From Perkinsus olseni (taxonomy: Eukaryota > Perkinsozoa > Perkinsida > Perkinsidae), in NCBI GenBank assembly GCA_013115135.1, contig JABANP010000069.1, forward strand, positions 1 to 64,000: DNA of 64,000 bases, given 5' to 3'. Numbering within the stretch: the stretch's first letter is position 1; the number at the start of each line of letters is the position of its first letter. Below are positions 1-64,000 of this stretch, one piece after another. The notes under the pieces are model-generated. The model was not told where the DNA came from, ran no database searches, and saw only the letters and a program-made list of their open reading frames with translations. A program made the position numbers and the translations under genes.

Positions 1-101
1 ATTACGCTCTACTAGCACAGCTTGTGTCCGATCTACGGAAGATATCAATTAAGGGACACATCCGCGCACAATTGAGGAAATAAACACAATGGATCACCAC
101 A
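1..101 (-). repeat. 3' LTR of the first retrotransposon (partial)
   Basis: Identical to 5239-5339. Read on the minus strand it begins TGTGGTGATCC, the expected TG start of an LTR, directly after a purine tract. The other end runs off the window. Confidence 0.85.
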
Positions 102-112
102 CCTCCCCCAGT
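102..112 (-). promoter_or_regulatory. polypurine tract
   Basis: On the minus strand the bases CTGGGGGAGG lie immediately before the TG of the 3' LTR. This is where the plus-strand DNA primer of LTR elements sits. It also fixes the LTR boundary at position 101. Confidence 0.7.
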
Positions 113-118
113 TGACTC

Positions 119-1588
119 TCAACTACTAGGGGCATTTGCTGCTACAATATTTCGAACATGCTCCAAAACAACAGGGGAATCAGGGTCACCATTCAACTGC
201 AAACCAACACTTCTCTTATGAACTTCAACAACTTTATAACGGGCCTTGTCCTTAACGGCGGGATTACAACGGCGAACCCAGCTACCAACAGGGAAAGACT
301 TAAGATGGCCTTGAAGTTTTTTATCCTCCAAGTCCATAGTCTTCTGCATCACCAAGTCATCGACGGCAGCAAACTTTCGATCAAGAATGCTATTATAAGA
401 TCGCTGGAAGAACGTCTCAAACGCCGTTAGACCATTATCTAGAGGGACCAAATTGACACACCGGTTGACATAAGCCAAATGGACCGACCACTCCCGCTTT
501 TCAGCACGGCTCATCGTAGAGAACTTAGCTTTAACTGAGCCGATACATCGCTCAGCCTTACCATTCGAAAATGGCGAATGTCGGGGAACACCGCTCCAAG
601 ACACTCCTTGGCTGGACAACAGAGCGCGAAAGGTACGAGAAATATATCCTCCTCCGTTGTCACTCTTGAAGTGATGACACCACCCAATGCGCTCGCAGAC
701 ACCACTCACAGCCCGGCAGAGTTCACGAGCTTCTAGTGAACGTAGAGGAACCAACCAACAAAAACTTGACAGGGCGTCCACCAAAGCGACAAAATATCTA
801 AAGCCAAACCGGTCTTTAATCAGCATATCCCCAATATCAGAGTATACCGTACACCAGACTCCATCCAAATCAGCAGTGGAGTCACCATAAGAAGAGCGGC
901 CTCCAGAGGATGCGAGCTTGACCCTCTTCTCAACACACTGTGGACACTCCTTAATAATAGTCGCAGCAGCCTGCTTGAACTTAGGAGCCACAAAATCTCT
1001 AGTAAACAAATACTGCACATATCTCAGCGAACAATGACCATTCGTCTCATGGTAGTGTCGGGCAAAATTAGAGAGCAAGGTAGGATCGTTCGGCAGAAGG
1101 ACACAAAATCTAGGCGGAACAGCTTCACCGTCTCTAAAGCGACACTCCACTACTAGTCCGTGCCTATCCAACGCATACCAACGCCCTTCATTCTTCAGTA
1201 GTCGTCTAAGGTAATCATTCTTGGACTCGTTAGACAGGAAGTCTCTCAACTCAGAGATAAAGGAGTCGCCATCCTGTACAGACCTTAACCACTTCACCAC
1301 TTCATCTGGCTTTGCAGAGTCGATGTCCATCACTTGCGAGCAAACTTCCACAGGACCATTAATATCCGGCTCCTCCCCCAGTTCCTCGGAAGGGGCAGCA
1401 GTCTGTAAAGCCTTCAGATCAGTCGATGGAGTCGAAGAAGTAGTAGTAGTAGTATCTTCAACAGAGGAAATACCCCAAGAATTCAGCAGACGGCTTAATT
1501 CATCAGCCGCGGAATTATCAACACCCGCAATCTTTTCAAAAACTAAACGGACATTCATCTGATCAGAGTAGATGACGGATGTCTTCAA
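119..1588 (-). CDS. RNase H C-terminus plus integrase (second pol frame)
   Basis: This frame carries the integrase. A zinc-binding HHCC region (HETNGH, then CPQC) lies near residues 178-220. The DDE core has its first Asp in the SDIGD region, the second in SDNGG and the Glu in GKAERC (about residues 249, 308 and 344). The frame is open from 1594, but the codon at 1588 is TTG. The first ATG is at 1558, seven bases past the TGA that ends the upstream frame at 1563-1565. The first 35 residues (motif GVDNSAADELSR) look like the end of an RNase H domain whose beginning is in the upstream frame. Independent initiation at 1558 would therefore split RNase H; a +1 frameshift in the roughly 30-nt overlap would join it. 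Whether this shift is programmed or a mutation in this copy is open. Confidence 0.85.
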   Translation of the reverse strand: MKTSVIYSDQMNVRLVFEKIAGVDNSAADELSRLLNSWGISSVEDTTTTTSSTPSTDLKALQTAAPSEELGEEPDINGPVEVCSQVMDIDSAKPDEVVKWLRSVQDGDSFISELRDFLSNESKNDYLRRLLKNEGRWYALDRHGLVVECRFRDGEAVPPRFCVLLPNDPTLLSNFARHYHETNGHCSLRYVQYLFTRDFVAPKFKQAAATIIKECPQCVEKRVKLASSGGRSSYGDSTADLDGVWCTVYSDIGDMLIKDRFGFRYFVALVDALSSFCWLVPLRSLEARELCRAVSGVCERIGWCHHFKSDNGGGYISRTFRALLSSQGVSWSGVPRHSPFSNGKAERCIGSVKAKFSTMSRAEKREWSVHLAYVNRCVNLVPLDNGLTAFETFFQRSYNSILDRKFAAVDDLVMQKTMDLEDKKLQGHLKSFPVGSWVRRCNPAVKDKARYKVVEVHKRSVGLQLNGDPDSPVVLEHVRNIVAANAPSS

Positions 1589-4500
1589 GAGTATTCAGCA
1601 TTCTCCTCAAAGCTAGGCGCTCAACACTCTTAGCATAAATGTGGTTGTCTCTCAACCAGGAAATGGCAGATTTACTGTCACTTACTATGGTCAACCGAAG
1701 AGGAGCTTCTCGATCCGCAGTGAACTCTTCCAACAAAGGCAGGTTGGCCAACAGTCCTTGAAGTATACACCATGCTTCTCGTCGATTCACATGCCAGGCA
1801 GACTGTGATTTGGAGAATGGCTTCGCACGAGACGACTCGAATGATCCAAGCTTAAAGATATAACCGAAACCAACTGAGCTGGCATCACACTCGAGAGTAG
1901 CATTATCACCGGACGCACTGCTGTGTTGACATGGTCGTTCAAAGTCATCCTTCACTATTGAAATCAATTTATCAAGTTGACGAACATGATCATCAGACAA
2001 ATCTAATTTCGCATCCCAATCCCCTTTATAGGAGCCAACGATGCTTCTCATTACATCAACAGCAAGACGAGAGCGAGCATGACCAACCGGATAATCTGTA
2101 AGGAGACCAGCCAAGGCAAAATATTGCCTTTTTGACCTCACTGGAACGCGACAGAGCTCGTCGAAACGGGCAGTGTTACGCTTACAAAAGCACTTGAGAA
2201 CACCATCCTCAATGCCCCAAAGTGAGCCTAAATGAGTCACTCTCTTCTGGCCAGAGTCCGGAGTCAAAATCTCCTGTTTTGAGTCTGGAAAACTAAATCC
2301 GAATTTCGAAGCAGTCATCACCAGCATCTTCTTAAAGGCCATAACATCACTGAAACTTCCCGACAAGGTGATGTCGTCGAGATAGACCCAGGCCCTATGG
2401 ACCTTCCTACTTCCGCTCACAACATCGTACCGTACCGAATGGAACCTTGAGGATAAGCTTGCCGTGTACCGAAGAAGGTAGTCCATCGCAAATTCTAACG
2501 ATGATGGACCAGAGCATAGGCCAAAAATTACGCGATTACTGGAGTACAAGACTCCAGCAACGCGTAAGGGCAAACGAACATTTGTTCTCAATCTATAGAA
2601 TGCTCGAGAACAATCGAGGGTACAGAAACTGTCCCCACGACGGTAGGAACCAAGAAGACGAGAGGTGAGCGTAGTAACATCAGCACTGAGATAACCGGCT
2701 CTTTCCGATATAGAATTCACTCCTCGACAATCACAGCAGGGCCGTATAGGAGTACTTTTTCCCGGTTGTCGTACCGGAAAAACCGTTATAGGAGGAAAGG
2801 GAGAGACGTCGGAGGCAGCATTCTCATCATCATCATCATCAACGGGCTCTTTCCGCCACCAGCTCTTATCAGTATAAGAGCCAATTTCATCGTGAAACAG
2901 CTTCTTCTCCTCAGGGGACAAGCGCTGAATCAGCTTACCAGAATAGTCACCGGAGTGGGTAAGGCCATCGATAGGACGCATAGCGCCCTGTAGATCCAAT
3001 TCAAAACAATAGACTTGTTCTTCAGTATCACGTGGTTCATCAGGTCGTAGCTTTCGCACTCTCATCCTATACGCTGGAGCGCTACTCAAATGGAACCACC
3101 GATCATCTTGTGGATCACAAGTATCATCAAACTTCTTGACCGGAATGAAATCTTCGTCAATAGTACCGATACGAGCCAGCAGAGGGGTCTGTCGGCTCTC
3201 TTCAACCAAAGCATCGGAAGAGCAGATGATCTTGTTATCACCAGCATCAATAAATACTCCAAGTGCAGCTATACCCTCCCATCCAATGAATAAACCCGGA
3301 GACAGCGAGGGAACAATATGGAATGATAGTTGGCGGAGAGAACCATCATAGCGAATAAGTAGCTGGACGCAACCATTTGAACTAACTTTAGTACCATCAG
3401 CGAGGGTCACTGAGTGTCTAATCTCCTCGTTGACCGAGCAGGGATACCCAGCATCCTCAAGTGATATAAGTAGGGGCCGTCCAATGAAGTTGAAAGTAGC
3501 TCCTGTATCAAATAGTGCGGCCTTCTCAAAGTTCTCATGAGAAGTTGCCACTGACAAGGGAGGGAAACAAATCTCCACCTTCCTAATAGCCGAGCCAATA
3601 TCGGTGGACTGGTTGCTCTGAGAAGGTTCATCACAGAGTACCATCGCCGAAGCTTTAGGGTCAGAGGACGGTGTCGTAGCAGGAGATTTTGAAGGAGCTG
3701 GCTTACCATCATCCAAAGGTTTACCACCTGACAATTTCGTGGGCCTACTTTCATTCGACCTCAACCTAGCCTCCTTCAATGCTAGCTTTGGACAGTTAGT
3801 CTTCACATGACCGGCTTCTCGGCAATAATGACAGATCTTATCAGAAGTCGAATTAGACGCAACCGTACCCCCACTAGTCACATTGGATGGTCTCAATGTC
3901 GTTGTAACAGATACTGGAGTTGCAGTAGCAGAAGTAGTGGTGGTAGTAACTGAATCAGAAGGTAATGAACCATTCTGCGATCGTCTAAATACACGCTCTT
4001 CTGATATGAGTCTTGATACTAAGTCGTTCAAAGAGGAAACACCCGTACCAATCAAAGTCGCCGCACTCAATGTCCATTTACCATTAACCGCCGAAGCAAA
4101 TTGCAACGCAGATTGAGAGTCGTCAATCTCATTACCTAAGCATCTGGCCTCCTGCTGAGCGTTCTCGAACCGTTGAGCAAAAGCTGAGAGCTGTTCAGTT
4201 TTTCCTCGACGAAGCTGAAGCAGAGAGTTCCATGACTCAAGCTTATCGAAATCACCGCGACCATAGGCAGTTAATAAGCCACTAACTTCACGGCGAAGTT
4301 CAGATACCAACTCAGCATACGTACGAATAGCAACTGGGTGAACGACAGCTCTAGCTTCTCTACTAACTTGGCGTTTCAACATCTCTCTATACTCGAGAGC
4401 AGACCAACATTCCTCATTAGCCAGATCACGGAGATACACCAATACCCTGCGGATGGAACGAGAATCGTCCTTCCCAGAGAAACTACCTCCTTGGAGAAGC

Positions 4501-5177
4501 TCAACATTACTAACAGTCTTCCTAGCATCCCGCCGATCTTGAGATGTGATGGGGCCTCCAACACCAGAGAAAACCGGCAGCAGACTGTCTATGCCAGAAG
4601 GCGTTGCTTCAGAAGCTTGGCCTTTTGACAATGAAGTAGAACTCGATTCGACCTTGACCGGTTGCACAGCTGGTTGGCTCCCAGAAGAAGAAGGGTTCTG
4701 AGGAGTCGGAGAGGACTGTCGATAGTAAAAAGGAAACCTGTCGGGAAAAGAGGGCTCGAAGATACTCGCTTTGTCAAAGTTCAAGAACTTCAACGCAGTG
4801 ATTTTCCTCGCCCTAATATCCCTTTCACGAGAGGCTTCAATGGAGTCGGACAATCCAAGGTCATCGATAAAGTGTGGCCAAACGTAGTCAAAGAAGTTAG
4901 TCAATAAGACCTCACTCGGCTTCGAAGAAAGCGTTGTCTCCAAGTAATACTCTCCACAACGCCAAATAAAGTCACCAGCCGAATCAAGAGTAATGTCCTT
5001 CTCTTTCAACGCGCCACCAACCATCGCCTGAAATTTGGGCATAATAATCCCAAGTCTTAAAGGCTTGCCCAAACATAAAGACTCAACATTGTCCAACACC
5101 AAATCATCAATCTCACTCAAGGGTAAGTCGTCGTTGTCTGAATTAGATGTCGCCCGAGGTGCCATATCGTGAGTCAT
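1563..5177 (-). CDS. gag-protease-reverse transcriptase-RNase H polyprotein
   Basis: A 1204-residue frame starting at ATG 5177. The N-terminal third is gag-like with low-complexity Ser/Thr tracts. A CCHC zinc knuckle (CHYCREAGHVKTNCP) sits near residue 446. The aspartic protease motif DTGATFNFIG is near residue 555. The reverse transcriptase has an F/Y-x-DD box in the form YLDD near residue 930. RNase H begins around LECDASS (about residue 1095) and shows the Glu (RREAW) and second Asp (SDSKSA), but the frame stops before the C-terminal Asp motif. That motif continues in the next frame. The reading frame is uninterrupted, so this copy may have been active recently. Confidence 0.9.
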   Translation of the reverse strand: MTHDMAPRATSNSDNDDLPLSEIDDLVLDNVESLCLGKPLRLGIIMPKFQAMVGGALKEKDITLDSAGDFIWRCGEYYLETTLSSKPSEVLLTNFFDYVWPHFIDDLGLSDSIEASRERDIRARKITALKFLNFDKASIFEPSFPDRFPFYYRQSSPTPQNPSSSGSQPAVQPVKVESSSTSLSKGQASEATPSGIDSLLPVFSGVGGPITSQDRRDARKTVSNVELLQGGSFSGKDDSRSIRRVLVYLRDLANEECWSALEYREMLKRQVSREARAVVHPVAIRTYAELVSELRREVSGLLTAYGRGDFDKLESWNSLLQLRRGKTEQLSAFAQRFENAQQEARCLGNEIDDSQSALQFASAVNGKWTLSAATLIGTGVSSLNDLVSRLISEERVFRRSQNGSLPSDSVTTTTTSATATPVSVTTTLRPSNVTSGGTVASNSTSDKICHYCREAGHVKTNCPKLALKEARLRSNESRPTKLSGGKPLDDGKPAPSKSPATTPSSDPKASAMVLCDEPSQSNQSTDIGSAIRKVEICFPPLSVATSHENFEKAALFDTGATFNFIGRPLLISLEDAGYPCSVNEEIRHSVTLADGTKVSSNGCVQLLIRYDGSLRQLSFHIVPSLSPGLFIGWEGIAALGVFIDAGDNKIICSSDALVEESRQTPLLARIGTIDEDFIPVKKFDDTCDPQDDRWFHLSSAPAYRMRVRKLRPDEPRDTEEQVYCFELDLQGAMRPIDGLTHSGDYSGKLIQRLSPEEKKLFHDEIGSYTDKSWWRKEPVDDDDDENAASDVSPFPPITVFPVRQPGKSTPIRPCCDCRGVNSISERAGYLSADVTTLTSRLLGSYRRGDSFCTLDCSRAFYRLRTNVRLPLRVAGVLYSSNRVIFGLCSGPSSLEFAMDYLLRYTASLSSRFHSVRYDVVSGSRKVHRAWVYLDDITLSGSFSDVMAFKKMLVMTASKFGFSFPDSKQEILTPDSGQKRVTHLGSLWGIEDGVLKCFCKRNTARFDELCRVPVRSKRQYFALAGLLTDYPVGHARSRLAVDVMRSIVGSYKGDWDAKLDLSDDHVRQLDKLISIVKDDFERPCQHSSASGDNATLECDASSVGFGYIFKLGSFESSRAKPFSKSQSAWHVNRREAWCILQGLLANLPLLEEFTADREAPLRLTIVSDSKSAISWLRDNHIYAKSVERLALRRMLNTLEDIRHLL

Positions 5178-5238
5178 TGATGTACCAAACCCAACTCTAG
5201 TGGATTCTTAGAGGAATCTGTTATTAATATTATTGAGC

Positions 5239-5339
5239 ATTACGCTCTACTAGCACAGCTTGTGTCCGATCTACGGAAGATATCAATTAAGGGACACATC
5301 CGCGCACAATTGAGGAAATAAACACAATGGATCACCACA
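5239..5339 (-). repeat. 5' LTR of the first retrotransposon (minimum extent)
   Basis: Exact repeat of 1-101. The inner end is uncertain because the partner LTR is truncated by the window. The LTR must end before the gag start at 5177, so its full length is between 101 and about 160 bp, unusually short. I could not identify a convincing tRNA primer-binding site between 5178 and 5238. Confidence 0.85.
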
Positions 5340-5899
5340 ATAGCCACCAAGTCACAGTCCCCTGCGGCAGTCAGCCGAAATCTCAGATTTCCGGCTTGTT
5401 GCCCATCATACGGCGACACTAATGATCCTCTGAGTTCAAGAGAGTCTCGTGAAGGGGCCGAACATTCGGGAGATCGGTGAAGGGAGAGAGAGTCCCTCTT
5501 CCCCGCTTCATTTTGTCCGGACGCCGACAACACTCAGCCTTACATATCGCAACACACCGGAGCAGAAGCCTCAAATGGTGGTCGCATAATACTCTCGGGT
5601 AAATGCGAATAAAGATGAGAGGACGACCGGCGGCCGCTGATCGGCCGCGGACCGAAAACTGAGCGGAACTATACACTGGCATGCATTCTGATGAATGAGC
5701 ACAGTGTAGTGCTTTCTCTGGTATAGAGCTTAGCATAGCTAAACGGTCTAGTGATGACAGTGAAAGAGGAAAAATGCAACTCTGCGGGTTCCCTATGTAC
5801 AGGAAAAGGCTATGAACTTGTTGGATCAAGCCCTGCTGAGCGCCAGCGTGTTGTCCTCGGATAGGGACAGGTACGGCGTCGTTCTATCGGCGGAGAACA
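5340..5899. other. no recognisable gene
   Basis: Host flank of the retrotransposon. Minus-strand open frames of 97 and 136 codons overlap in different frames and show no family resemblance. I see no repeat or RNA gene. Confidence 0.4.
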
Positions 5900-6606
5900 T
5901 CAAGGGCCGATCTCCTTCGAGTTGTAGATCACTCCACGAGCATGCACGCTTTGATCTCTGCAGGACCCGGTGTCAGCGGGCTTGGTAGTGAAGACGTTGT
6001 CAGCTTCGGTCAAGCCTCCCTCAAAGTCGAGCAAAACGGCGTCCACATAGTTGACGCTACCACCTACACATTCAACAAACATCTCAACCTGCAAAGATGG
6101 AAGAATCGCCAGATCAAGCTTGCGATTAATCTCCGTCCGCTCGTTGTATTTATAGATGCCGACAGTAAGAGGGGAGACCTCTCTCAAGAAGTGCAGCTTC
6201 CTACCAAGGAAGATCGTGTCGAAAGACAGCCTATTGTAGTTAGTCAGAGTCTTCAAGTCACTATCCAGGATAGTCTATCCTGAACAGCGTCTTCAGGTAA
6301 GAATCGACGGATAGCCCTACTCCAGGACCCAGGGTCCCTCAAGTCCACCCTGTAAGTGCCACGACCTCCCAAGAGAGGAAACTCAGGTGGGTCAACAAAT
6401 GCAGGCTGGCCAGGAACCTTGAATGTGAACTCAACTCCACCGTCCTCGTCGATATCGTAAGTTATGCGGTAGACACCAGCATCGTGAACGAACTTGCCGA
6501 AGTGCTGAGCCGTAGTGGCCGCGAGAAGCTGCGCGGTCATCCGCCAAGTCGAGAGAGACTTTACCATTGAGGGATTGAAGGTGATGTTCAGAGAGAAATC
6601 TGCCAA
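5900..6606 (-). CDS. hypothetical protein, probably two exons
   Basis: Two adjacent minus-strand frames (6606-6253 and 6256-5900) read like consecutive parts of one protein of about 230 residues: first a stretch with alternating hydrophobic residues (FTFKVPGQPAF, GTYRVDL), then one rich in beta-type segments (LTVGIYKYNE, VEMFVECV). The sequence at the join contains CTGACTAAC followed by AATAG, a good branch-point and acceptor pair, so a very short intron is likely. I could not find a donor that keeps phase, so a frameshift is the alternative. I do not recognise the family. Composition and the lack of stops on both sides make real coding likely. Confidence 0.45.
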
Positions 6607-8550
6607 ACATCGCAGGTAGCGAAAAGATCAATAGTAAGAAAATTGCAGCAGCGTGGCAGACTGAAGTGGAACCGGAAGCTTGCTAAGAGCTTGCTTTGAA
6701 GAATGGTCTAGCCTGATGCTATAATAAAGCCAGCCGCCTGGGGGGCGCTTGAGCTACAAGCCCAGCACGCATGCACATCATTCCCGGAAGGACGTGTGAT
6801 ACGCGTAGCTTCAGGGTCTTAAGATGGCAATGCATTTTGCGACATAATCTCCGAAGACCTGTTGGGATGTGACATCATATTCGGAGGGCAGCCGACGGAA
6901 TTAGCAGTGATGCCAACGCAAGACCTTAGAGAAACTAGCAGGAGCCCACTGAAGCTTCGCGATCGACCTCCGAACGCATACTTACCGTAGCTATGCTTAG
7001 CCCGATGACACATGCCTGCAAATACTCATGAGTAGAGAGGCAGGAGGCAGTGTAGACTATTCAACAGCAATCCTCCGGAAGTAGCTGGTTAACACGTATC
7101 TGCCATTGGATAGGAGCTATTCGCTGTGGATGCTACGGCTGCCTCGACCACCAAATTGGTTGTACCAACAGTGGCGACGCACCCTGGTGGAACCGTGTCC
7201 CGAAAGCGAGGGGGTCACGAGGCGTGACGCGAAACGGATTACAATACAATAGGTGCCGATTCATTATGTATAATCCATATCACAGGTCGTGACCTTGGTC
7301 TTCAAAGAAAAGTTGCATGGCCTAGGAGGTCGGATGGGCTGGAATAACCCAACCCATTTAAAACCATGGGTTCTGATAGCCAACACTGGCTGTATCTCCC
7401 CTAAGTCTACTCATTGTGATGGACTTGCCCGCCGAGCTCAGCTTAGCGAGCTATGTCGCTGCTGCTGTACGTTACTGTCGTCCGTAGACACGCAAGATCA
7501 TCATGCCAAGATAGGAAGCGTGGATAGGTTTTTTTCTGAGCCTACTCTGAGAGTAGTACTCTCCCGAGAGGAGATCCCTGGGGACCTATGCGCTAAGCTC
7601 AATACTTCAACGCCCCATTACCATCTCACCCACTTCTCTTCTCCCATGGGAATCATGCGCCGATTGCTTCTTGGCGAGAATTTCTCGCGCACGCGTGTAC
7701 TGCCCTATTCCCTATGTGATACAAGGATCTGTCTGACCGTGACCGGGCCAGAGTATTTGGACAGTCTATTTCGGTAAGGTAGTTCGTTCGTATGTGCAAT
7801 GGACTCCGCTTGGCTCATCCATTCAGCAACATTTTATTTCCTCGTGTCTGGGCGAGTTGACCAGAGCTCAGCTTCAAACTCAAGTGCAGCTGACGTTTGT
7901 AGAAGTAGAAGCCTTTTTTACAGTGAGTCTGCCGAGGATTCTTTCGCGTGCCATTGATGGATTCCCGCCAACTGTGTCGACCTTTCGTCCTATCTTTTAT
8001 CTGTATTTGCCTTCGCGTTGCCAGAATGATTATCATCTTCTACGTATACTATCAATCGGCGACTCGAAAACGTCGATATCGTTATAATGGCGAGCTCAAG
8101 TGTATCCGTCAGACCTCGAGAGAGCAGGGTCAGGAAGCAAGTCCATCCACTTTCCATTCTGCGTTGACTATCTAAACCCATTGAAGAGGCAGCGAATGGT
8201 GCACCATTCACATGCACCAAGAGCGAACGGCGCATGCAGAGCAACACTCAGGCAGCACGTCAGCCGCTGGAGATTCCGGTTCATCCTGTGCACTTCACAA
8301 ATGTTATCGCCTAGTAGGCTGAGCCTGCACAGTGTGTAGGGTAATTCAGTGGGGCGAACACTTATCACGGAACCTTCACATCAATGTCAAGCTGAAGCTC
8401 CGCCATCTCATGATTCTGATTCGTGGACTCTGGAGACTCTGCCCAGACATGCTGAGCGACCACTCCATTTCTCCTCAGCGAGATGTCTCTTGTCCCGTAC
8501 CCACCACAACCCACACAAACTGACGACGCAACATCCGAACTTTCAGCACA
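6607..8550. other. no confident gene
   Basis: The longest frame is 162 codons (7289-7777, plus) and has no recognisable motif, many Cys/His and no supporting splice structure. I see no repeats. It may hold regulatory sequence or exons too short to recognise. Confidence 0.35.
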
Positions 8551-10640
8551 TCACTCAGACGCAGGCTTCGGCAATTGGACCTCATCTCGGCCAGTAACAG
8601 TTGTATAGAAATTTTTGAATCCCTCCATGGGGCCTGAGCTACCCACATCTCCTATCGGCGATGATGGCTGCGATGAGGCTTCCTCGGCCGTGAGAGTCAT
8701 TGTGAACAGCACTGGATCCGAGTTCACTATTCTTAGCATCTGCATAAACGCGTGCTAAGTACTTCGTGCGATTTCTACGAGTGCAGCCCACCTCAGTCGT
8801 CTCGCTTATTTGATTACATGCGGATATTATACCGCCAAATTCGAGTCTGTAATCTTCGCAGTTCCACCTTATGAAGAAATGCTCCTTTGCCAGATGCAAA
8901 TATCGATGTAGCCCCCGATAGGTAATCGTCGCTCACCTGAGCCCCTCCGTGGTGCAGGACCGTACCGGAGCTTCCACTGGTAAAATACCAGCATAGTATC
9001 GACGCTCAGGTCGCACACAATCTGTTCGGCCTAGCTGTAGTGAGTGGTCTCCAGCTGGGAGGACCTGAGAGCTGTTCAGGTGAGAGCCCGCCAGAGTTCG
9101 AGTTGCCTGGACATGCGAGCTGCGTAATAGCGAAGCAACAAGAGCTCTTCATCTCGACTAGTGAATGCCCGGTGTGCCCTCAAAACACATCTGGGTTGTT
9201 CACTAGTCGAGGCCAATGTCCCTCCCAGAGCTGCTATTGGAAAGTGCTTTGAGACAGTTTATGCATAGACTCTACGCAGAAACTGTCACAACACTTGAAG
9301 CTCGACTCAAGCTATATGCCAGAGAGCTTGAGTCGAGCTTCAAGTTATATTAACGGGTCCTGCTTGGCTAACGTGGTTTACGAAATCGAGCTGCTCGACC
9401 ACGGGCGAAGCGTAGGCTGCCGGAGTTGGAAAGAACCTCATCGCATCAGGTTCGCATGGCTTGAAACATTGATACTCAACTTGTGTGACACAAGTTGGGT
9501 CGAATGTCGCGCTCGGGACTCAGCGAAGTTCTCCGTGCTCTTCGTTGCTCTACAACCCCTCCAGCTCACAGCTGTTCCCTGGTTTGCTGAAATCTGGGCT
9601 AGTCGACCAGGTAGCGCTCCCAAGGCCGATCTATCGAACGCGTTATGGCCGCCTTCGATTTCAAGGGCGCCCTGAAGGTTCAGGAGGGGCCTATGGAGCA
9701 CCCCGCATTCCCACGACTGAGGCGCGAGCTGAGTTCACTGAGGCGGAATCCCTGCTTACCATGGCGAGGCAGTCGGGATCCAGAAGGATCGGGCGGAACT
9801 GAGACGACAGGGCCAGTTCGAAGTGACGAGGAAGTCAGCACTCTACCTTATTAGGCAAGCGCATAGCATACGCACCCGCACTCTCTTTAGAGGTTCCCCT
9901 GGTTGCAGTCAATAAAGAATTAATGATGGAGAATGTGTGATCCAATCGGCCACCATAGTTTATCGATCCAGCGACGGCGACCAAGGGGGCGGCTTCGTCA
10001 TCGCCTGAGGACCATAAGTTCGTTCAACGAGTGCGGACCATCCACGTTTACCTCCAGAGTACTCATCCGGGTGGTGGTTGTAATGGTAGGCTGCATATAG
10101 CATGCACTTGTCCAGGTCAGTATTACACTGAGGAAATACAAGAGTCTGCAAGATAGCAAGATGAGCCAGCATATCGTGTTTACTTCGTCGGAACATTTGA
10201 TGACTCTTAGTGGCTCTCCGAATTTGCTCGATTGGAAGCTCTGTATCACTTCCGGCCGTACCTGAGCCGAGCACACAACTCTAATCAGCCGTTACGTCGC
10301 CATGAGAGAACATCTCCCAAACGCTGACGTTGACCGGACCAACCAGCTACGTGTGACAGGGAAGATGGAAGCCCGATACTGTAGGATGGAAGTTCGTACC
10401 GAGTCGAAGTCTCCGATGATGACGTCTGGCACTAGTTGGCCTCTGAACTGATCGTAAAGTCTGTTGGAACCGCCATCTGCGCATATCCTGACTCCTGAGA
10501 ATCGTCAAAAAATAAATCTTAGCCGAAAACCGCCTCCCACCGGGTTGCGACGAGCTCGACGGCGCGAATGTGAGCGTAGTCAGGAGCACTAGGAGGGAAT
10601 ATGCCAGGACATAATACCACACCAACTCGAACTGAGCGCA
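8551..10640 (-). CDS. TPK1: thiamine pyrophosphokinase, at least six exons
   Basis: TPK transfers pyrophosphate from ATP to thiamine to make the cofactor TPP. Family motifs appear in order on the minus strand. ICADGGSNRLYD and VIIGDFDS (ATP/Mg-binding N-domain) lie at about 10480-10385. VRPEVIQSF starts after acceptor CTCAG near 10266. CSDE joins CNTDLDKC across a short intron (about 10125-10180), giving the TDLxK motif. YGGRLDHTFSIINSLL is at about 9965-9915, and VLPAGDH to CTTEGLR in the exon 9064-8937. WNCEDYRLEFGGIIS starts at 8867 after an ATAAG acceptor. A tail with NSDPVLFTMTL ends at a stop near 8551. The intron between CTTEGLR and WNCEDY joins exactly in phase. The first exon is uncertain: the frame before EAVFG has no ATG, so the 5' end may lie further upstream. 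The intron before 9064 is about 0.8 kb and full of stem-loops. Confidence 0.85.
9153..9497. other. cluster of perfect stem-loops inside a TPK intron
   Basis: Successive exact inverted repeats: 13-bp arms at 9153-9165/9199-9211; 8-bp arms at 9253-9260/9280-9287; 21-bp arms at 9293-9313/9325-9345 with an 11-nt loop; 6-bp arms GAACCT/AGGTTC around 9434-9454; and a 10-bp-arm palindrome at 9477-9497. The arms differ in sequence from one another. The region lies between TPK exons and has no credible coding frame. Confidence 0.7.
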
Positions 10641-12918
10641 GTTAATGTGATGAGATGATATCATGTCGAATACCCGCGAGTTGCCCCGCCAAAAATGAAA
10701 AGATATTCCACATTCTCTCAAGGGTTCAATTCGCCTTAAGAGCTACTCAGGGATTTTCGATAAGGTTCATTCGGGTGTTCCTGTACAAAGTATCAGAAAC
10801 AGCAGTAACACATAAGTTATATCGAGTATGGTGGAAAAGCGTCGCATCAAACTAGGAAAGGCTACAGGGATTTCCCGCGCATTCACAGGCGGCTGGCAGT
10901 GCCATAGAGAAACACACAGTCCGAGCGAATCGGGGAGTCTAGCAGCGTGGCTCCGCACGCCCAAGACGCAACATTGTAGTTGAGCAAGGGCACAGCCATG
11001 GAACCCATATTGTAGTTGTGCAAGGGCACAGCCATTGAACCCAAGCTTTACGCTAGTTGATGACTCTATCAGTGTTATAGATCGAATGCCAGCAGTCCAT
11101 TCAGCCAAACACGTATGTCAGTCCAGCGGTCGTGCTCATGCAAGACAGTGCGCGAGCTGAGATCCGCCACAAACGGTCGAATCGGCATGAGAGTAACGGA
11201 AGGGTTCCGACCGGCTAGTCAGAGCCGGAGAGGACAATTACCCGCAGTGTCCCACAGCTGCTTCATGGCTGTCCCTCGAGGGAAGGGAGAATTCAAAACG
11301 ATGACGGCGAGAGGGCGGACCGATGACCGAAGCCCTGAAAATTAGGTAGTCTCGTTGACACGATGGAACCTTATTTCTTTCAGGTGGAGACGCCGAGAGC
11401 TCATTTCACGAGAAGCATACCGGAAAGAAGGTCATTCTCTTGCTGCAAACGTTCCCACATAACTTTCGACCGCCAAATCACTATGACCTTCAAACTGATG
11501 ATCCACAGTCGCTCATACACGCACAAGCGATGACTACAGCGCGACCGATTCAGGAGACCCCGAGAGAGCTAGCTCCTGCCCGCTTTCTATTACCCGACGC
11601 CGAGCTCCGCTGAAGGAACGGCCAAAGCTCCCAAACGGGCATGTGAAGGTGGAAAACCAATCTCGAGAGTTACTCGATCGGCCATTCGTCGCCAGCCAGG
11701 ACTAGAGAACACAACGGTCGAGATCATGTCACGAAACATGGGCAAAAACTCAGTACGTCATTTGGGTTGCTGAAAATTGGGGGGAACCATGCCTTGGGTT
11801 TTCCACTCTTCCAAGCTCGTTCGGCGCAGTTCCGCCTGCAAACGCTTCTCCATGTCTGACCGAACGAGAAAGAGTGAGCGCGGGTCGCAGACGACACATT
11901 GTGGATGCCGTGCTGGCTGAGACGCGTTCATACCAAATCTCGCCGAACGAGCAGAAGATTAACAGAGGTAGCAGCATACTACAGACCCGTAGCAATAGAG
12001 TTAACCCAACCCCAGAATACTACCATCGCTATCCTCTCCCCTCCTATACCGCCATACTGCTGCTCCCAAAGCTAACGCCGCCGCCACTGCTGTGATGGCT
12101 GTCGAGCGAGCCCGAAATGACGGCATGAAATCCTATACTACCAAGCGTATCGAAGAAGCAGCAGCCTGAAGGTGGTCGATTCCCCTCAGGTTATCGCCTC
12201 GAGCACGCTGGCAGTACATTCTAACGACGTCGCGATCATTTTTCACTGCCAACCAAACACCAAAATCGTACAAGTATTTTACAAATGCTATTTGTGTATG
12301 CCACATTAGACTTATGTAGGGCCCTCGGTTACCAACACTGACTTCACAAAATGGGGGAAAACGGAGTCGACGAAAATCGAACGGCGGCAATTACGATATA
12401 GCTTTTCCCAAGCTCAGAACGAACAACTCCGCTCAGCTACGATAAAAGTAGCAGCAGAGGCGTCGCAAGAGTCAACTGGTGACCACAGAATCGCAGCGGC
12501 GCTCGGTGAATCCAAGATGCCCGTTTAAAATGCCATACAACAATGACGATGAGCATCTTGGGAGAGCGCCGATCGGGCAAAATTGTAGATAAGGTTATCA
12601 TAGCCATAAGGATACTGCTCCTGCCACAGGAGCGCGTCCACTTGATACGTTAGTCAGAAAAGCAGTGCAGCGGAAAAGGAGAAATGCTCAGAAAGATGAT
12701 ACCGCGCGACGCCGGCTGTGGTTAAGATGGTCGACGGTGTGCTCATCAGCCAATACTCTGCTACTTTCCGATGGTACCTGAAGGGAATAAACGCACGGTG
12801 AGATATCTGCGCCCGAAGAAGCGATGTCGCCCAAAATGATAAGTACACGGGGGCTTGGCTCTGTTATCAGCACGGATCAAATGCCCACCGACGTCGAGAA
12901 TTACTCAAACTCACCATC
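10641..12918. other. no confident gene
   Basis: Contains only short frames. A roughly 34-bp unit with the core GCAAGGGCACAGCCAT is repeated twice in tandem at about 10973-11041. A minus-strand frame at 11995-11750 starts with a hydrophobic stretch (MLLPLLIFCSF) that could be a signal peptide, and 12390-12133 (minus) reads plausibly as an exon. I cannot join them into a gene. Confidence 0.3.
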
Positions 12919-13407
12919 TCATGCGCAAATTTGGCGGAAAACTCGCTGCGCCCTTCCCATAATCGGTCGAAAAACCTGTTCCCCACGAAGGAATCCGACT
13001 TCGTAATATATCGAACAGCCAACGCTGCACGCTAGATGCCAATTTGATACCACTCCTTCCCGAACTCCTACCAGAAGCTTGCCCTCCACACCAGTCCGTC
13101 TTGGCAACCTATGTTTATGATACTTCAGCTTCGACCTCAAGATGATCTCCTCTTCGCGCCCGGCTCTATTGAGCGCCAGAAAACGCGGGGAAGCTTCGCC
13201 GTCATAATCGCAATATACCAGAACCCTCCGACGATCACCATCAGTGTCCGCCTTTAGTATGGCGAGATCCTTCCGACCTCGATGCCGGACGGGAGAGGCA
13301 ACCGTAGTGGGCGTGAGGGCTCCTTGGCAAGTCTGACGACGAATACCAGTAGAGCGAAAAGTAAATTGTCGCGAAGCTGCAATACTCTGAGACAGTGGGA
13401 TCACCAA
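12919..13407 (-). CDS. hypothetical protein (exon candidate)
   Basis: A 162-codon minus-strand frame with a balanced composition and a plausible globular middle (LAILKADTDGDRRRVLVYCDY, then a basic segment KLKYHKHRLPRR). It is the only long frame in the interval. I do not recognise the family and see no signal peptide or membrane segment. It could be one exon of a larger minus-strand gene continuing to lower coordinates. It could also be chance. Confidence 0.3.
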   Translation of the reverse strand: MVIPLSQSIAASRQFTFRSTGIRRQTCQGALTPTTVASPVRHRGRKDLAILKADTDGDRRRVLVYCDYDGEASPRFLALNRAGREEEIILRSKLKYHKHRLPRRTGVEGKLLVGVREGVVSNWHLACSVGCSIYYEVGFLRGEQVFRPIMGRAQRVFRQICA

Positions 13408-15830
13408 TAGACGCCCACAACATTATTGATAACCACCCAATCACAATGTTTTCTATCTATTACTCCATCATACCAATTTTCCACCACTTCTCTTTCATTC
13501 CCATATGCCCATTCAATTGTCATGTTCCACACGATCTCGTTCTCATAAGGTCGCGGGCCGACAAAACGAAAAATAATCTATTTTTACAACGGCGAAGCGC
13601 CGGTACACCGTGCGTTTCCTACGAGCGTTCATCCCGCGCACTACATCATCCCGTTTGGCATCTTTAGTTCTACGCTGCTTTTTGCTGCTGTTGCTGCTCT
13701 TCCCTCATCTTCCTTCCCCTTGCTTCCTCATTCTCTCTACGATTACTGCGCGCCCAGCACCAAGCGGAGAGGGCCAACGAGAGGCCCAGCAGGAGGAACA
13801 TAAATTGAATTAGTTGCAGCTTGCGTGGTAGTGACCGCCACGCCCTGAGAAAATATCATTGCTCCGGTCGCTGACTTTGTAGTAATGACGCGAATTCAAG
13901 ATATACGCGATCGATGTTGGATAGCGATGTTGAATGGGTGACGACGATAAGCGGGGATAACGTAATGGGAACCACTGGGGGCGTTTAACAAGATGATTCT
14001 GGAACCGCATTTCACGAATGAAAATCAATCTCAGAATCTATTATGAGTCTCAGAATCAGTCTGTGAACAGGGGGCTGAGTCCCAAACTCCGAGTTGGACA
14101 TTGAAAATTGGAACGAGACGAGAGCTTCCTAAATACTCGGAAATGCTTCGCGAGTGCGAAATAAAATCTGCGCAAAATTCGATTTTTCATCAACTGCCGA
14201 GCTTAAGAGCAAATATGATATTCGAAGGCGCTGCCATATACGATAACGCGAAAATTGCCTTTCACACGCACGAAGCCCCACGCAGTCTGGTCGCAACAAG
14301 CATTACCGATGTCCGGGATAAAGTTGCGAGCCGCGACCCCTGAGACTGAGCTACCGCGAAGAGCTTTCCGAACCCGATTCACTTTTATTTGGTTACTACC
14401 CAGCAACGTCTCTCTCCCATCCTTGAGGGGTCGAGATGGAATTTACAATAGCCTCGTTAAGTGAGGCAAGATTCTCTCGGACACGGCCGACAGCGATCCC
14501 GAAGGTTGGCAAGGTCGACCAAAAATTGGAGACCAGGTCTTCGCCACTGCGGAAGAGAACCACCATGAGAGGAAAATAACTCTGAAAAACGAGTCCTCAG
14601 GTGGAAGAGACTCCAGAGTTGCGGCGGAAGAAGTCGAGCGCAGGAAAACGAGAGGGCGCGCGCGTGTCCTGCAGGGCGTAGCGAGTATTTTCGTGGCGCG
14701 TGACTCTGGGCCCACTCCCATTCAGTGTTCGAGTACCCAGCATTCAATTCGACGTGTGAGAGTGAAAAGGGAGAATTTAGGAGACTAGGTTTACTGAAGG
14801 CCCGGTGCCACCAGGCTGATGATAATTGATTCCCACAGCTTTGGTCGTCTAACCTCATGCTGTTGAGAAACTGAGCACTTTGGGTCCTCATCTTCGACTG
14901 CCGCGAGTGGGGTGGAGTTTAATCGCTTCATGGGTGCGTGGTACCTCTACCGTTGCCGTGTTTCTCTTACTGGTCCCGAATGTCATTAATTTGGATCTAT
15001 TGTAAATATCCGCTACGAGAGACTGTTCTCTTCAACAGTGTGGAATCTACACTAGACACCCGTTTCTATGATAACATCATTATCATCACGACCAGCCACT
15101 ACCCCGATCCTCACCGCACTGAGGAGAATCTCAATACTTCAGAATGCTGCAAAGAGGTCACTCTGCGTCCAAGGCCGCAGGTGAGTTACTGGGGAACAGC
15201 GCCCTGATATTTTACCGAGATCGAGCCGAATTTTACCGAAACGCGGGAGCGTTCATCTTAGCGGGTGAGCGTCGATTTTTACATCAGTGACGGCAGAGAA
15301 AATGCGACGGTTGAGGGCGTGATGGGAAGGCGAAGGCGGGGAGATATAGAGAACACAACTCCCGGGTTTTGCCGTCTAGGATGCAATCTTTCATCGGCTG
15401 TCTTCTTATCTTCCGTCACTGAGCTTACCTTCAGCTCAGCTTCTTATTGGATCAGCAAGATAGGATCAGCGTTATAAACATTACGAAGGTTCTCTTCTTC
15501 CCTCATCATACGCGTACAACGGCGGAGCATACTTTGAACCGTTGGTATTGAGTTGTTTAAGGCTCGTACGCGGCAGAGTTTCCTTCCATTGACTGTGAGA
15601 AGTGTCTTCGAGATGGTCGCCAAATTTTCAATTTTTGAGGAGCGGTAGAATGATGTACTCGCACTATAGTCGGACAAAAACTTTCACATGAAATCTTGTC
15701 TTTACACCAAAATCGAGTATTGGAGATGCACGCGCGAAGTGGAAACCGCTAGCGAAAACCACATTACCCTTCGCGAAAATCGCGAGAAAAAAGGATAACC
15801 GCGTCAAGTTTTCGCGGGAAAAATGATTTT
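13408..15830. other. no confident gene; one dispersed short repeat
   Basis: Short overlapping frames only. About 13990-14080 resembles 25865-25970 (shared pattern GATTCTG-AACCGCA-TTCACG-AAAATCAAT, then CTGAG...ACTGAGTC/CAGTCTG...GAACAG), suggesting a small dispersed element. A stretch at about 15115-15180 ends in CCGCAG/GTGAGT and could be a short exon. Confidence 0.3.
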
Positions 15831-15997
15831 AAACTTTGCTAAAACAGGATGTGATAAGGTCGATTACCTCTTTGCGGTCTTCGCGGTTCTACCATCTCGT
15901 GCTTAACGCCATTTCTCGATTAACAAGTGCATCTCCATTGATAGTCGTTTGTCGATACTTGTGGGCCTTCTATTCAGTACCTGTTTTTGTCCTCAGG

Positions 15998-18900
15998 TCG
16001 GATATCCAGAGACCCGTCTTCGTCCGAGCCTTCTCCACTCAGCCAGTGATAGCTGACCCGCCGTCGCCCGGCAAAATAGCAACAACTTTCGAGCCTTGGT
16101 GGAGCGCCGAGGACATCGAAGCTGGGATTGAGACGGGAACGGTAGTACTGCATGGGGAGGTTTTTTCTTCGTTTATTCTCACGGTTCGGATTTTCTAGCC
16201 TGCTATGCTCATCGTGCATTCCTTCTCTTCCCGCGCGGGCGAGATGTATCGCAGACTCTTTCTGATTATTGCTTCCAATGATTGATGCCTCTTGGTGGCA
16301 TAGCTGAGGCAATGTGTCGCTGCTGAGGTCGTGTGGTTAATTATTTTCGGAACTCCGTACCACACGTTGCAGAAATCAGTTAGTGCTTTCAAGTCTGTTG
16401 TCGCTTCGGTGAACAGTTTTTCCGTACGAACTACCCCCTTCCATCTGGCAAAATAATACGGAAAAATCTCATTTTTGGTGGGTTTCATGACGGTCTTAAT
16501 TCAGGTTCGCTACGGCAAGCTGCACGTGCCAGCCTTTGAAACAGGTCAAGCCTCCGTCGAGCTAGATGCTGATGATGATGGGCGAAGAGTCCGAGTGAAA
16601 GTGCCGGGGTTCATGGCACGAAACCGAGCTGTGCATGGCGACAGAGTGGCGGTAGTAGTCTTTCGGTATTCCCACCGATGGTGAGCTGTTTTTAACAGGT
16701 GCGACTAATGTGGAAGGCCTATAAGCGTGATGATAGTGGGTCAGATGGTACCGGGGAAGATGAGGTCTCGGTGGGGCGAGTTGAAGATGCTAGGGCTCGC
16801 GTGGTGGCGGTAATAGTCGTGAGATCGTTGGACGAGGCTGATGCGTTGGCTGGAGTGAATGGTATCTTGCTGTGAAAATTCGGGAAAAAATGCATATGTG
16901 AGAAAAAATGAATCTGAATAAAAATGGATAAAAAATTTTACATCGTTGAAGTTTCAATCGTTCTGTGTTTTTTCGAGAAGCTTTTTGAGAGTCCCTGTTC
17001 GGTAAGGAGTCGTGTTAGCGAGGTTGGCAAGATACGTGTCCTAAGGACACCGTCCTTCGTTCTGAGTTCGTTATAGAGGTATCAGTGATGAGTCAAAATT
17101 TTATATCGTTGAAAATTTGATCGTAAAGTGGTATTCTTTTCTTCGAGAAGTCAGTTGGTGACAGCGTATCCCTTCAGGTGGTGAAGAGAAGTGAGGTACC
17201 CGTAGTTGGTGTGGTGCGTCCAGGAGAGACGAAAATTCAGCCGAGAGACCAGCGTTTGCCTGCCATGGACTTGGTTCAGCCGTGAGTAGAGGGCGATCAG
17301 GCCACTTCTTCAGGACTCGATAGATTTTGAATCGATTTTTGATCCTCAGGTTTTCTCAAGTAGACGAGGGGGTCCATTTGGTGGCCTGCGAGATCGTGGA
17401 GTGGGATGAGGCTAGTGTGAATCCGAAGTGCAAGTTGGTAGTGATTACTGGACGGGAGTTGGAGCTCCCCGGAGCTTCGAAGGAATGCTAGCTGCGCGCA
17501 ACCATGGGGTTACGAGGAGGGGGTGTCTTCTTCCGGACTTACTCGATTACTAGTTGGCACTAAGATAGTGGGAGATGAATCTGTCATGAAGAAAATGCAT
17601 CGTGTAAGAATGAGGCCAGTATGCCATATGCATGAAAATGGCCATTCCGAGGCGGCCACTATTCCACGGCAATATGTAAGAATGAGGTCACTATGCCTCA
17701 CGCCCGAATTTGAGTGGCCGCATTTCTGCATGTTGCATCACCTTCTTCATTATAGACTGTGAAGCGGGATTCACCGTCGTCAGCAAAATCGAGTCGCTGA
17801 ATGAGTCGAGTTTATTCGGCCCGTCGACGACGCTGTATTTGTTGATATCTTCGTCCTTGAGCTAGACGAGCGCCTGCGTTTGATGCGCCCGCTCTTTGGG
17901 AGCGCTTGCTGCCACGCGAATGTGCATAAGATGTTTGTATCAGGTGTATCATCTGGGGCCGGTCGGGTCGGGAGTAGCCGAGCACCGAGCTATAATGGAA
18001 CGGTATGGTCTTACCAGCCAGGAGTATAGTGAGGATGTTGAGAGAGCATTGAGAGAACGGTAGTCGGGGAGGTCATTGGCGTGCCGTTGGGGGCTGGATT
18101 CGAGGGGTACGCTTTTTCGTCCGATGGTGGGGCGGTGGCTGTTGCGATACTGCTGAAAGTTAACGAGGTGAGGAGAGCTGACTTAGCCCTGCGTAAGCTG
18201 CAAGCGAGCTGGTGTGTGAGATGTTACTCGACCTCGCCGTAGAATCGTCGATAATGAGTAGCTGAGACTAGAGACGCAACCTTACATGGCAGTGCTCACT
18301 TGTGGATCTTGCTATCTTGCATTTCCTCAACGGTCTGTTGTGATTATGTGGAAGGTATGCGCGGGTTTTAGGCTTCCATCGTCTGAGGCTGTGGTGGAGG
18401 AAGTTCTGAGAGGAAGTGGTCCTAGGAGGTGGGATTTGAGGAAATGTAAGTGGGAGCAAGTTCAGCAAGATTGCTTGTTCTTAATGTGTTTTTATCAGCG
18501 CATCGTGTGATATCGATCGATCCACCGACTGCCCGAGACTTGGATGATGCGCTTTCGGTGGAGATCAGACACGGGGGAAGGTTGAGAATAGGGGTGAGGT
18601 GGTGGGATAGAACCCGGGACCTTCCGGTTACCGGGGGATTTAGCATCCGCTTGGTCATTAGGTCCACGTGGCTGATGTCTCACATTTTGTATCTGCGCAC
18701 TCTCACTTGGACAAAGAAGCGGCTAGAAGGTCGACCACTGTGTACATGCCACACAAAGTGAGTTGGGAAAAAGTTGGTATAGTGGCATGGTCGTTGGCGG
18801 TCTGCACTGTACCAGTGCTGACCGTATATCAGCTTACATGCTTTTGTATTTCCGTTCCGGCCGTACCATCCGTTCCGCAACTCCTATTCAGACCTACCCG

Positions 18901-20480
18901 ATGCTTCCGCGGCATCTATCGGAGAATCTGTGCTCCCTTCTGCCCGGTGAAGATCGTCTAGCCTTTAGCGTTTTCTTCACGCTCGACCGAGCCACGGGTG
19001 GGTCCAAAGGGTTCTTCTCGAAAGCTCTTTCAAGTGTACCTCACTGCACGGAACGATTTTCTGTTGAATCCCCACGTCGCAAAATTCGTTATATGACGGG
19101 GGGTCCTGAAAGAGTCTCTAGTGGCCCTTCAGGGTGTCTGTGCGGCGATGACCCGATCGCCTTCGGGAAGAGTATCATCAGAAGCTCGGCACGACTGAGC
19201 TACGACGAGGTCGATGCCGCCATGGCAAGGGGGCCGTCGGAGGTCCCTCAGATCGGTGGGTCTTTGAGTCTTCTTGGGGTTCATTCGACGGGAGCGGCTC
19301 AGACCCGACGATAATGGCAGACGTTGAACTGCTGTGGGACGTCGCAGCTAAGAGGAGCATTTCCCGCACTGATGATACCATAAGAGTTGGCTCATCCAAA
19401 GTATGGAAATCGATCATCTGGGCGCGCGCTACTTACATACATGTTGTCTTAGGTGAAGTTTGAGTTTGCATCGGCGGATTCGTTTTCACCCACAAAGTGC
19501 TGGTCGGAGTCACCCTCGGATTCCCGCTGGTCCCAATAGCCACTCCTTAATAGAGGAATTTATGGTATTACTTCATCGGTGGTTGTCACAGCGGATTGTA
19601 GTAATGGTAGGTTCTGGCGAATCGCTTGGTAGCGGAGCGATTGGTGGAGGGAATTGACATGAATGGCAAGTCGCCGCCGCCGATTCTCAGGCAGCATCCA
19701 AACACTGAGGCACAGGTGGGCTCTTGAACAGGGAGCTCTGCTTACAGGGCCAGGGCTCAAGCCGATTTGTTCGAAACTTGCAATCTTGCGTCATCTTGCT
19801 ATTCCTCAAGTCAGGTCGTAGAGACCATATTGCCCATTTTGCAACGCGGGTGTCCCGATCACGATTGGACTTCGGAGCGATGGCACGGTCGGCGCCTCGC
19901 TGCGCTCTTAGAGGAAGCTCGGAAGATACTTCCCGACCCCTGCTTCAAGGCCCTATCATTTGAGGCGATGGTGGCCTTCCAGATGGCACAGTATGTGGTT
20001 GTGACAGATCCTGAGGAGGATGATATTGCACACTGGGCGCTGGGCCTTGGGTCGATACATGCACTTTACGTCTCCTATTCGACGCTATGCTGATGTGCTG
20101 GTCCATCGGCTGTTGACGGATTTGGTTTGCGAAGGGGCGTCGGTGTATAAGCATAGCGTGGATGAGTTGATTAGGGGCGACGTCAAGGTGCAATCAAATC
20201 CGGAAGGGGAGCTTGGAGGCGGACCGAGAATGTGCATATTATTTCTTCAGCGATTATGTACGGGCGAATTACTCCGAAAACGGAATGAATTTGAACGATT
20301 TAGTGGTGACGAAGATTTTCCCGGGGAAGGAGGTTGCCAAGGGAAAGTTCACGAAGGATGCGATCGAAGTTTTCGTGCCTTTGGTGGGATACTCGAAGAG
20401 TGTCTCGCTAGGAGCAAATAGGGGTGGAGAAGACGGAGAAAATTACCCAGGATTCTGTGACGTTTTTACGCGAGGGCAGG
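15998..20480 (+). CDS. DIS3L2: DIS3L2-like 3'-5' exoribonuclease (RNase II/RNB family), many exons
   Basis: RNB-family enzymes degrade RNA hydrolytically from the 3' end; DIS3L2 acts in the cytoplasm on uridylated RNA. Recognisable segments run in order on the plus strand: [13 protein letters not shown] (about 16090) and GKLHVPAF to [13 protein letters not shown] (16505-16665, cold-shock-like region); PRDQRLPAM (17245); [16 protein letters not shown] (17360); [20 protein letters not shown] (17990-18050). The RNB active site [14 protein letters not shown] is at 18518-18560 with all acidic residues present. VHVADVSHF follows the intron at 18594-18661. [16 protein letters not shown] is at 18901, [19 protein letters not shown] at 19170, SLIEEFM at 19545, [17 protein letters not shown] at 20068 and [10 protein letters not shown] at 20300. 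No PIN domain is visible upstream, which argues for DIS3L2 rather than DIS3. The first exon and the last C-terminal exon are uncertain. Confidence 0.88.
17560..17735. repeat. short direct repeat inside a DIS3L2 intron
   Basis: The unit GTAAGAATGAGG-CA-TATGCC followed by a segment ending in TGGCC occurs twice, near 17606 and 17671. It lies between two DIS3L2 exon blocks. Function unknown. Confidence 0.4.
18594..18661 (-). other. 68-nt DIS3L2 intron made of tRNA-like sequence (antisense)
   Basis: The exon ends in ATA GGG at 18593 and resumes GTC CAC GTG at 18662, exactly in phase through the conserved RNB segment ([11 protein letters not shown]). The intron begins GTGAGG and ends CATTAG. On the complementary strand it reads like a degraded tRNA: ACCTAATGACCAAGCGG resembles the D-arm, GGTAACCGGAAGGTCCC and GGGTTCTATCC the variable and T-arms. 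Stem pairing is incomplete, so it is not a functional tRNA. Confidence 0.6.
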
Positions 20481-20584
20481 GCTAGTGGAATGGAAAACGC
20501 TGAGCGTCGTATCGATGAATGTGGTATGTCCGAGCGGCGATGACTCTGTTCTCAAGCATTGGACGCTACGGTTACCTCCAGCGA

Positions 20585-20740
20585 ACTCAGCTGAGAAATC
20601 TTCCGAGTGCGCAGAGGAAGGGGTATCTAAGAGTATCCAAAAATCTTCTGAGTGCCGGGGAGGAAGACGTATCCGAAAGTATCCAGAAACCTGCCGGTGG
20701 TGGTAAGAAATCTAAGGGGTATCCGAAAATCTTCGGAGTG
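20585..20740 (+). repeat. imperfect tandem repeat, unit about 46 bp
   Basis: Three diverged units, each with AAATCTTC-GAGTGC, a G/A-rich block and GTATC--A-AGTATCCA. It lies just past the DIS3L2 coding region, probably in its 3' UTR. Confidence 0.6.
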
Positions 20741-20865
20741 CGCATCCACGGTACCCCCTCCTCCGCCGTCGCCTCCCTCGCCCCCAGTGAATGGTTCCAT
20801 CCGACCGGTGTTGCCGCTCTTACCTCACGGGCCAGCCTTTGCAGTTTTGCGGACCCGACTGGAGC

Positions 20866-20925
20866 GCTCGGTGCGGGAATCGAACCCGGGTGCATCGATA
20901 GCTGCACGGAAGTAGTAGATGTATT
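20866..20925 (-). other. tRNA 3'-half-like sequence
   Basis: The minus strand reads GTGCA-loop-TGCAC (anticodon-type stem), then CCCGGGTTCGATTCCCG, a near-perfect T-arm with box B. The 5' half of a tRNA is not visible, so this is a fragment. Confidence 0.5.
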
Positions 20926-20944
20926 TAACGTGTTCCTGAATTGA

Positions 20945-21990
20945 ATTAGTGTTTCTGAGCTACTGAAAGCGCTGCGTTGGAGTCGCATCGGATTCTCGGC
21001 GAGTTCAAGTGGGAGATCCTCTACGCCAGAGCCGATTGCCTCTGGTAGGGGTGACTATGGTCTAACGGCAACAGCAGCAGTCGGAGGAAGGGTGTTGTTC
21101 CATAGCCTTCTTTTTAGCTCCGAGGGCGCTCCTGAAATTGAAATCGGAACGTCGGTCTTGGAGTGCTCTTGAGACTCAGGGGTGGTGTAAAGAGCATCTT
21201 GAGCATCGCAAATTTCGGGCGGGTCACTTCTCCTTGTGACTGAGAATTCCAGTACGGTTGATGAGGTTACATCGGGCTATGTTTGCTCGTAGCAGCCTCC
21301 TCTTAGTTGTTGTCGAGTACTTTCCCTATGCGGTGACGTCCGGAGGTCCGATTTTCGCTGCAGGCCCTCAAGGCCTATGGCCTGAGAAGTGTGGTACTCT
21401 GTAAAGGGCAAGTCCCGTGGATGATGGAATTAATGGGCGGGGGGTTGGTATGATGAGAAAGGACTTTGTTCACTCTGATGCTCTAACGCAGTATATACCG
21501 CGACAGTAGTCTACTATCAGTAGTCGAAGTTAGTACGAGAGAAATGCTCCGTCCAGATACTTGGTTAATGCCGTGGTTTTAAAACACGGTGAAGCTGATG
21601 ACGACATCAAAACCGATTGGTCGCATCTCGTAACTTACGGTAATGCTATACAGGAGCGGAAATCCCGACAAGATACTTTCGGCAGGCCCGAGCTGTTAAA
21701 TAATAATGGATAAGTGTCATTAATTAATTTTCATCTCGGAGGCGCCAGAAACTTTTATCTTATTGGACCTAATATGCTATCCTGACGCTGTTTGGGCGTA
21801 AGAATTGAGGACAACAGTTACCCTAGCACAGTCGTTCCAGCTGGTGCTGATGCGTCCCACTCGACTCAGTAACACGAGAACTTCACCGCTATACAACAAC
21901 AACTCATGGCACTGAGTACATGGAAATTTAGCCGGTGGAATAAGACAGCTCACATGTGGCAGGGATTGGACTCACACCACAGCCACGATC
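20945..21990. other. no protein gene; possible diverged LSU rRNA-like segment
   Basis: No credible frames. At 21531-21620 a TTAGTACGAGAG core, followed at the expected distance by TTGGTT and GGTGAAGCT, recalls the sarcin-ricin loop region of large-subunit rRNA. The flanks do not match well. It could be an old rRNA-derived fragment or coincidence. Confidence 0.25.
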
Positions 21991-21997
21991 GTACGGC

Positions 21998-22908
21998 TTA
22001 TGAAGGGGTTTCCTCTTTCCTAGCCCGTTTTTTGAGGGGCACCTGTGTTTCCTTCCATCCATCCCACGACTTGGCCGGAGTCACCGCTGGCCCCTTCCGG
22101 CTGCGTGCTTCCCGTCTGGTTTTCGATCTTGTCGTTGGTCCTCGAGAGCTTGGGGCGTCGTCTATCAAGGTAGACTGCCCGGGCGGAACCGTTGCCTGGC
22201 TCTGCGGAGGTGAGTCAGTCTGCGAGGTCGATCCAGAGCTGGGGATCTCTTCTGTGTCCTTGGCCACATTCTGAGGGGGCATGGTTGGTCCTTCACCAAT
22301 CACCCCGAGGACAGAATCTTCTTCTCTTTCTAGGGTCATTGGTGTCTCGCTTGACGCGCCCGATGATTGACGGGGTCGGCCCATACCATAATTTTCTCCA
22401 TAATCACGGAGCTGATGTAGGGCCCGCAGTGTCATCGGTACGGGAGTTCTCGAACTTAATATAGTAATCGGTGTACACTGTTACAACACTCAGCGTCACG
22501 CGAGTGTAGTCCCCACTGGCCGTCTTGCTGGTCTCGTCAACTACAAGATACGCTTGCCATTCTATATTATCCGTCGTATGACCACCATCACCCAGGCGGA
22601 GGCACTTTTCGGATTTGAACTCTTCAAAAGCGCTGTCCTGACAGGTTGACCAGATCAGTGGTAGACCTACGAGGTCCAGCTCATCTCCTCGCGACGAGGA
22701 GAAAGTGTAGATCAGCGGTTCTGTTCGAGGGCTCGGTCTCCTGAATGACCATGCTCGCGTTGTCCATTTCGAAGGGAAGAAGCAGTCCCGGGGCGGAGTC
22801 GAATCGGTAGAGGCCAACGGAGGGGTAGGGCGGGGACGTGAGTTCTCGCTGCTGGAGACCGCCCTCCGTGGCGAGACAGAGGGTTATCAAAGGCAACAGG
22901 ATGAACAT
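21998..22908 (-). CDS. predicted secreted protein, unknown family
   Basis: Starts with a clear signal peptide (MFILLPLITLCLATEGG, ATG at 22908). The mature part shows segments such as GLYRFDSAPGLLLPFE, EPLIYTFSSSRGDELDLVG and VVTVYTDYYIKFENS, then a long Pro/Ser/Thr-rich region and a basic C-terminus (TRSKTRREARSRKG). The reading passes through three frames, with changes near 22720 and 22420. The second may be a short intron; the first has no obvious splice sites and may be an indel or sequencing error. Perkinsus-type parasites encode many secreted proteins of this sort, but I do not recognise this family. Confidence 0.5.
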
Positions 22909-23282
22909 AATGGGAAACGCCGGTTGGAAGAGGTGGAAGCTCGAGCGGAGGGCGCGGAATTGGGCGTGCGAGTTCTCCCCTGGGCGACGAACCTGGTTTC
23001 CGGGCGCAAGAATCGGTTGGGCTTCGTCTCCTGAATGCGGGTCTGTGAAGCTCGAAGGGTGTGGTTCTTTTGAAACAATAGTAAAGGCATTGTTGATGCC
23101 TAGGACCAGTCGTAGTCTATGAGATTCGTCCCACGTAGTTGTTCGTTCCTCCCATCGTGAATGGTCAGCATGAGCGCTCTCGAGGGCGCTGCAGTGACGC
23201 CGCCCGGGGAGGTTCTTCGAAGGATGGAAACCGATGAGGTAGGGACCTCCGACGGGGCCAGCCAGATGAGCGTATCTTAGGT

Positions 23283-26200
23283 TGAAGCTTGCCCGTCGTT
23301 GTGGCAGTGGCTGCTACAGAATTGGATACTCGGGAAGAAGCATCTTCACGCCGAGACGGTTGCGAAGGATTCTATTGATCTCGGAGCCGAGGTCATACAG
23401 GGCTGCGCGGGAAAGAGAGATTTTTTACGTTTTTTCTATCAGATTCTCGCTGCTCTGCCTCCTGATGCGGTGACGGTGCACCCCTTCCACACGGTAGCTA
23501 TCTTGTCTCTCATCACCAAGACGCTACCCGGAACTTCAGAGAGCACGAAAAACCTTCTCTGCGCGCTCCGGGAGCGCTGTAGCGGATCTTGGGCACCTCC
23601 GGTGGAGGCCCTATGCAAGATACTCAGCGCCACTGAATGTCCGCAGCTTCGAGAGGAGCTGATGATGCATTTAGCGCTCGCCCTGGACGGACAAGCGGCT
23701 GGGAAGAAGCCCTTCCTTGCTGTGGTGAAACATTTGGGAGACCTGACGGGTCCGGGAGCGGAGATGGTGATCGATCACTTGTTCGATAAGAACTATTGGG
23801 ACGGGTACTCGAGGCTGCTGTCCAGTTCGACTGTGAAGGGTCAGCGACCGATACAGGAGCAGCTCTTTAGAGCTGTCGCGAGCATGCCAGACAAGGATCG
23901 GCCTAGGATACTGCCGATGCTATTGGAAAGATATTTCCTCGCGGAAGCACCCCGGAGGGGTTCAAGTTTTTCGCCAGACTGGCTGGGATGACGGAGGACC
24001 TTGAGCTGCTCTCGAGGATGTGGGAGATGGTCTCGAAGAATCACAGATATCGGTTGCGTGAGGACACGGATGGATCTCAAAGAGAATCTTTGAAGCGTTT
24101 CATGCAAAAGTGCTGTGATAAAAATTTCCCGAGGGGAATTACTACTGGCCTCGTTGTTGATTCGGTGAGTCACCTGGAGTTCCTCTTGAGAGAATTCTGG
24201 ACTGTAGACGCAGCAGGAGCGATTGAGATGCATCTTGGCTTGATGCGTGCCTTGCTCCAGAAGGGTGATTTGGTGGCTTATTTTGAGGCGTTCGTGCGAA
24301 ATTTGAAATCGCGGGGGGTCGCGGGACTTGCGACCAGCGAGAGGTGGTACAAGGCTGTGTCGGCGCTGTTGGTCGAAGAGGAGGAGTCGATCCGAGCGGC
24401 GGTGGTTCAGCAGGGAGTGGAAGTTGTGAGGAAGCTGATGGAGCATCGTGGAGATGACGAGATCGTTGAACGGATGATGGGTAGTGGCTTGGCTGGGGCG
24501 TATTGTAGTGGTCGATGGACGGATGGGAGGGGATCATCGGTTTTCAAGACTTTGCTGTCTGTTTTTTAATGATACCAATAGGAATTGTGGAAGGAGTGGT
24601 AGTAGTGGTAATAATAATTGATAATACATTATCAGTAGCAAAAAAGTTGTGGAAGTGGCGCAAGTATGAGGAATGATTCTGTAGTGAATTCCTTCAATTG
24701 ATCATCCTGTTTGTCTCAGGTGCGATCTTGGAGGGCCTCCGACCGCTAGAGCACCAAGTCGCGCTTGTACGCCGACTCGTCGAGGATATTCCACAATCGT
24801 CTTGCAAACCGCTGGTGGCAGCAGTATGCGCCGCTCGGCAACGGTTGGACGGGTGGAGGCTGCCTACCCAGGAGGCTGATCGTGAAGATTTTGATGGAAA
24901 AATCGACAAACTGGGTCACAGCGCCGACTCCTTGCTGGTGGGTCATCTTCCGCGCCCTGCATTGCAGCGGTGCCTTTGCCAGGTCGGGGTCCTTGCGTCC
25001 CTCGCTTCATCACAGTATGATGATGAGATAATGCGAAAGTGTCTTCGAAAACTACGACGCCATTGGAAGACCGGCGCCTCGGAGCTGATCTGGAGGAACG
25101 ATCTTGTGAGTGGGATTGGGTAAATGCTCTCTATGATGTGCTCGGGCCAAGCTTGGAAGCGCTGCTTCGGGTCGGCGGGTCCGGCAGCAGTTTCTCTTTT
25201 TCCTAGGAATTCTCCGCATCTCGTGCATGTCGCTCATCATCCCGTAGAATGGAACTGAGTTAGCGTGAACCTTGTTGCTATTGGGTTTCGTTTCCTCTAC
25301 GTTCGCCATAGTAGCACTGCTGCTGCCGCCCTCAGAGCCCCAACCTTCACGCGATTGTAGCGGCCGCTGAAGAGGACACCATCGTGGAGATTGCCGATAT
25401 CATTGTGGATCATGTAAGGGAATCGGGTAGCGACCCATTGCCTGTTTGAGAGCAATTGAAGACGAGATTTGAGAGTTGGGGGGCGGATTAATCAGGATCT
25501 CCCATTCGAGTGGCGATCGTGGCCAGAAGCCCTGTCCCTAGCTGTGGGCGAGAAGGTGGTGCAGAATGGCGGCACTCGGGAGGTCGTGGCCAAGGCCTTG
25601 GCTGATTCAGCAGGTGAGAGGGGATTCCCTATCATCGCGTAAGGAAAGAGGGATGCCCTGGAGGGTCGAAGAGAGGATTGCAGCTCCGGAGCTGAATTGT
25701 CCATTTCTCTGGTCCGCTTCTACGGACCGTCGGTGTATCGAGCAAGAGATTGTTCGCATCGCCCTGGTTTGTGGAGACTGGGTCTTAAAAGTTGCATGCA
25801 GACGAGATGCGGAGCTCGCTGTTGCGCTTCGTGAGTTGCTAGGAACTATGGCGGTGTTAACGATGTAATTCTGAAACTCAAAATTGATTCTGCAACCGCA
25901 ATTCACGGGTAAAAATCAATTCTGGCGGCGATTCTGAGTATCGGACTGAGTCTACTGAACAGAGGGTTTTCCTTTAGCGATCGATTGGAGGCGATGAGCC
26001 ATCCCACAGCTACTTCAACTCAGCATGAATTTGTGGAAGTGTCGTCTGAGTGAATGCCCCTCGTCCCCCAAGACGCTGTTCCGCTGGATAGTGCCACCAT
26101 CCTCCGTCGTTCCCCTCGATCACTCTCTCGTTGTCACGCGGGAGGCCCCACAGGATTTGATGGAGACGGAGATTCTTCAGGCTCATCATTCGTGTATCTT

Positions 26201-29200
26201 TCCCTGAAGCCCTTCGCGAGTGAGGACCTGCCGGACTACCTCTTGCCTCTTGATGATGGTACCGTCCCCATCGGCCGAGTAGAGCTCTTGAGTGGCATCA
26301 ACCAGAAGGATATGCGTAAGTTGGTGGTGGGCGTGGTGATGATACTGTATGGCAGCCCACGTAGTAAAGATTAATATATCTATGATACAGTCCCGCAAAT
26401 AATTTTCGCAGTGGAAAATTTGCTCTGGAGTATTGCTCCGGACGAGTTAATTAGTAAACTCAGTGGCTCGAATTAGTCACGATGCTCCGCGTCTAATAAT
26501 GCTCCCTAGACCGGCCCACGCAGCCGCGTCGGCTCACTACTACCGGCCACTCCAGAGACCCAGTCTTGAGAATTCCGATAAATTTATTAATATAAGTATA
26601 TTCTATGATTTACGATATTAAGAAAGTATTCAGCTGGGAAAACAGCGGGGAGCTCATTTTCGTTGATAGCGGTGGGTGGTTTATTTTCTATGACCAATAG
26701 ATAATCCTGGATTATTTCGGAGAATTGTGGTATGTGGTTTTTTACGTAGACGAACACCCCAGTAGCGCTTCTGGAAATCGACAGTACTAGCGGTCTTCAG
26801 GTTCCCCATCTCCGCTCGCTCCGTCCTTGAGGTGGTCTGAAGCGCATCAGTCAGCGCTGGCCGACGTCATCGCTTCGAGCCCTATGGAAGCAGCCGCAGG
26901 AGCATGTGCGTTCATACTGAGGTCCCACCACCAGAGCAATGCTGCTAGGGCAAAGAGTTTACAGAGGCTGATCAAGGTGGGCAGGGAGGGGGGGGGACCA
27001 AGCCATGCACTGGATCGGGGTCGTGCATGGAGATGATTGAGAAACCGTCGAATCTTCTGTGATGCTGGTTTTTTTCTGACGAACTCGCGTTCATCGGGGG
27101 AAGCGCGGGAATGCTCTTCATGCCCCTAGTGGAAGAAATAAATGCTGCTTGGGCGCCACTTAGCATCACGATCGTTCGCAGGTTCCAGAGGGCTGGCTCA
27201 CCCAAGGAGCGCTCCAAGTGAACGTGGAGGAGCTGAGCTCGACGACAATGACGTTGCTCGCCAAGATTTTCGAACTGGCTGGAAAGGAATGCCGGGAAGT
27301 GTGCAAAATTGTGGTTCCCGGAGAAAGGAGTGCTGTTGATGACGAAGCTGGTGCGCGGCTTGTTGGTGCAGCTCTGACCAACGAGGTGAGTATGGGGTCT
27401 TCGTTACTATACCATTTAGGAGTATTCCCGTATTTGATGTGCTTATCGGCGGGAAATTGTTTTCCTTCATCATAGATTCCAGAGCTTCAATCGTGGAACT
27501 CCCTTTTACAGCCTTCCCCTGCCAAACTGGCCTCTATATTCTCAAACTTGATGTCCCTATTTCGTTCCTAAGTTATTTGGCGTTAGGAGTCCTAACGCCA
27601 AATTTCTGTCTTTACTCGCTGATATCCTCGGCCGCTGCCATAACGGCCTTACTTGCCACCGGCGAGTCGCCGGGTTGTCTCATGAATGGTATAAGCGTGG
27701 TGTCTTTTCGTGGCGCGTGAAGTTCTTGTTGGCTTCGAGCGCTGTCCTTTCCACCGGGAGATGGCTTTCCTCCGCTACGTAGATACCACTCGGATGGCCG
27801 CCGAGTTCCGGTGGAGTATCCGAATCGTCACTGGTAGCGTCCCTGTCAAAGGAATCTCCAGAAGTGTTGTTGCATCTCTTGGGCCGAAAGGACTGCTCTG
27901 CCGAGCGGCTTTTCGAGGAAGTCATCTCTGTGACGTGTCACGCCATGTCACATTGCCAAGGAGTGTGGTGGCTGCCGAAGGGCCTCCTACTCTCGGTAAA
28001 GGAAGGGAGTCCCTCCGAAGGTGGGTCCGTCTTATATTACAGTTCGAATGCTCGCGGTAAATTTCATGTTTTCGGGGGGTCAAAATTTTTGTCGCTACGG
28101 CGCGCTCTCGGATCTTGACGGGCACATATGGAATCGATTCAGTCAGAGTGTGTAACGATGGGCAATAGAGTTATTATCATTAGCTGGTAGAGTGCAAAAC
28201 CTGTGAAGGGGAACATCAGCGATTCCTCATGATTCTGCCCCCTGTCGAAGCCTGTATCCCGTCAGGTGCCGGTAGACCCTCGAGTGTCGATGCGGCCGTT
28301 GATAAGTGTTGGGCTGCCTTGGCCAAAGCTGGCGAGAGACAGTCACCGAGGAGCGGCTTACTCGACTTGGTGGTAAGTACCCGGCGAAGTGTTGACCAGG
28401 GTGATCGACGATGGTTGTCAACGGTGACGACAACCAGCTTCCATAAAATCGAAATTGTGGCTTTCGAGCGCGAGAGCCTCGAAGCTTTACTCAAGTCCCC
28501 TTCCCCCAGGTGCCCCATCTGCAGCGAGAGTCTTTGGATACTGAGGGATCGGACCTCCGAATTTCGGCACTTCTCTACGGCATCGCGGTGACTGTAGAGG
28601 AGACACTGTAAGGGACGATCGGTTGCTCGTGTCACCATTGGACAGCGAGTCAGGTACCATCAAATCACCGAGCGGGACGTCGAGATTCTCCTTGGAGCGA
28701 TGGCTACACTTGGCGATGATCAGTTCCGTTCGGAACGGTAGGTGGCGATTCGGCCCAGCTCTGTCGAACTCCGGTCGAGGTCGCGGCGAATGTTCTACTC
28801 TTTGCCATTCACACGGCTCTCTTATTTTCACTTTGCATCATACTGTTTACCCAATTCGGTGGGTTCGGTTGTTGTCATGATACTGCCGCTACCGACTTCA
28901 ACATCCTCGCGGATCTTCGCTAGTAGATGGTAAATCTCTCAGATGTCGAGTCCTCCTGTCGCTTCATCACGCGCTGGTCCCAACGGCCGCACCGAATGGG
29001 CTGGCGGTGTGCAGTCTCTACGGTGCGATGGTTCGACTGGGAATTCGCCTACTGGAGGAGGACTCGAGGTAAGGGCGATTCGTCCTCGTCAGGGATATTG
29101 AGCCTTTCGCGGTGAAGCTCATGAATGTGGAAGGCGCGGGACTGAAGATTTCAGAGGACTGCTATGCTTTGCCACCTCAGTGAGGATTCGAGCCTGTACG

Positions 29201-29600
29201 GGTTCGCACTGCTGTGGTCGGTGCTGTCGTCGGCCCCTCCGGAGTGGTTGGTCAGCACTCTCGGATTGGTGGGTGTTCGAGCCACGAGTGCCCTGAGGTC
29301 AGCTGGAAAGCGGAAGCGCAGCGAGGAAGAAGAGCTTAACTGGTAAGCGTGTCTTTCGAACGGTTCGAGCGGTTGGGACTTCGACGGTCCCGCAGGATCC
29401 CGTACTTGGCCCGGTATCTGGAGAAGCTCAAACGGGCTGTACCGACCCCGGCCCTTCGGAAATATTCCCCCATCATCGCCGCTGAGCTCATCTCGAGATA
29501 TTGGTCAGCCAATAAGAAGCAACGGACTGCTGTCGGTGGAGGTAGGCGGCGTCGTGTATCGCTGGTAATTGCGTTCCCATCCAACGCGACGTCTACCTAG
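23283..29600 (+). CDS. large alpha-helical repeat protein, multi-exon (possibly more than one gene)
   Basis: Exon-like segments with helical, leucine-rich composition follow one another on the plus strand: 23299-23991 (QWLLQNWILGKKHL to APRRG), 23960-24560 (FFARLAGMTEDLELLSRMWEM, LEFLLREFWTVDAAG), 24718-25110 (AILEGLRPLEHQVALVRRLV), 25490-25615 (DLPFEWRSWPEALSLAVGEK), 25660-25868, 26054-26330, 26840-26980, 27190-27386, 27479-27570, 27600-27760, 28229-28375, 28511-28610, 28630-28740 and about 29340-29590 (RIPYLARYLEKLKRAVP). Most are bounded by GT and AG. This is the pattern of HEAT/ARM-type scaffolds. A weak resemblance to the ribosome-biogenesis protein Urb2 near the C-terminus is not enough for a name. 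There is no catalytic motif. Exon joins are mostly untested and the region could hold two genes. Confidence 0.5.
25865..25975. repeat. dispersed short repeat, second copy
   Basis: Resembles 13990-14080 (see that interval). It lies in a probable intron of the helical-repeat gene. Confidence 0.4.
26375..26825. other. AT-richer intron, no feature recognised
   Basis: Between exon-like segments of the helical-repeat gene. Contains A/T-rich stretches around 26570-26640. I see no repeat or RNA gene. Confidence 0.3.
27575..27603. other. 29-nt perfect palindrome
   Basis: Arms ATTTGGCGTTAGGA and TCCTAACGCCAAAT (14 bp each) around a single G. It sits between two exon-like parts of the helical-repeat gene, just after a stop in the upstream frame. 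Confidence 0.7.
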
Positions 29601-29611
29601 GTTGAAAGTAG

Positions 29612-29775
29612 GTTTGCTAGAAAATATCTTAGGTTTGCCCTAACCTCTGCCTGAGCGCTACTTTCTGTGCTCAATAAATTTGCCTCACCTCATCCCTCTT
29701 GAAATGAGACACATCGGTGTTAGTCTGGCCAAGCCGGTATTCGGTGTTGGACTTGGAACTCACACGCACTCCTTC
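29612..29775 (-). repeat. dispersed repeat, about 150 bp, copy 1
   Basis: The reverse complement aligns with 33655-33795 and 55745-55880: shared blocks CACCGATGT-TCTC, CAAGAGGGATGAG, GAGCACAGAAAG-AGCGCTCAGGC and TAGGGCAAACC-AAGATA. It lies downstream of the helical-repeat gene. No terminal repeats are evident; it could be a SINE or MITE fragment. Confidence 0.65.
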
Positions 29776-29779
29776 TTAT

Positions 29780-30830
29780 TTGAATGATCTGTTGTGATTT
29801 GTTCTGAATCTGAGAGCTTCCTGTAGTCCTATGATTGGTTTTCAGAGAACCTCGCCGACGACAAAGTGGATGAAGTTATCGCTTCGTCGTTGTACCCTCT
29901 CCTTTGTGAGGGCTCGACCGGGGCCAAGCAGCATGCGGGAGAGGCTATCTCGTACAAGTCTGATGATGTGAGTCCGGGCACCATCATCACGGTGCTGCTG
30001 TCCTTGTGATCGCCGCTGTGCTGTGGAGTCGGATAGAGCGATCAGTTCGTTTGGCGGGATTGCGGTGTTCCCTAGGTCCTTCACCTCTTCGCGTCAGCTG
30101 GAAGCGACTCGTCTCGGGAGAAGGTCAAACGGATGCTCCAGATGTATAATCTGCGCGTTTCATGATTTCAACTCTGGCGTTGATGAAGTCTACTTTAGGT
30201 ACAACCAGAGGTTCCGGTACAAGGGCCGAGTATGAATCAAACTTCACCGACGAATCTTCCGTGTTTCTTACGTATCTTAATCACAACGTCATTTCGGTCT
30301 TTTTCCAGTCTTGCGTCTGCGAGTGGGATATTAAACATTTGTTGACCCTGTGGAGCTGCTCGAACGGTAACCGTCGAAAAGGATCCAGACAAATCACTTC
30401 CTACAGTAGGAGATATCGCGACATGCGAGGATGTAAAATTCTTTCACGCAACATCTGCGGAGCAGCAGTGTGAACTCAAGTTACCAAATGCCACGGCAAA
30501 TCGAGCTGGCGCCTGGTTGCCAGATTTCTTACGAGCCCCAACTCGAGCGGAGCTCAGCGCAAGGAGACCCAAGCGATCCTGATGCGACTTATGAGACAGT
30601 CTGGGTCGGAGCAACCAGAGCTCTGTGTTGGATGATATGCGAATGCCCAGAGATAAGGTGGGCCATCGTTGCAGAGCGCTGATATTTTGCCCCGGAAATA
30701 GTCTGGTCGTCGCTCGAGCAGTGAGCCTGCGATGGAAAAGCGTGGCGAAACGAGAGCAATCGAAAGGAAGCACGGTCACGCAGTTTCAGTTGTTCTCGCA
30801 TGTAGGATACAATTGCAAATCGCTTGTAAT
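29780..30830 (+). other. possible upstream exons of the methyltransferase; otherwise unresolved
   Basis: Short exon-like stretches at about 29845-29965 and 30430-30580 (KFFHATSAEQQCELKLPN) resemble the N-terminal part of METTL proteins but cannot be joined with confidence. Confidence 0.25.
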
Positions 30831-30833
30831 TAC

Positions 30834-30905
30834 TGCGCCGCCCGGGAATCGAACCCGGATCATCCGTTTGGCAGACAGATGTCGTAACCTTTAGACTAGC
30901 GGCGC
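30834..30905 (-). tRNA. tRNA-Gly (GCC)
   Basis: A full cloverleaf on the minus strand. The acceptor stem GCGCCGC/GCGGCGC has seven pairs, the anticodon stem TCTGT/ACGGA encloses loop CTGCCAA with anticodon GCC, and the T-arm CCGGG-TTCGATT-CCCGG is perfect. The discriminator is A; length 72 nt. The D-stem is three pairs. I see no run of four Ts shortly downstream. Its 5' end overlaps the start of the methyltransferase exon on the other strand. Confidence 0.88.
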
Positions 30906-31707
30906 GGTTGAAAAGTTGTTATGAATCTCAGCCACTCTATGATTCGCTCAGGAACTCGAACGTTCTAGAGTTAGGTTGTGGTCAAGGACTTGCGGGCTTG
31001 TTCTGCGTTGAACATGCGGGAGCGTCTCGAGCAGTGAGCATTGGGATCTGACTTGGCCGTTGCGTCCTGAAAAGATCGCATTGCAGGTGCTCACCGACGT
31101 GTCGGAAACTGCTCTGGCGATGGTTGAAGTGAATGCCAAGCTGAATGATATCGGTGACCGTGTGACGACCGCGGTACTTGATGTGTCACGAACACTGAAT
31201 GGAAGCGAGAGGTAGACGTCATAAACGACTATTTTTCTATCATCTATCTGAGATGACCCTGGTGGTCCCGCAGAGCCCGTATCGCCTCCGAACTCATCGT
31301 ACTCCACGCAGATACGACTTCGTTATTGCGAGCGATATGCTTTTCTCCACCAAGATAGCTCGGGAGGTATTCGCTGCTTGTCGGCGCCTCATCAAACCGG
31401 GAGGGACGATACTGTTAGGCCACGAGAAACGGTGAGCCACGATTCATGGGCTTGCGAGAACAACTGCGCGAGTCACCCTTCTGCGACTTGGGTGTTCCAG
31501 GATTCTTCTCTTCTAGTACCCCACGCGATTCTCTACAGGTATTCAGTTTACCGAGATGCGGAGACTGGGGAGATCAAGCAAGAAAGTGTGGATCAACCGC
31601 TTCAGGTGTTCCTCGGCCTGTCGCGGGAAGAGAATTGGTCGGTCCAAGAGGTGTCACTCTTCCCAAATGAGCCTAATCTCATAGCTATAAGAATAGATTG
31701 TATTTGA
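30906..31707 (+). CDS. METTL21-type S-adenosylmethionine methyltransferase
   Basis: Class I methyltransferase of the Methyltransf_16 group, which methylates lysines (or histidine) of proteins such as chaperones and elongation factors. Motif I VLELGCGQGLAG is at about 30958-30993. An in-phase intron at 31034-31086 leads to VLTDVSETALAMVEVN (motif with acidic ribose-binding position). A second intron at about 31213-31274 leads to RRYDFVIASDMLFS (the usual D-x-Y/L region) and LIKPGGTILLGHE. A third at 31432-31538 leads to the final exon (QVFLGLSREENWSVQEVSLFP), which stops at 31707. The N-terminal exon is not settled; tRNA-Gly lies exactly where its 3' splice site should be. Which METTL subfamily it belongs to is not clear. 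Confidence 0.75.
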
Positions 31708-32530
31708 TGCGCTTTTATTGTTTCCCACCGGGTCAGCGACATACAAGCTTGTGTTCGATCAAAGTGAAGCGGCAATGGCAGTGTTGACTGAATGAAAGAG
31801 TATGTCGACTCGTCCCGGGTACGTATCGCTGCATGTGATGGCGCATCTCGGAGGCTCCCGGTTGATACTTGACAATAGTTGATGATGTGTGCATGAGCAT
31901 AAACAACTTGCCCTTCACTATAGAAACACAACAAGAATAACGATGAGAGCGACCTGCTGTGGCCGAGGTAGAGAGGTGACCTCGTATTCGATGCGATAGT
32001 AAGCATCGGACAGTTAAAACCTCACGGTTGATACCAAACGATCGACGCGGTGGACGAACCGATCCTCTCTAAGAGACGGTGTTAAAAAGTACTACTGAAA
32101 AACCCCGAGCTTCGTCACCTCCGATGACTACTATTATCGGTGAAAGGGGGCCTCTGAGGTGGCCAAAAATTATTCCGAACCGCCGAGTCCGAATGACTCT
32201 TCAAAAATCCAGTGATGTCGCAGCTTGAGGACTGTCAGTGGCCCTAGCTGGAGTAAAAGAGAAACTCTCCAGGACTTGAAGGTCGCTTGGAGCGTTCAGC
32301 AAGGGAAGCCTCACTTCTGTGGGCAAACCGAAATCTAGGCTGTCTAATCATGATTGTGCAGCTTTCTAGGACCCGAAAGCCGTCGGATCCTCGCTTCGAC
32401 GGCCTCGAGAAGTTGCTTGGCGGCCTTCAGTTGTCCTTCGTAGTTACTCGGTTTCCCTTCCTCGCGCACTAGTGCCATGTACCTGAAGGATGGCGACTGG
32501 ACAATGCTTTCCTGAGCGCCAGACTACGCA
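31708..32530. other. no recognisable gene
   Basis: Intergenic interval between the convergent methyltransferase and legumain genes. Only short frames. Confidence 0.4.
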
Positions 32531-34437
32531 TTATGGATCGGAACCGTTGAGGAGGGTATGCTGCTGATCTTCCTGACTTCGTGAAGCCTCTCCTTCTCGG
32601 TAGCCTACAACCGTGCTATCAGTCAGCACCATCTTCCCTATTCTCACCTCTACACCGGTACCCGACTTCGATTGACGAGGGAAGAATTTACGGAGAACAT
32701 CTTCAGCGGCGAGCTCGGACCTGAGCTCAAGAGGTCGCAAGAAGCCACTGTACGGAGCAATACCCAAGCATGCGATCACCGAGCAAGGCCAGTTTCCTCC
32801 CTTCCCTGTTGCCCACAAACTCATCGGTCAAATCGCTGGTCCAGGTCGTGTCTCCGTATTGTGTCACGTTGCTAGAAGAGCAAATCATCCATCGTGACGG
32901 TAGTCGTGTGACGTAGCGAACCTCAGCGTTTTGTTTTTAACTCTTTCATACTGCATCTGCAGAGTTTCCGAGCCGTCTCCTTGCGCGTCCTCGTCCTCCA
33001 TCCAGTTCACAGAGAAGAGATCCCCAGAATACCCATCCATCTGCTGCCAACCATATCACTCTGAAAACCATGACTTGCAAAATGCAAAAATTCGCTCCCC
33101 ACGTACCATGGGGTTGTGACTTCCGCAATACGTCGCATAGCTGTTCTCGTAAGGGCGTGAAGCAGTAACGTAGTATCTACCGAATGGGCTGGTAAAGGCG
33201 GCAAAACGCTGTAGAGACCCTCAGCAAAGAATTGCGTGTGAGTCTTCTCACTGATTCGGTATTGGTTCCAGCCCATCAAACATGCTGCCTGAATCACACG
33301 CTTTCACGTAGAATACAAGCTTCTTGTACCTGCCGGAAGGCATTGCGGTTCGGCGACAACGAAAGTTCACATTTTCTTGTCAGCCATAGTCTCTAGCCAG
33401 GATCGCAGCTCCCTCTTGTATATGAACTCACGAGGTAGTTCAAGGTGGTTCTCTGAGGACCATCGGAGTGCCGCGCACATGACAAGAGCGACCTACCCCC
33501 TCCGTGATCTACGAAGTAGATGAAGACGTAGTCGTTGTCTGTACTGTTCAGTACTTTTCTCCCAAAGGGCCCAGCGTCCCCGGTCAAGACCTAATGAGGA
33601 GCAGCGTACTTGAGACCTCGCTTAGGAAGGGAAGCGAATCGAAAATGTGTGTGCGAGTTTCAAGTCCAACGTAGAAAACTGGCTTAATCAGACTAGCACC
33701 GATGTATCTCGTTCCAAGAGGGATGAGCCTAGGCAAGTTTACCGAGCACAGAAAGCAGCGCTCAGGCCGAGGGTAGGGCAAACCCAAGATATTTTATCCT
33801 CCCTCGACAGGATGTGCTTCCACGTCTGAGGCGGCTGTTAACGATCACGAACCCTAGCTCTTCCCACAGATTAGAGAGTGATGAGTTTTCACCGTGGAGG
33901 ATCCCTCGCTGAGGGGACTCACTCGCTTAACATTATCCTTCGACACTTGTCGGCCCGGATAGTCCACCTTGCAGCCTTGATAGACGTCCACGCCCGGAGC
34001 AGTGCCTGGATCAAGTAGTCGTTGTAGCAGAGCTAGAAGGTCCCACCCGTGGGCTTATTAAACAGCTTGCCCCTATATGGATTCCTCCAACTGTTGACAA
34101 CGTCATTGTACCTGCGTTCGAGACCTCAGTCGTTGACGGCCATCTGGGAAGCTCTCTCTCACGATAAGGTTATGATTTGGTTTTCCGGTATACCGTTGCG
34201 CTTGAGAATTTGATAAGCGTGGCATAATCCGGCCTGGTGACGATAATTATCATAACCTCTTGACCCGGCGATAAGGACCTGAGCGAGGATTCGAACCCGG
34301 GATCTTCTGCCCATGCCCTAGGGGGAAGTGAAGGTCCGCACGGATCGACCTACAGCCCAATGGCGCGATTTTGAGTTCTCTCCCCCGTAAGCCAGGGCCG
34401 CGGTAATGAGTCCAACCAAGAAGGCGAGAGGGTTCAT
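32531..34437 (-). CDS. LGMN: legumain (asparaginyl endopeptidase, peptidase C13), copy A
   Basis: Legumains cleave after Asn in lysosome/vacuole-like compartments or after secretion. ATG at 34437 gives a signal peptide ([19 protein letters not shown]) followed by NSKSRHWA. After an intron at 34279-34353 come [27 protein letters not shown] and FNKPTGG; then [14 protein letters not shown] (about 34000-33960), [14 protein letters not shown] with catalytic His in YFVDHGG (33590-33500), and catalytic Cys in KACDSGSMF (about 33320-33290). [24 protein letters not shown] (33000), [11 protein letters not shown] (32860) and a short C-terminal region ending near 32531 follow. All catalytic positions are present, so it should be active. 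Alternative upstream ATGs at 34512 would precede the signal peptide and are unlikely. The intron near 33600-33930 holds a dispersed repeat. A second, truncated copy is at 55.9-56.5 kb. Confidence 0.88.
33655..33795 (+). repeat. dispersed repeat copy 2, in a legumain intron
   Basis: Matches 29612-29775 (inverted) and 55745-55880 (same relative place in copy B). The insertion therefore predates the A/B segmental duplication. Confidence 0.65.
34279..34353 (-). other. legumain-A intron containing a tRNA T-arm-like segment
   Basis: 75-nt intron (GTAGGT...CTCAG) whose 3' part reads CAGAAGATCCCGGGTTCGAATCC-TCGC, i.e. the end of an anticodon arm plus a T-arm with a perfect box B. The orthologous intron in copy B (56350-56412, 63 nt) keeps the same ends but has no T-arm there. 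Confidence 0.65.
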
Positions 34438-34519
34438 GAGCGTCGATCGGCTGGGCTTGAAATCTACGAAAAGCACCATTGCGAACATACTCACACGCCC
34501 CCAATGATCCACTGGTCAC

Positions 34520-35412
34520 CTCGAGACTCTCGAGTCGAGACGTCGCGGCGAAGATCGGGCATGTCTCGGGCGAGTGCGTTCACGGCGTCACAGCGTCACG
34601 CTGATACACCCCGCCGAAGCGTATCAGAACTTCTCCGTAGATCTCGCAGCTGCTTCCGCGTCCCCTATGCACTCAGTACTGCAACTGATGGATATAGTGC
34701 TGGTCACGGTCGCTTGGGTCTTGGCGTTGGGGCGTGTCAAGCTCGCAGGCCCGGTTGAAAGGATAAACTACTGTAGGTGCCCACAGGCGTGACAGTTTGC
34801 TCTCAAAACGAGCAGGGTCAAATCTCGTTCAGGCAAGAAGTGCTGACTCTGTCCATGAGGGATTCTCACAGCGATGTTTTTCTTTATGAAGTCAGTGCAA
34901 CTGCTAACTGCAACCGCTGAGTGTGGAAAAGGGACCACTTGTCTTGACCAAGTGGCCCCTGAACAAACCGCCCCTGAGTGTCCGGCTCATCTGAAAGGTC
35001 CTAAGCAATAAGTGTCAGGAAATCCGTCCCTAAGTGTCAGTGTTAGTGGCAGTTTCGTGGGGGCAATGTGAAATAGGCCCCAAATGAGCGAATGAAGAGG
35101 GCAGTTCAGCAGCGTGTCCCGAACAAACAATCCTATTCCGCGTATGAGCGCATCAATTGATGGTTAGACAGAACAGCTTCGCCCATGAGAAAGTCCACGA
35201 GTGAACCTTCAGGCTGTGTCTCGCTCCTCAGCGAGAATCGTGCGACAATGTGTAACCGTATGACAGGACTCAACACAAGGCGTCATCATAGTGCAATTGT
35301 ACGGCACTCTTCTCGCAGCGCATGGAATGTGATGAAGAAGCAGCGGCAGTCTCCAACCGGGGCTTGCCTCCGAGTCGCCATGCGTACTCCGGAAGGTGGC
35401 GGAAGGCCTCGG
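34520..35412. other. legumain upstream region, conserved with copy B, no gene recognised
   Basis: Aligns well with about 56575-57540. Frames on both strands are short and shift between copies, so conservation is probably by descent from the duplication rather than coding. It presumably holds the promoter of legumain. Confidence 0.4.
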
Positions 35413-35779
35413 CTACATCGGCTGTCCGAGCCGCGGGAAGATCATTTCCATTTCCTTTGTCATTCTGAGTCCCGAGGAACGTCTAGAGGATATGGCCCCG
35501 TCCAGGGTATTGGTTCTGTCGAATCGGAGGCAAGCTGAAATAGTCTCCAGCCATCTCTCTGGCGAGTTGGACATGACGCTCGTAATATTCTTCGCGGCCC
35601 TCGTACGGGCCCAAGTAGCGTCCAAGACGCTCCCTTAAGTGAGGTAGTTTTGAGAGATGAGGTGAAGCATGAGGTTCTTCTACGAGATGTTGTGAAGACT
35701 GATACCTGCGGCCGGAGTCGATGGCTCCATAGCACGAACCCAGCGAGGCTTGCGCCCCCAATCTAAACTTCACGAGCAT
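35413..35779 (-). CDS. hypothetical protein, conserved in both segmental copies
   Basis: ATG at 35779 opens a 98-codon frame with a charged, helical middle (LPHLRERLGRYLGPYEGREEYYERHVQLARE). The counterpart at 57912-57616 has the same start, length and stop with about ten substitutions, which supports coding. After the stop, another frame with exon-like composition (RTADVAEAFRHLPEYAWRLGG, about 35440-35380) may be a further exon. Function unknown. Confidence 0.45.
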
Positions 35780-35954
35780 TCACACATGATCAATATTCTA
35801 ACCCTGCATAGATAGAGAGCAGTGGTCTGAGACCACTGGTCTCGGCTGGTGACAGTGGTTCGCAATTACCTGCGAAGCTCGGATCGGAGCTGTCTGATCT
35901 CATTGTGATGACTCCTAAGAATTTCCTTGAGTACCTAAGCTAACAGTCGGACTG

Positions 35955-36142
35955 TTACAGTCCCATCGAGGAGGTCAATAGGCACGAAGTCGCGCCGCCA
36001 CAGATAAGAAAATCAGCGATTGCTCTGACCTGGATGTCTGCGTCTTGTCTGTTGATCCTTGGGTGTTGGTTCTTATTCTGGCCGCGCTGTGTGGCTGCAG
36101 CTACCGATATCGGGCGTCCGAACCTTGCAGGTGAAAAGGCTA
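35955..36142. other. no recognisable gene
   Basis: Short stretch between the hypothetical gene and tRNA-Leu, conserved with copy B. A 17-nt palindrome (AGTGGTCT-G-AGACCACT) lies a little before it at 35826-35842. Confidence 0.3.
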
Positions 36143-36224
36143 TGAGTGCTGTGGGGTTCGAACCCACGCGGACCGTGTCCAGTGGATCTTAAGTCCACCC
36201 CCTTAACCACTCGGGCAAACACTC
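36143..36224 (-). tRNA. tRNA-Leu (TAA), copy A
   Basis: 82-nt type II tRNA. Acceptor GAGTGTT/AGCACTC pairs along seven positions, the anticodon stem GTGGA/TCCAC encloses loop CTTAAGA with anticodon TAA, and a long variable arm (TGGACACGGTCCG) and T-arm GTGGG-TTCGAAC-CCCAC follow. A run of four Ts follows the 3' end on the minus strand. It is identical to the copy at 58239-58320. Confidence 0.93.
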
Positions 36225-36249
36225 ACATACAAAGTTTACGTAGAACCCC

Positions 36250-37551
36250 TCACCTGTCAATAACTATATCATCTTTGTTGATAGGGTGCGCTTGGACCTC
36301 CACCTCGCTCGGAGCTTTGAGGGTCACTTCTTTTTCTCTACTTCTACTTTCTATTATTCTGTGGGACTTCCGCACCTGAAACCGGACATAGCTAGAGTAA
36401 TAAATCAAGGGCTGAATGCTCCAACAGCATTGAACCATATGCTGTAGTCACGTCGCGTGCTGTGATCGAGACACGCTGGTATCGCTGCGATAGCGAGGAG
36501 AGGAGATACCTGCTCGGCCAATTTCTCAGCTTCTCCTCCAGCTTCCTCGAGCTGCTTTCTGAGAGAACTGGAGTGCCTGAGGGTCCCAGCGATCACCACT
36601 GAAAATTGTGCTGTCTTACGATCTCTCAGCTGCCAATGCCCTCTCAAGTCGAGCTAACTTGGCCTTGTACTCGAGCTCTCGGGCGTGATAATCCAAAGAC
36701 TGCAGCGAACCGCAGCCCATTTCCCCCGGGCGCTCTACAACGACTGAAAGGTCCCCTCCTCCAGTCCCTGTTGGTTCAGTAGAGAATATCGATCTCACCT
36801 TCACCTTCGGCACGCCTGGGAGACCGACTCCGCTTGAGACGCCTTTCAAGGCCGGTTATCCGCTCTCGCAATCTCTCCACTTCCCCGCGGTATCGATCAT
36901 TACGTCGGACGAGGGCATATCGATCTTCAGTTAATCTCTGAAACTTTCGCATACCAATAAGGGCTTCGAGGCTAAACGACCTTCATGCTCGGCGGGAGGG
37001 CGCGATGTGCTCTTCGCATACGCTTCAACTCTCACTAAGTGAGACTCACTTTGACCTCCTCCCGCAGGCTCTCAGCTAATGTAAAGCGCCTCGGTGACGA
37101 TCTCTTCGTCTGAACTCCGCAAGAAACACGCACGGGAACCGCCGTGACGCTGAAACCAGTCGAAGAGAAGCTGAAATTAATCTTCGATCATCGGTGATCT
37201 CTGGAAGGGTAGAGTTTTTTACAGAGTCTCTGCTGGGGACCCTGGGATCCTCTCTATGTATTCACGAAGTGTCTCGTGTAATGTGTGCTCGACCATGTTT
37301 TCAGCCACAGAATCCACACCTTCTGCGACCTGAATGATGATTGGTGAGCGAACCCAAGTTCCATCGCAGGGCGACGGAAGTCTCAGGTCTGAACGACGTA
37401 AAACCAAGACTCCTGATGAGCTAGACCACACGCATACGAATGATGAACGGCTCTCTCGGCGTCTCAATTTTTCGTGTGGAGCCTCAGCGGGGTACAATGG
37501 CTCTTCGACGGACGTATGTAATGCGTATGTAGCCATTAACGGGTACAACAC
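36250..37551 (-). CDS. coiled-coil protein, copy A1
   Basis: Minus-strand exons read, in order: GVDSVAENMVEHTLHETLREYIERIPG (about 37310-37230); TLAESLREEVK (about 37100); MRKFQRLTEDRYALVRR-NDRYRGEVERLRERITGLERRLKRSRSPRR (36955-36830); DYHARELEYKAKLARLERALAAE (36690-36620); SSLRKQLEEAGGEAEKLAEQ (about 36570-36515); then after an intron ending CTACAG a Lys/Glu-rich tail ending at a stop near 36250. Heptad-like spacing suggests coiled coils; RSRSPRR is a short RS-type stretch. Related copies lie at 40353-41660 and 58346-59440. The join between the last two coiled-coil exons has no clean phase. The function is unknown, possibly structural or cytoskeletal. Confidence 0.55.
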
Positions 37552-37599
37552 CTGGACACGGGTACCGCAAGCGTCCTTACTCAGTCAGGCTGTTTTTCT

Positions 37600-39079
37600 C
37601 GGTTGACATCCTCGGTTGCCCGTTCCCCCTCAAACTGTGGCACAGCTTGTCAGGCAAAGCAAACACTCTCTCCGTCTTCCACAGTCGAAGATCCGCACAT
37701 GTACACTTGCATACTGATTTATCTTGAGTCGCTGGTGTATAACTCAACAGATCACGTCAATTGGAATGAATGATTACCAATTAACTATGAGCTTTCGTTA
37801 TCAGGGGAACCCGACTATAGTAACAATTAAGTGATAGAACGGCTAGGAGAGACGGCAGCGTGACACAAAGCTTACACAGAGATTGCATACGGATACGGCA
37901 GTGTACACAACTCCTCTGTCTCCATTAGGGCAAGGACAGAGAGATGGAAGGGAATGGATCACATACTGCCGACAGACCCGAACAGACACTCGTTGGTATT
38001 CCAAACTCAGGGACTCCTGACCCCAAAATTAGAAACACTTGGCGTAGCCTCTACACTGGTCAGGATTTTCATCGATTTCTGCGCTCAAAACAATACCACC
38101 GCCCGGTTGAAGAATGCGGTGCCGTCCCGCGCCCTGTAAACTGTTAACTCAGTTAACAGGGCGCGGGTCGGGACAGGGCGGTTTACAGGGCGGGGGGGGG
38201 ACAGTTAACTCAACTGTAGATCAACTGCAACGAAAGAATGCGCAACAACTAGCTAGCCAGACGCTGGGGACCTCGGGGCCCGAAGTTCGGGTAGGCCACT
38301 CTAGCGCAGTATCTCTAGACCTATGGCTTAGCAAATAGCGTGCTAGCTGTACGAGACGGGCATTTAGCGACGCATCATCCTAGCTAGCCGGTTGCTTACG
38401 CGCGCGCCTCGGAGAAGTGTTCGCCCTGTCGCGTGCTGCACGCGTAGCTTTCTGGGCGCAAAGGCGCATATCAGAGTATGATAGAGAGTGCGATGATAGG
38501 TGTAAATCAATCGAGGCTTGGGAATGGGAGAAAATTCCTGATTCGGGATCTCATCGTCACGCTGTGCGTGTCAAGCACTGCTCGACATGCCACACATCCA
38601 TCTTGGGATACCCAGTAAGCTGACCTTCCCTTGCCCTATGAGTGAGTCCAATGGGTCGGCGACACTGTTCGCATGAGCCTCTTGTTAAAATGCTCTGTGG
38701 AAGCACTATGGAACCCGTGGATCCTCGGATAAGGACGCGGCCCCGTCGAGGTGCAAGAACAACTTGTTCTGAACAAGCTAATGGCGGTAGCTGTAGTGGC
38801 TAGCAAGTGTTACAATTGTAGTTTGCAATTACAATTGAATGTCATTGAGGAGGTCATGAGTCTACCCTAAGGGCACTGATCCAGCCGATTCAGTAGCGCA
38901 AATGGCTTATATACAACGTAAAGGCAGGAGAGCGAGTTAATGATTCTCAAAGGATAATCACGGAATCAATCAGTGAAATAACTAAGCGAGGGTGTCTCAT
39001 CAGCAGACTGCCTTGCCCAACGTCTCAACTTGTTGTGAGCGAGCTACAGCAAAACGGAGTCGCGTAAATGCGCTGAGAC
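37600..39079. other. no confident gene; conserved small exon and hairpin
   Basis: An exon-like stretch around 38000-38110 (VRIFIDFCAQNNTTARLKNAV) resembles part of the plus-strand frame at 59698-60018 in the other segmental copy. A 12-bp-arm hairpin lies at 38126-38167. The rest is unremarkable. It is repeated at 41710-43198. Confidence 0.35.
38126..38167. other. GC-rich hairpin with inner TTAAC repeats
   Basis: Arms CCCGCGCCCTGT and ACAGGGCGCGGG (12 bp) enclose GTTAACTCAGTTAAC-type sequence that also pair partly. It is followed by more GGGCGGTTTACAGGGCGG repeats. The same hairpin is at 42252-42293 in the right duplication unit. Confidence 0.6.
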
Positions 39080-39312
39080 TGTTTGTGCTTGTAGAAAGCC
39101 AACTTCAGTAACCCAATTGCAGATTAACACTTTGGGAGAACGGTTTCCGATACAGGTTTAGTAACACTGATGCCCTTAGCAGCGACGAACCACGATACCC
39201 ATAAAGGAATCATGCGAACAACGGTGCACGGAACACTACAATCGATTACGCAATCGACAGAATTATAGCGCCAGCAACTCTGCAAAACTGCACGAACCCT
39301 AATGAGGAAACA
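39080..39312 (-). repeat. BEL/Pao 3' LTR, duplicate in left tandem unit
   Basis: Nearly identical to 43199-43431 and preceded by the same GCGCTGAGAC, so it arose by the tandem duplication and not by a separate insertion. Several single-base insertions distinguish it. Confidence 0.85.
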
Positions 39313-39547
39313 TCTCCCGGGGCGGCCGATAACAGCGAATCGACCCAAATACGCAGCAAAAACAACGCAGAAAAGAAGACGGCAGATTAATAAACTATGT
39401 AACATGAGCCACACAATCAGTGCGCTCGGACACGTGCCGGGACAGCACGCAACCAAAGTCAGCGAAAAGCCGATAGAAACACAGCATAGAACGTAATCAG
39501 ATAAAATACATAACCAATACGAATCGTATTATACGATGTAAGGGTCA

Positions 39548-40390
39548 TCAATTAAAAGCATCCCTCGGAACCACTTTCAAATTTCCGAGAAATTCCGACT
39601 TGAGAACAGGACGACCCTCCCAATCAGTGCCAACCTTCAGAGTAGCCACCGATCCAGAAATTGCTACGATTTCACAGACTTGATCCACCAACCAACGGGT
39701 ATCCAATTTGCCACGACGATTAAAGTTGTAACGGACAACATAATCACCAACGGCGAACTTCCTGAAGTCACGCCTTGCCAACTGAGCACCCGCCAGAACT
39801 TGACGAGACGCTAATACGCGATCAATACTTTCAGCAGTATTTAATTGGTTTCAATCAGCATGTCGATTATGGAACTGTAACATAAATGGTTCAACGTCCC
39901 GATAATTCGGAACCGGGAACTCAGTCATAGTAGAAACGTGAATTTAGCAGCCCTCAGGAGTCATCACCCGATCATCATAATTAGGTGGTAACGCACGACC
40001 ATAACAGAAATGCAACTCAGCGGGAAGATATCAGAGTCGGCCGAGTGACGATAAACCTGGTTGATAGTCCACGCAGCCCGATCGATAACATCAAACCACT
40101 TCAAAGTACGGGACTGATCACCGAGCAGTAAGGCACGAACTATCTGCAAGAACGTCTTATGCAAGGTTTCGTACCAACCATGAGCTCGTTCACACCTCTC
40201 GGAGGAGTCTGGTACCAACGAATACCACAGGACTTGGAGCTTATGAAACTACCCTACCATCTGAGAAACGTTGATCCTGATCACTCACTACTACAAGTGG
40301 AAAACCACTTTCGTAGAAAGTAGATTGCAACGCCCTCAGCGTGCTAACACCATTAGCATAATCCGGGCGCTTCTTGGCTACAAGAAATCC
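39548..40390 (-). pseudogene. integrase 3' fragment of BEL/Pao element (left tandem unit)
   Basis: Duplicate of 43665-44501. It carries the C-terminal integrase domain (GDYVVRYNFNRRGK) intact but is broken further upstream by small indels and ends abruptly at the duplication junction, before the first catalytic Asp. Not functional. Confidence 0.85.
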
Positions 40391-41660
40391 GATAGGGTGC
40401 GCTTGGACCTCCACCTCGCTCCGGAGCTTTGAGGGTCACTTCTTTTTCTCTACTTCTACTTTCTATTATTCTGTGGGACTTCCGCACCTGAAACCGGACA
40501 TAGCTAGAGTAATAAATCAAGGGCTGAATGCTCCAACAGCATTGAACCATATGCTGTAGTCATGTCGCGTGCTGTGATCGAGACACGCTGGTATCGCTGC
40601 GATAGCGAGGAGAGGATATACCTGCTCGGCCAATTTCTCAGCTTCTCCTCTAGCTTCCTCGAGCTGCTTTTTGAGAGAACTGGAGTGCCTGAGGGTCCCA
40701 GCGATCACCACTGAAAATTGTGCTGTCTTACGATCTCTCAGCTGCCAATGCCCTCTCAAGTCGAGCTAACTTGGCCTTGTGCTCGAGCTCTCGGGCGTGA
40801 TAGTCCAAAGACTGCAGCGAACCGCAGCCCATCTCCCCCGGGCGCTCTACAACGACTGAAAGGTCCCCTCCTGAGGAGGGCCTCCTCCAGTCCCTGTTGG
40901 TTCAGTAGAGAATATCGATCTCACCTTCACCTTCGGCACGCCTGGGAGACCTACTCCGCTTGAGTCGCCTTTCGAGGCAGGCTATCCGCTCTCGCAATCT
41001 CTCCACTTCACCGCGGTATCGATCATTACGGCGCATGAGGGCATATCGATCTTCAGTTAATCTCTGAAACTTTCGCATACCAATAAGGGCTTCGAGGCTA
41101 AACGACCTTCATGCTCGGCGGGAGGGCGCGATGTGCTCTTCGCATACGCTTCAACTCTCACTAAGTGAGACTCACTTTGACCTCCTCCCGCAGGCTCTCA
41201 GCTAATGTAAAGCGCCTCGGTGACGATCTCTTCGTCTGAACTCCGCAAGAAACACGCACGGGAACCGCCGTGACGCTGAAACCAGTCGAAGAGAAGCTGA
41301 AATTAATCTTCGATCATCGGTGATCTCTGGAAGGGTAGAGTTTTTTACAGAGTCTCTGCTGGGGACCCTGGGATCCTCTCTATGTATTCACGAAGTGTCT
41401 CGTGTAATGTGTGCTCGACCATGTTTTCAGCCACAGAATCCACACCTTCTGCGACCTGAATGATGATTGGTGAGCGAACCCAAGTTCCATCGCAGGGCGA
41501 CGGAAGTCTCAGGTCTGAACGACGTAAAACCAAGACTCTGATGAGCTAGACCACACGCATACGAATGATGAACGGCTCTCTCGGCGTCTCAATTTTTCGT
41601 GTGGAGCCTCAGCGGGGTACAATGGCTCTTCGACGGACGTATGTAATGCGTATGTAGCCA
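40353..41660 (-). CDS. coiled-coil protein, copy A2 (right tandem unit)
   Basis: Nearly identical to the A1 copy at 36250-37551, with a small insertion (about 12 bases, GAGGAGGGCC region near 40870), several substitutions and a one-base deletion near 41537. Its 3' end is altered. At the duplication junction the host sequence coding the C-terminal tail is replaced by retrotransposon sequence, so the last residues differ from A1. It may be a pseudogene. Confidence 0.5.
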
Positions 41661-42251
41661 TTAACGGGTACAACACCTGGACACGGGTACCGCAAGCGTC
41701 CTTACTCAGTCAGGCTGTTTTTCTCGGTTGACATCCTCGGTTGCCCGTTCCCCCTCAAACTGTGGCACAGCTTGTCAGGCAAAGCAAACACTCTCTCCGT
41801 CTTCCACAGTCGAAGATCCGCACATGTACACTTGCATACTGATTTATCTTGAGTCGCTGGTGTATAACTCAACAGATCACGTCAATTGGAATGAATGATT
41901 ACCAATTAACTATGAGCTTTCGTTATCAGGGGAACCCGACTATAGTAACAATTAAGTGATAGAACGGCTAGGAGAGACGGCAGCGTGACACAAAGCTTAC
42001 ACAGAGATTGCATACGGATACGGCAGTGTACACAACTCCTCTGTCTCCATTAGGGCAAGGACAGAGAGATGGAAGGGAATGGATCACATACCGCCGACAG
42101 ACCCGAACAGACACTCGTTGGTATTCCAAACTCAGGACTCCTGACCCCAAAATTAGAAAACACTTGGCGTAGCCTCTACACTGGTCAGGATTTTCACCGA
42201 TTTCTGCGCTCAAAACAATACCACCGCCCGGTTGAAGAATGCGGTAGCCGT

Positions 42252-42293
42252 CCCGCGCCCTGTAAACTGTTAACTCAGTTAACAGGGCGCGGG
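42252..42293. other. GC-rich hairpin, right unit
   Basis: Second copy of the hairpin at 38126-38167, arms unchanged. Confidence 0.6.
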
Positions 42294-43198
42294 TCGGGAC
42301 AGGGCGGTTTACAGGGCGGGGGACAGTTAACTCAACTGTAGATCAACTGCAACGAAAGAATGCGCAACAACTAGCTAGCCAGACGCTGGGGACCTCGGGG
42401 CCCGAAGTTCGGGTAGGCCACTCTAGCGCAGTATCTCTAGACCTATGGCTTAGCAAATAGCGTGCTAGCTGTACGAGACGGGCATTTAGCGACGCATCAT
42501 CCTAGCTAGCCGGTTGCTTACGCGCGCGCCTCGGAGAAGTGTTCGCCCTGTCGCGTGCTGCACGCGTAGCTTTCAAGTGCAAAGGCGCATATCAGAGTAT
42601 GATAGAGAGTGCGATGATAGGTGTAAATCAATCGAGGCTTGGGAATGGGAGAAAATTCCTGATTCGGGATCTCATCGTCACGCTGTGCGTGTCAAGCACT
42701 GCTCGACATGCCACACATCCATCTTGGGATACCCAGTAAGCTGACCTTCCCTTGCCCTATGAGTGAGTCCAATGGGTCGGCGACACTGTTCGCATGAGCC
42801 TCTTGTTAAATGCTCTGTGGAAGCACTATGGAACCCGTGGATCCTCGGATAAGGACGCGGCCCCGTCGAGTGTGCAAGAACAACTTGTTCTGAACAAGTT
42901 AATGGCGGTAGCTGTAGTGGCTAGCAAGTGTTACAATTGTAGTTTGCAATTACAATTGAATGTCATTGAGGAGGTCATGAGTCTACCTAAGGGCACTGAT
43001 CCAGCCGATTCAGTAGCGCAAATGGCTTATATACAACGTAAAGGCAGGAGAGCGAGTTAATGATTCTCAAAGGATAATCACGGAATCAATCAGTGAAATA
43101 ACTAAGCGAGGGTGTCTCATCAGCAGACTGCCTTGCCCAACGTCTCAACTTGTTGTGAGCGAGCTACAGCAAACGGAGTCGCGTAAATGCGCTGAGAC

Positions 43199-43431
43199 TG
43201 TTTGTGCTTGTAGAAAGCCAACTTCAGTAACTCAATTGCAGATTAACACTTTGGGAGAACGGTTTCCGATACAGGTTTAGTAACACTGATGCCCTTAGCA
43301 GCGACGAACCACGATACCCATAAAAGGAATCATGCGAACAACGGTGCACGGAACACTACAATCGATTACGCAATCGACAGAATTATAGCGCCAGCAACTC
43401 TGCAAACTGCACGAACCCTAATGAGGAAACA
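43199..43431 (-). repeat. 3' LTR of BEL/Pao element
   Basis: 233 bp, begins TGTTTGTG and ends GGAAACA on the plus strand. Very close to 52735-52967 (a few substitutions, e.g. ACTTCAG/ACATCAG). Confidence 0.92.
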
Positions 43432-43664
43432 CTCCCGGGGCGGCCGATAACAGCGAATCGACCCAAATACGCAGCAAAAACAACGCAGAAAGAAGACGGC
43501 AGATTAATAAACTATGTAACATGAGCCACACAATCAGTGCGCTCGGACACGTGCCGGGACAGCACGCAACCAAAGTCAGCGAAAAGCCGATAGAAACACA
43601 GCATAGAACGTAATCAGATAAAATACATAACCAATACGAATCGTATTATACGATGTAAGGGTCA

Positions 43665-44577
43665 TCAATTAAAAGCATCCCTCGGAACCACTTTCAAATT
43701 TCCGAGAAATTCCGACTTGAGAACAGGACGACCCTCCCAATCAGTGCCAACCTTCAGAGTAGCCACCGATCCAGAAATTGCTACGATTTCACAGACTTGA
43801 TCCACCAACCAACGGGTATCCAATTTGCCACGACGATTAAAGTTGTAACGGACAACATAATCACCAACGGCGAACTTCCTGAAGTCACGCCTTGCCAACT
43901 GAGCACCCGCCAGAACTTGACGAGACGCTAATACGCGATCAATACTTTCAGCAGTATTTAATTGGTTTCAATCAGCATGTCGATTATGGAACTGTAACAT
44001 AAATGGTTCAACGTCCCGATAATTCGGAACCGGGAACTCAGTCATAGTAGAAACGAATTTAGCAGCCTCAGGAGTCATCACCCGATCATCATAATTAGGT
44101 GGTAACGCACGACCATAACAGAAATGCAACTCAGCGGGGAAGATATCAGAGTCGGCCGAGTGACGATAAACCTGGTTGATAGTCCACGCAGCCCGATCGA
44201 TAACATCAAACCACTTCAAAGTACGGGACTGATCACCGAGCAGTAAGGCACGAACTATCTGCAAGAACGTCTTATGCAAGGTTTCGTACCAACCATGAGC
44301 TCGTTCACACCTCGGAGGAGTCTGGTACCAACGAATACCACAGGACTTGAGCCAGGAAACTACCCTACCATCTGAGAAACGTTGATCCTGATCACTCACT
44401 ACTACAAGTGGAAAACCACTTTCGTAGAAAGTAGATTGCAACGCCCTCAGCGTGCTAACACCATTAGCATAATCCGGGCACTTCTTGGCTACAAGAAATC
44501 CGCTGAAAGAGTCAATACATATCATCACCATAACAGCATCATCCGCACTGGTATGATTACCGTACGGAGACTTGAAG
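43665..44577 (-). pseudogene. integrase, catalytic core and C-terminal domain (BEL/Pao)
   Basis: Contains the second half of the integrase: CIDSFSGFLVAKK after the first Asp, VVVSDQDQRFSD (second Asp) and RCERAHGWYE (Glu), then an SH3-like end (FAVGDYVVRYNFNRRGK...WLVDQ). The first part of the domain is beyond an insertion at 44578-45434. A TGA at about 43966-43968 splits core from C-terminal domain in frame; both sides remain in the same frame. The same TGA is present in the left tandem unit. Confidence 0.88.
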
Positions 44578-45443
44578 GGTGTACCGCGATTCGTCCATGA
44601 TCGATTGGTCCACTGCAACTTCGATCCAAGATTGTTTCGTACAAATTTCGGTTCATTCATGATCTTTTCGTACATCGAAAAAGTGTATGTTTCGGTCACG
44701 ATTTTTTCATCCGTAACCGGTTTCGTACACGATTATTTCGTCCATGGGCGGTTGATCCAAAGATATGCTCGTTGTGATCTATTCGGCCACGATCTTTTCG
44801 AAAAAAATTCATTCGTCCAATAGTGGTTCGTACATATGAAACTGACGACACGCAAATGTTTATCGAAGGAAATGAACCCACAGCCTCTGGAATACCAGCT
44901 TGAGCTGCTAACCTACTCACCTGTAAGACTCCTTCTGAATTCCGACAAAGTACCGCCCATGCGATACCCAACCTATTCAACTTGGCTCCATTCATGTTTG
45001 GAGCCTCTAGGCACTGGGATCATCACAGAGACAACCTGATGTGGGGGAGTGCTAGATCGTCACCACTGGTGACTCACCAGTAGAGGCGGCGGTGAGATTA
45101 TTAGGTCGTAGTAGGTGATGGTAATAGCGGAATTGGTAGAGCTCCCGTGGATGAAGTAGAGCTCCCGTGGAGTAGCGTGGATGAAACTCACGTGTACGAA
45201 AGGCTTGTACGAAAAGCCCTGGAAGAAAGAAGCGGATCTAGAGCATGATTGGACGAAACGGCGTGGATGAAAGAATCATGTACTTAAGACCCGTGGACGA
45301 AAGAGGTGTGTATGAATGAGGATGTACGGAAGTAACATGGACGAAACAAGTAGGATGAACCCTACCATGGACGAAACAGTCGTAGACGAAACCTGCAATG
45401 TATGAAACAGCAATGTATGAGTGGAGGTTCCCCGGACTTGAAA
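44569..45443. mobile_element. foldback-like element with 15-bp-unit arms (copy 2), target duplications included
   Basis: The insert proper is 44578-45434 (857 bp). It is bordered by GACTTGAAG (44569-44577) and GACTTGAAA (45435-45443), a 9-bp duplication with one mismatch. Removing insert plus one duplication takes out 866 bases and puts the two integrase frames exactly in register through GPFKSPYG. The left arm (44578 to about 44850) and right arm (about 45170-45434) are inverted relative to each other and consist of degenerate 15-bp units (TTCGTCCATG/TTCGTACA type, reverse CATGGACGAA). The ends GGTGTACC and, inverted, GGGGAACC match partly. The core carries tRNA-like pieces and a hairpin. 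The same element, in opposite orientation and about 99% alike, is at 49897-50855. No transposase: non-autonomous. Confidence 0.85.
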
Positions 45444-46041
45444 GGTCCCACGAAATCACAGCTCAATAGTTCCCAACAGCGGCTAGACCTCAATACAGAT
45501 CTGCCGACCTGGTGATGGAACGTACGATGAGACCTATTAGCAATACATACTCTACAACTACGTTCATATCGGCGATACTCCTTCAACGAACCACAATAAA
45601 ATATACGATAAGTACGCAAGTATATCTTATAATATCCTATATGCACAAATAGTTCATGAAGTAATCCAATTATCTCTCGACATCTAGAACTCGGCACAAT
45701 CAGAGCATTGGTGACTGCATGACGCACCTCACCATCAACCACTATATATAGCCGACGTTCACGGTCGCACGCATAATCACCATCCAATAATCTCTTCAAG
45801 AAGACATCGTCTTTTTGCGAATCTCGAATAGAGTCAACAAGTTGTGGATCGGGTTCATATATCAGCTCATCGTCTTCCTCAACAGCAGCTTCCTCTCCCG
45901 GAACAGCACATAACACTTCACCAGTAGGGTCTCTGTTCTTAACGTCGATTGCAATCTTCAAGGCTTCATCTTCCTCAAATGGACAACGGACAGGAAGACC
46001 TCGAGAATACGGGTCAGCGGGATTAATCCAGGATAACTTGT
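45435..46041 (-). pseudogene. integrase N-terminal part (BEL/Pao)
   Basis: Begins at the end of RNase H (NKLSWINPADPYSRG) and covers the linker, the zinc-binding region (HELFVHIGYY..., CRVCIANRSH) and the start of the core (LLSCDFVGPF, first Asp). It is separated from RNase H by the insertion 46044-46864 and from the rest of the core by the insertion 44578-45434. The frame matches both neighbours once these are removed. Confidence 0.88.
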
Positions 46042-46043
46042 TA

Positions 46044-46864
46044 GCCCCAGTTAAATTCCTAAACGGCAGGCGCGTTATGCAGCGTGCGTGTGTTGATGCG
46101 TGCGGATCGTTGTGCAGCATATCTTCCTCGCGAAACGGTCGCTGCCACATTCAATAAGAGAAAGTTTGTTGATCGAGTCGCAACAAGGGCACTATCTCAA
46201 TTTAGAGAAGCATTATCCCTTAAGGAGGACTGACGCTCAAGATGAGCCCCTCAGTTCACCACGGGCGACGCGCGACACGGGCGCTTTGTCAGACCACACT
46301 CACCCGGCCAACTTTCGGACCCTAAATAGGCTTCCGGGGGAGGACGATGGGTGTGGCTGGCAAGGCTCTCGCGGTCCTTTCTCCTGCCAGGAGAGTTGTG
46401 GGGGAGCGGGCTGTCACTGGCCCGCAAGGCCTGCAGTACAAGCGATGTGACATTACTGTGCACGGCACGCGTCAAAGCACGCGACCGGCTCCTAGGCGTC
46501 GCGATTGCAGTAGCCGCAGTTACGTCTTGTGTAACCCCCGTATGTCAGCCATGTCAGCCATCAGCGAAGCCGATGCTGCCAGTATCGCCAGCGAAGTCGC
46601 TCAAGGGCCAGCGGACGTCATCGTTCAGCCCGCGGAGTTCGCGGTCAATGCGGGCGCTAACCCCGCCGGCAGGGGAGATCACAACGGTGATCACATAGCG
46701 GGAGGCGCTGACAACGCAGCAGTTGGTTTGGTCCCTAACGCCGAGGCTGTGCTGCCTGCCAAGGTCGTCGACTTCGTCTTGAAGTTGACTCCTGAAGCCC
46801 AAAACGACGTCTCCGGCTAATATCGAATACCCGAATACCCGGCTAATATCCGGCTAATAGTGGC
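46044..46864. mobile_element. 821-bp nested insertion with TA duplication and short-repeat end
   Basis: Interrupts the RNase H/integrase junction. TA flanks both sides (46042-46043, 46865-46866); removing 823 bases restores the frame through HISGEINKLSW. The ends are weakly inverted (GCCCCAG... and GCCACTA...). The right end is built of short repeats (CGAATACC twice, then CCGGCTAATAT twice and GGCTAA). The interior is GC-richer and carries a plus-strand frame. It could be a non-autonomous TA-inserting DNA element, or a non-LTR fragment with a repetitive tail. Confidence 0.65.
46347..46820 (+). CDS. Ala-rich hypothetical frame inside the 821-bp insertion
   Basis: 157 codons. The second half (SAISEADAASIASEVAQG, GADNAAVGLVPNAEAVLP, LTPEAQNDVSG) is Ala/Val/Asn-rich and unlike anything else here; it could be the N-terminus of a gag or ORF1-type protein. 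It ends just before the repetitive tail. The start at 46347 is not secure; an internal Met at about 46541 precedes the conserved-looking part. Confidence 0.4.
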   Translation: MGVAGKALAVLSPARRVVGERAVTGPQGLQYKRCDITVHGTRQSTRPAPRRRDCSSRSYVLCNPRMSAMSAISEADAASIASEVAQGPADVIVQPAEFAVNAGANPAGRGDHNGDHIAGGADNAAVGLVPNAEAVLPAKVVDFVLKLTPEAQNDVSG

Positions 46865-46866
46865 TA

Positions 46867-47548
46867 ATCTCACCACTAATATGACGAACCTCTCCACCGC
46901 CACGAAATAACGCGAGTGCAACCTTCCTGACAACCTTCCGCTCATATGCCGGCAACTGCAAGGTAGCCTTATGACTGGTCAACTTCGAATCATCTACAAC
47001 CGTAGATTCGAACTCCTCACAGGATTCCTTTAAGGCTCGTAACTCCCGACGAAGACGGAAGTAGTTACACTCACTATCAGTGAACAAGATCGGAGTTGGA
47101 GATATCAGTGATGGTAGCCACGTATCTCTCCATAACGTCAACGTCTCGGTAAACAGCTCGAGCACATCGTCACATGCTGTCAGCTCCTTCCGCACAATAC
47201 TCCACGACGCTCTCACCGGGGGTATCAGACGAGCACGGCCTCTAATGAAGACGAGTCCGACAGTTAGCAGTGCGCTACCACACGCGAACATACTCGAATC
47301 AGCGAATAAATACACTTCCCTCAAATCTTGTAATGAGGGAGCGAGCAATCGAGGAATAGTAGGGGCATCAATAAACGACTGCATCAACCGTTCAATCTCC
47401 CTATACGTCGAAACGGAAACAAAGTCGTCCCACTCCAAGCCCTTACTAATCTCAGAGCGGAGAGTACATCTCATCGCTAACAGTATATTACTATGCGATC
47501 CAAGAGGGTCAAAATGCGAGTTAATAACAGCCAATATATCCCTACAGG
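46867..47548 (-). pseudogene. RT thumb and RNase H (BEL/Pao)
   Basis: Starts after the insertion 47549-48294 with the INSHFDPLGSH region, then RNase H with active-site residues in LFADSSMFACG (Asp), VRKELTACDD (Glu) and LFTDSECNYF (Asp), ending at VRHISGE. The open frame extends into the arm of the inserted element up to 47948, producing a Tyr/Glu-rich pentapeptide-repeat extension that is not part of pol. Confidence 0.88.
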
Positions 47549-48303
47549 GATGTTCACGACTCGTACACCGAAAACTCGACTCGTGTCTCGAATACTCGTA
47601 CACCTTCGACTCGTACACCAAATATCCGTACACCGAAGACTCGTACATCAAAAACCCATACACAGAAAACTCGTACATGTAAAACTCGTACGCAAAATAC
47701 TCGTACACATAATACTCGTACACAGAACACTCGTACACATAATGCTCGTACACCGTCATTTCATACACACACCCACTTTCAACTCGTACACTGTCATTTC
47801 GTACACCCTGCGAAAATTTTTTAGGCAAGTCGCGGAGCCGCTCTCCCGCGTTTAGCTGACGGCTTATCTCCTCTCTGACAGAGAATCTCTGTACAAAGGA
47901 TCGAACCCACAATCTTTTGATTGGGAGTTCCGCTACCTTAACCTCCATACCACTTACACTACTGAATATTTACTCACAGGTTGGCGCAAACTAATCGCTC
48001 TCTGTAGACAATATTACTTCCTCCGCTCCGCCATTGCTCTCAGCGCGCGGCCCAAAAATGCGACTCAAGCAGCATAGTGTACGAGTCGTGCTCGTGTACG
48101 AGTTGACGGTGTACGAGTTTTATATGCATGAGTTTTACGTGTATGAGTTTTATGTGTACGAGTATTATGTGTACGAGTTTTAAGTGTACGGAATGACGGT
48201 GTACGGATCCAAGGGGTGAACGAGCATTCAGTGTACGAGTCGTGTACGAAATGAAAGTGTACGAGTTTTCGGTGTACGAGTCGTGATACACCCTCCCTAC
48301 AGG
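47540..48303. mobile_element. foldback-like element with 15-bp-unit arms (copy 1, second subtype)
   Basis: Insert 47549-48294 (746 bp) between two copies of CCCTACAGG (47540-47548 and 48295-48303). Removing 755 bases restores the pol frame. The left arm (to about 47815) repeats CTCGTACACNNNAAA every 15 bp; the right arm (from about 48070) is its inverse, GTGTACGAG every 15 bp. Both arms share CACGACTCGTACACCG at the tips. The core (47816-48069) contains a tRNA-like segment. The 15-bp period, 9-bp duplication and tRNA-like core match the copies at 44578 and 49897, but the unit sequence differs, so it is a related subtype. Confidence 0.85.
47888..47960 (-). other. tRNA-like core of foldback copy 1
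   Basis: The minus strand reads GTGGTATGGAGGTTAAGG (D-arm/box A-like), a hairpin CAATC-AAAA-GATTG at the anticodon position and GTGGGTTCGATCC (box B). The loop is four bases rather than seven, so it is not a working tRNA. An internal Pol III promoter is possible. Confidence 0.5.
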
Positions 48304-49786
48304 TGACATTGCTAACGGTCTTACCGTCAATCTCCACAATTTCCAACGGAGGCAGAGGCAAGTCGGCCTTTTGGGCACGCAATCGATCATTCGAAAGCCA
48401 ATCCAGCCCCAACACATGAGACTCCTTTCCCGGTGGTGGCGGTCCCAACTGGCGCTTACGCTCCTGCGAATTGAATCCACGAACTACGCAGGCTCTCAGA
48501 AACGCCTCTAAACCGCTCTCAAGACCCACACGGGAATTAGAGCCCATAACAATATCATCCATGTAGGGTTTCATGAACACATACAACAACAGATCTCGCG
48601 CATCTATAGCGGACCCCTTACCTTCTCGAATACGGAGAAGCGCAGCTTTGATATGACCAGGCAGCTTATGCTCAGCGAGGGTCACCAATCGCTTGAGCGC
48701 ATCATTCAAGCACGCTGGAGAGTGAGGGCTACCCATCGGAGGGCCCCTCAACCGATAAACTTCAGATTGCCATACCAGACAAAACCAGTAACGACATTGC
48801 GGATCATTCTCCAACATATAAAAGGCGCACTCCAAATCCAAAATCCCCACATACGGGAAAGCTCGAAACATAAAGAGCGCTGGCAACACCCCTCGCTTAC
48901 TCCGAGCTAAAGCCGACCTATCCAACTGTCCTTGCCCACTGCCAATCACTCCCTTATAGTGCAAGCCGTTAAGTACCGGACGCACCGGAGACGACTTCGA
49001 ACTTGGGTTCAAGACAGGGAAGTGGTCGATAATACTTGCCACCAACGGATATTCACCTGGCTTCAACCGGACAATAGCCCCAATCGACTCATATCGCTCA
49101 AAGACCGCCGAATAATCAGATAACAACCCCGATCGCACCAGGGGTTGTACAAGTCGACGATCTTTATCGAAACTCTGACGCAGAGAGCACGAACTAGCCA
49201 GTGCATTCTTCAACCCTTTTGATGTCCACGGAACACCATACGTATATCGCAAGGCAATACCAGACGCGCCATTCACGTCAAAATGTGCAGACGGCGTCAA
49301 TCCACGGAACAGGGTACGATTATCGAATTCGAGAGCTCCCTCCGCCTCAACGAGCGGACTCACCGGAATTCCATTCTCAGCATCATTCTCAGGTTCATTC
49401 CCGCTCAACTCACGCCGAGGTGCTACTACAGCTTCGGACGAGTTATCTCCGGAAGGCTCGTCCCCCAGCTCAGCAGCATCAACATCGTACACACGCTCTC
49501 GGATACTCCGAGATGGACAAGAAACCTCATTCAACACGTTATCGTCCAGTGGATCACAACTCGCTACGTTCGGCGAACACAACTCAAAGAAAGCGTCAGA
49601 TTGAACAGATTCCGTGACCCCAGTCTCTACAGCCGCTACGGTCGAGACAACACCTTTAACAGTTTCAGGCAATAGAGCAGCTCGCAACAAAATCTCATCA
49701 TTACCGAGATACAACAGCAAGGCTAACGATCGCAATGCTTGCATACCCAGAATAACTTCACACGATAAGTCAGCCGCCACCAACAA
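48304..49786 (-). pseudogene. protease end and reverse transcriptase (BEL/Pao)
   Basis: Begins with LSCEVILGMQAL (end of the retropepsin fold), then a variable linker and RT with PVLNGLHYKGV, FAFYMLENDP-type catalytic region (LDLECAFYMLEND), GPPMGSPHSPACLND and the YMDD box in KPYMDDIVMG, then HVLGLDWLSNDRL. The frame runs on into the inserted element at 48294 down to 48065. Confidence 0.9.
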
Positions 49787-49833
49787 CCATATCGAAACGG
49801 ACTTATGCGGAGTACAGACTACAACCTGTATGG

Positions 49834-49854
49834 CCTCCTCACAGTGTGAGGAGG
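49834..49854. other. 21-nt palindrome at a frameshift in the protease region
   Basis: CCTCCTCACA-G-TGTGAGGAGG. The frame entering from the upstream protease part and the frame of the downstream RT part disagree by one around this palindrome, even after the nested insertion is removed. Confidence 0.55.
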
Positions 49855-50165
49855 GTGAGGCTCACACATCATTTTAGAAGCATTAGCCACAGTAACCGGG
49901 GAACCTCCATTCATACATTGCTGTTTCATACATTGCAGGTTTCGTCTACGATTGTTTCGTCCATGGTAGGGTTCATCCTACTTGTTTCGTCCATGTTACT
50001 TCCGTACATCCTCATTCATACACACCTCTTTCGTCCACGGGTCTTAAGTACATGATTCTTTCATCCACGCCGTTTCGTCCAATCATGCTCTAACTCCGCT
50101 TCTTTCTTCCAGGGCTTTTCGTACAAGCCTTTCGTACACGTGAGTTTCATCCACGCTACTTTTGG

Positions 50166-50197
50166 ACATATGTGACGCCGCGGCGTCACATATGTCT
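50166..50197. other. 32-bp perfect palindrome in foldback copy 3
   Basis: Arms GACATATGTGACGCCG and CGGCGTCACATATGTC with no spacer, followed at about 50207-50228 by GCCGGCGG-CTGCG-CCGCCGGC. Absent from copy 2, where this stretch is deleted or rearranged. Confidence 0.8.
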
Positions 50198-50242
50198 AAA
50201 GATAGCGCCGGCGGCTGCGCCGCCGGCTTCACCATCACTATC

Positions 50243-50317
50243 CTCCCTTACCCCGATTCGAACCTGGGACCATCGTCATGCAAGTCGGGAGCTCTACCAA
50301 TTCCGCTATTACCATCA
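50243..50317 (-). other. tRNA-Ala-like sequence in foldback copy 3
   Basis: The minus strand has TAGCGGAATTGGTAGAGC (good box A and D-arm), a CTTGCAT anticodon loop (TGC, Ala) and CCCAGGTTCGAATCGGG (box B). Anticodon and acceptor stems are incomplete. Copy 2 keeps only the 5' half, with AGAGCTCCCGTGGATGA duplicated next to it. Confidence 0.55.
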
Positions 50318-50864
50318 CCTACCACGACCTAATAATCTCACCGCCGCCTCTACTGGTGAGTCACCAGTGGTGACGATCTAGCACTCCCCCACATCAGGTT
50401 GTCTCTGTGATGATCCCAGTGCCTAGAGGCTCCAAACATGAATGGAGCCAAGTTGAATAGGTTGGGTATCGCATGGGCGGTACTTTGTCGGAATTCAGAA
50501 GGAGTCTTACAGGTGAGTAGGTTAGCAGCTCAAGCTGGTATTCCAGAGGCCGTGGGTTCATTTCCTTCGATAAACATTTGCGTGTCGTCAGTTTCATATG
50601 TACGAACCACTATTGGACGAATGAATTTTTTTCGAAAAGATCGTGGCCGAATAGATCACAACGAGCATATCTTTGGATCAACCGCCCATGGACGAAATAA
50701 TCGTGTACGAAACCGGTTACGGATGAAAAAATCGTGACCGAAACATACACTTTTTCGATGTACGAAAAGATCATGAATGAACCGAAATTTGTACGAAACA
50801 ATCTTGGATCGAAGTTGCAGTGGACCAATCGATCATGGACGAATCGCGGTACACCCACAGTAAC

Positions 50865-51326
50865 AGTAGTTCTAACTTTCCTGGACTCGATGATACAGTC
50901 AGCCGGAATACGATTACGCGTCGAAGAGCGAACGAACGACCGAGCTGCACCCGTGTCCAGCAAGGCCTTGATACGAAACGGTTCAGATGCTGATCTCACC
51001 GATTTGAACACTACATCAACAGTTAATGGTCTTGAGGAGGAATCTTCTGGCAATCCTTGGATTGGGTCCACACTATTAACTGTCATGAGCCACTTCGGAA
51101 CCTCATCGTCCACATCCAGATGTTCCTCGTCACCACCTTGTGCCTCAATAGCCGACGCATCTGCAGGCTTCGGAGGTGGCGAAGAAGAATCAGCCCCGGG
51201 CTCGGTCTTAGCTGCCATGGTATTCCGACATATAAACGATACATGGCCCCTCGAATTACAGCGTTTACACGTCAACAACCTGTTACCGCGAAGGCGACAG
51301 TTGGCGACCTCATGACCCCCGACCAC
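50865..51326 (-). pseudogene. second zinc knuckle and protease N-terminus (BEL/Pao)
   Basis: Opens with GGHEVANC, the end of a CCHC knuckle begun in the gag frame, then CKRCNSRGHVSFIC (another knuckle) and the retropepsin motif LLDTGAARSFV. The frame has no ATG at its start (the codon at 51326 is GTG), so it must be reached by frameshifting from gag, or it results from a small indel. It runs into foldback copy 3 at 50855. Confidence 0.88.
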
Positions 51327-52719
51327 AAACCAAACATCGGGAGGCCAATGATGCCGGTGAGCTTGCCGTACAACTATCGGCCAGATGCCCTACTTGGAAG
51401 CAGCGACCACAAGTACCCTTAGGCAACTGTCGCACATCAGGAATATAGGGAGTCGTCGGCTTTCCCACCTGGGCAAGAGACATGTCTGCCCTTCCTTGGG
51501 GAGGGGACTCACCACTAACAACAGCTTGAGAATCACCAGTCTCATCACTGATGCCGTTCACAGCGGACACACTAGCCGATCGACCAGATAACACCACCGA
51601 ATTAATATCACTTAAATTAGCACGAGACTCGATATACGAACGAGCAACGGCCAAATCCATCTTTTCTAATCTATAGGTAAGCGCCCAATCATCGAACGGC
51701 GCACGACAGCAATGAGTTAATTTATCCCACACATCATTATCAGACAAAATATCTCCTTGAAGGGCAAGCTCCCCCTCAAGGTGATCCAACTTAACAACAA
51801 ACTCACGAAAAGACATTTCTGGGGTCATACGGAGATCATGCCATTGCCGACGCAAACGAGACGCTTCCGACGGATCAAGATACAAGGTTAGCAGAGCCGA
51901 ACGCAACGCTTGGTATCGCCCATCAAAATGAGCGAAAATGTCCCCTCGAATGTCGTAGTCATTCTTAGGGCCAAGACGAGCATCTACACGATTGCGTACA
52001 CTCTGACTGAGACTGTACAACAGCAGGAAATAACAAGTAGGGGATCCACTGGCTATAGCACAATAGTCCAGAGCTCGATCAAAAGCACTTAAATGCGCAC
52101 GAATAGATGCATGACTGGTGCTATCAGGGGATGTCGCCTTTCCATCATAGATACCCAACTTCACTGCAGCTAGCTCCTGACGGGCTTCCTTACGGGCTTC
52201 CTGAATCAGACGCTGATTGGAATTCCCTCGGGAACGACTCGGGACAATCTCATGCTCCGCCTTCACCACAGTAGCATCACCTTGCCACAACCCGTCCTTC
52301 AACACGCCTTCCTCGACCCTCTGGTGTCCGGGCTCCTCCTGAACAACACCCCTCGTCACCTCCTGCACTGGCCTAACTGCCAAAGCATCCACTCTCTCAG
52401 CCAAGGCCGAGACTTGTGATGCAAGGCAGCTTAACGTGTTCTCAATCGCAGACTGGAGTCCCCCTCTCGCTTCCCCACATCCGGTATTAGCCTGACGACC
52501 TTGAAGTTGATCGCCCACACCATCAGTACCCGATCTCATTCTTGGAGGCAAGGACTGAGACCTAGCACCTCCAACCTCCTGGAAAGCCAACGATGAACCC
52601 AACGAATAGAAGTCTCCAGAATCATCACTAATCTCGCCCTGCTTAGCCGCCTCTCGGGCCTCATCACGCCGAACACGTCGTTCTCCACGAGCAGTTGATG
52701 TCGAACTTGATTGCTTCAT
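51310..52719 (-). CDS. gag (BEL/Pao element)
   Basis: 469 codons from ATG 52719, 16 bases inside the 5' LTR boundary. An acidic/Ser N-terminus is followed by a capsid-like helical region (PTCYFLLLYSLSQSVRNRVDARLG, FREFVVKLDHLEGELALQGDIL). A zinc knuckle CGRCFQVGHLADSC lies near the end, and the frame stops in the middle of a second knuckle (CLVCGRGS, TGA). A run of five Gs precedes the stop; the continuation is in another frame. Confidence 0.88.
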   Translation of the reverse strand: MKQSSSTSTARGERRVRRDEAREAAKQGEISDDSGDFYSLGSSLAFQEVGGARSQSLPPRMRSGTDGVGDQLQGRQANTGCGEARGGLQSAIENTLSCLASQVSALAERVDALAVRPVQEVTRGVVQEEPGHQRVEEGVLKDGLWQGDATVVKAEHEIVPSRSRGNSNQRLIQEARKEARQELAAVKLGIYDGKATSPDSTSHASIRAHLSAFDRALDYCAIASGSPTCYFLLLYSLSQSVRNRVDARLGPKNDYDIRGDIFAHFDGRYQALRSALLTLYLDPSEASRLRRQWHDLRMTPEMSFREFVVKLDHLEGELALQGDILSDNDVWDKLTHCCRAPFDDWALTYRLEKMDLAVARSYIESRANLSDINSVVLSGRSASVSAVNGISDETGDSQAVVSGESPPQGRADMSLAQVGKPTTPYIPDVRQLPKGTCGRCFQVGHLADSCTASSPASLASRCLVCGRGS

Positions 52720-52734
52720 CGATTCTCGGATGAT

Positions 52735-52967
52735 TGTTTGTGCTTGTAGAAAGCCAACATCAGTAACTCAATTGTAGATTAACACTTTGGGAGAACGGTT
52801 TCCGATACAGGTTTAGTAACACTGATGCCCTTAGCAGCGACGAACCACGATACCCATAAAAGGAATCATGCGAACAACGGTGCACGGAACACTACAATCG
52901 ATTACGCAATCGACAGAATTATAGCGCCAGCAACTCTGCAAACTGCACGAACCCTAATGAGGAAACA
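52735..52967 (-). repeat. 5' LTR of BEL/Pao element
   Basis: 233 bp, partner of 43199-43431. The 5-bp flank GAGAC follows at 52968. Confidence 0.92.
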
Positions 52968-53031
52968 GAGACGCGCGCGTCGCGCTCGCCATGACTCTGT
53001 AAAGTTCGATAAGATGGAACAATCTCCGGAC

Positions 53032-53175
53032 GGGCGCTAATTTTTCTCTCATCGGCGCTAAACTTCCTCTGCTTGGCGCTAGTCTTTCTCACATTGGCGC
53101 TATTCTTTCTCTCATTGGCGCTATTCTTTCTCTCATTGGCGCTATTCTTTCTCTGATTGGCGCTATTCTTTCTAA
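53032..53175 (-). repeat. 21-bp minisatellite
   Basis: About seven units of ATTGGCGCTATTCTTTCTCTC with decay at both ends. The minus strand is open through the array and would encode RKNSANE repeats (about 53191-52990). It adjoins the right end of the BEL/Pao element, and the frame runs into the target site, so the retrotransposon may have inserted in or beside a repeat-coding gene. Confidence 0.75.
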
Positions 53176-53189
53176 TGTTGGGCAATTCC

Positions 53190-53925
53190 ATTATTCTGAG
53201 GACTTTCGGTATCCTGAGGATGGCTTTGGAGCTCGCTTTACACTACTGACCTCTTACACTGCGCGGCCTTCGGGTTTTAGGTGAAGGTCGCCCGAAGGGC
53301 GACCTGAGTCGGGTTTCGGGTTGACGGGTTATCATTAAAACAAGCCCATTTGTGGCTGTCACAATGCGACTGTTTTCCTGTTTACTTCGTTGGCGGACGC
53401 TCTCAGAGCAGTGCTGCTGCATCAATACCGTAGTGTGACCGTGCGGGTGACGTGACGTCATTGACGTCTCGTGTCTCACGGTACAAGCCGGTCGAGTTAC
53501 GCAGCGACCACTGTGTGGCATACCTGAGAGGAATTCGGAGTCTTGACTTTACTGCGGCGGCTGCTGGCCAGGCAACACTACAGCAGACTGACGCTTTCGC
53601 AGTACCCTGTCAACACTCCCGACCGACGGTCTGTCGATGAAGCGAGTCTTTGACCTTCGATCACGAAGGCGCGCGACTAACCAGCGCTCGAACGTAGACG
53701 TCGGCTGTTGTTCCGCCGCTCTCAACTAGAGTAGCTTAACGGGGCACAGACGTTCTTCTGATTGCCAGCCATATATGGCCGTCTCTGTTACCGTAAACTT
53801 TCTATCACGGGCCCTCTCTTCCTCTTGTACCCTATGCCGCGCACTGTGTGGCGTACAGTAGTGTTGGCGGTGCCTCATACAGAAGATGCGCTTGAGCAGT
53901 TCATTTTTTGAAGATCGAACCAGCA
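53190..53925. other. no recognisable gene
   Basis: Short overlapping frames only. Probably the upstream region of the secreted-protein gene at 53928. Confidence 0.4.
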
Positions 53926-53927
53926 AA

Positions 53928-54777
53928 ATGTTGGGAAAGCAGCTCCTCATTGCCGCGTATGTCCCCTATGCCCTCGCTAGAGTAAGCACAATCCCCTGAG
54001 GTCATTCACCTCGGCACGTATCTGTGATCGAATCATCTAGGAGTAGTCAGACTTCTGTCCAAATTCACGCCGGTTTACCGAGAAGGGTCATCTCCCGTTA
54101 TTCCCCCTTTCAGGACTTCCCCGATAGGCGCGGCCCAAAACTGGCCCCCAAGCGCGATGGCGTTTACTGCTTCTTCGAGGACAGCACTTTCTTCAGTCCC
54201 TGGCCTGTAAGAGCTTTACACTTTGTGGTTAACGAGTCGGCACCCATATATACCGAAAAAATCAAGTGTCGCAGGACTTCGTTCCGGGGGGAGTTCACCA
54301 GCTATTTGTAAGTTAACGTTATCGATCGTATCACTTTATTCAAATTGCTGTTGCTCTCTTCCCTGTAGTCATACACCAAGAGGTCTTCTAAGGGTCTATG
54401 ATGCCCCGAGAATGTGCTACTGGTTTGAAGCCCCTCCTCCGGATAACACCGGTTTAGACCCGCTCTCAGTAATTCCAAGGGCCGATTATTCCGATAAACT
54501 GAGTTCCCTGCTGTCGGACGCCCGCAAGTTGAAAATCCCGCCAACGGACAAGCCGATTCATGAGGACTGGTTCATTTGGAATAACCACGATGATGTACTT
54601 CAGAAGATGGAAGACGTATGCGAGGCCGTGGCAGTAGCCATACTAAGAAGATACAACTCGTTCGAAGCTTTGTGTAACGTCACTTACACAATCTCCGAGG
54701 AAGCAAAGGCAGCGGCCGAGAGGAATGACTGGAATATCACAAAGATGGAATACCTGACAGTTTTACAGCCGAAATGA
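53928..54777 (+). CDS. predicted secreted protein, three exons, unknown family
   Basis: Exons 53928-53981, 54051-54307 and 54369-54777 join in phase across introns GTAAGC...AGTCAG (69 nt) and GTAAGT...CTGTAG (61 nt). The product is about 239 residues. The first exon encodes a signal peptide (MLGKQLLIAAYVPYALAR). The mature protein has short aromatic and Pro-rich segments (RDGVYCFFEDSTFFSPWP, RMCYWFEAPPPDN), a helical acidic stretch (HDDVLQKMEDVCEAVAVAILRR) and few Cys. I do not recognise a domain. Both introns have strong splice sites, so the model is among the best supported here. It may be exported by a parasite. Confidence 0.8.
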
Positions 54778-55734
54778 GGTTATGGATGGATTATGCACAG
54801 AGACCTTGCGATAAACTGACTGGTCGTTTATACTTCTGTGCGCCCGAAAAAGACACTTTTTCATCTTTGCGTGTGAAAACGAGAAAATAATTGTTTATCT
54901 TTATCTTCGTGTGTGTGGAAAAGAAGAAAGACTTCTTCTTGACTTATTCTGTTGAATTCTCATTTTTGTGTGTGCAAGACCAGTTAAGTGATGTATCTGT
55001 TGTGTGTACAAGATGCAGTGGTGTTTGCATTCCAGTATCTAGCGACTGAGCCGCCCTGATTGATAGCCCAATTGCGGGTCGATTCCGTTCAGGCCTAAAG
55101 AATGGTAGCACATTTTTCGGCAAAGTTGATGACTCGAACTTCAAGTCATCAATTCTGTGGGCGACGCGCACGAAGATGCTCGTGCGTGTGTCCTCCGCAC
55201 TCTGGGATGGACTTCGCCGGTGCTTACAGTAGATCTTCGTATCCTCTTTTACTCAAAATCACCCATACCTAGATGTACGCGTGCGGCACGCGGCGTGCCC
55301 TATCATCCATCAGCACGTGCAATTGCAGATCCACGAGTGTCCAAGTTGGATTCGATAATTAACGAAGCTGTCATCAGGATGCGACTCGTATGCTGATGAC
55401 AGCTCGAATCCCGGAAAGGCTGTCAATCTGTTAACGAACTGGAACGAGCTGTAGCTATAACATTCTGGTCTTCACCTTTCTCGGCAGGGAAAAGGAAATG
55501 GAACATTTGGAAAACTTAATAGCGTGCGTCAAACTGTGTATAGCGTGCAAAGGATGACCTCGCATTCCTTGGCTTGATGAATAGAGCCTATTCAACAGGC
55601 TGAACTGATCGCCCCCAGGGAGGTATGTCGGAGGTGCTAGTCTAACGAAGCCGTACTGCCGGTGTGGGACTTTGAGCTCAGACACACACACGCCCAAAGG
55701 CTGTAGGCTACAGCCTGTATTTCGGTTAGAGAGT
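54778..55734. other. no recognisable gene
   Basis: Interval between the secreted-protein gene and the truncated legumain. Short frames only. The place where missing legumain exons would be expected (left of 55735) shows no legumain motif. Confidence 0.45.
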
Positions 55735-55744
55735 GTATGAGCTT

Positions 55745-55880
55745 CAAGTCCAACGCCGAAAAGCGGCTTAGTCAGGATAGCACCGATGTATCTTGTCTCA
55801 AGAAGGATGTTTATGGAGAACAGAAAGTAGCGCTCAGGTAGAGGATAGGGCAAACCTAAGATACTTTCTTTCCTCCCGGC
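55745..55880 (+). repeat. dispersed repeat copy 3, in the copy-B legumain remnant
   Basis: Same repeat and same relative place as 33655-33795. Segmental similarity between blocks A and B stops just to its left (about 55735). Confidence 0.65.
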
Positions 55881-55899
55881 AGGATCCGCTCCCACAACT

Positions 55900-56496
55900 G
55901 GGTTGCCTGTTAACGATCACGAACACTAGCTCCTCCCACAGACTTCAGAGTGACGATGTTTCACCGTGCGTGCTCTTCGCTGGGGGGACTTACTCGCTTA
56001 ACATTATCCTTCGACACTTGGCGGCCCGGATAGTCCACCTTGCAGCCTTGGTAGACGTCCACGCCCGGGGCAGTGCCTGGACCGAGTACTAGTTGTAGCA
56101 TAGCTGGAAAGTCCCACCCGTGGGCTTATTGAACAGCTTGCCCCTATACGGATTCTTCCAACTGTTTACAACATCATTGTACCTGCGTTCGAGACCTCAG
56201 TCGTTGACGGCAATCTGGGAAGCTCTCTCTCACGATAAGGTTATGATTTGGTTTTCCGGTATACCGTTGCGCTTGAGGATTTGATAAGCATGGCACAAGC
56301 CCGCCTGATGGCGATAATTATCATAACCTCTTGACCCGGCGATAAGGACCTGAGCGGGTTTTCGGTTCCGTGCCCCCTGACCACGCCTGAAGGTCCGCAC
56401 GGATCGACCTACAGCCCAATGACGCGGTTTTGAGTTCTCTCCTCCGTAAACCGAAGTCGCGAGGATGAGTCCAACCAAGGCGGCGAGAGGGTTCAT
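55900..56496 (-). pseudogene. legumain copy B, 3'-truncated
   Basis: ATG at 56496 with signal peptide ([19 protein letters not shown]), NSKPRHWA, intron 56350-56412, [34 protein letters not shown] and [14 protein letters not shown] up to KDNVKRV are intact. The exons with the catalytic His (DHGG) and Cys (ACDSGS) and the C-terminal part are absent. It can be at most a non-catalytic fragment. The coding part that remains has no stops, so the loss may be recent. Confidence 0.8.
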
Positions 56497-56574
56497 GGGC
56501 GTCAATCGGCTGGGCTTGAAATCTACGAAAAGCACCACTGAGAACATACTCACACGCCCCCAATGATCCACTGG

Positions 56575-57590
56575 TCACCTCGAGACTCTCGAGCCGAGAG
56601 ACGTGTCTCATGCACCACGTCGCGGCGAAGATCGGGCATGTCTCGGGCGAGTGTGTTCACGGCGTCACAGCGCCACGCTGGTACACCCCGCCTAAGCGTA
56701 TCAGAACTTCTCCGTAGATCTCGCAGCTGCTTCCGCCTCCCCTATGCACTCAGTACTGTGACTGATGGATATAGTGCTAGTCACAGTCGGTTGAGTCTTG
56801 GCGTTGGGGCGTGTCAAGCTCGCAGGCCGGTTGAAAGGATAAACTAGATGCCCACAGGCGTGACAGTTTGCTCTCAAAAAGAGCAGGGTCTAATCTCGTT
56901 CAGGCAAGAAGTGCTGACTCTGTCCTTGAGGGATTCTCACAGCGATGTATTTCTTTATGAAGTCAGTGCAACTGCTAGGCCGGAATTCTCTCCTGGGCGA
57001 GAAACAGCATCAATGTGGCGCTGAGTGTGGAAAATGGACCACTTGTCTTGACCAAGTGGCCCCTGAACAAACCGTCCCTGAGTGTCCGGCTCATCTGAAA
57101 GGTCCTAAGCAATAAGTGCCACTTCAGAAAATCCGTCCCTAAGTGTCAGTGTTAGTGGGAGCTTCGTGGGAGTAATGTGAAATAGGCCCCAAATGAGCGA
57201 ATGAAGAGGGCAGTTTAGCAGCGTGTCCCGAACAAACAATCCTATTCCGCGAATGAGCGCATCAGTTGATGGTTAGACAGAACAGCTTCGCCGATGAGAA
57301 AGTCATCTGGGAGGGGTCGTCTGCAGCGACACGAGTGAATCTTCAGGCTGTGTCTCGCTCCCCCAGCGAGAGAATCGTGCGACAATGTGTAACCGTATGA
57401 CAGGACTTAGCACAAGGCGTCATCATAGTGCAATTCTACGGCACTCTCCTCGCAGCACATGGAATGTTATAAAGCGGCGGCAGTCTCCAACCGGGGCTTG
57501 CCTCCGAGTCGCCATGCGTACTCCGGAAGGTGGCGGAAGGCCTCGGCTACATCGGCTGTCCGAGCCGCGGGAAGATCATTTCCATTTCCT
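56575..57590. other. upstream region of legumain B, conserved with block A
   Basis: Aligns with about 34500-35420. No gene recognised. Confidence 0.35.
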
Positions 57591-57615
57591 TTTCATTCTG
57601 AGTCCCGAGGAACGT

Positions 57616-57912
57616 CTAGAGGATATGGCCCCGTCCAGGGTATTGGTTCTGTCGAATCGGAGGCAAGCTGAAATAGTCTCCAGCCATCTCTCTGGCGAGT
57701 TGGACATGACGCTCGTAATATTCTTCGCGGCCCTCGTACGGGCCCAAGTAGCCTCCAAGACGCTCCCTCAAGTGAGGTAGTTCTGGGAGATGAGGTGAAG
57801 CGTGCGCTTCTTCTACGGGATGTTGTGGAGACTGATACCTGCGGCGGAAGTCGATGGCTCCATAGCACGAGCCCAGCGAGAGTTGCGCCCCCAAACTAAA
57901 CTTCACGAGCAT
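57616..57912 (-). CDS. hypothetical protein, copy B
   Basis: Same 98-codon frame, start and stop as the copy ending at 35779, with about ten changes (for example LPELPHLRERLGGYLGPYEG). Function unknown; conservation of the frame is the main evidence. Confidence 0.45.
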   Translation of the reverse strand: MLVKFSLGAQLSLGSCYGAIDFRRRYQSPQHPVEEAHASPHLPELPHLRERLGGYLGPYEGREEYYERHVQLAREMAGDYFSLPPIRQNQYPGRGHIL

Positions 57913-58238
57913 TCACACATGATTAATATTCTAACCGTGTATAGATGGAGAACAGTGGACTGGGCCGGTGACAGTGGTCCGCTGTTACCTGCGAAGCTCG
58001 GATCGGAGCTGTCTGATCTCGTTGTGATGACTCCTAAGGATTTCCTTGAGTACCTAAGCCAACAGTCCCATCGAGGAGGTCAATAGGCACGAAGTCGCGC
58101 CGCCACAGATAAGGAAATCAGCGACCTGGATGTCTGCGTCTTGTCTGTTGACCCTTGGGTGTTGGTTCTTATTCTGACTGCGTTGGGTGGTTGCAGCAAC
58201 CGATATTGGGCGTCCGAACCTTGCAGGTGAAAACGCTA

Positions 58239-58320
58239 TGAGTGCTGTGGGGTTCGAACCCACGCGGACCGTGTCCAGTGGATCTTAAGTCCACCCCCTT
58301 AACCACTCGGGCAAACACTC
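58239..58320 (-). tRNA. tRNA-Leu (TAA), copy B
   Basis: Same 82 bases as 36143-36224 with intact stems and a TTTT run after the 3' end. No substitutions although the flanks have diverged, which suggests both are functional. Confidence 0.93.
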
Positions 58321-58345
58321 ACATACGAAGTCCATACAGAATCCC

Positions 58346-59440
58346 TCACCTGTCAATAACTATATCATCTTTGTTGATAGGGTGCGCTTGGAGCTCCGCC
58401 TCGCTCGGAGCTTTGTAGGTCACTTCTTTTTCTCTACTTCTACTTTCTATTATTCTGTGGGACCTCCGCACCTGAAACCAGACACAGCTAGAGTAATAAA
58501 CCAAGGGCTGAATGTTCCAAAAGCATTGAGCCATGTGCTGTGATCAAGACGTGCTGGTCTCGCTGTACTAGGGATACCTGTTCGGCCAATTTCTCAGCTT
58601 CTCCTCTAGCTTCCTCGAGCTGCTTTCTGAGAGAACTGGAGTGCCTGAGGGTCTCAGCGATCACCACTGAAAATTGTGCTGTCTTACGATCTCTCAGCTG
58701 CCAGTGCCCTCTCAAGTCGAGCTAGCTTGGCTTTGTATTCCGAGCTCTCGGGCGTGATAATCCAAAGACTGCAGCGAACCGCAGCCCATTTCCCCCGGCC
58801 GCTCTACAACGACTGAGAGGTCCTCTCTTCTCGTCCCTGATAGTTCAGTAAAGACTAATCACCGGAGATCATCGGTCTCACCTTCCCCCTCGGCACGCCT
58901 GGGAGACCGACTCCGCTTGAGACGCCTTTCAAGGCCGGTTATCCGCTCTCGCAATCTCTCCACTTCCCCGCGGTATCGATCATTACGTCGGACGAGGGCA
59001 TATCGATCTTCAGTTAATCTCTGAAACTTTTGTATACCAATAAGGACTTGTTGACAGCTCAGTCGATAACTTCAAGACTGAACGACCCTCGTGCTCGGAA
59101 GAAAGGCGCGATATGTTCCTCGGATACCATTTAGAATTCGCTGAGTGAGACCCACTTTGACTTCCTCTCGTAGGCTCTCAGCTAATGTGAAGCGCGTCGG
59201 TGAAGATCTCTTCGTTTGAACTCCGCAAGAAACACGCTCGGGAATCCTCGTGACGCTGAATCCAGTCGAAGAAAACCTGAAATTTAACTCCAATCATCGC
59301 CGAAATCCGGCAAGAGTAGTAATCCTTACAGAGTCTCCGTTGGGGACCCTGGGATCCTCGCTATGTATTCATGGAGTGTTTGGTGCACCGTGCTCTTAAC
59401 CATGTTTTTAGCTACAGAAGCCATATCGACTTCATCCTGA
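58346..59440 (-). CDS. coiled-coil protein, copy B
   Basis: Counterpart of 36250-37551. The same exons are present (GYRGEVERLRE-type helix, RLKRSRSPRR, KLARLERALAAE, SLRKQLEEARGEAEKLAEQ, tail ending DDIVIDR). An extra Gly-Thr-type segment (LTQRILNGIRGTYRAFLPS) replaces part of the middle, and small deletions fall near 58560 and 58830. Upstream, a tRNA-like sequence lies in the intron before the NMVKSTVHQTLHEYI exon. Likely a diverged paralogue. Confidence 0.5.
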
Positions 59441-59461
59441 AAGATCGATCACAGGCATGCC

Positions 59462-59542
59462 AAAAACCCCACGCCGCGATTCGAACCCGAGTCACAGTGC
59501 CCTAAACCGTATGTATTAACCACCTAAGCTAACGGGACATAC
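59462..59542 (-). other. tRNA-Pro (AGG)-like sequence, in an intron of coiled-coil copy B
   Basis: Box A TAGCTTAGGTGG, anticodon stem ACGGT/ACTGT (five pairs with one G-U) around loop TTAGGGC (anticodon AGG), box B GGTTCGAATC, then GTTTTTG. The acceptor stem pairs poorly and the T-stem has a mismatch, so it is probably a pseudogene. The matching intron of copy A has no such sequence. Confidence 0.55.
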
Positions 59543-59697
59543 GAACAGATCCGCTTACTCCGTGTCTCACTGTTTCCTGCGGAGCCCCTGTGGTGTACAA
59601 TGGCCCTTCTTCGGAGGTATGTAGTGCGTTCGAAGCCATTGACCGGTACAACAGCTGAACACTCTCAGCATTCCCCAGTCGAATAGGTACCGCCAAC

Positions 59698-60018
59698 GTG
59701 TTCGCTCAGGCGAAAATTTTCTTCGTATTCTCTCAGTTGACAGCTTCGATTCTTCGATCCCCCGGAACTGTGACGAACACAACACGCTCTCAGCCCTTCA
59801 CACTTAATGATTTGAATACGTGCACTTGCATGCAAGGCAACGAACTTCAAACAGATGCATGCGTGGTATTCCAAACAGTGATTGTAAATGAGTTCTCGAC
59901 CCGAAATAATATCGCCGCCCAGCTGAAGAATGGACAGTCGGAGTCACCTGCGCCTGCTGCGCGGCATTGGAGAACGTGCAGTGATGGTGTTGAACTTGGT
60001 GACACGGTTAGACCGTAA
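59698..60018 (+). CDS. small secreted-protein candidate
   Basis: 106 codons. Starts with a hydrophobic leader (MFAQAKIFFVFSQLTASILRS) that may be a signal peptide, followed by a short Thr/Asn-rich region and CTCMQGNELQTDACVVFQT. The second half (EFSTRNNIAAQLKNG) resembles 38050-38110 in block A. Unknown function; a non-coding alternative is possible. Confidence 0.35.
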   Translation: MFAQAKIFFVFSQLTASILRSPGTVTNTTRSQPFTLNDLNTCTCMQGNELQTDACVVFQTVIVNEFSTRNNIAAQLKNGQSESPAPAARHWRTCSDGVELGDTVRP

Positions 60019-60880
60019 CGGCGCCCATCGCAAAGGCATTGAAGATCCTCTCAAGGGTCGTCTGTGATATCTGAGAGAAGCGAGGAATACTGTGCCGGGC
60101 GACAACAGCCGAATTCCCTGGCTATGCTGGCTAGCAGAAAGCTTCTGAAGAACGATAATTGGCCCCAGAATGGCCCCTTCGAAGTCACAAAAATGCAATT
60201 TGCGTCTAATCCTCGACCCCGCAAGAGAACGGATTTTTCCCGCAGCCAGCCCCCTCCCAACCTGGAAATCGCTGAACTGAAGCTGCTTCTGTGCGTCGAG
60301 GAAGATACCGAAAACTTCTCCTGCAGAAAGATGCCGAAATATTTCAGAACAACAGAATACTAGCTTACCGATCCTTTTCGGAGCATTTCCTTCATCACTG
60401 ACCCCCTCCGGCACTATCGCGTACTTCACGTTGGTGCCTGAAACTCGACAGGCGCTTCCTACCCCGCATGGCTTGGAACCTCACCATGTCTTTCGAGCAG
60501 CACAGACGAGCAGATTTCCGAGGCTCTGAGGAATGCCTCTAGTTTAACCAGCTTCTCATCAAGGTCGATCCAGGCAATGAGATCCGACACGAGAATCGCC
60601 GTGCTAAAACGCAGCGAATCTTGACCACTTGCATTTCCTCAACGCTCACCTTCCTTGCTCATCAGCTGCTCTGAGTACTGCTCCGGGCAGACAACTTGCT
60701 CGGTTCAGACGATCGGGAACCTGTAGGAACAGCAAACAAGCCTTCTTCCCACCATTCTCATCCAAACTGGGACGGCAGACGGATGAAGGGGCGACCACCA
60801 GTCGACTTCCAGATAGGAATTCTGGAACGATGAGATTGTGTCGACGTCTGCTTTGTGTGCTTCACAAGGTGGTAGAATGA
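60000..60880 (-). CDS. hypothetical minus-strand gene, several exons
   Basis: Exon-like stretches read on the minus strand: NLIVPEFLSGSRLVVAPSS to AADEQGR before GTGAGC (about 60840-60655), STAILVSDLIAWIDLDEKLVKLEAFLRASEICSSVLLERH before GTGAGG (about 60610-60490), then GEVFGIFLDAQKQLQFSDFQ (about 60320-60260). The composition is coding-like and donors are good. I do not recognise the protein. It could be separate from, or the 3' part of, the ABC transporter gene to its right. Confidence 0.4.
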
Positions 60881-61395
60881 AGCTTAAGTGTCCTCAATAA
60901 CTCTGTTTGAGTTGAGCTGTGGTGATTAACAAGAACATTTCCTACATATTGCTGCCGGAACCGAGATCTTTCGCTCGGTGCAGAAGCGGGAAGGTTTAAG
61001 TGAAGGCTAAGTGTCCTCAATAACTCGCAAGGCAGGAATACTGCCCCCTTCCGGAACCCACCTTATCAAGTATGGCTCGCGCATCTTCCAGAGTAATGCA
61101 GAGCTGGGCCGACGGGCTGCTGTCAGCATTGCCCGATGCGATACCCATCGAACCTGATGCAGTCAGAGCTCCCTACGGGAACCATGGCGGTGAAAACTGA
61201 TTGGGATTTGTCATCCATTCGTGATGTTCTCGCTCTTTTTCCAACTCAGGTATCAACAACCACACCACCGTTCAGCAGACCCTCTACATGCAATAGTATA
61301 ATCAAACTCCGCTCAGTAACCAAAATTTTCTTCGGTTTTTTCCATTTCTCAACTTTTTCCACTCTTTCCTGGTTTTAAAAGACCCTTGCCTTCTC
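60881..61395. other. no confident gene
   Basis: Contains a direct repeat of TAAGTGTCCTCAATAACTC (about 60886-60904 and 61007-61025). Frames are short on both strands. Confidence 0.35.
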
Positions 61396-61518
61396 ATGTG
61401 TCACGCTGTTCCATGTCAACTAATTCAGCACCGCGTCGTAGATCATGAACGTGATAAACGTATCCGCTCGGGACCCCAAGCAACCCTCCCTTGCCATCTA
61501 GGCTGTTACCCTATTAAG

Positions 61519-64000
61519 CTACCGGAAACCACATCCCCACTGCATGCCTCTCCGATTCAAGCGATCACCACACAACTTCGCTTTGATTTTTCGGTAGTCA
61601 CTCGCCCCACCGGGCTCACTTCTGATCTTCCCCGCAGCTTCCTCCTTCACACCGTCGTACCTCAGGCTGACCTCGTAGCCCCTTCCAAAGCGGCTCTTCA
61701 ATCGCTGGGGCGACCCGAGACATCTGAATTGCCCTCCCACCTGACAATTCCGGCAAGTGAGAACGTGACCGGAGGTGGTTGAGCCCACCTGAATAGCAAT
61801 CCGGGAGCACAGGGCCTCAGCTTCCTCCATAGAATGCGTGGTTAGAACGACGACACTCTGGCGACTGACTGCCAGCTGCTGTATCACGCCCCAGAGGAAT
61901 CTTCGGGACACGGGGTCCATGCCTGTGCTCGGCTCATCGAGGAAGACGATACGAGGACGACCGATCTGAGTTAGAGCAAAGCTGGTAAGCTGATCATACA
62001 ACTTCCATGCTGAACGACCGTGGGACGGTGGAACGGTCGACAGCGAGTCGGTCGCGAAGTTGAGAGAACATTATTAAGTTGCACTCGAGTCCTTCAAGAG
62101 CAATGTAATAGAGGTAAGATCAGCTGCGAAGGTGCATCACAGAGCATCAAGAAACAGCGACGTTCATCAAGATCGGCAGGCGACGCTTACAATAGCCATT
62201 CCGACGGATAGTTTTCTCTTATTGCCACCACTGAGACTCCCAGCCCGCTTGTCCTTATATCTGCGATAAAAACGCTGCCCGCGGGATTCGAACCTGCGCC
62301 TCTCACGGTTCCAATGAGAGCTGCTTCAAAGTACTCTCCACCGAAGCGTCAAGTAGGTGGCCCTTCAAACCCTTCAGGCGGCCATAGAGCTCCAGATGCT
62401 CCTTTGTGGTCATTCGATCGAGAAGCGCATCGAACTGGGGACAGTAACCAAGATTCCTCCGGCACTTGGCCGTCTGAAAACCAACCAAACCTGCTGTACC
62501 CACACGGACATCACCCCTCCCCGTGCCGTTTCCGCATAAAGTAGGAAATCGCTAAGGCAGCAAGATGATAAGGTTCGGCAGTTTTTTTGTTTGTCTTCGT
62601 CTACGAATCTGTTGTGTCTCTAGCCTAGTATTCATTGCTGTATTACTACGTTACGGCCTGTCTCGTTCGTCTACTATCGTACTTCCCTATCACGGTTTCA
62701 CTTTGGGTGTTTCGTTCACTCAATAAAGCCTGCGTGCCTTACATCAGCAGCAACGGTCGAGCCCGCTACCCACACCTCTCCCTCTGTTGGTGCATACAAG
62801 CCGCACATCATCTTGAACCTAACAAAAACTAATTTAAAATAAGCATTGCCTAGTGTCCCACACCCCAGCACTCGGCGACTTCTCAAAGATCTACTTCCAC
62901 ACTTAACTTCAAAGAAATTGATTTTCTCTCTTCGATCGAATGGAGGCGGGTACCCGATGGCGAATCAGTATTCCGCCAGCGTCAAATTTAGACTTCCACC
63001 GAACAAGCACGAACAAGCAGTAGACTTCAATCACCTACGTCGTAGTCTTGCCAGCACCGTTGATCCCCAACAGTCCGAATACTTGACCAGAGTCAGCAGC
63101 GAACGAGACGCCCTTCACTGCATGAACAGCCCTCGAAGGATCGGCAGTCAGAGATCCTCGGGGAAGGTAACTGCGCGAAAACTCGCGGTTAGCGCGGGAT
63201 ACAAGAGCACCGCAATGCACGAAAGTCGCGAAATGCCTTGGCAGTTGTGCTAGGCAAAGCTTCTAGGCGAGAGTAACTCCAGGTGATAATCATAGTCAAT
63301 CTACCGACCAGAACGGTTCCGGCCGCCAGGCAATGCAAGCCAGGGCCGGCAGCAATACTTAACAGACCTCAACTGTCTTCAGACCGTCGGTGACAGGATG
63401 GACTCGATGGAGGTTTATACGAACCAGCTGTTGAAGACAACCGATGTCCGACATCGAAAGGTGGTCAGACATGTGCTTCCGTTGCCGGAAAGAGTCGGAC
63501 AGAGTCCAAAATTGACCGTGCTTACCATTTTCGAACGTTGTCAACGGCCAGAATCTGCTTGCGCTTGTCCAGCCCCGCGACTCTCTCTTTCTCTACCGTA
63601 ACATCCGCATCTTCTGGCGCCAGCTGGTCCTCAGGGAATTGAACTAAAACGAGCAGGAACATCTCAGGTCCATTGAGGAAGAGCAAGATTGCAAGATGTT
63701 CATCAGACCACACCGTGTGGAATAAGAGCCTGATTCCAGCTGGTCTATCGCTTACCACTGCCTCTCCAGTTTGACTTTGTACGACAGCCAGTGGCCTGCG
63801 GTACCCAAATAGTCGAACCAAATACAGAGCGCGAGGAATGCAACGCTGGCGAATGCGAGGTAGACCAGGTCGTCGGCTACTCCCCCGTAGCACAGCTCTC
63901 GAGTGCCCAACACCTTTTCAGTGCATGTACCTAGAGGGAACCTGTGCGTGCAATGAACGCCTTAATGGTGCCCTCCGTATCAGATGCACAGAGCACGGTA
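61519..64000 (-). CDS. ABCA-type ABC transporter, nucleotide-binding domain (5' part outside window)
   Basis: ABCA proteins move lipids across membranes. On the minus strand: a hydrophobic segment ([16 protein letters not shown]) near 63880-63830; the linker [14 protein letters not shown] and ILAVDNVRK (about 63600-63530); [12 protein letters not shown] and Walker [11 protein letters not shown] (63130-63035); GDVRVGTAG to [11 protein letters not shown] (Q-loop, about 62540-62430); and [14 protein letters not shown] (signature, about 62260-62205) after a 46-nt intron. Then Walker [14 protein letters not shown] with H-loop [11 protein letters not shown] (61975-61810), and after an intron at about 61752-61792, [25 protein letters not shown] (61750-61680). 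All ATPase motifs are intact. A second ABC half is not visible in the window; the 3' end is uncertain. Confidence 0.88.
62261..62306 (-). other. 46-nt ABCA intron made of a tRNA 3' end
   Basis: The exon ...SLEP and the exon YKDKRAG join in phase across GTGAGA...CGCAG. Between these ends the intron reads GGCGCAGGTTCGAATCCCGC (T-arm with box B, one stem mismatch), GGGCAGCG (acceptor-like) and TTTTT (Pol III terminator-like). Confidence 0.65.
62560..63030. other. ABCA intron, no further feature recognised
   Basis: Lies between the Walker A exon and the Q-loop exon. Somewhat pyrimidine-rich on the plus strand; no repeat or RNA gene seen. Confidence 0.45.
63170..63527. other. ABCA intron, no further feature recognised
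   Basis: Lies between the VRK exon (donor GTAAGC at about 63527 on the minus strand) and the Walker A exon (acceptor GCGCAG near 63180). Nothing else recognised. Confidence 0.4.

What the first reader, a model, noticed from the sequence alone, without database searches (positions are those of the whole stretch)
44569..50864. A family of foldback-like insertions with 15-bp-unit inverted arms, 9-bp target duplications and tRNA-like cores
Seen: three inserts (44578-45434, 47549-48294, 49897-50855) have arms of about 220-270 bp built of degenerate 15-bp units around TTCGTCCA / CTCGTACAC, inverted with respect to each other. They are bordered by 9-bp duplications (GACTTGAAG/A, CCCTACAGG, CACAGTAAC). 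Two of them restore the retrotransposon frame exactly when removed. Two are near-identical and inverted; the third has a different unit but the same architecture. Each core holds tRNA-like box A/box B sequence. Known: foldback elements carry subrepeat-built inverted arms, and 9-bp duplications are typical of Mutator-type transposases. Inference: these are a non-autonomous DNA element family, perhaps mobilised by a MULE transposase, that has captured or retains tRNA genes. I know of no described family with this exact combination.
Basis: partly seen in the sequence, partly recalled or inferred. Interest (0 to 1): 0.92.

Follow-up and report, generated by a model that had tools for sequence, protein, structure and literature searches.

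The report
Foldback jumping-DNA families in Perkinsus
Three stretches of DNA that jumped into an old retroelement belong to related families of short, non-coding jumping elements in a shellfish parasite; they have repeat-built mirror-image ends, look like dependants of a Mutator-type transposase, and often carry a degraded tRNA-like piece followed by a hairpin.

Summary
The three inserts are real DNA-transposon insertions in a Bel/Pao retroelement of a Perkinsus genome, probably P. olseni. The inserts belong to two families (A, B); two more (C, D) share the tip plan. A Mutator-like (MULE) transposase frame lies between two D arms (contig C551), and its closest paralog lies beside a C arm (C24). 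Both copies are damaged or one-sided, and no complete autonomous element was found. Merlin transposase gave no match. Best reading: foldback MULEs of the Phantom/Muta/Tm1 type and their short derivatives. No core tested is a tRNA gene for Rfam or ARAGORN, but box A/B-like sequence is present; it resembles tRNA-Leu in C, at C24 and in one of two B copies tested, and is weak in A and D. In the 29 of 55 copies examined that have both, a long hairpin follows box B. Verdict: a new variant of a known kind.

The parts
44569..44576 (.). 8-bp target duplication GACTTGAA, left of A1
   Evidence: empty site on C108
44577..45434 (+). Element A1, family A (858 bp), tips GGGTGTACC...GGTTCCCCG; lacks box B and the hairpin
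44577..44840 (+). A1 left arm, degenerate 15-bp units around TTCGTCCA / TTCGTACA (inner limit approximate)
   Evidence: lag-15 z 3.9
45170..45434 (+). A1 right arm, the units inverted (inner limit approximate)
   Evidence: lag-15 z 6.4
45435..45442 (.). 8-bp target duplication GACTTGAA, right of A1
47539..47546 (.). 8-bp target duplication TCCCTACA, left of B
47547..48293 (-). Element B, family B (747 bp), tips GGGTGTATCACG...CGTGAACATCCC when read on the minus strand
47547..47810 (+). B arm, 15-bp unit ACTCGTACACnnnnn (inner limit approximate)
   Evidence: lag-15 z 12.1; unit profile
47810..47845 (.). Remnant of the AATTTTTTAGGCAAGTCGCGGAG hairpin that some other B copies have whole
   Evidence: read; compare
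47898..47946 (-). tRNA-like segment of B with box B GGTTCGATCC
   Evidence: no Rfam or ARAGORN tRNA; not significantly like the 7 real tRNAs tested
48076..48293 (+). B arm, the units inverted (inner limit approximate)
   Evidence: lag-15 z 10.1
48294..48301 (.). 8-bp target duplication TCCCTACA, right of B
49889..49896 (.). 8-bp target duplication ACAGTAAC, left of A2
   Evidence: locus L005
49897..50856 (-). Element A2, family A (960 bp), full length
49897..50160 (-). A2 arm, 15-bp period (inner limit approximate)
   Evidence: lag-15 z 6.8
50154..50207 (.). A2 hairpin, two 27-nt arms 89% complementary
   Evidence: (pair I25)
50255..50308 (-). A2 tRNA-like segment: box A TAGCGGAATTGG and box B GGTTCGAATC
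   Evidence: 0 of 300 shuffles reach the box score; similarity to real tRNAs not significant
50595..50856 (-). A2 arm, 15-bp period (inner limit approximate)
   Evidence: lag-15 z 4.4
50857..50864 (.). 8-bp target duplication ACAGTAAC, right of A2
   Evidence: locus L005

Best explanation
The inserts are short, non-autonomous foldback DNA transposons moved in trans by a Mutator-like (MULE, probably Phantom-like, FLYWCH-type) transposase of the same genome. Shown: shared GGGTG tips, arms with a 15-bp period, 8-bp (rarely 9-bp) duplications, empty sites in a related host copy, four families with one tip plan, and a MULE frame with its DDE residues lying between D-family arms, whose nearest paralog lies beside a C-family arm. 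Inferred: the 15-bp units are repeated transposase-binding sites that make a specific end out of a short motif, and movement is by cut and paste. Inferred with less certainty: the tRNA-like segment and the hairpin after it derive from a polymerase III unit.
For: Duplications: A 22 of 27 (20 of 8 bp, 2 of 9 bp), B 9 of 16, one D copy with CGAAATAG (read). Empty sites by coordinates on C108, insertion lengths 866 = 858+8 and 755 = 747+8; C108 also has its own A copy whose flanks overlap by 8 bp where the window is empty. A blind screen for exact 8-bp duplications with GGG/CCC tips over the window and the 82 loci then held returned A and B copies and one other pair, window 3658-11042. Tips align: A GGGTGTACCGCGATTCGTCCA, B GGGTGTATCACGACTCGTACA, C GGGTGTATTACGATTCGTACA, D GGGTGAGTATCGTATCGTACA. 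MULE link: PF10551 has 38 matches; at C551 inverted arms 97% alike flank the MULE frame and are 96-97% identical to the short D copy L085. Closest paralogs of that MULE are C24 44%, C159 43%, C424 42%; the C24 frame ends 353 bp from a 249-bp C arm found at 91-99% in 39 other scored places. The two D residues, the E and the C..H motif are kept. The P. olseni protein P0001, 100% identical over 97% of the C24 query, has MULE plus a weak FLYWCH match. Precedent: Muta1, Muta5, Tm1 (passages).
Against: No complete autonomous copy was found. At C551 the frame lacks an N-terminal part, the right arm is broken 27 bp from its tip by a repeat (inferred) and the outer flanks do not match. At C24 no second arm or matching duplication was found in the 8.5 kb read beyond the arm. 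C159 and C424 share the MULE gene with C24 at 81-82%, but homology stops before the arm, so arms are not shown there. Chance neighbours occur: at C867 a B copy with its own 8-bp duplication sits 0.8 kb from a MULE match. Only 20 of the 38 MULE matches had their surroundings (1.5 kb each side) scanned for tips and units; apart from C24, C551 and C867 they gave at most isolated motif hits. 5 of 27 A and 7 of 16 B insertions lack an exact duplication. The C copies read (L058 and two in L059) show no clear duplication (by eye). FLYWCH is below its curated cut-off.
Confidence: 0.76

Rival explanations
1. Foldback elements mobilised by a different transposase that makes 8-bp duplications (hAT, P, Sola1, KDZ/Zisupton, Merlin); the MULE next to the arms is a chance neighbour in a transposon-rich genome.
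For: GG tips and 8-9 bp duplications also fit Merlin, and Merlin-related sequences are reported from 3 of 8 Perkinsidae genomes, among them two preserved frames in P. marinus without identified ends (PMC8101967, passages). Arms are common, 105-173 first-look candidates per family query, so chance neighbours occur, as at C867. hAT, P and Sola transposases were not searched.
Against: Merlin domain PF12762: 0 matches here, and its control rang in one of 14 genomes. KDZ PF18758: 0 matches, but no control rang. The MULE at C551 lies directly between inverted arms, and its closest paralog is beside an arm of a second family.
Confidence: 0.14
2. The units are polymerase III-transcribed, tRNA-headed elements (SINE-like) that acquired inverted arms.
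For: Box A/B-like signals in several cores; similarity to tRNA-Leu in C, C24 and one of two B copies.
Against: Arms reach both ends, tips are fixed, and duplications are 8-9 bp; retroposed SINEs have variable duplications and a 3' tail (recalled). No tRNA called in the cores tested.
Confidence: 0.03
3. Arms are expanded coding minisatellites, or an assembly artefact.
For: The B units are tandem enough to be called by a tandem-repeat finder.
Against: Many copies in different places with the same ends and duplications, and empty sites in a related host copy.
Confidence: 0.01

Closest known systems
Muta1 and Muta5 (Aedes aegypti foldback MULEs; grouped with Phantom in PMC6446971, passages)
   Same: 8- or 9-bp duplications, arms with 12- or 15-bp subterminal tandem repeats, over 200-300 non-autonomous derivatives, those of Muta1 with variable interiors (PMC5225508, passages)
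   Different: Animal host; a complete, active autonomous element is known for Muta1; the passages shown mention no tRNA-like segment with a following hairpin (the paper was not searched for it)
Tm1 (root-knot nematode Mutator/foldback family, Phantom subclass)
   Same: Arms of 13-15 bp repeats with asymmetric outer motifs, FLYWCH-MULE transposase, 8-10 bp duplications, and one class with a histone hairpin motif in the core (PMC3169594, passages)
   Different: Mostly 9-bp duplications; the core motif is a histone hairpin; the word tRNA occurs 0 times in the main text
Drosophila FB / FB-NOF
   Same: Long inverted arms of sub-repeats, transposase carried by a minority of copies (recalled)
   Different: 9-bp duplications and another unit (recalled)
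Galileo (P superfamily)
   Same: Foldback-like arms whose tandem repeats hold further transposase-binding sites (PMC3688188, abstract)
   Different: P-type transposase (same abstract); 7-bp duplications (recalled)
Dada transposons of Perkinsus marinus
   Same: DNA transposons of this genus linked with tRNA genes (PMC3706591, passages)
   Different: They insert into small-RNA genes with 6-7 bp duplications; here the tRNA-like sequence is inside the element

Membership tests
Phantom/Muta-type foldback MULE | 8-10 bp target duplication without fixed sequence | tested here: met
   A 22 of 27, B 9 of 16 distinct insertions
Phantom/Muta-type foldback MULE | Long inverted arms with 9-15 bp subterminal repeats | tested here: met
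   Lag-15 signal in the 9 arms tested (z 3.9-12.1), not in the two cores tested
Phantom/Muta-type foldback MULE | MULE (PF10551) transposase encoded between the same arms | tested here: inconclusive
   C551: arms on both sides, but a damaged copy; C24: arm on one side only; none for A or B
Phantom/Muta-type foldback MULE | FLYWCH zinc finger before the MULE domain | tested here: inconclusive
   P0001: E 5e-4, 20.5 bits against a cut-off of 23.6; the two non-Perkinsus hits carry FLYWCH+MULE
Phantom/Muta-type foldback MULE | Place in the Phantom clade of a transposase tree | not tested
   No reference set of Phantom transposases was at hand
Drosophila FB | 9-bp duplication | tested here: not met
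   8 bp; exact 9 in 2 of 27 A and 0 of 16 B insertions
Merlin | GG tips and 8-9 bp duplication | tested here: met
   (one A tip reads C, not G: CGGGG)
Merlin | DDE_Tnp_IS1595 transposase in the genome | tested here: not met
   0 matches at E 0.001; relatives reported in other Perkinsidae
KDZ/Zisupton | KDZ transposase in the genome | tested here: inconclusive
   0 matches, but no control genome rang
hAT, P, Sola | Their transposases in such elements | not tested
tRNA gene | Recognised by tRNA models | tested here: not met
   No core hit with Rfam (window stretch and 42 of 86 loci) or default ARAGORN (window and 86 loci); real tRNAs outside the elements were found
Dada | Insertion into a small-RNA gene with 6-7 bp duplication | tested here: not met
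   Window copies lie in retroelement coding sequence with 8-bp duplications

The most novel reading that the evidence does not exclude
A polymerase III-like unit (tRNA-Leu-like boxes, then a hairpin whose stem often begins TTTAG and acts as the 3' end) is a kept, working part of several foldback MULE families, so these cut-and-paste transposons make a structured non-coding RNA of their own, comparable with the histone hairpin in Tm1 elements.
Probability: 0.14. Interest if true: 0.75.

Novelty: new variant of a known kind. Interest (0 to 1): 0.5.

Why it matters
It would extend the foldback-MULE plan (sub-repeat arms, 8-9 bp duplications, many transposase-less derivatives) to Perkinsozoa, relatives of dinoflagellates; the main text of the MULE survey PMC6446971 holds the words Perkinsus, Alveolata and dinoflagellate 0 times. 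If the tRNA-like box plus hairpin module is kept for a reason, it would be a case of cut-and-paste transposons that carry their own polymerase III-type RNA unit. The correction of the duplication length also matters, since classification leans on it.

Tried and rejected
Merlin: fits by tip and duplication, set aside for lack of a transposase match, although relatives are reported in other Perkinsidae. KDZ: no match, but the test had no positive control. Coding minisatellite: refuted by empty sites. tRNA genes captured whole: not supported. Loose ARAGORN settings gave 770 hits over all records and were ignored. C867 looked like a MULE with arms, but the B copy there has its own duplication. C24 right end: a TACACCC site at L082:4914-4926 was considered but has no matching duplication; left open. 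hAT, P and Sola transposases were not searched (12 of 12 genome searches used). My first conservation profile of family B mixed both orientations of the same copies and is discarded; one search replaces it. A search for work on tRNA-derived MITE or foldback elements listed 4 papers, none on point by title and abstract start.

Rows dropped before counts: A, 29 copies with both ends, 27 distinct flank pairs (L017/L019 and L020/L024 counted once). B, 23 loci with both ends; 2 dropped for another start of the tip, 1 for a cut flank, 4 as duplicate flank pairs, leaving 16; profiles and motif counts use 22 of the 23. Each genome DNA search scored only the 40 best candidates of 115, 173, 133 and 105 for the A, B, C and D queries, so copy numbers are lower bounds.
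Full report
Where it lies. The window is part of a 61.5-Mb assembly of 968 contigs. A spliced-leader pattern that I recalled for Perkinsus is found 178 times with up to 2 mismatches, against 1 for the reversed control. A MULE frame on contig C24 is 100% identical over 97% of its length to a protein annotated in P. olseni, and the contig that encodes P. olseni protein P0004 has the same length, 76,069, as contig C159. P. olseni is therefore the likely species. The inserts lie in a Bel/Pao LTR retroelement: Peptidase_A17 above its cut-off, and RVT_1, rve and integrase zinc-binding matches below theirs, in the broken frames.

The observation. A1 (44577-45434) and A2 (49897-50856, reversed) are one family, B (47547-48293) another. 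In each of the nine arms tested, lag 15 is the strongest or second strongest, with z of 3.9 to 12.1 over dinucleotide shuffles; the two cores tested give 0.4 and 0.8. The ends are GGGTGTACC...GGTTCCCCG (A) and GGGATGTTCACG...TACACCC (B, plus strand).

Duplication length. Five A and five B insertions have none that is clear. With reshuffled right flanks the means are 0.74 and 0.62, about what copies drawing their own flank would give. Contig C108 carries a related retroelement copy: query stretches on both sides of A1 and of B meet there with overlaps that place the 8-bp target once, giving insertion lengths 866 and 755, that is element plus 8. A2 is absent there too, next to a small length difference. 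C108 has its own A copy, whose flanks overlap by 8 bp at a place where the window is empty. So each of two related copies holds insertions that the other lacks.

Families. The genome searches scored the 40 best of 115 candidates for A, 173 for B, many of them partial, 133 for C and 105 for the D query, which also carries flank repeats; 33 places other than C551 hold a D arm in the listed rows. Mean pairwise identity is 0.96 among 29 A copies and 0.91 among 22 B copies. C is a sister of B: its arm is about 80% identical to the window B right arm over 219 bp and its tip 95%. D has tip GGGTGAGTATCGTATCGTACAG, and one short copy with an 8-bp duplication was read. The four tips share GGGTG and place TCGT(A/C)CA at the same distance. 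A profile of the B/C unit (ACTCGTACACnnnnn) gives 5 hits in the D left arm (shuffle mean 0.69, maximum 3) and 3 in each A arm (means 0.21 and 0.42, maxima 3 and 4), but only 1 to 2 in the other three D arms (maxima 2-3); kinship of the A and D units with B is thus suggested, not proven.

The transposase. PF10551 has 38 matches; PF12762 (Merlin) and PF18758 (KDZ) have none (the latter without a positive control). At C551 a MULE frame lies between inverted arms 97% alike that belong to family D. The copy is damaged: the frame lacks an N-terminal part, a repeat splits the right arm 27 bp from its tip (inferred), and the outer flanks do not match. Its nearest paralogs are at C24, C159 and C424 (42-44% identity). 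The C24 frame has a 249-bp C arm 353 bp beyond its end, but no second arm in the 8.5 kb read beyond it. For C159 and C424 homology ends before the arm, and I could not read that flank. DGTF, DFE, C..H and the last E are conserved in C551 and its relatives. This is good but not conclusive evidence that MULEs of this group move the foldback families; only 20 of the 38 MULE matches had their surroundings scanned.

The cores. No tRNA is called inside an element by Rfam in the window stretch and 42 of 86 loci or by default ARAGORN in the window and all 86 loci; both find real tRNAs elsewhere, though in one control stretch Rfam found one of two ARAGORN calls. A box A plus box B score is reached by 0 of 300 shuffles for A2 and for the window B, 3 for C24 and for D, 6 for C, 11 for another B copy and 22 for A1; against 400 pieces of the window itself, A2, the window B and C24 (21.8) exceed the 99% point (18.6), C (17.1) the 95% point (13.9), and D, the other B copy and A1 (13.9) only equal it. 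Local alignment to seven real tRNAs of this genome finds tRNA-Leu(UAA) best for B (L081), C and C24, with 0 of 200 mononucleotide shuffles reaching the score; the best tRNA for A (10 of 200), the window B (12 of 200) and D (22 of 200) is not significant; no correction was made for taking the best of seven. Exact box B is in 24 of 29 A and 14 of 22 B copies. A long hairpin is found in 23 of 29 A, 8 of 22 B, 2 of 3 C and 1 of 1 D copies, and lies downstream of box B on the same strand in all 29 copies that have both (A 20, B 6, C 2, D 1); its stem begins with TTTAG in 13, 6, 1 and 1 of the copies with a hairpin (where trimming leaves 13 B copies with box B). Copies of a family are not independent, so this amounts to three family-level observations (A, B/C, D). 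In family B the tRNA-like stretch is kept in about 88% of copies with 94-95% agreement, much like the rest of the core before it, while the stretch between it and the hairpin is variable.

How it probably works. By analogy with Muta1 (excision and reinsertion in yeast with 8- or 9-bp duplications; [quoted passage not shown] PMC3688188, abstract), the 15-bp units are read as repeated transposase-binding sites. The tRNA-like piece and hairpin are either a captured fragment inherited by the families, like the varied interiors of Muta1 derivatives and the histone hairpin of Tm1, or a kept polymerase III-type unit. The first is the default; the second is the bold reading.

Known or new. Architecture, duplication length and transposase class are those of foldback MULEs (Phantom/Muta/Tm1). 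I saw no report of them in Perkinsus in the rows listed by three searches (25 of 44, 20 of 210 and 25 of 514 papers; titles and abstract starts only), and the MULE survey has none of the words Perkinsus, Alveolata or dinoflagellate in its main text; Repbase could not be consulted. The shared tRNA-like plus hairpin module is the feature that I could not match. Hence: new variant of a known kind.

Noticed in passing
window 46029-46864: A fourth insertion in the same retroelement, absent from C108, with 5-bp duplication TAATC; window 46027-46817 is found at 100% on C515 and C588, and most of it on C493. Looks like a solo LTR.
   Followed up: partly
L046 (C197): A B element nested inside an A element (the A ends lie 1582 bp apart there).
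   Followed up: no
L080, L084 (C551): Chimeric locus: B-like arm or core sequence on both outer sides of the D/MULE element, with non-matching flanks; possible ectopic recombination between foldback elements.
   Followed up: partly
L082 (C24) 4921-6321: 99% identical repeat on C58 that starts almost where the MULE insert seems to end; L082 5793/5797-6322 is repeated at C24:10829-11359 and on C426, as expected of LTRs.
   Followed up: partly
window 119-5207: A second retroelement-like region: an integrase core match in the 491-aa frame, no Pfam match in the 1214-aa frame.
   Followed up: no
window 53033-53173: 21-bp tandem repeat, 6.7 copies.
   Followed up: no
L017 and L019: A-family copies with the same flanks and target GTTGAAAC on two contigs: a duplicated host element or the same site hit twice.
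   Followed up: no
window 59465-59538: ARAGORN calls a tRNA-Pro here that Rfam does not find at E 1; perhaps a degenerate copy.
   Followed up: no
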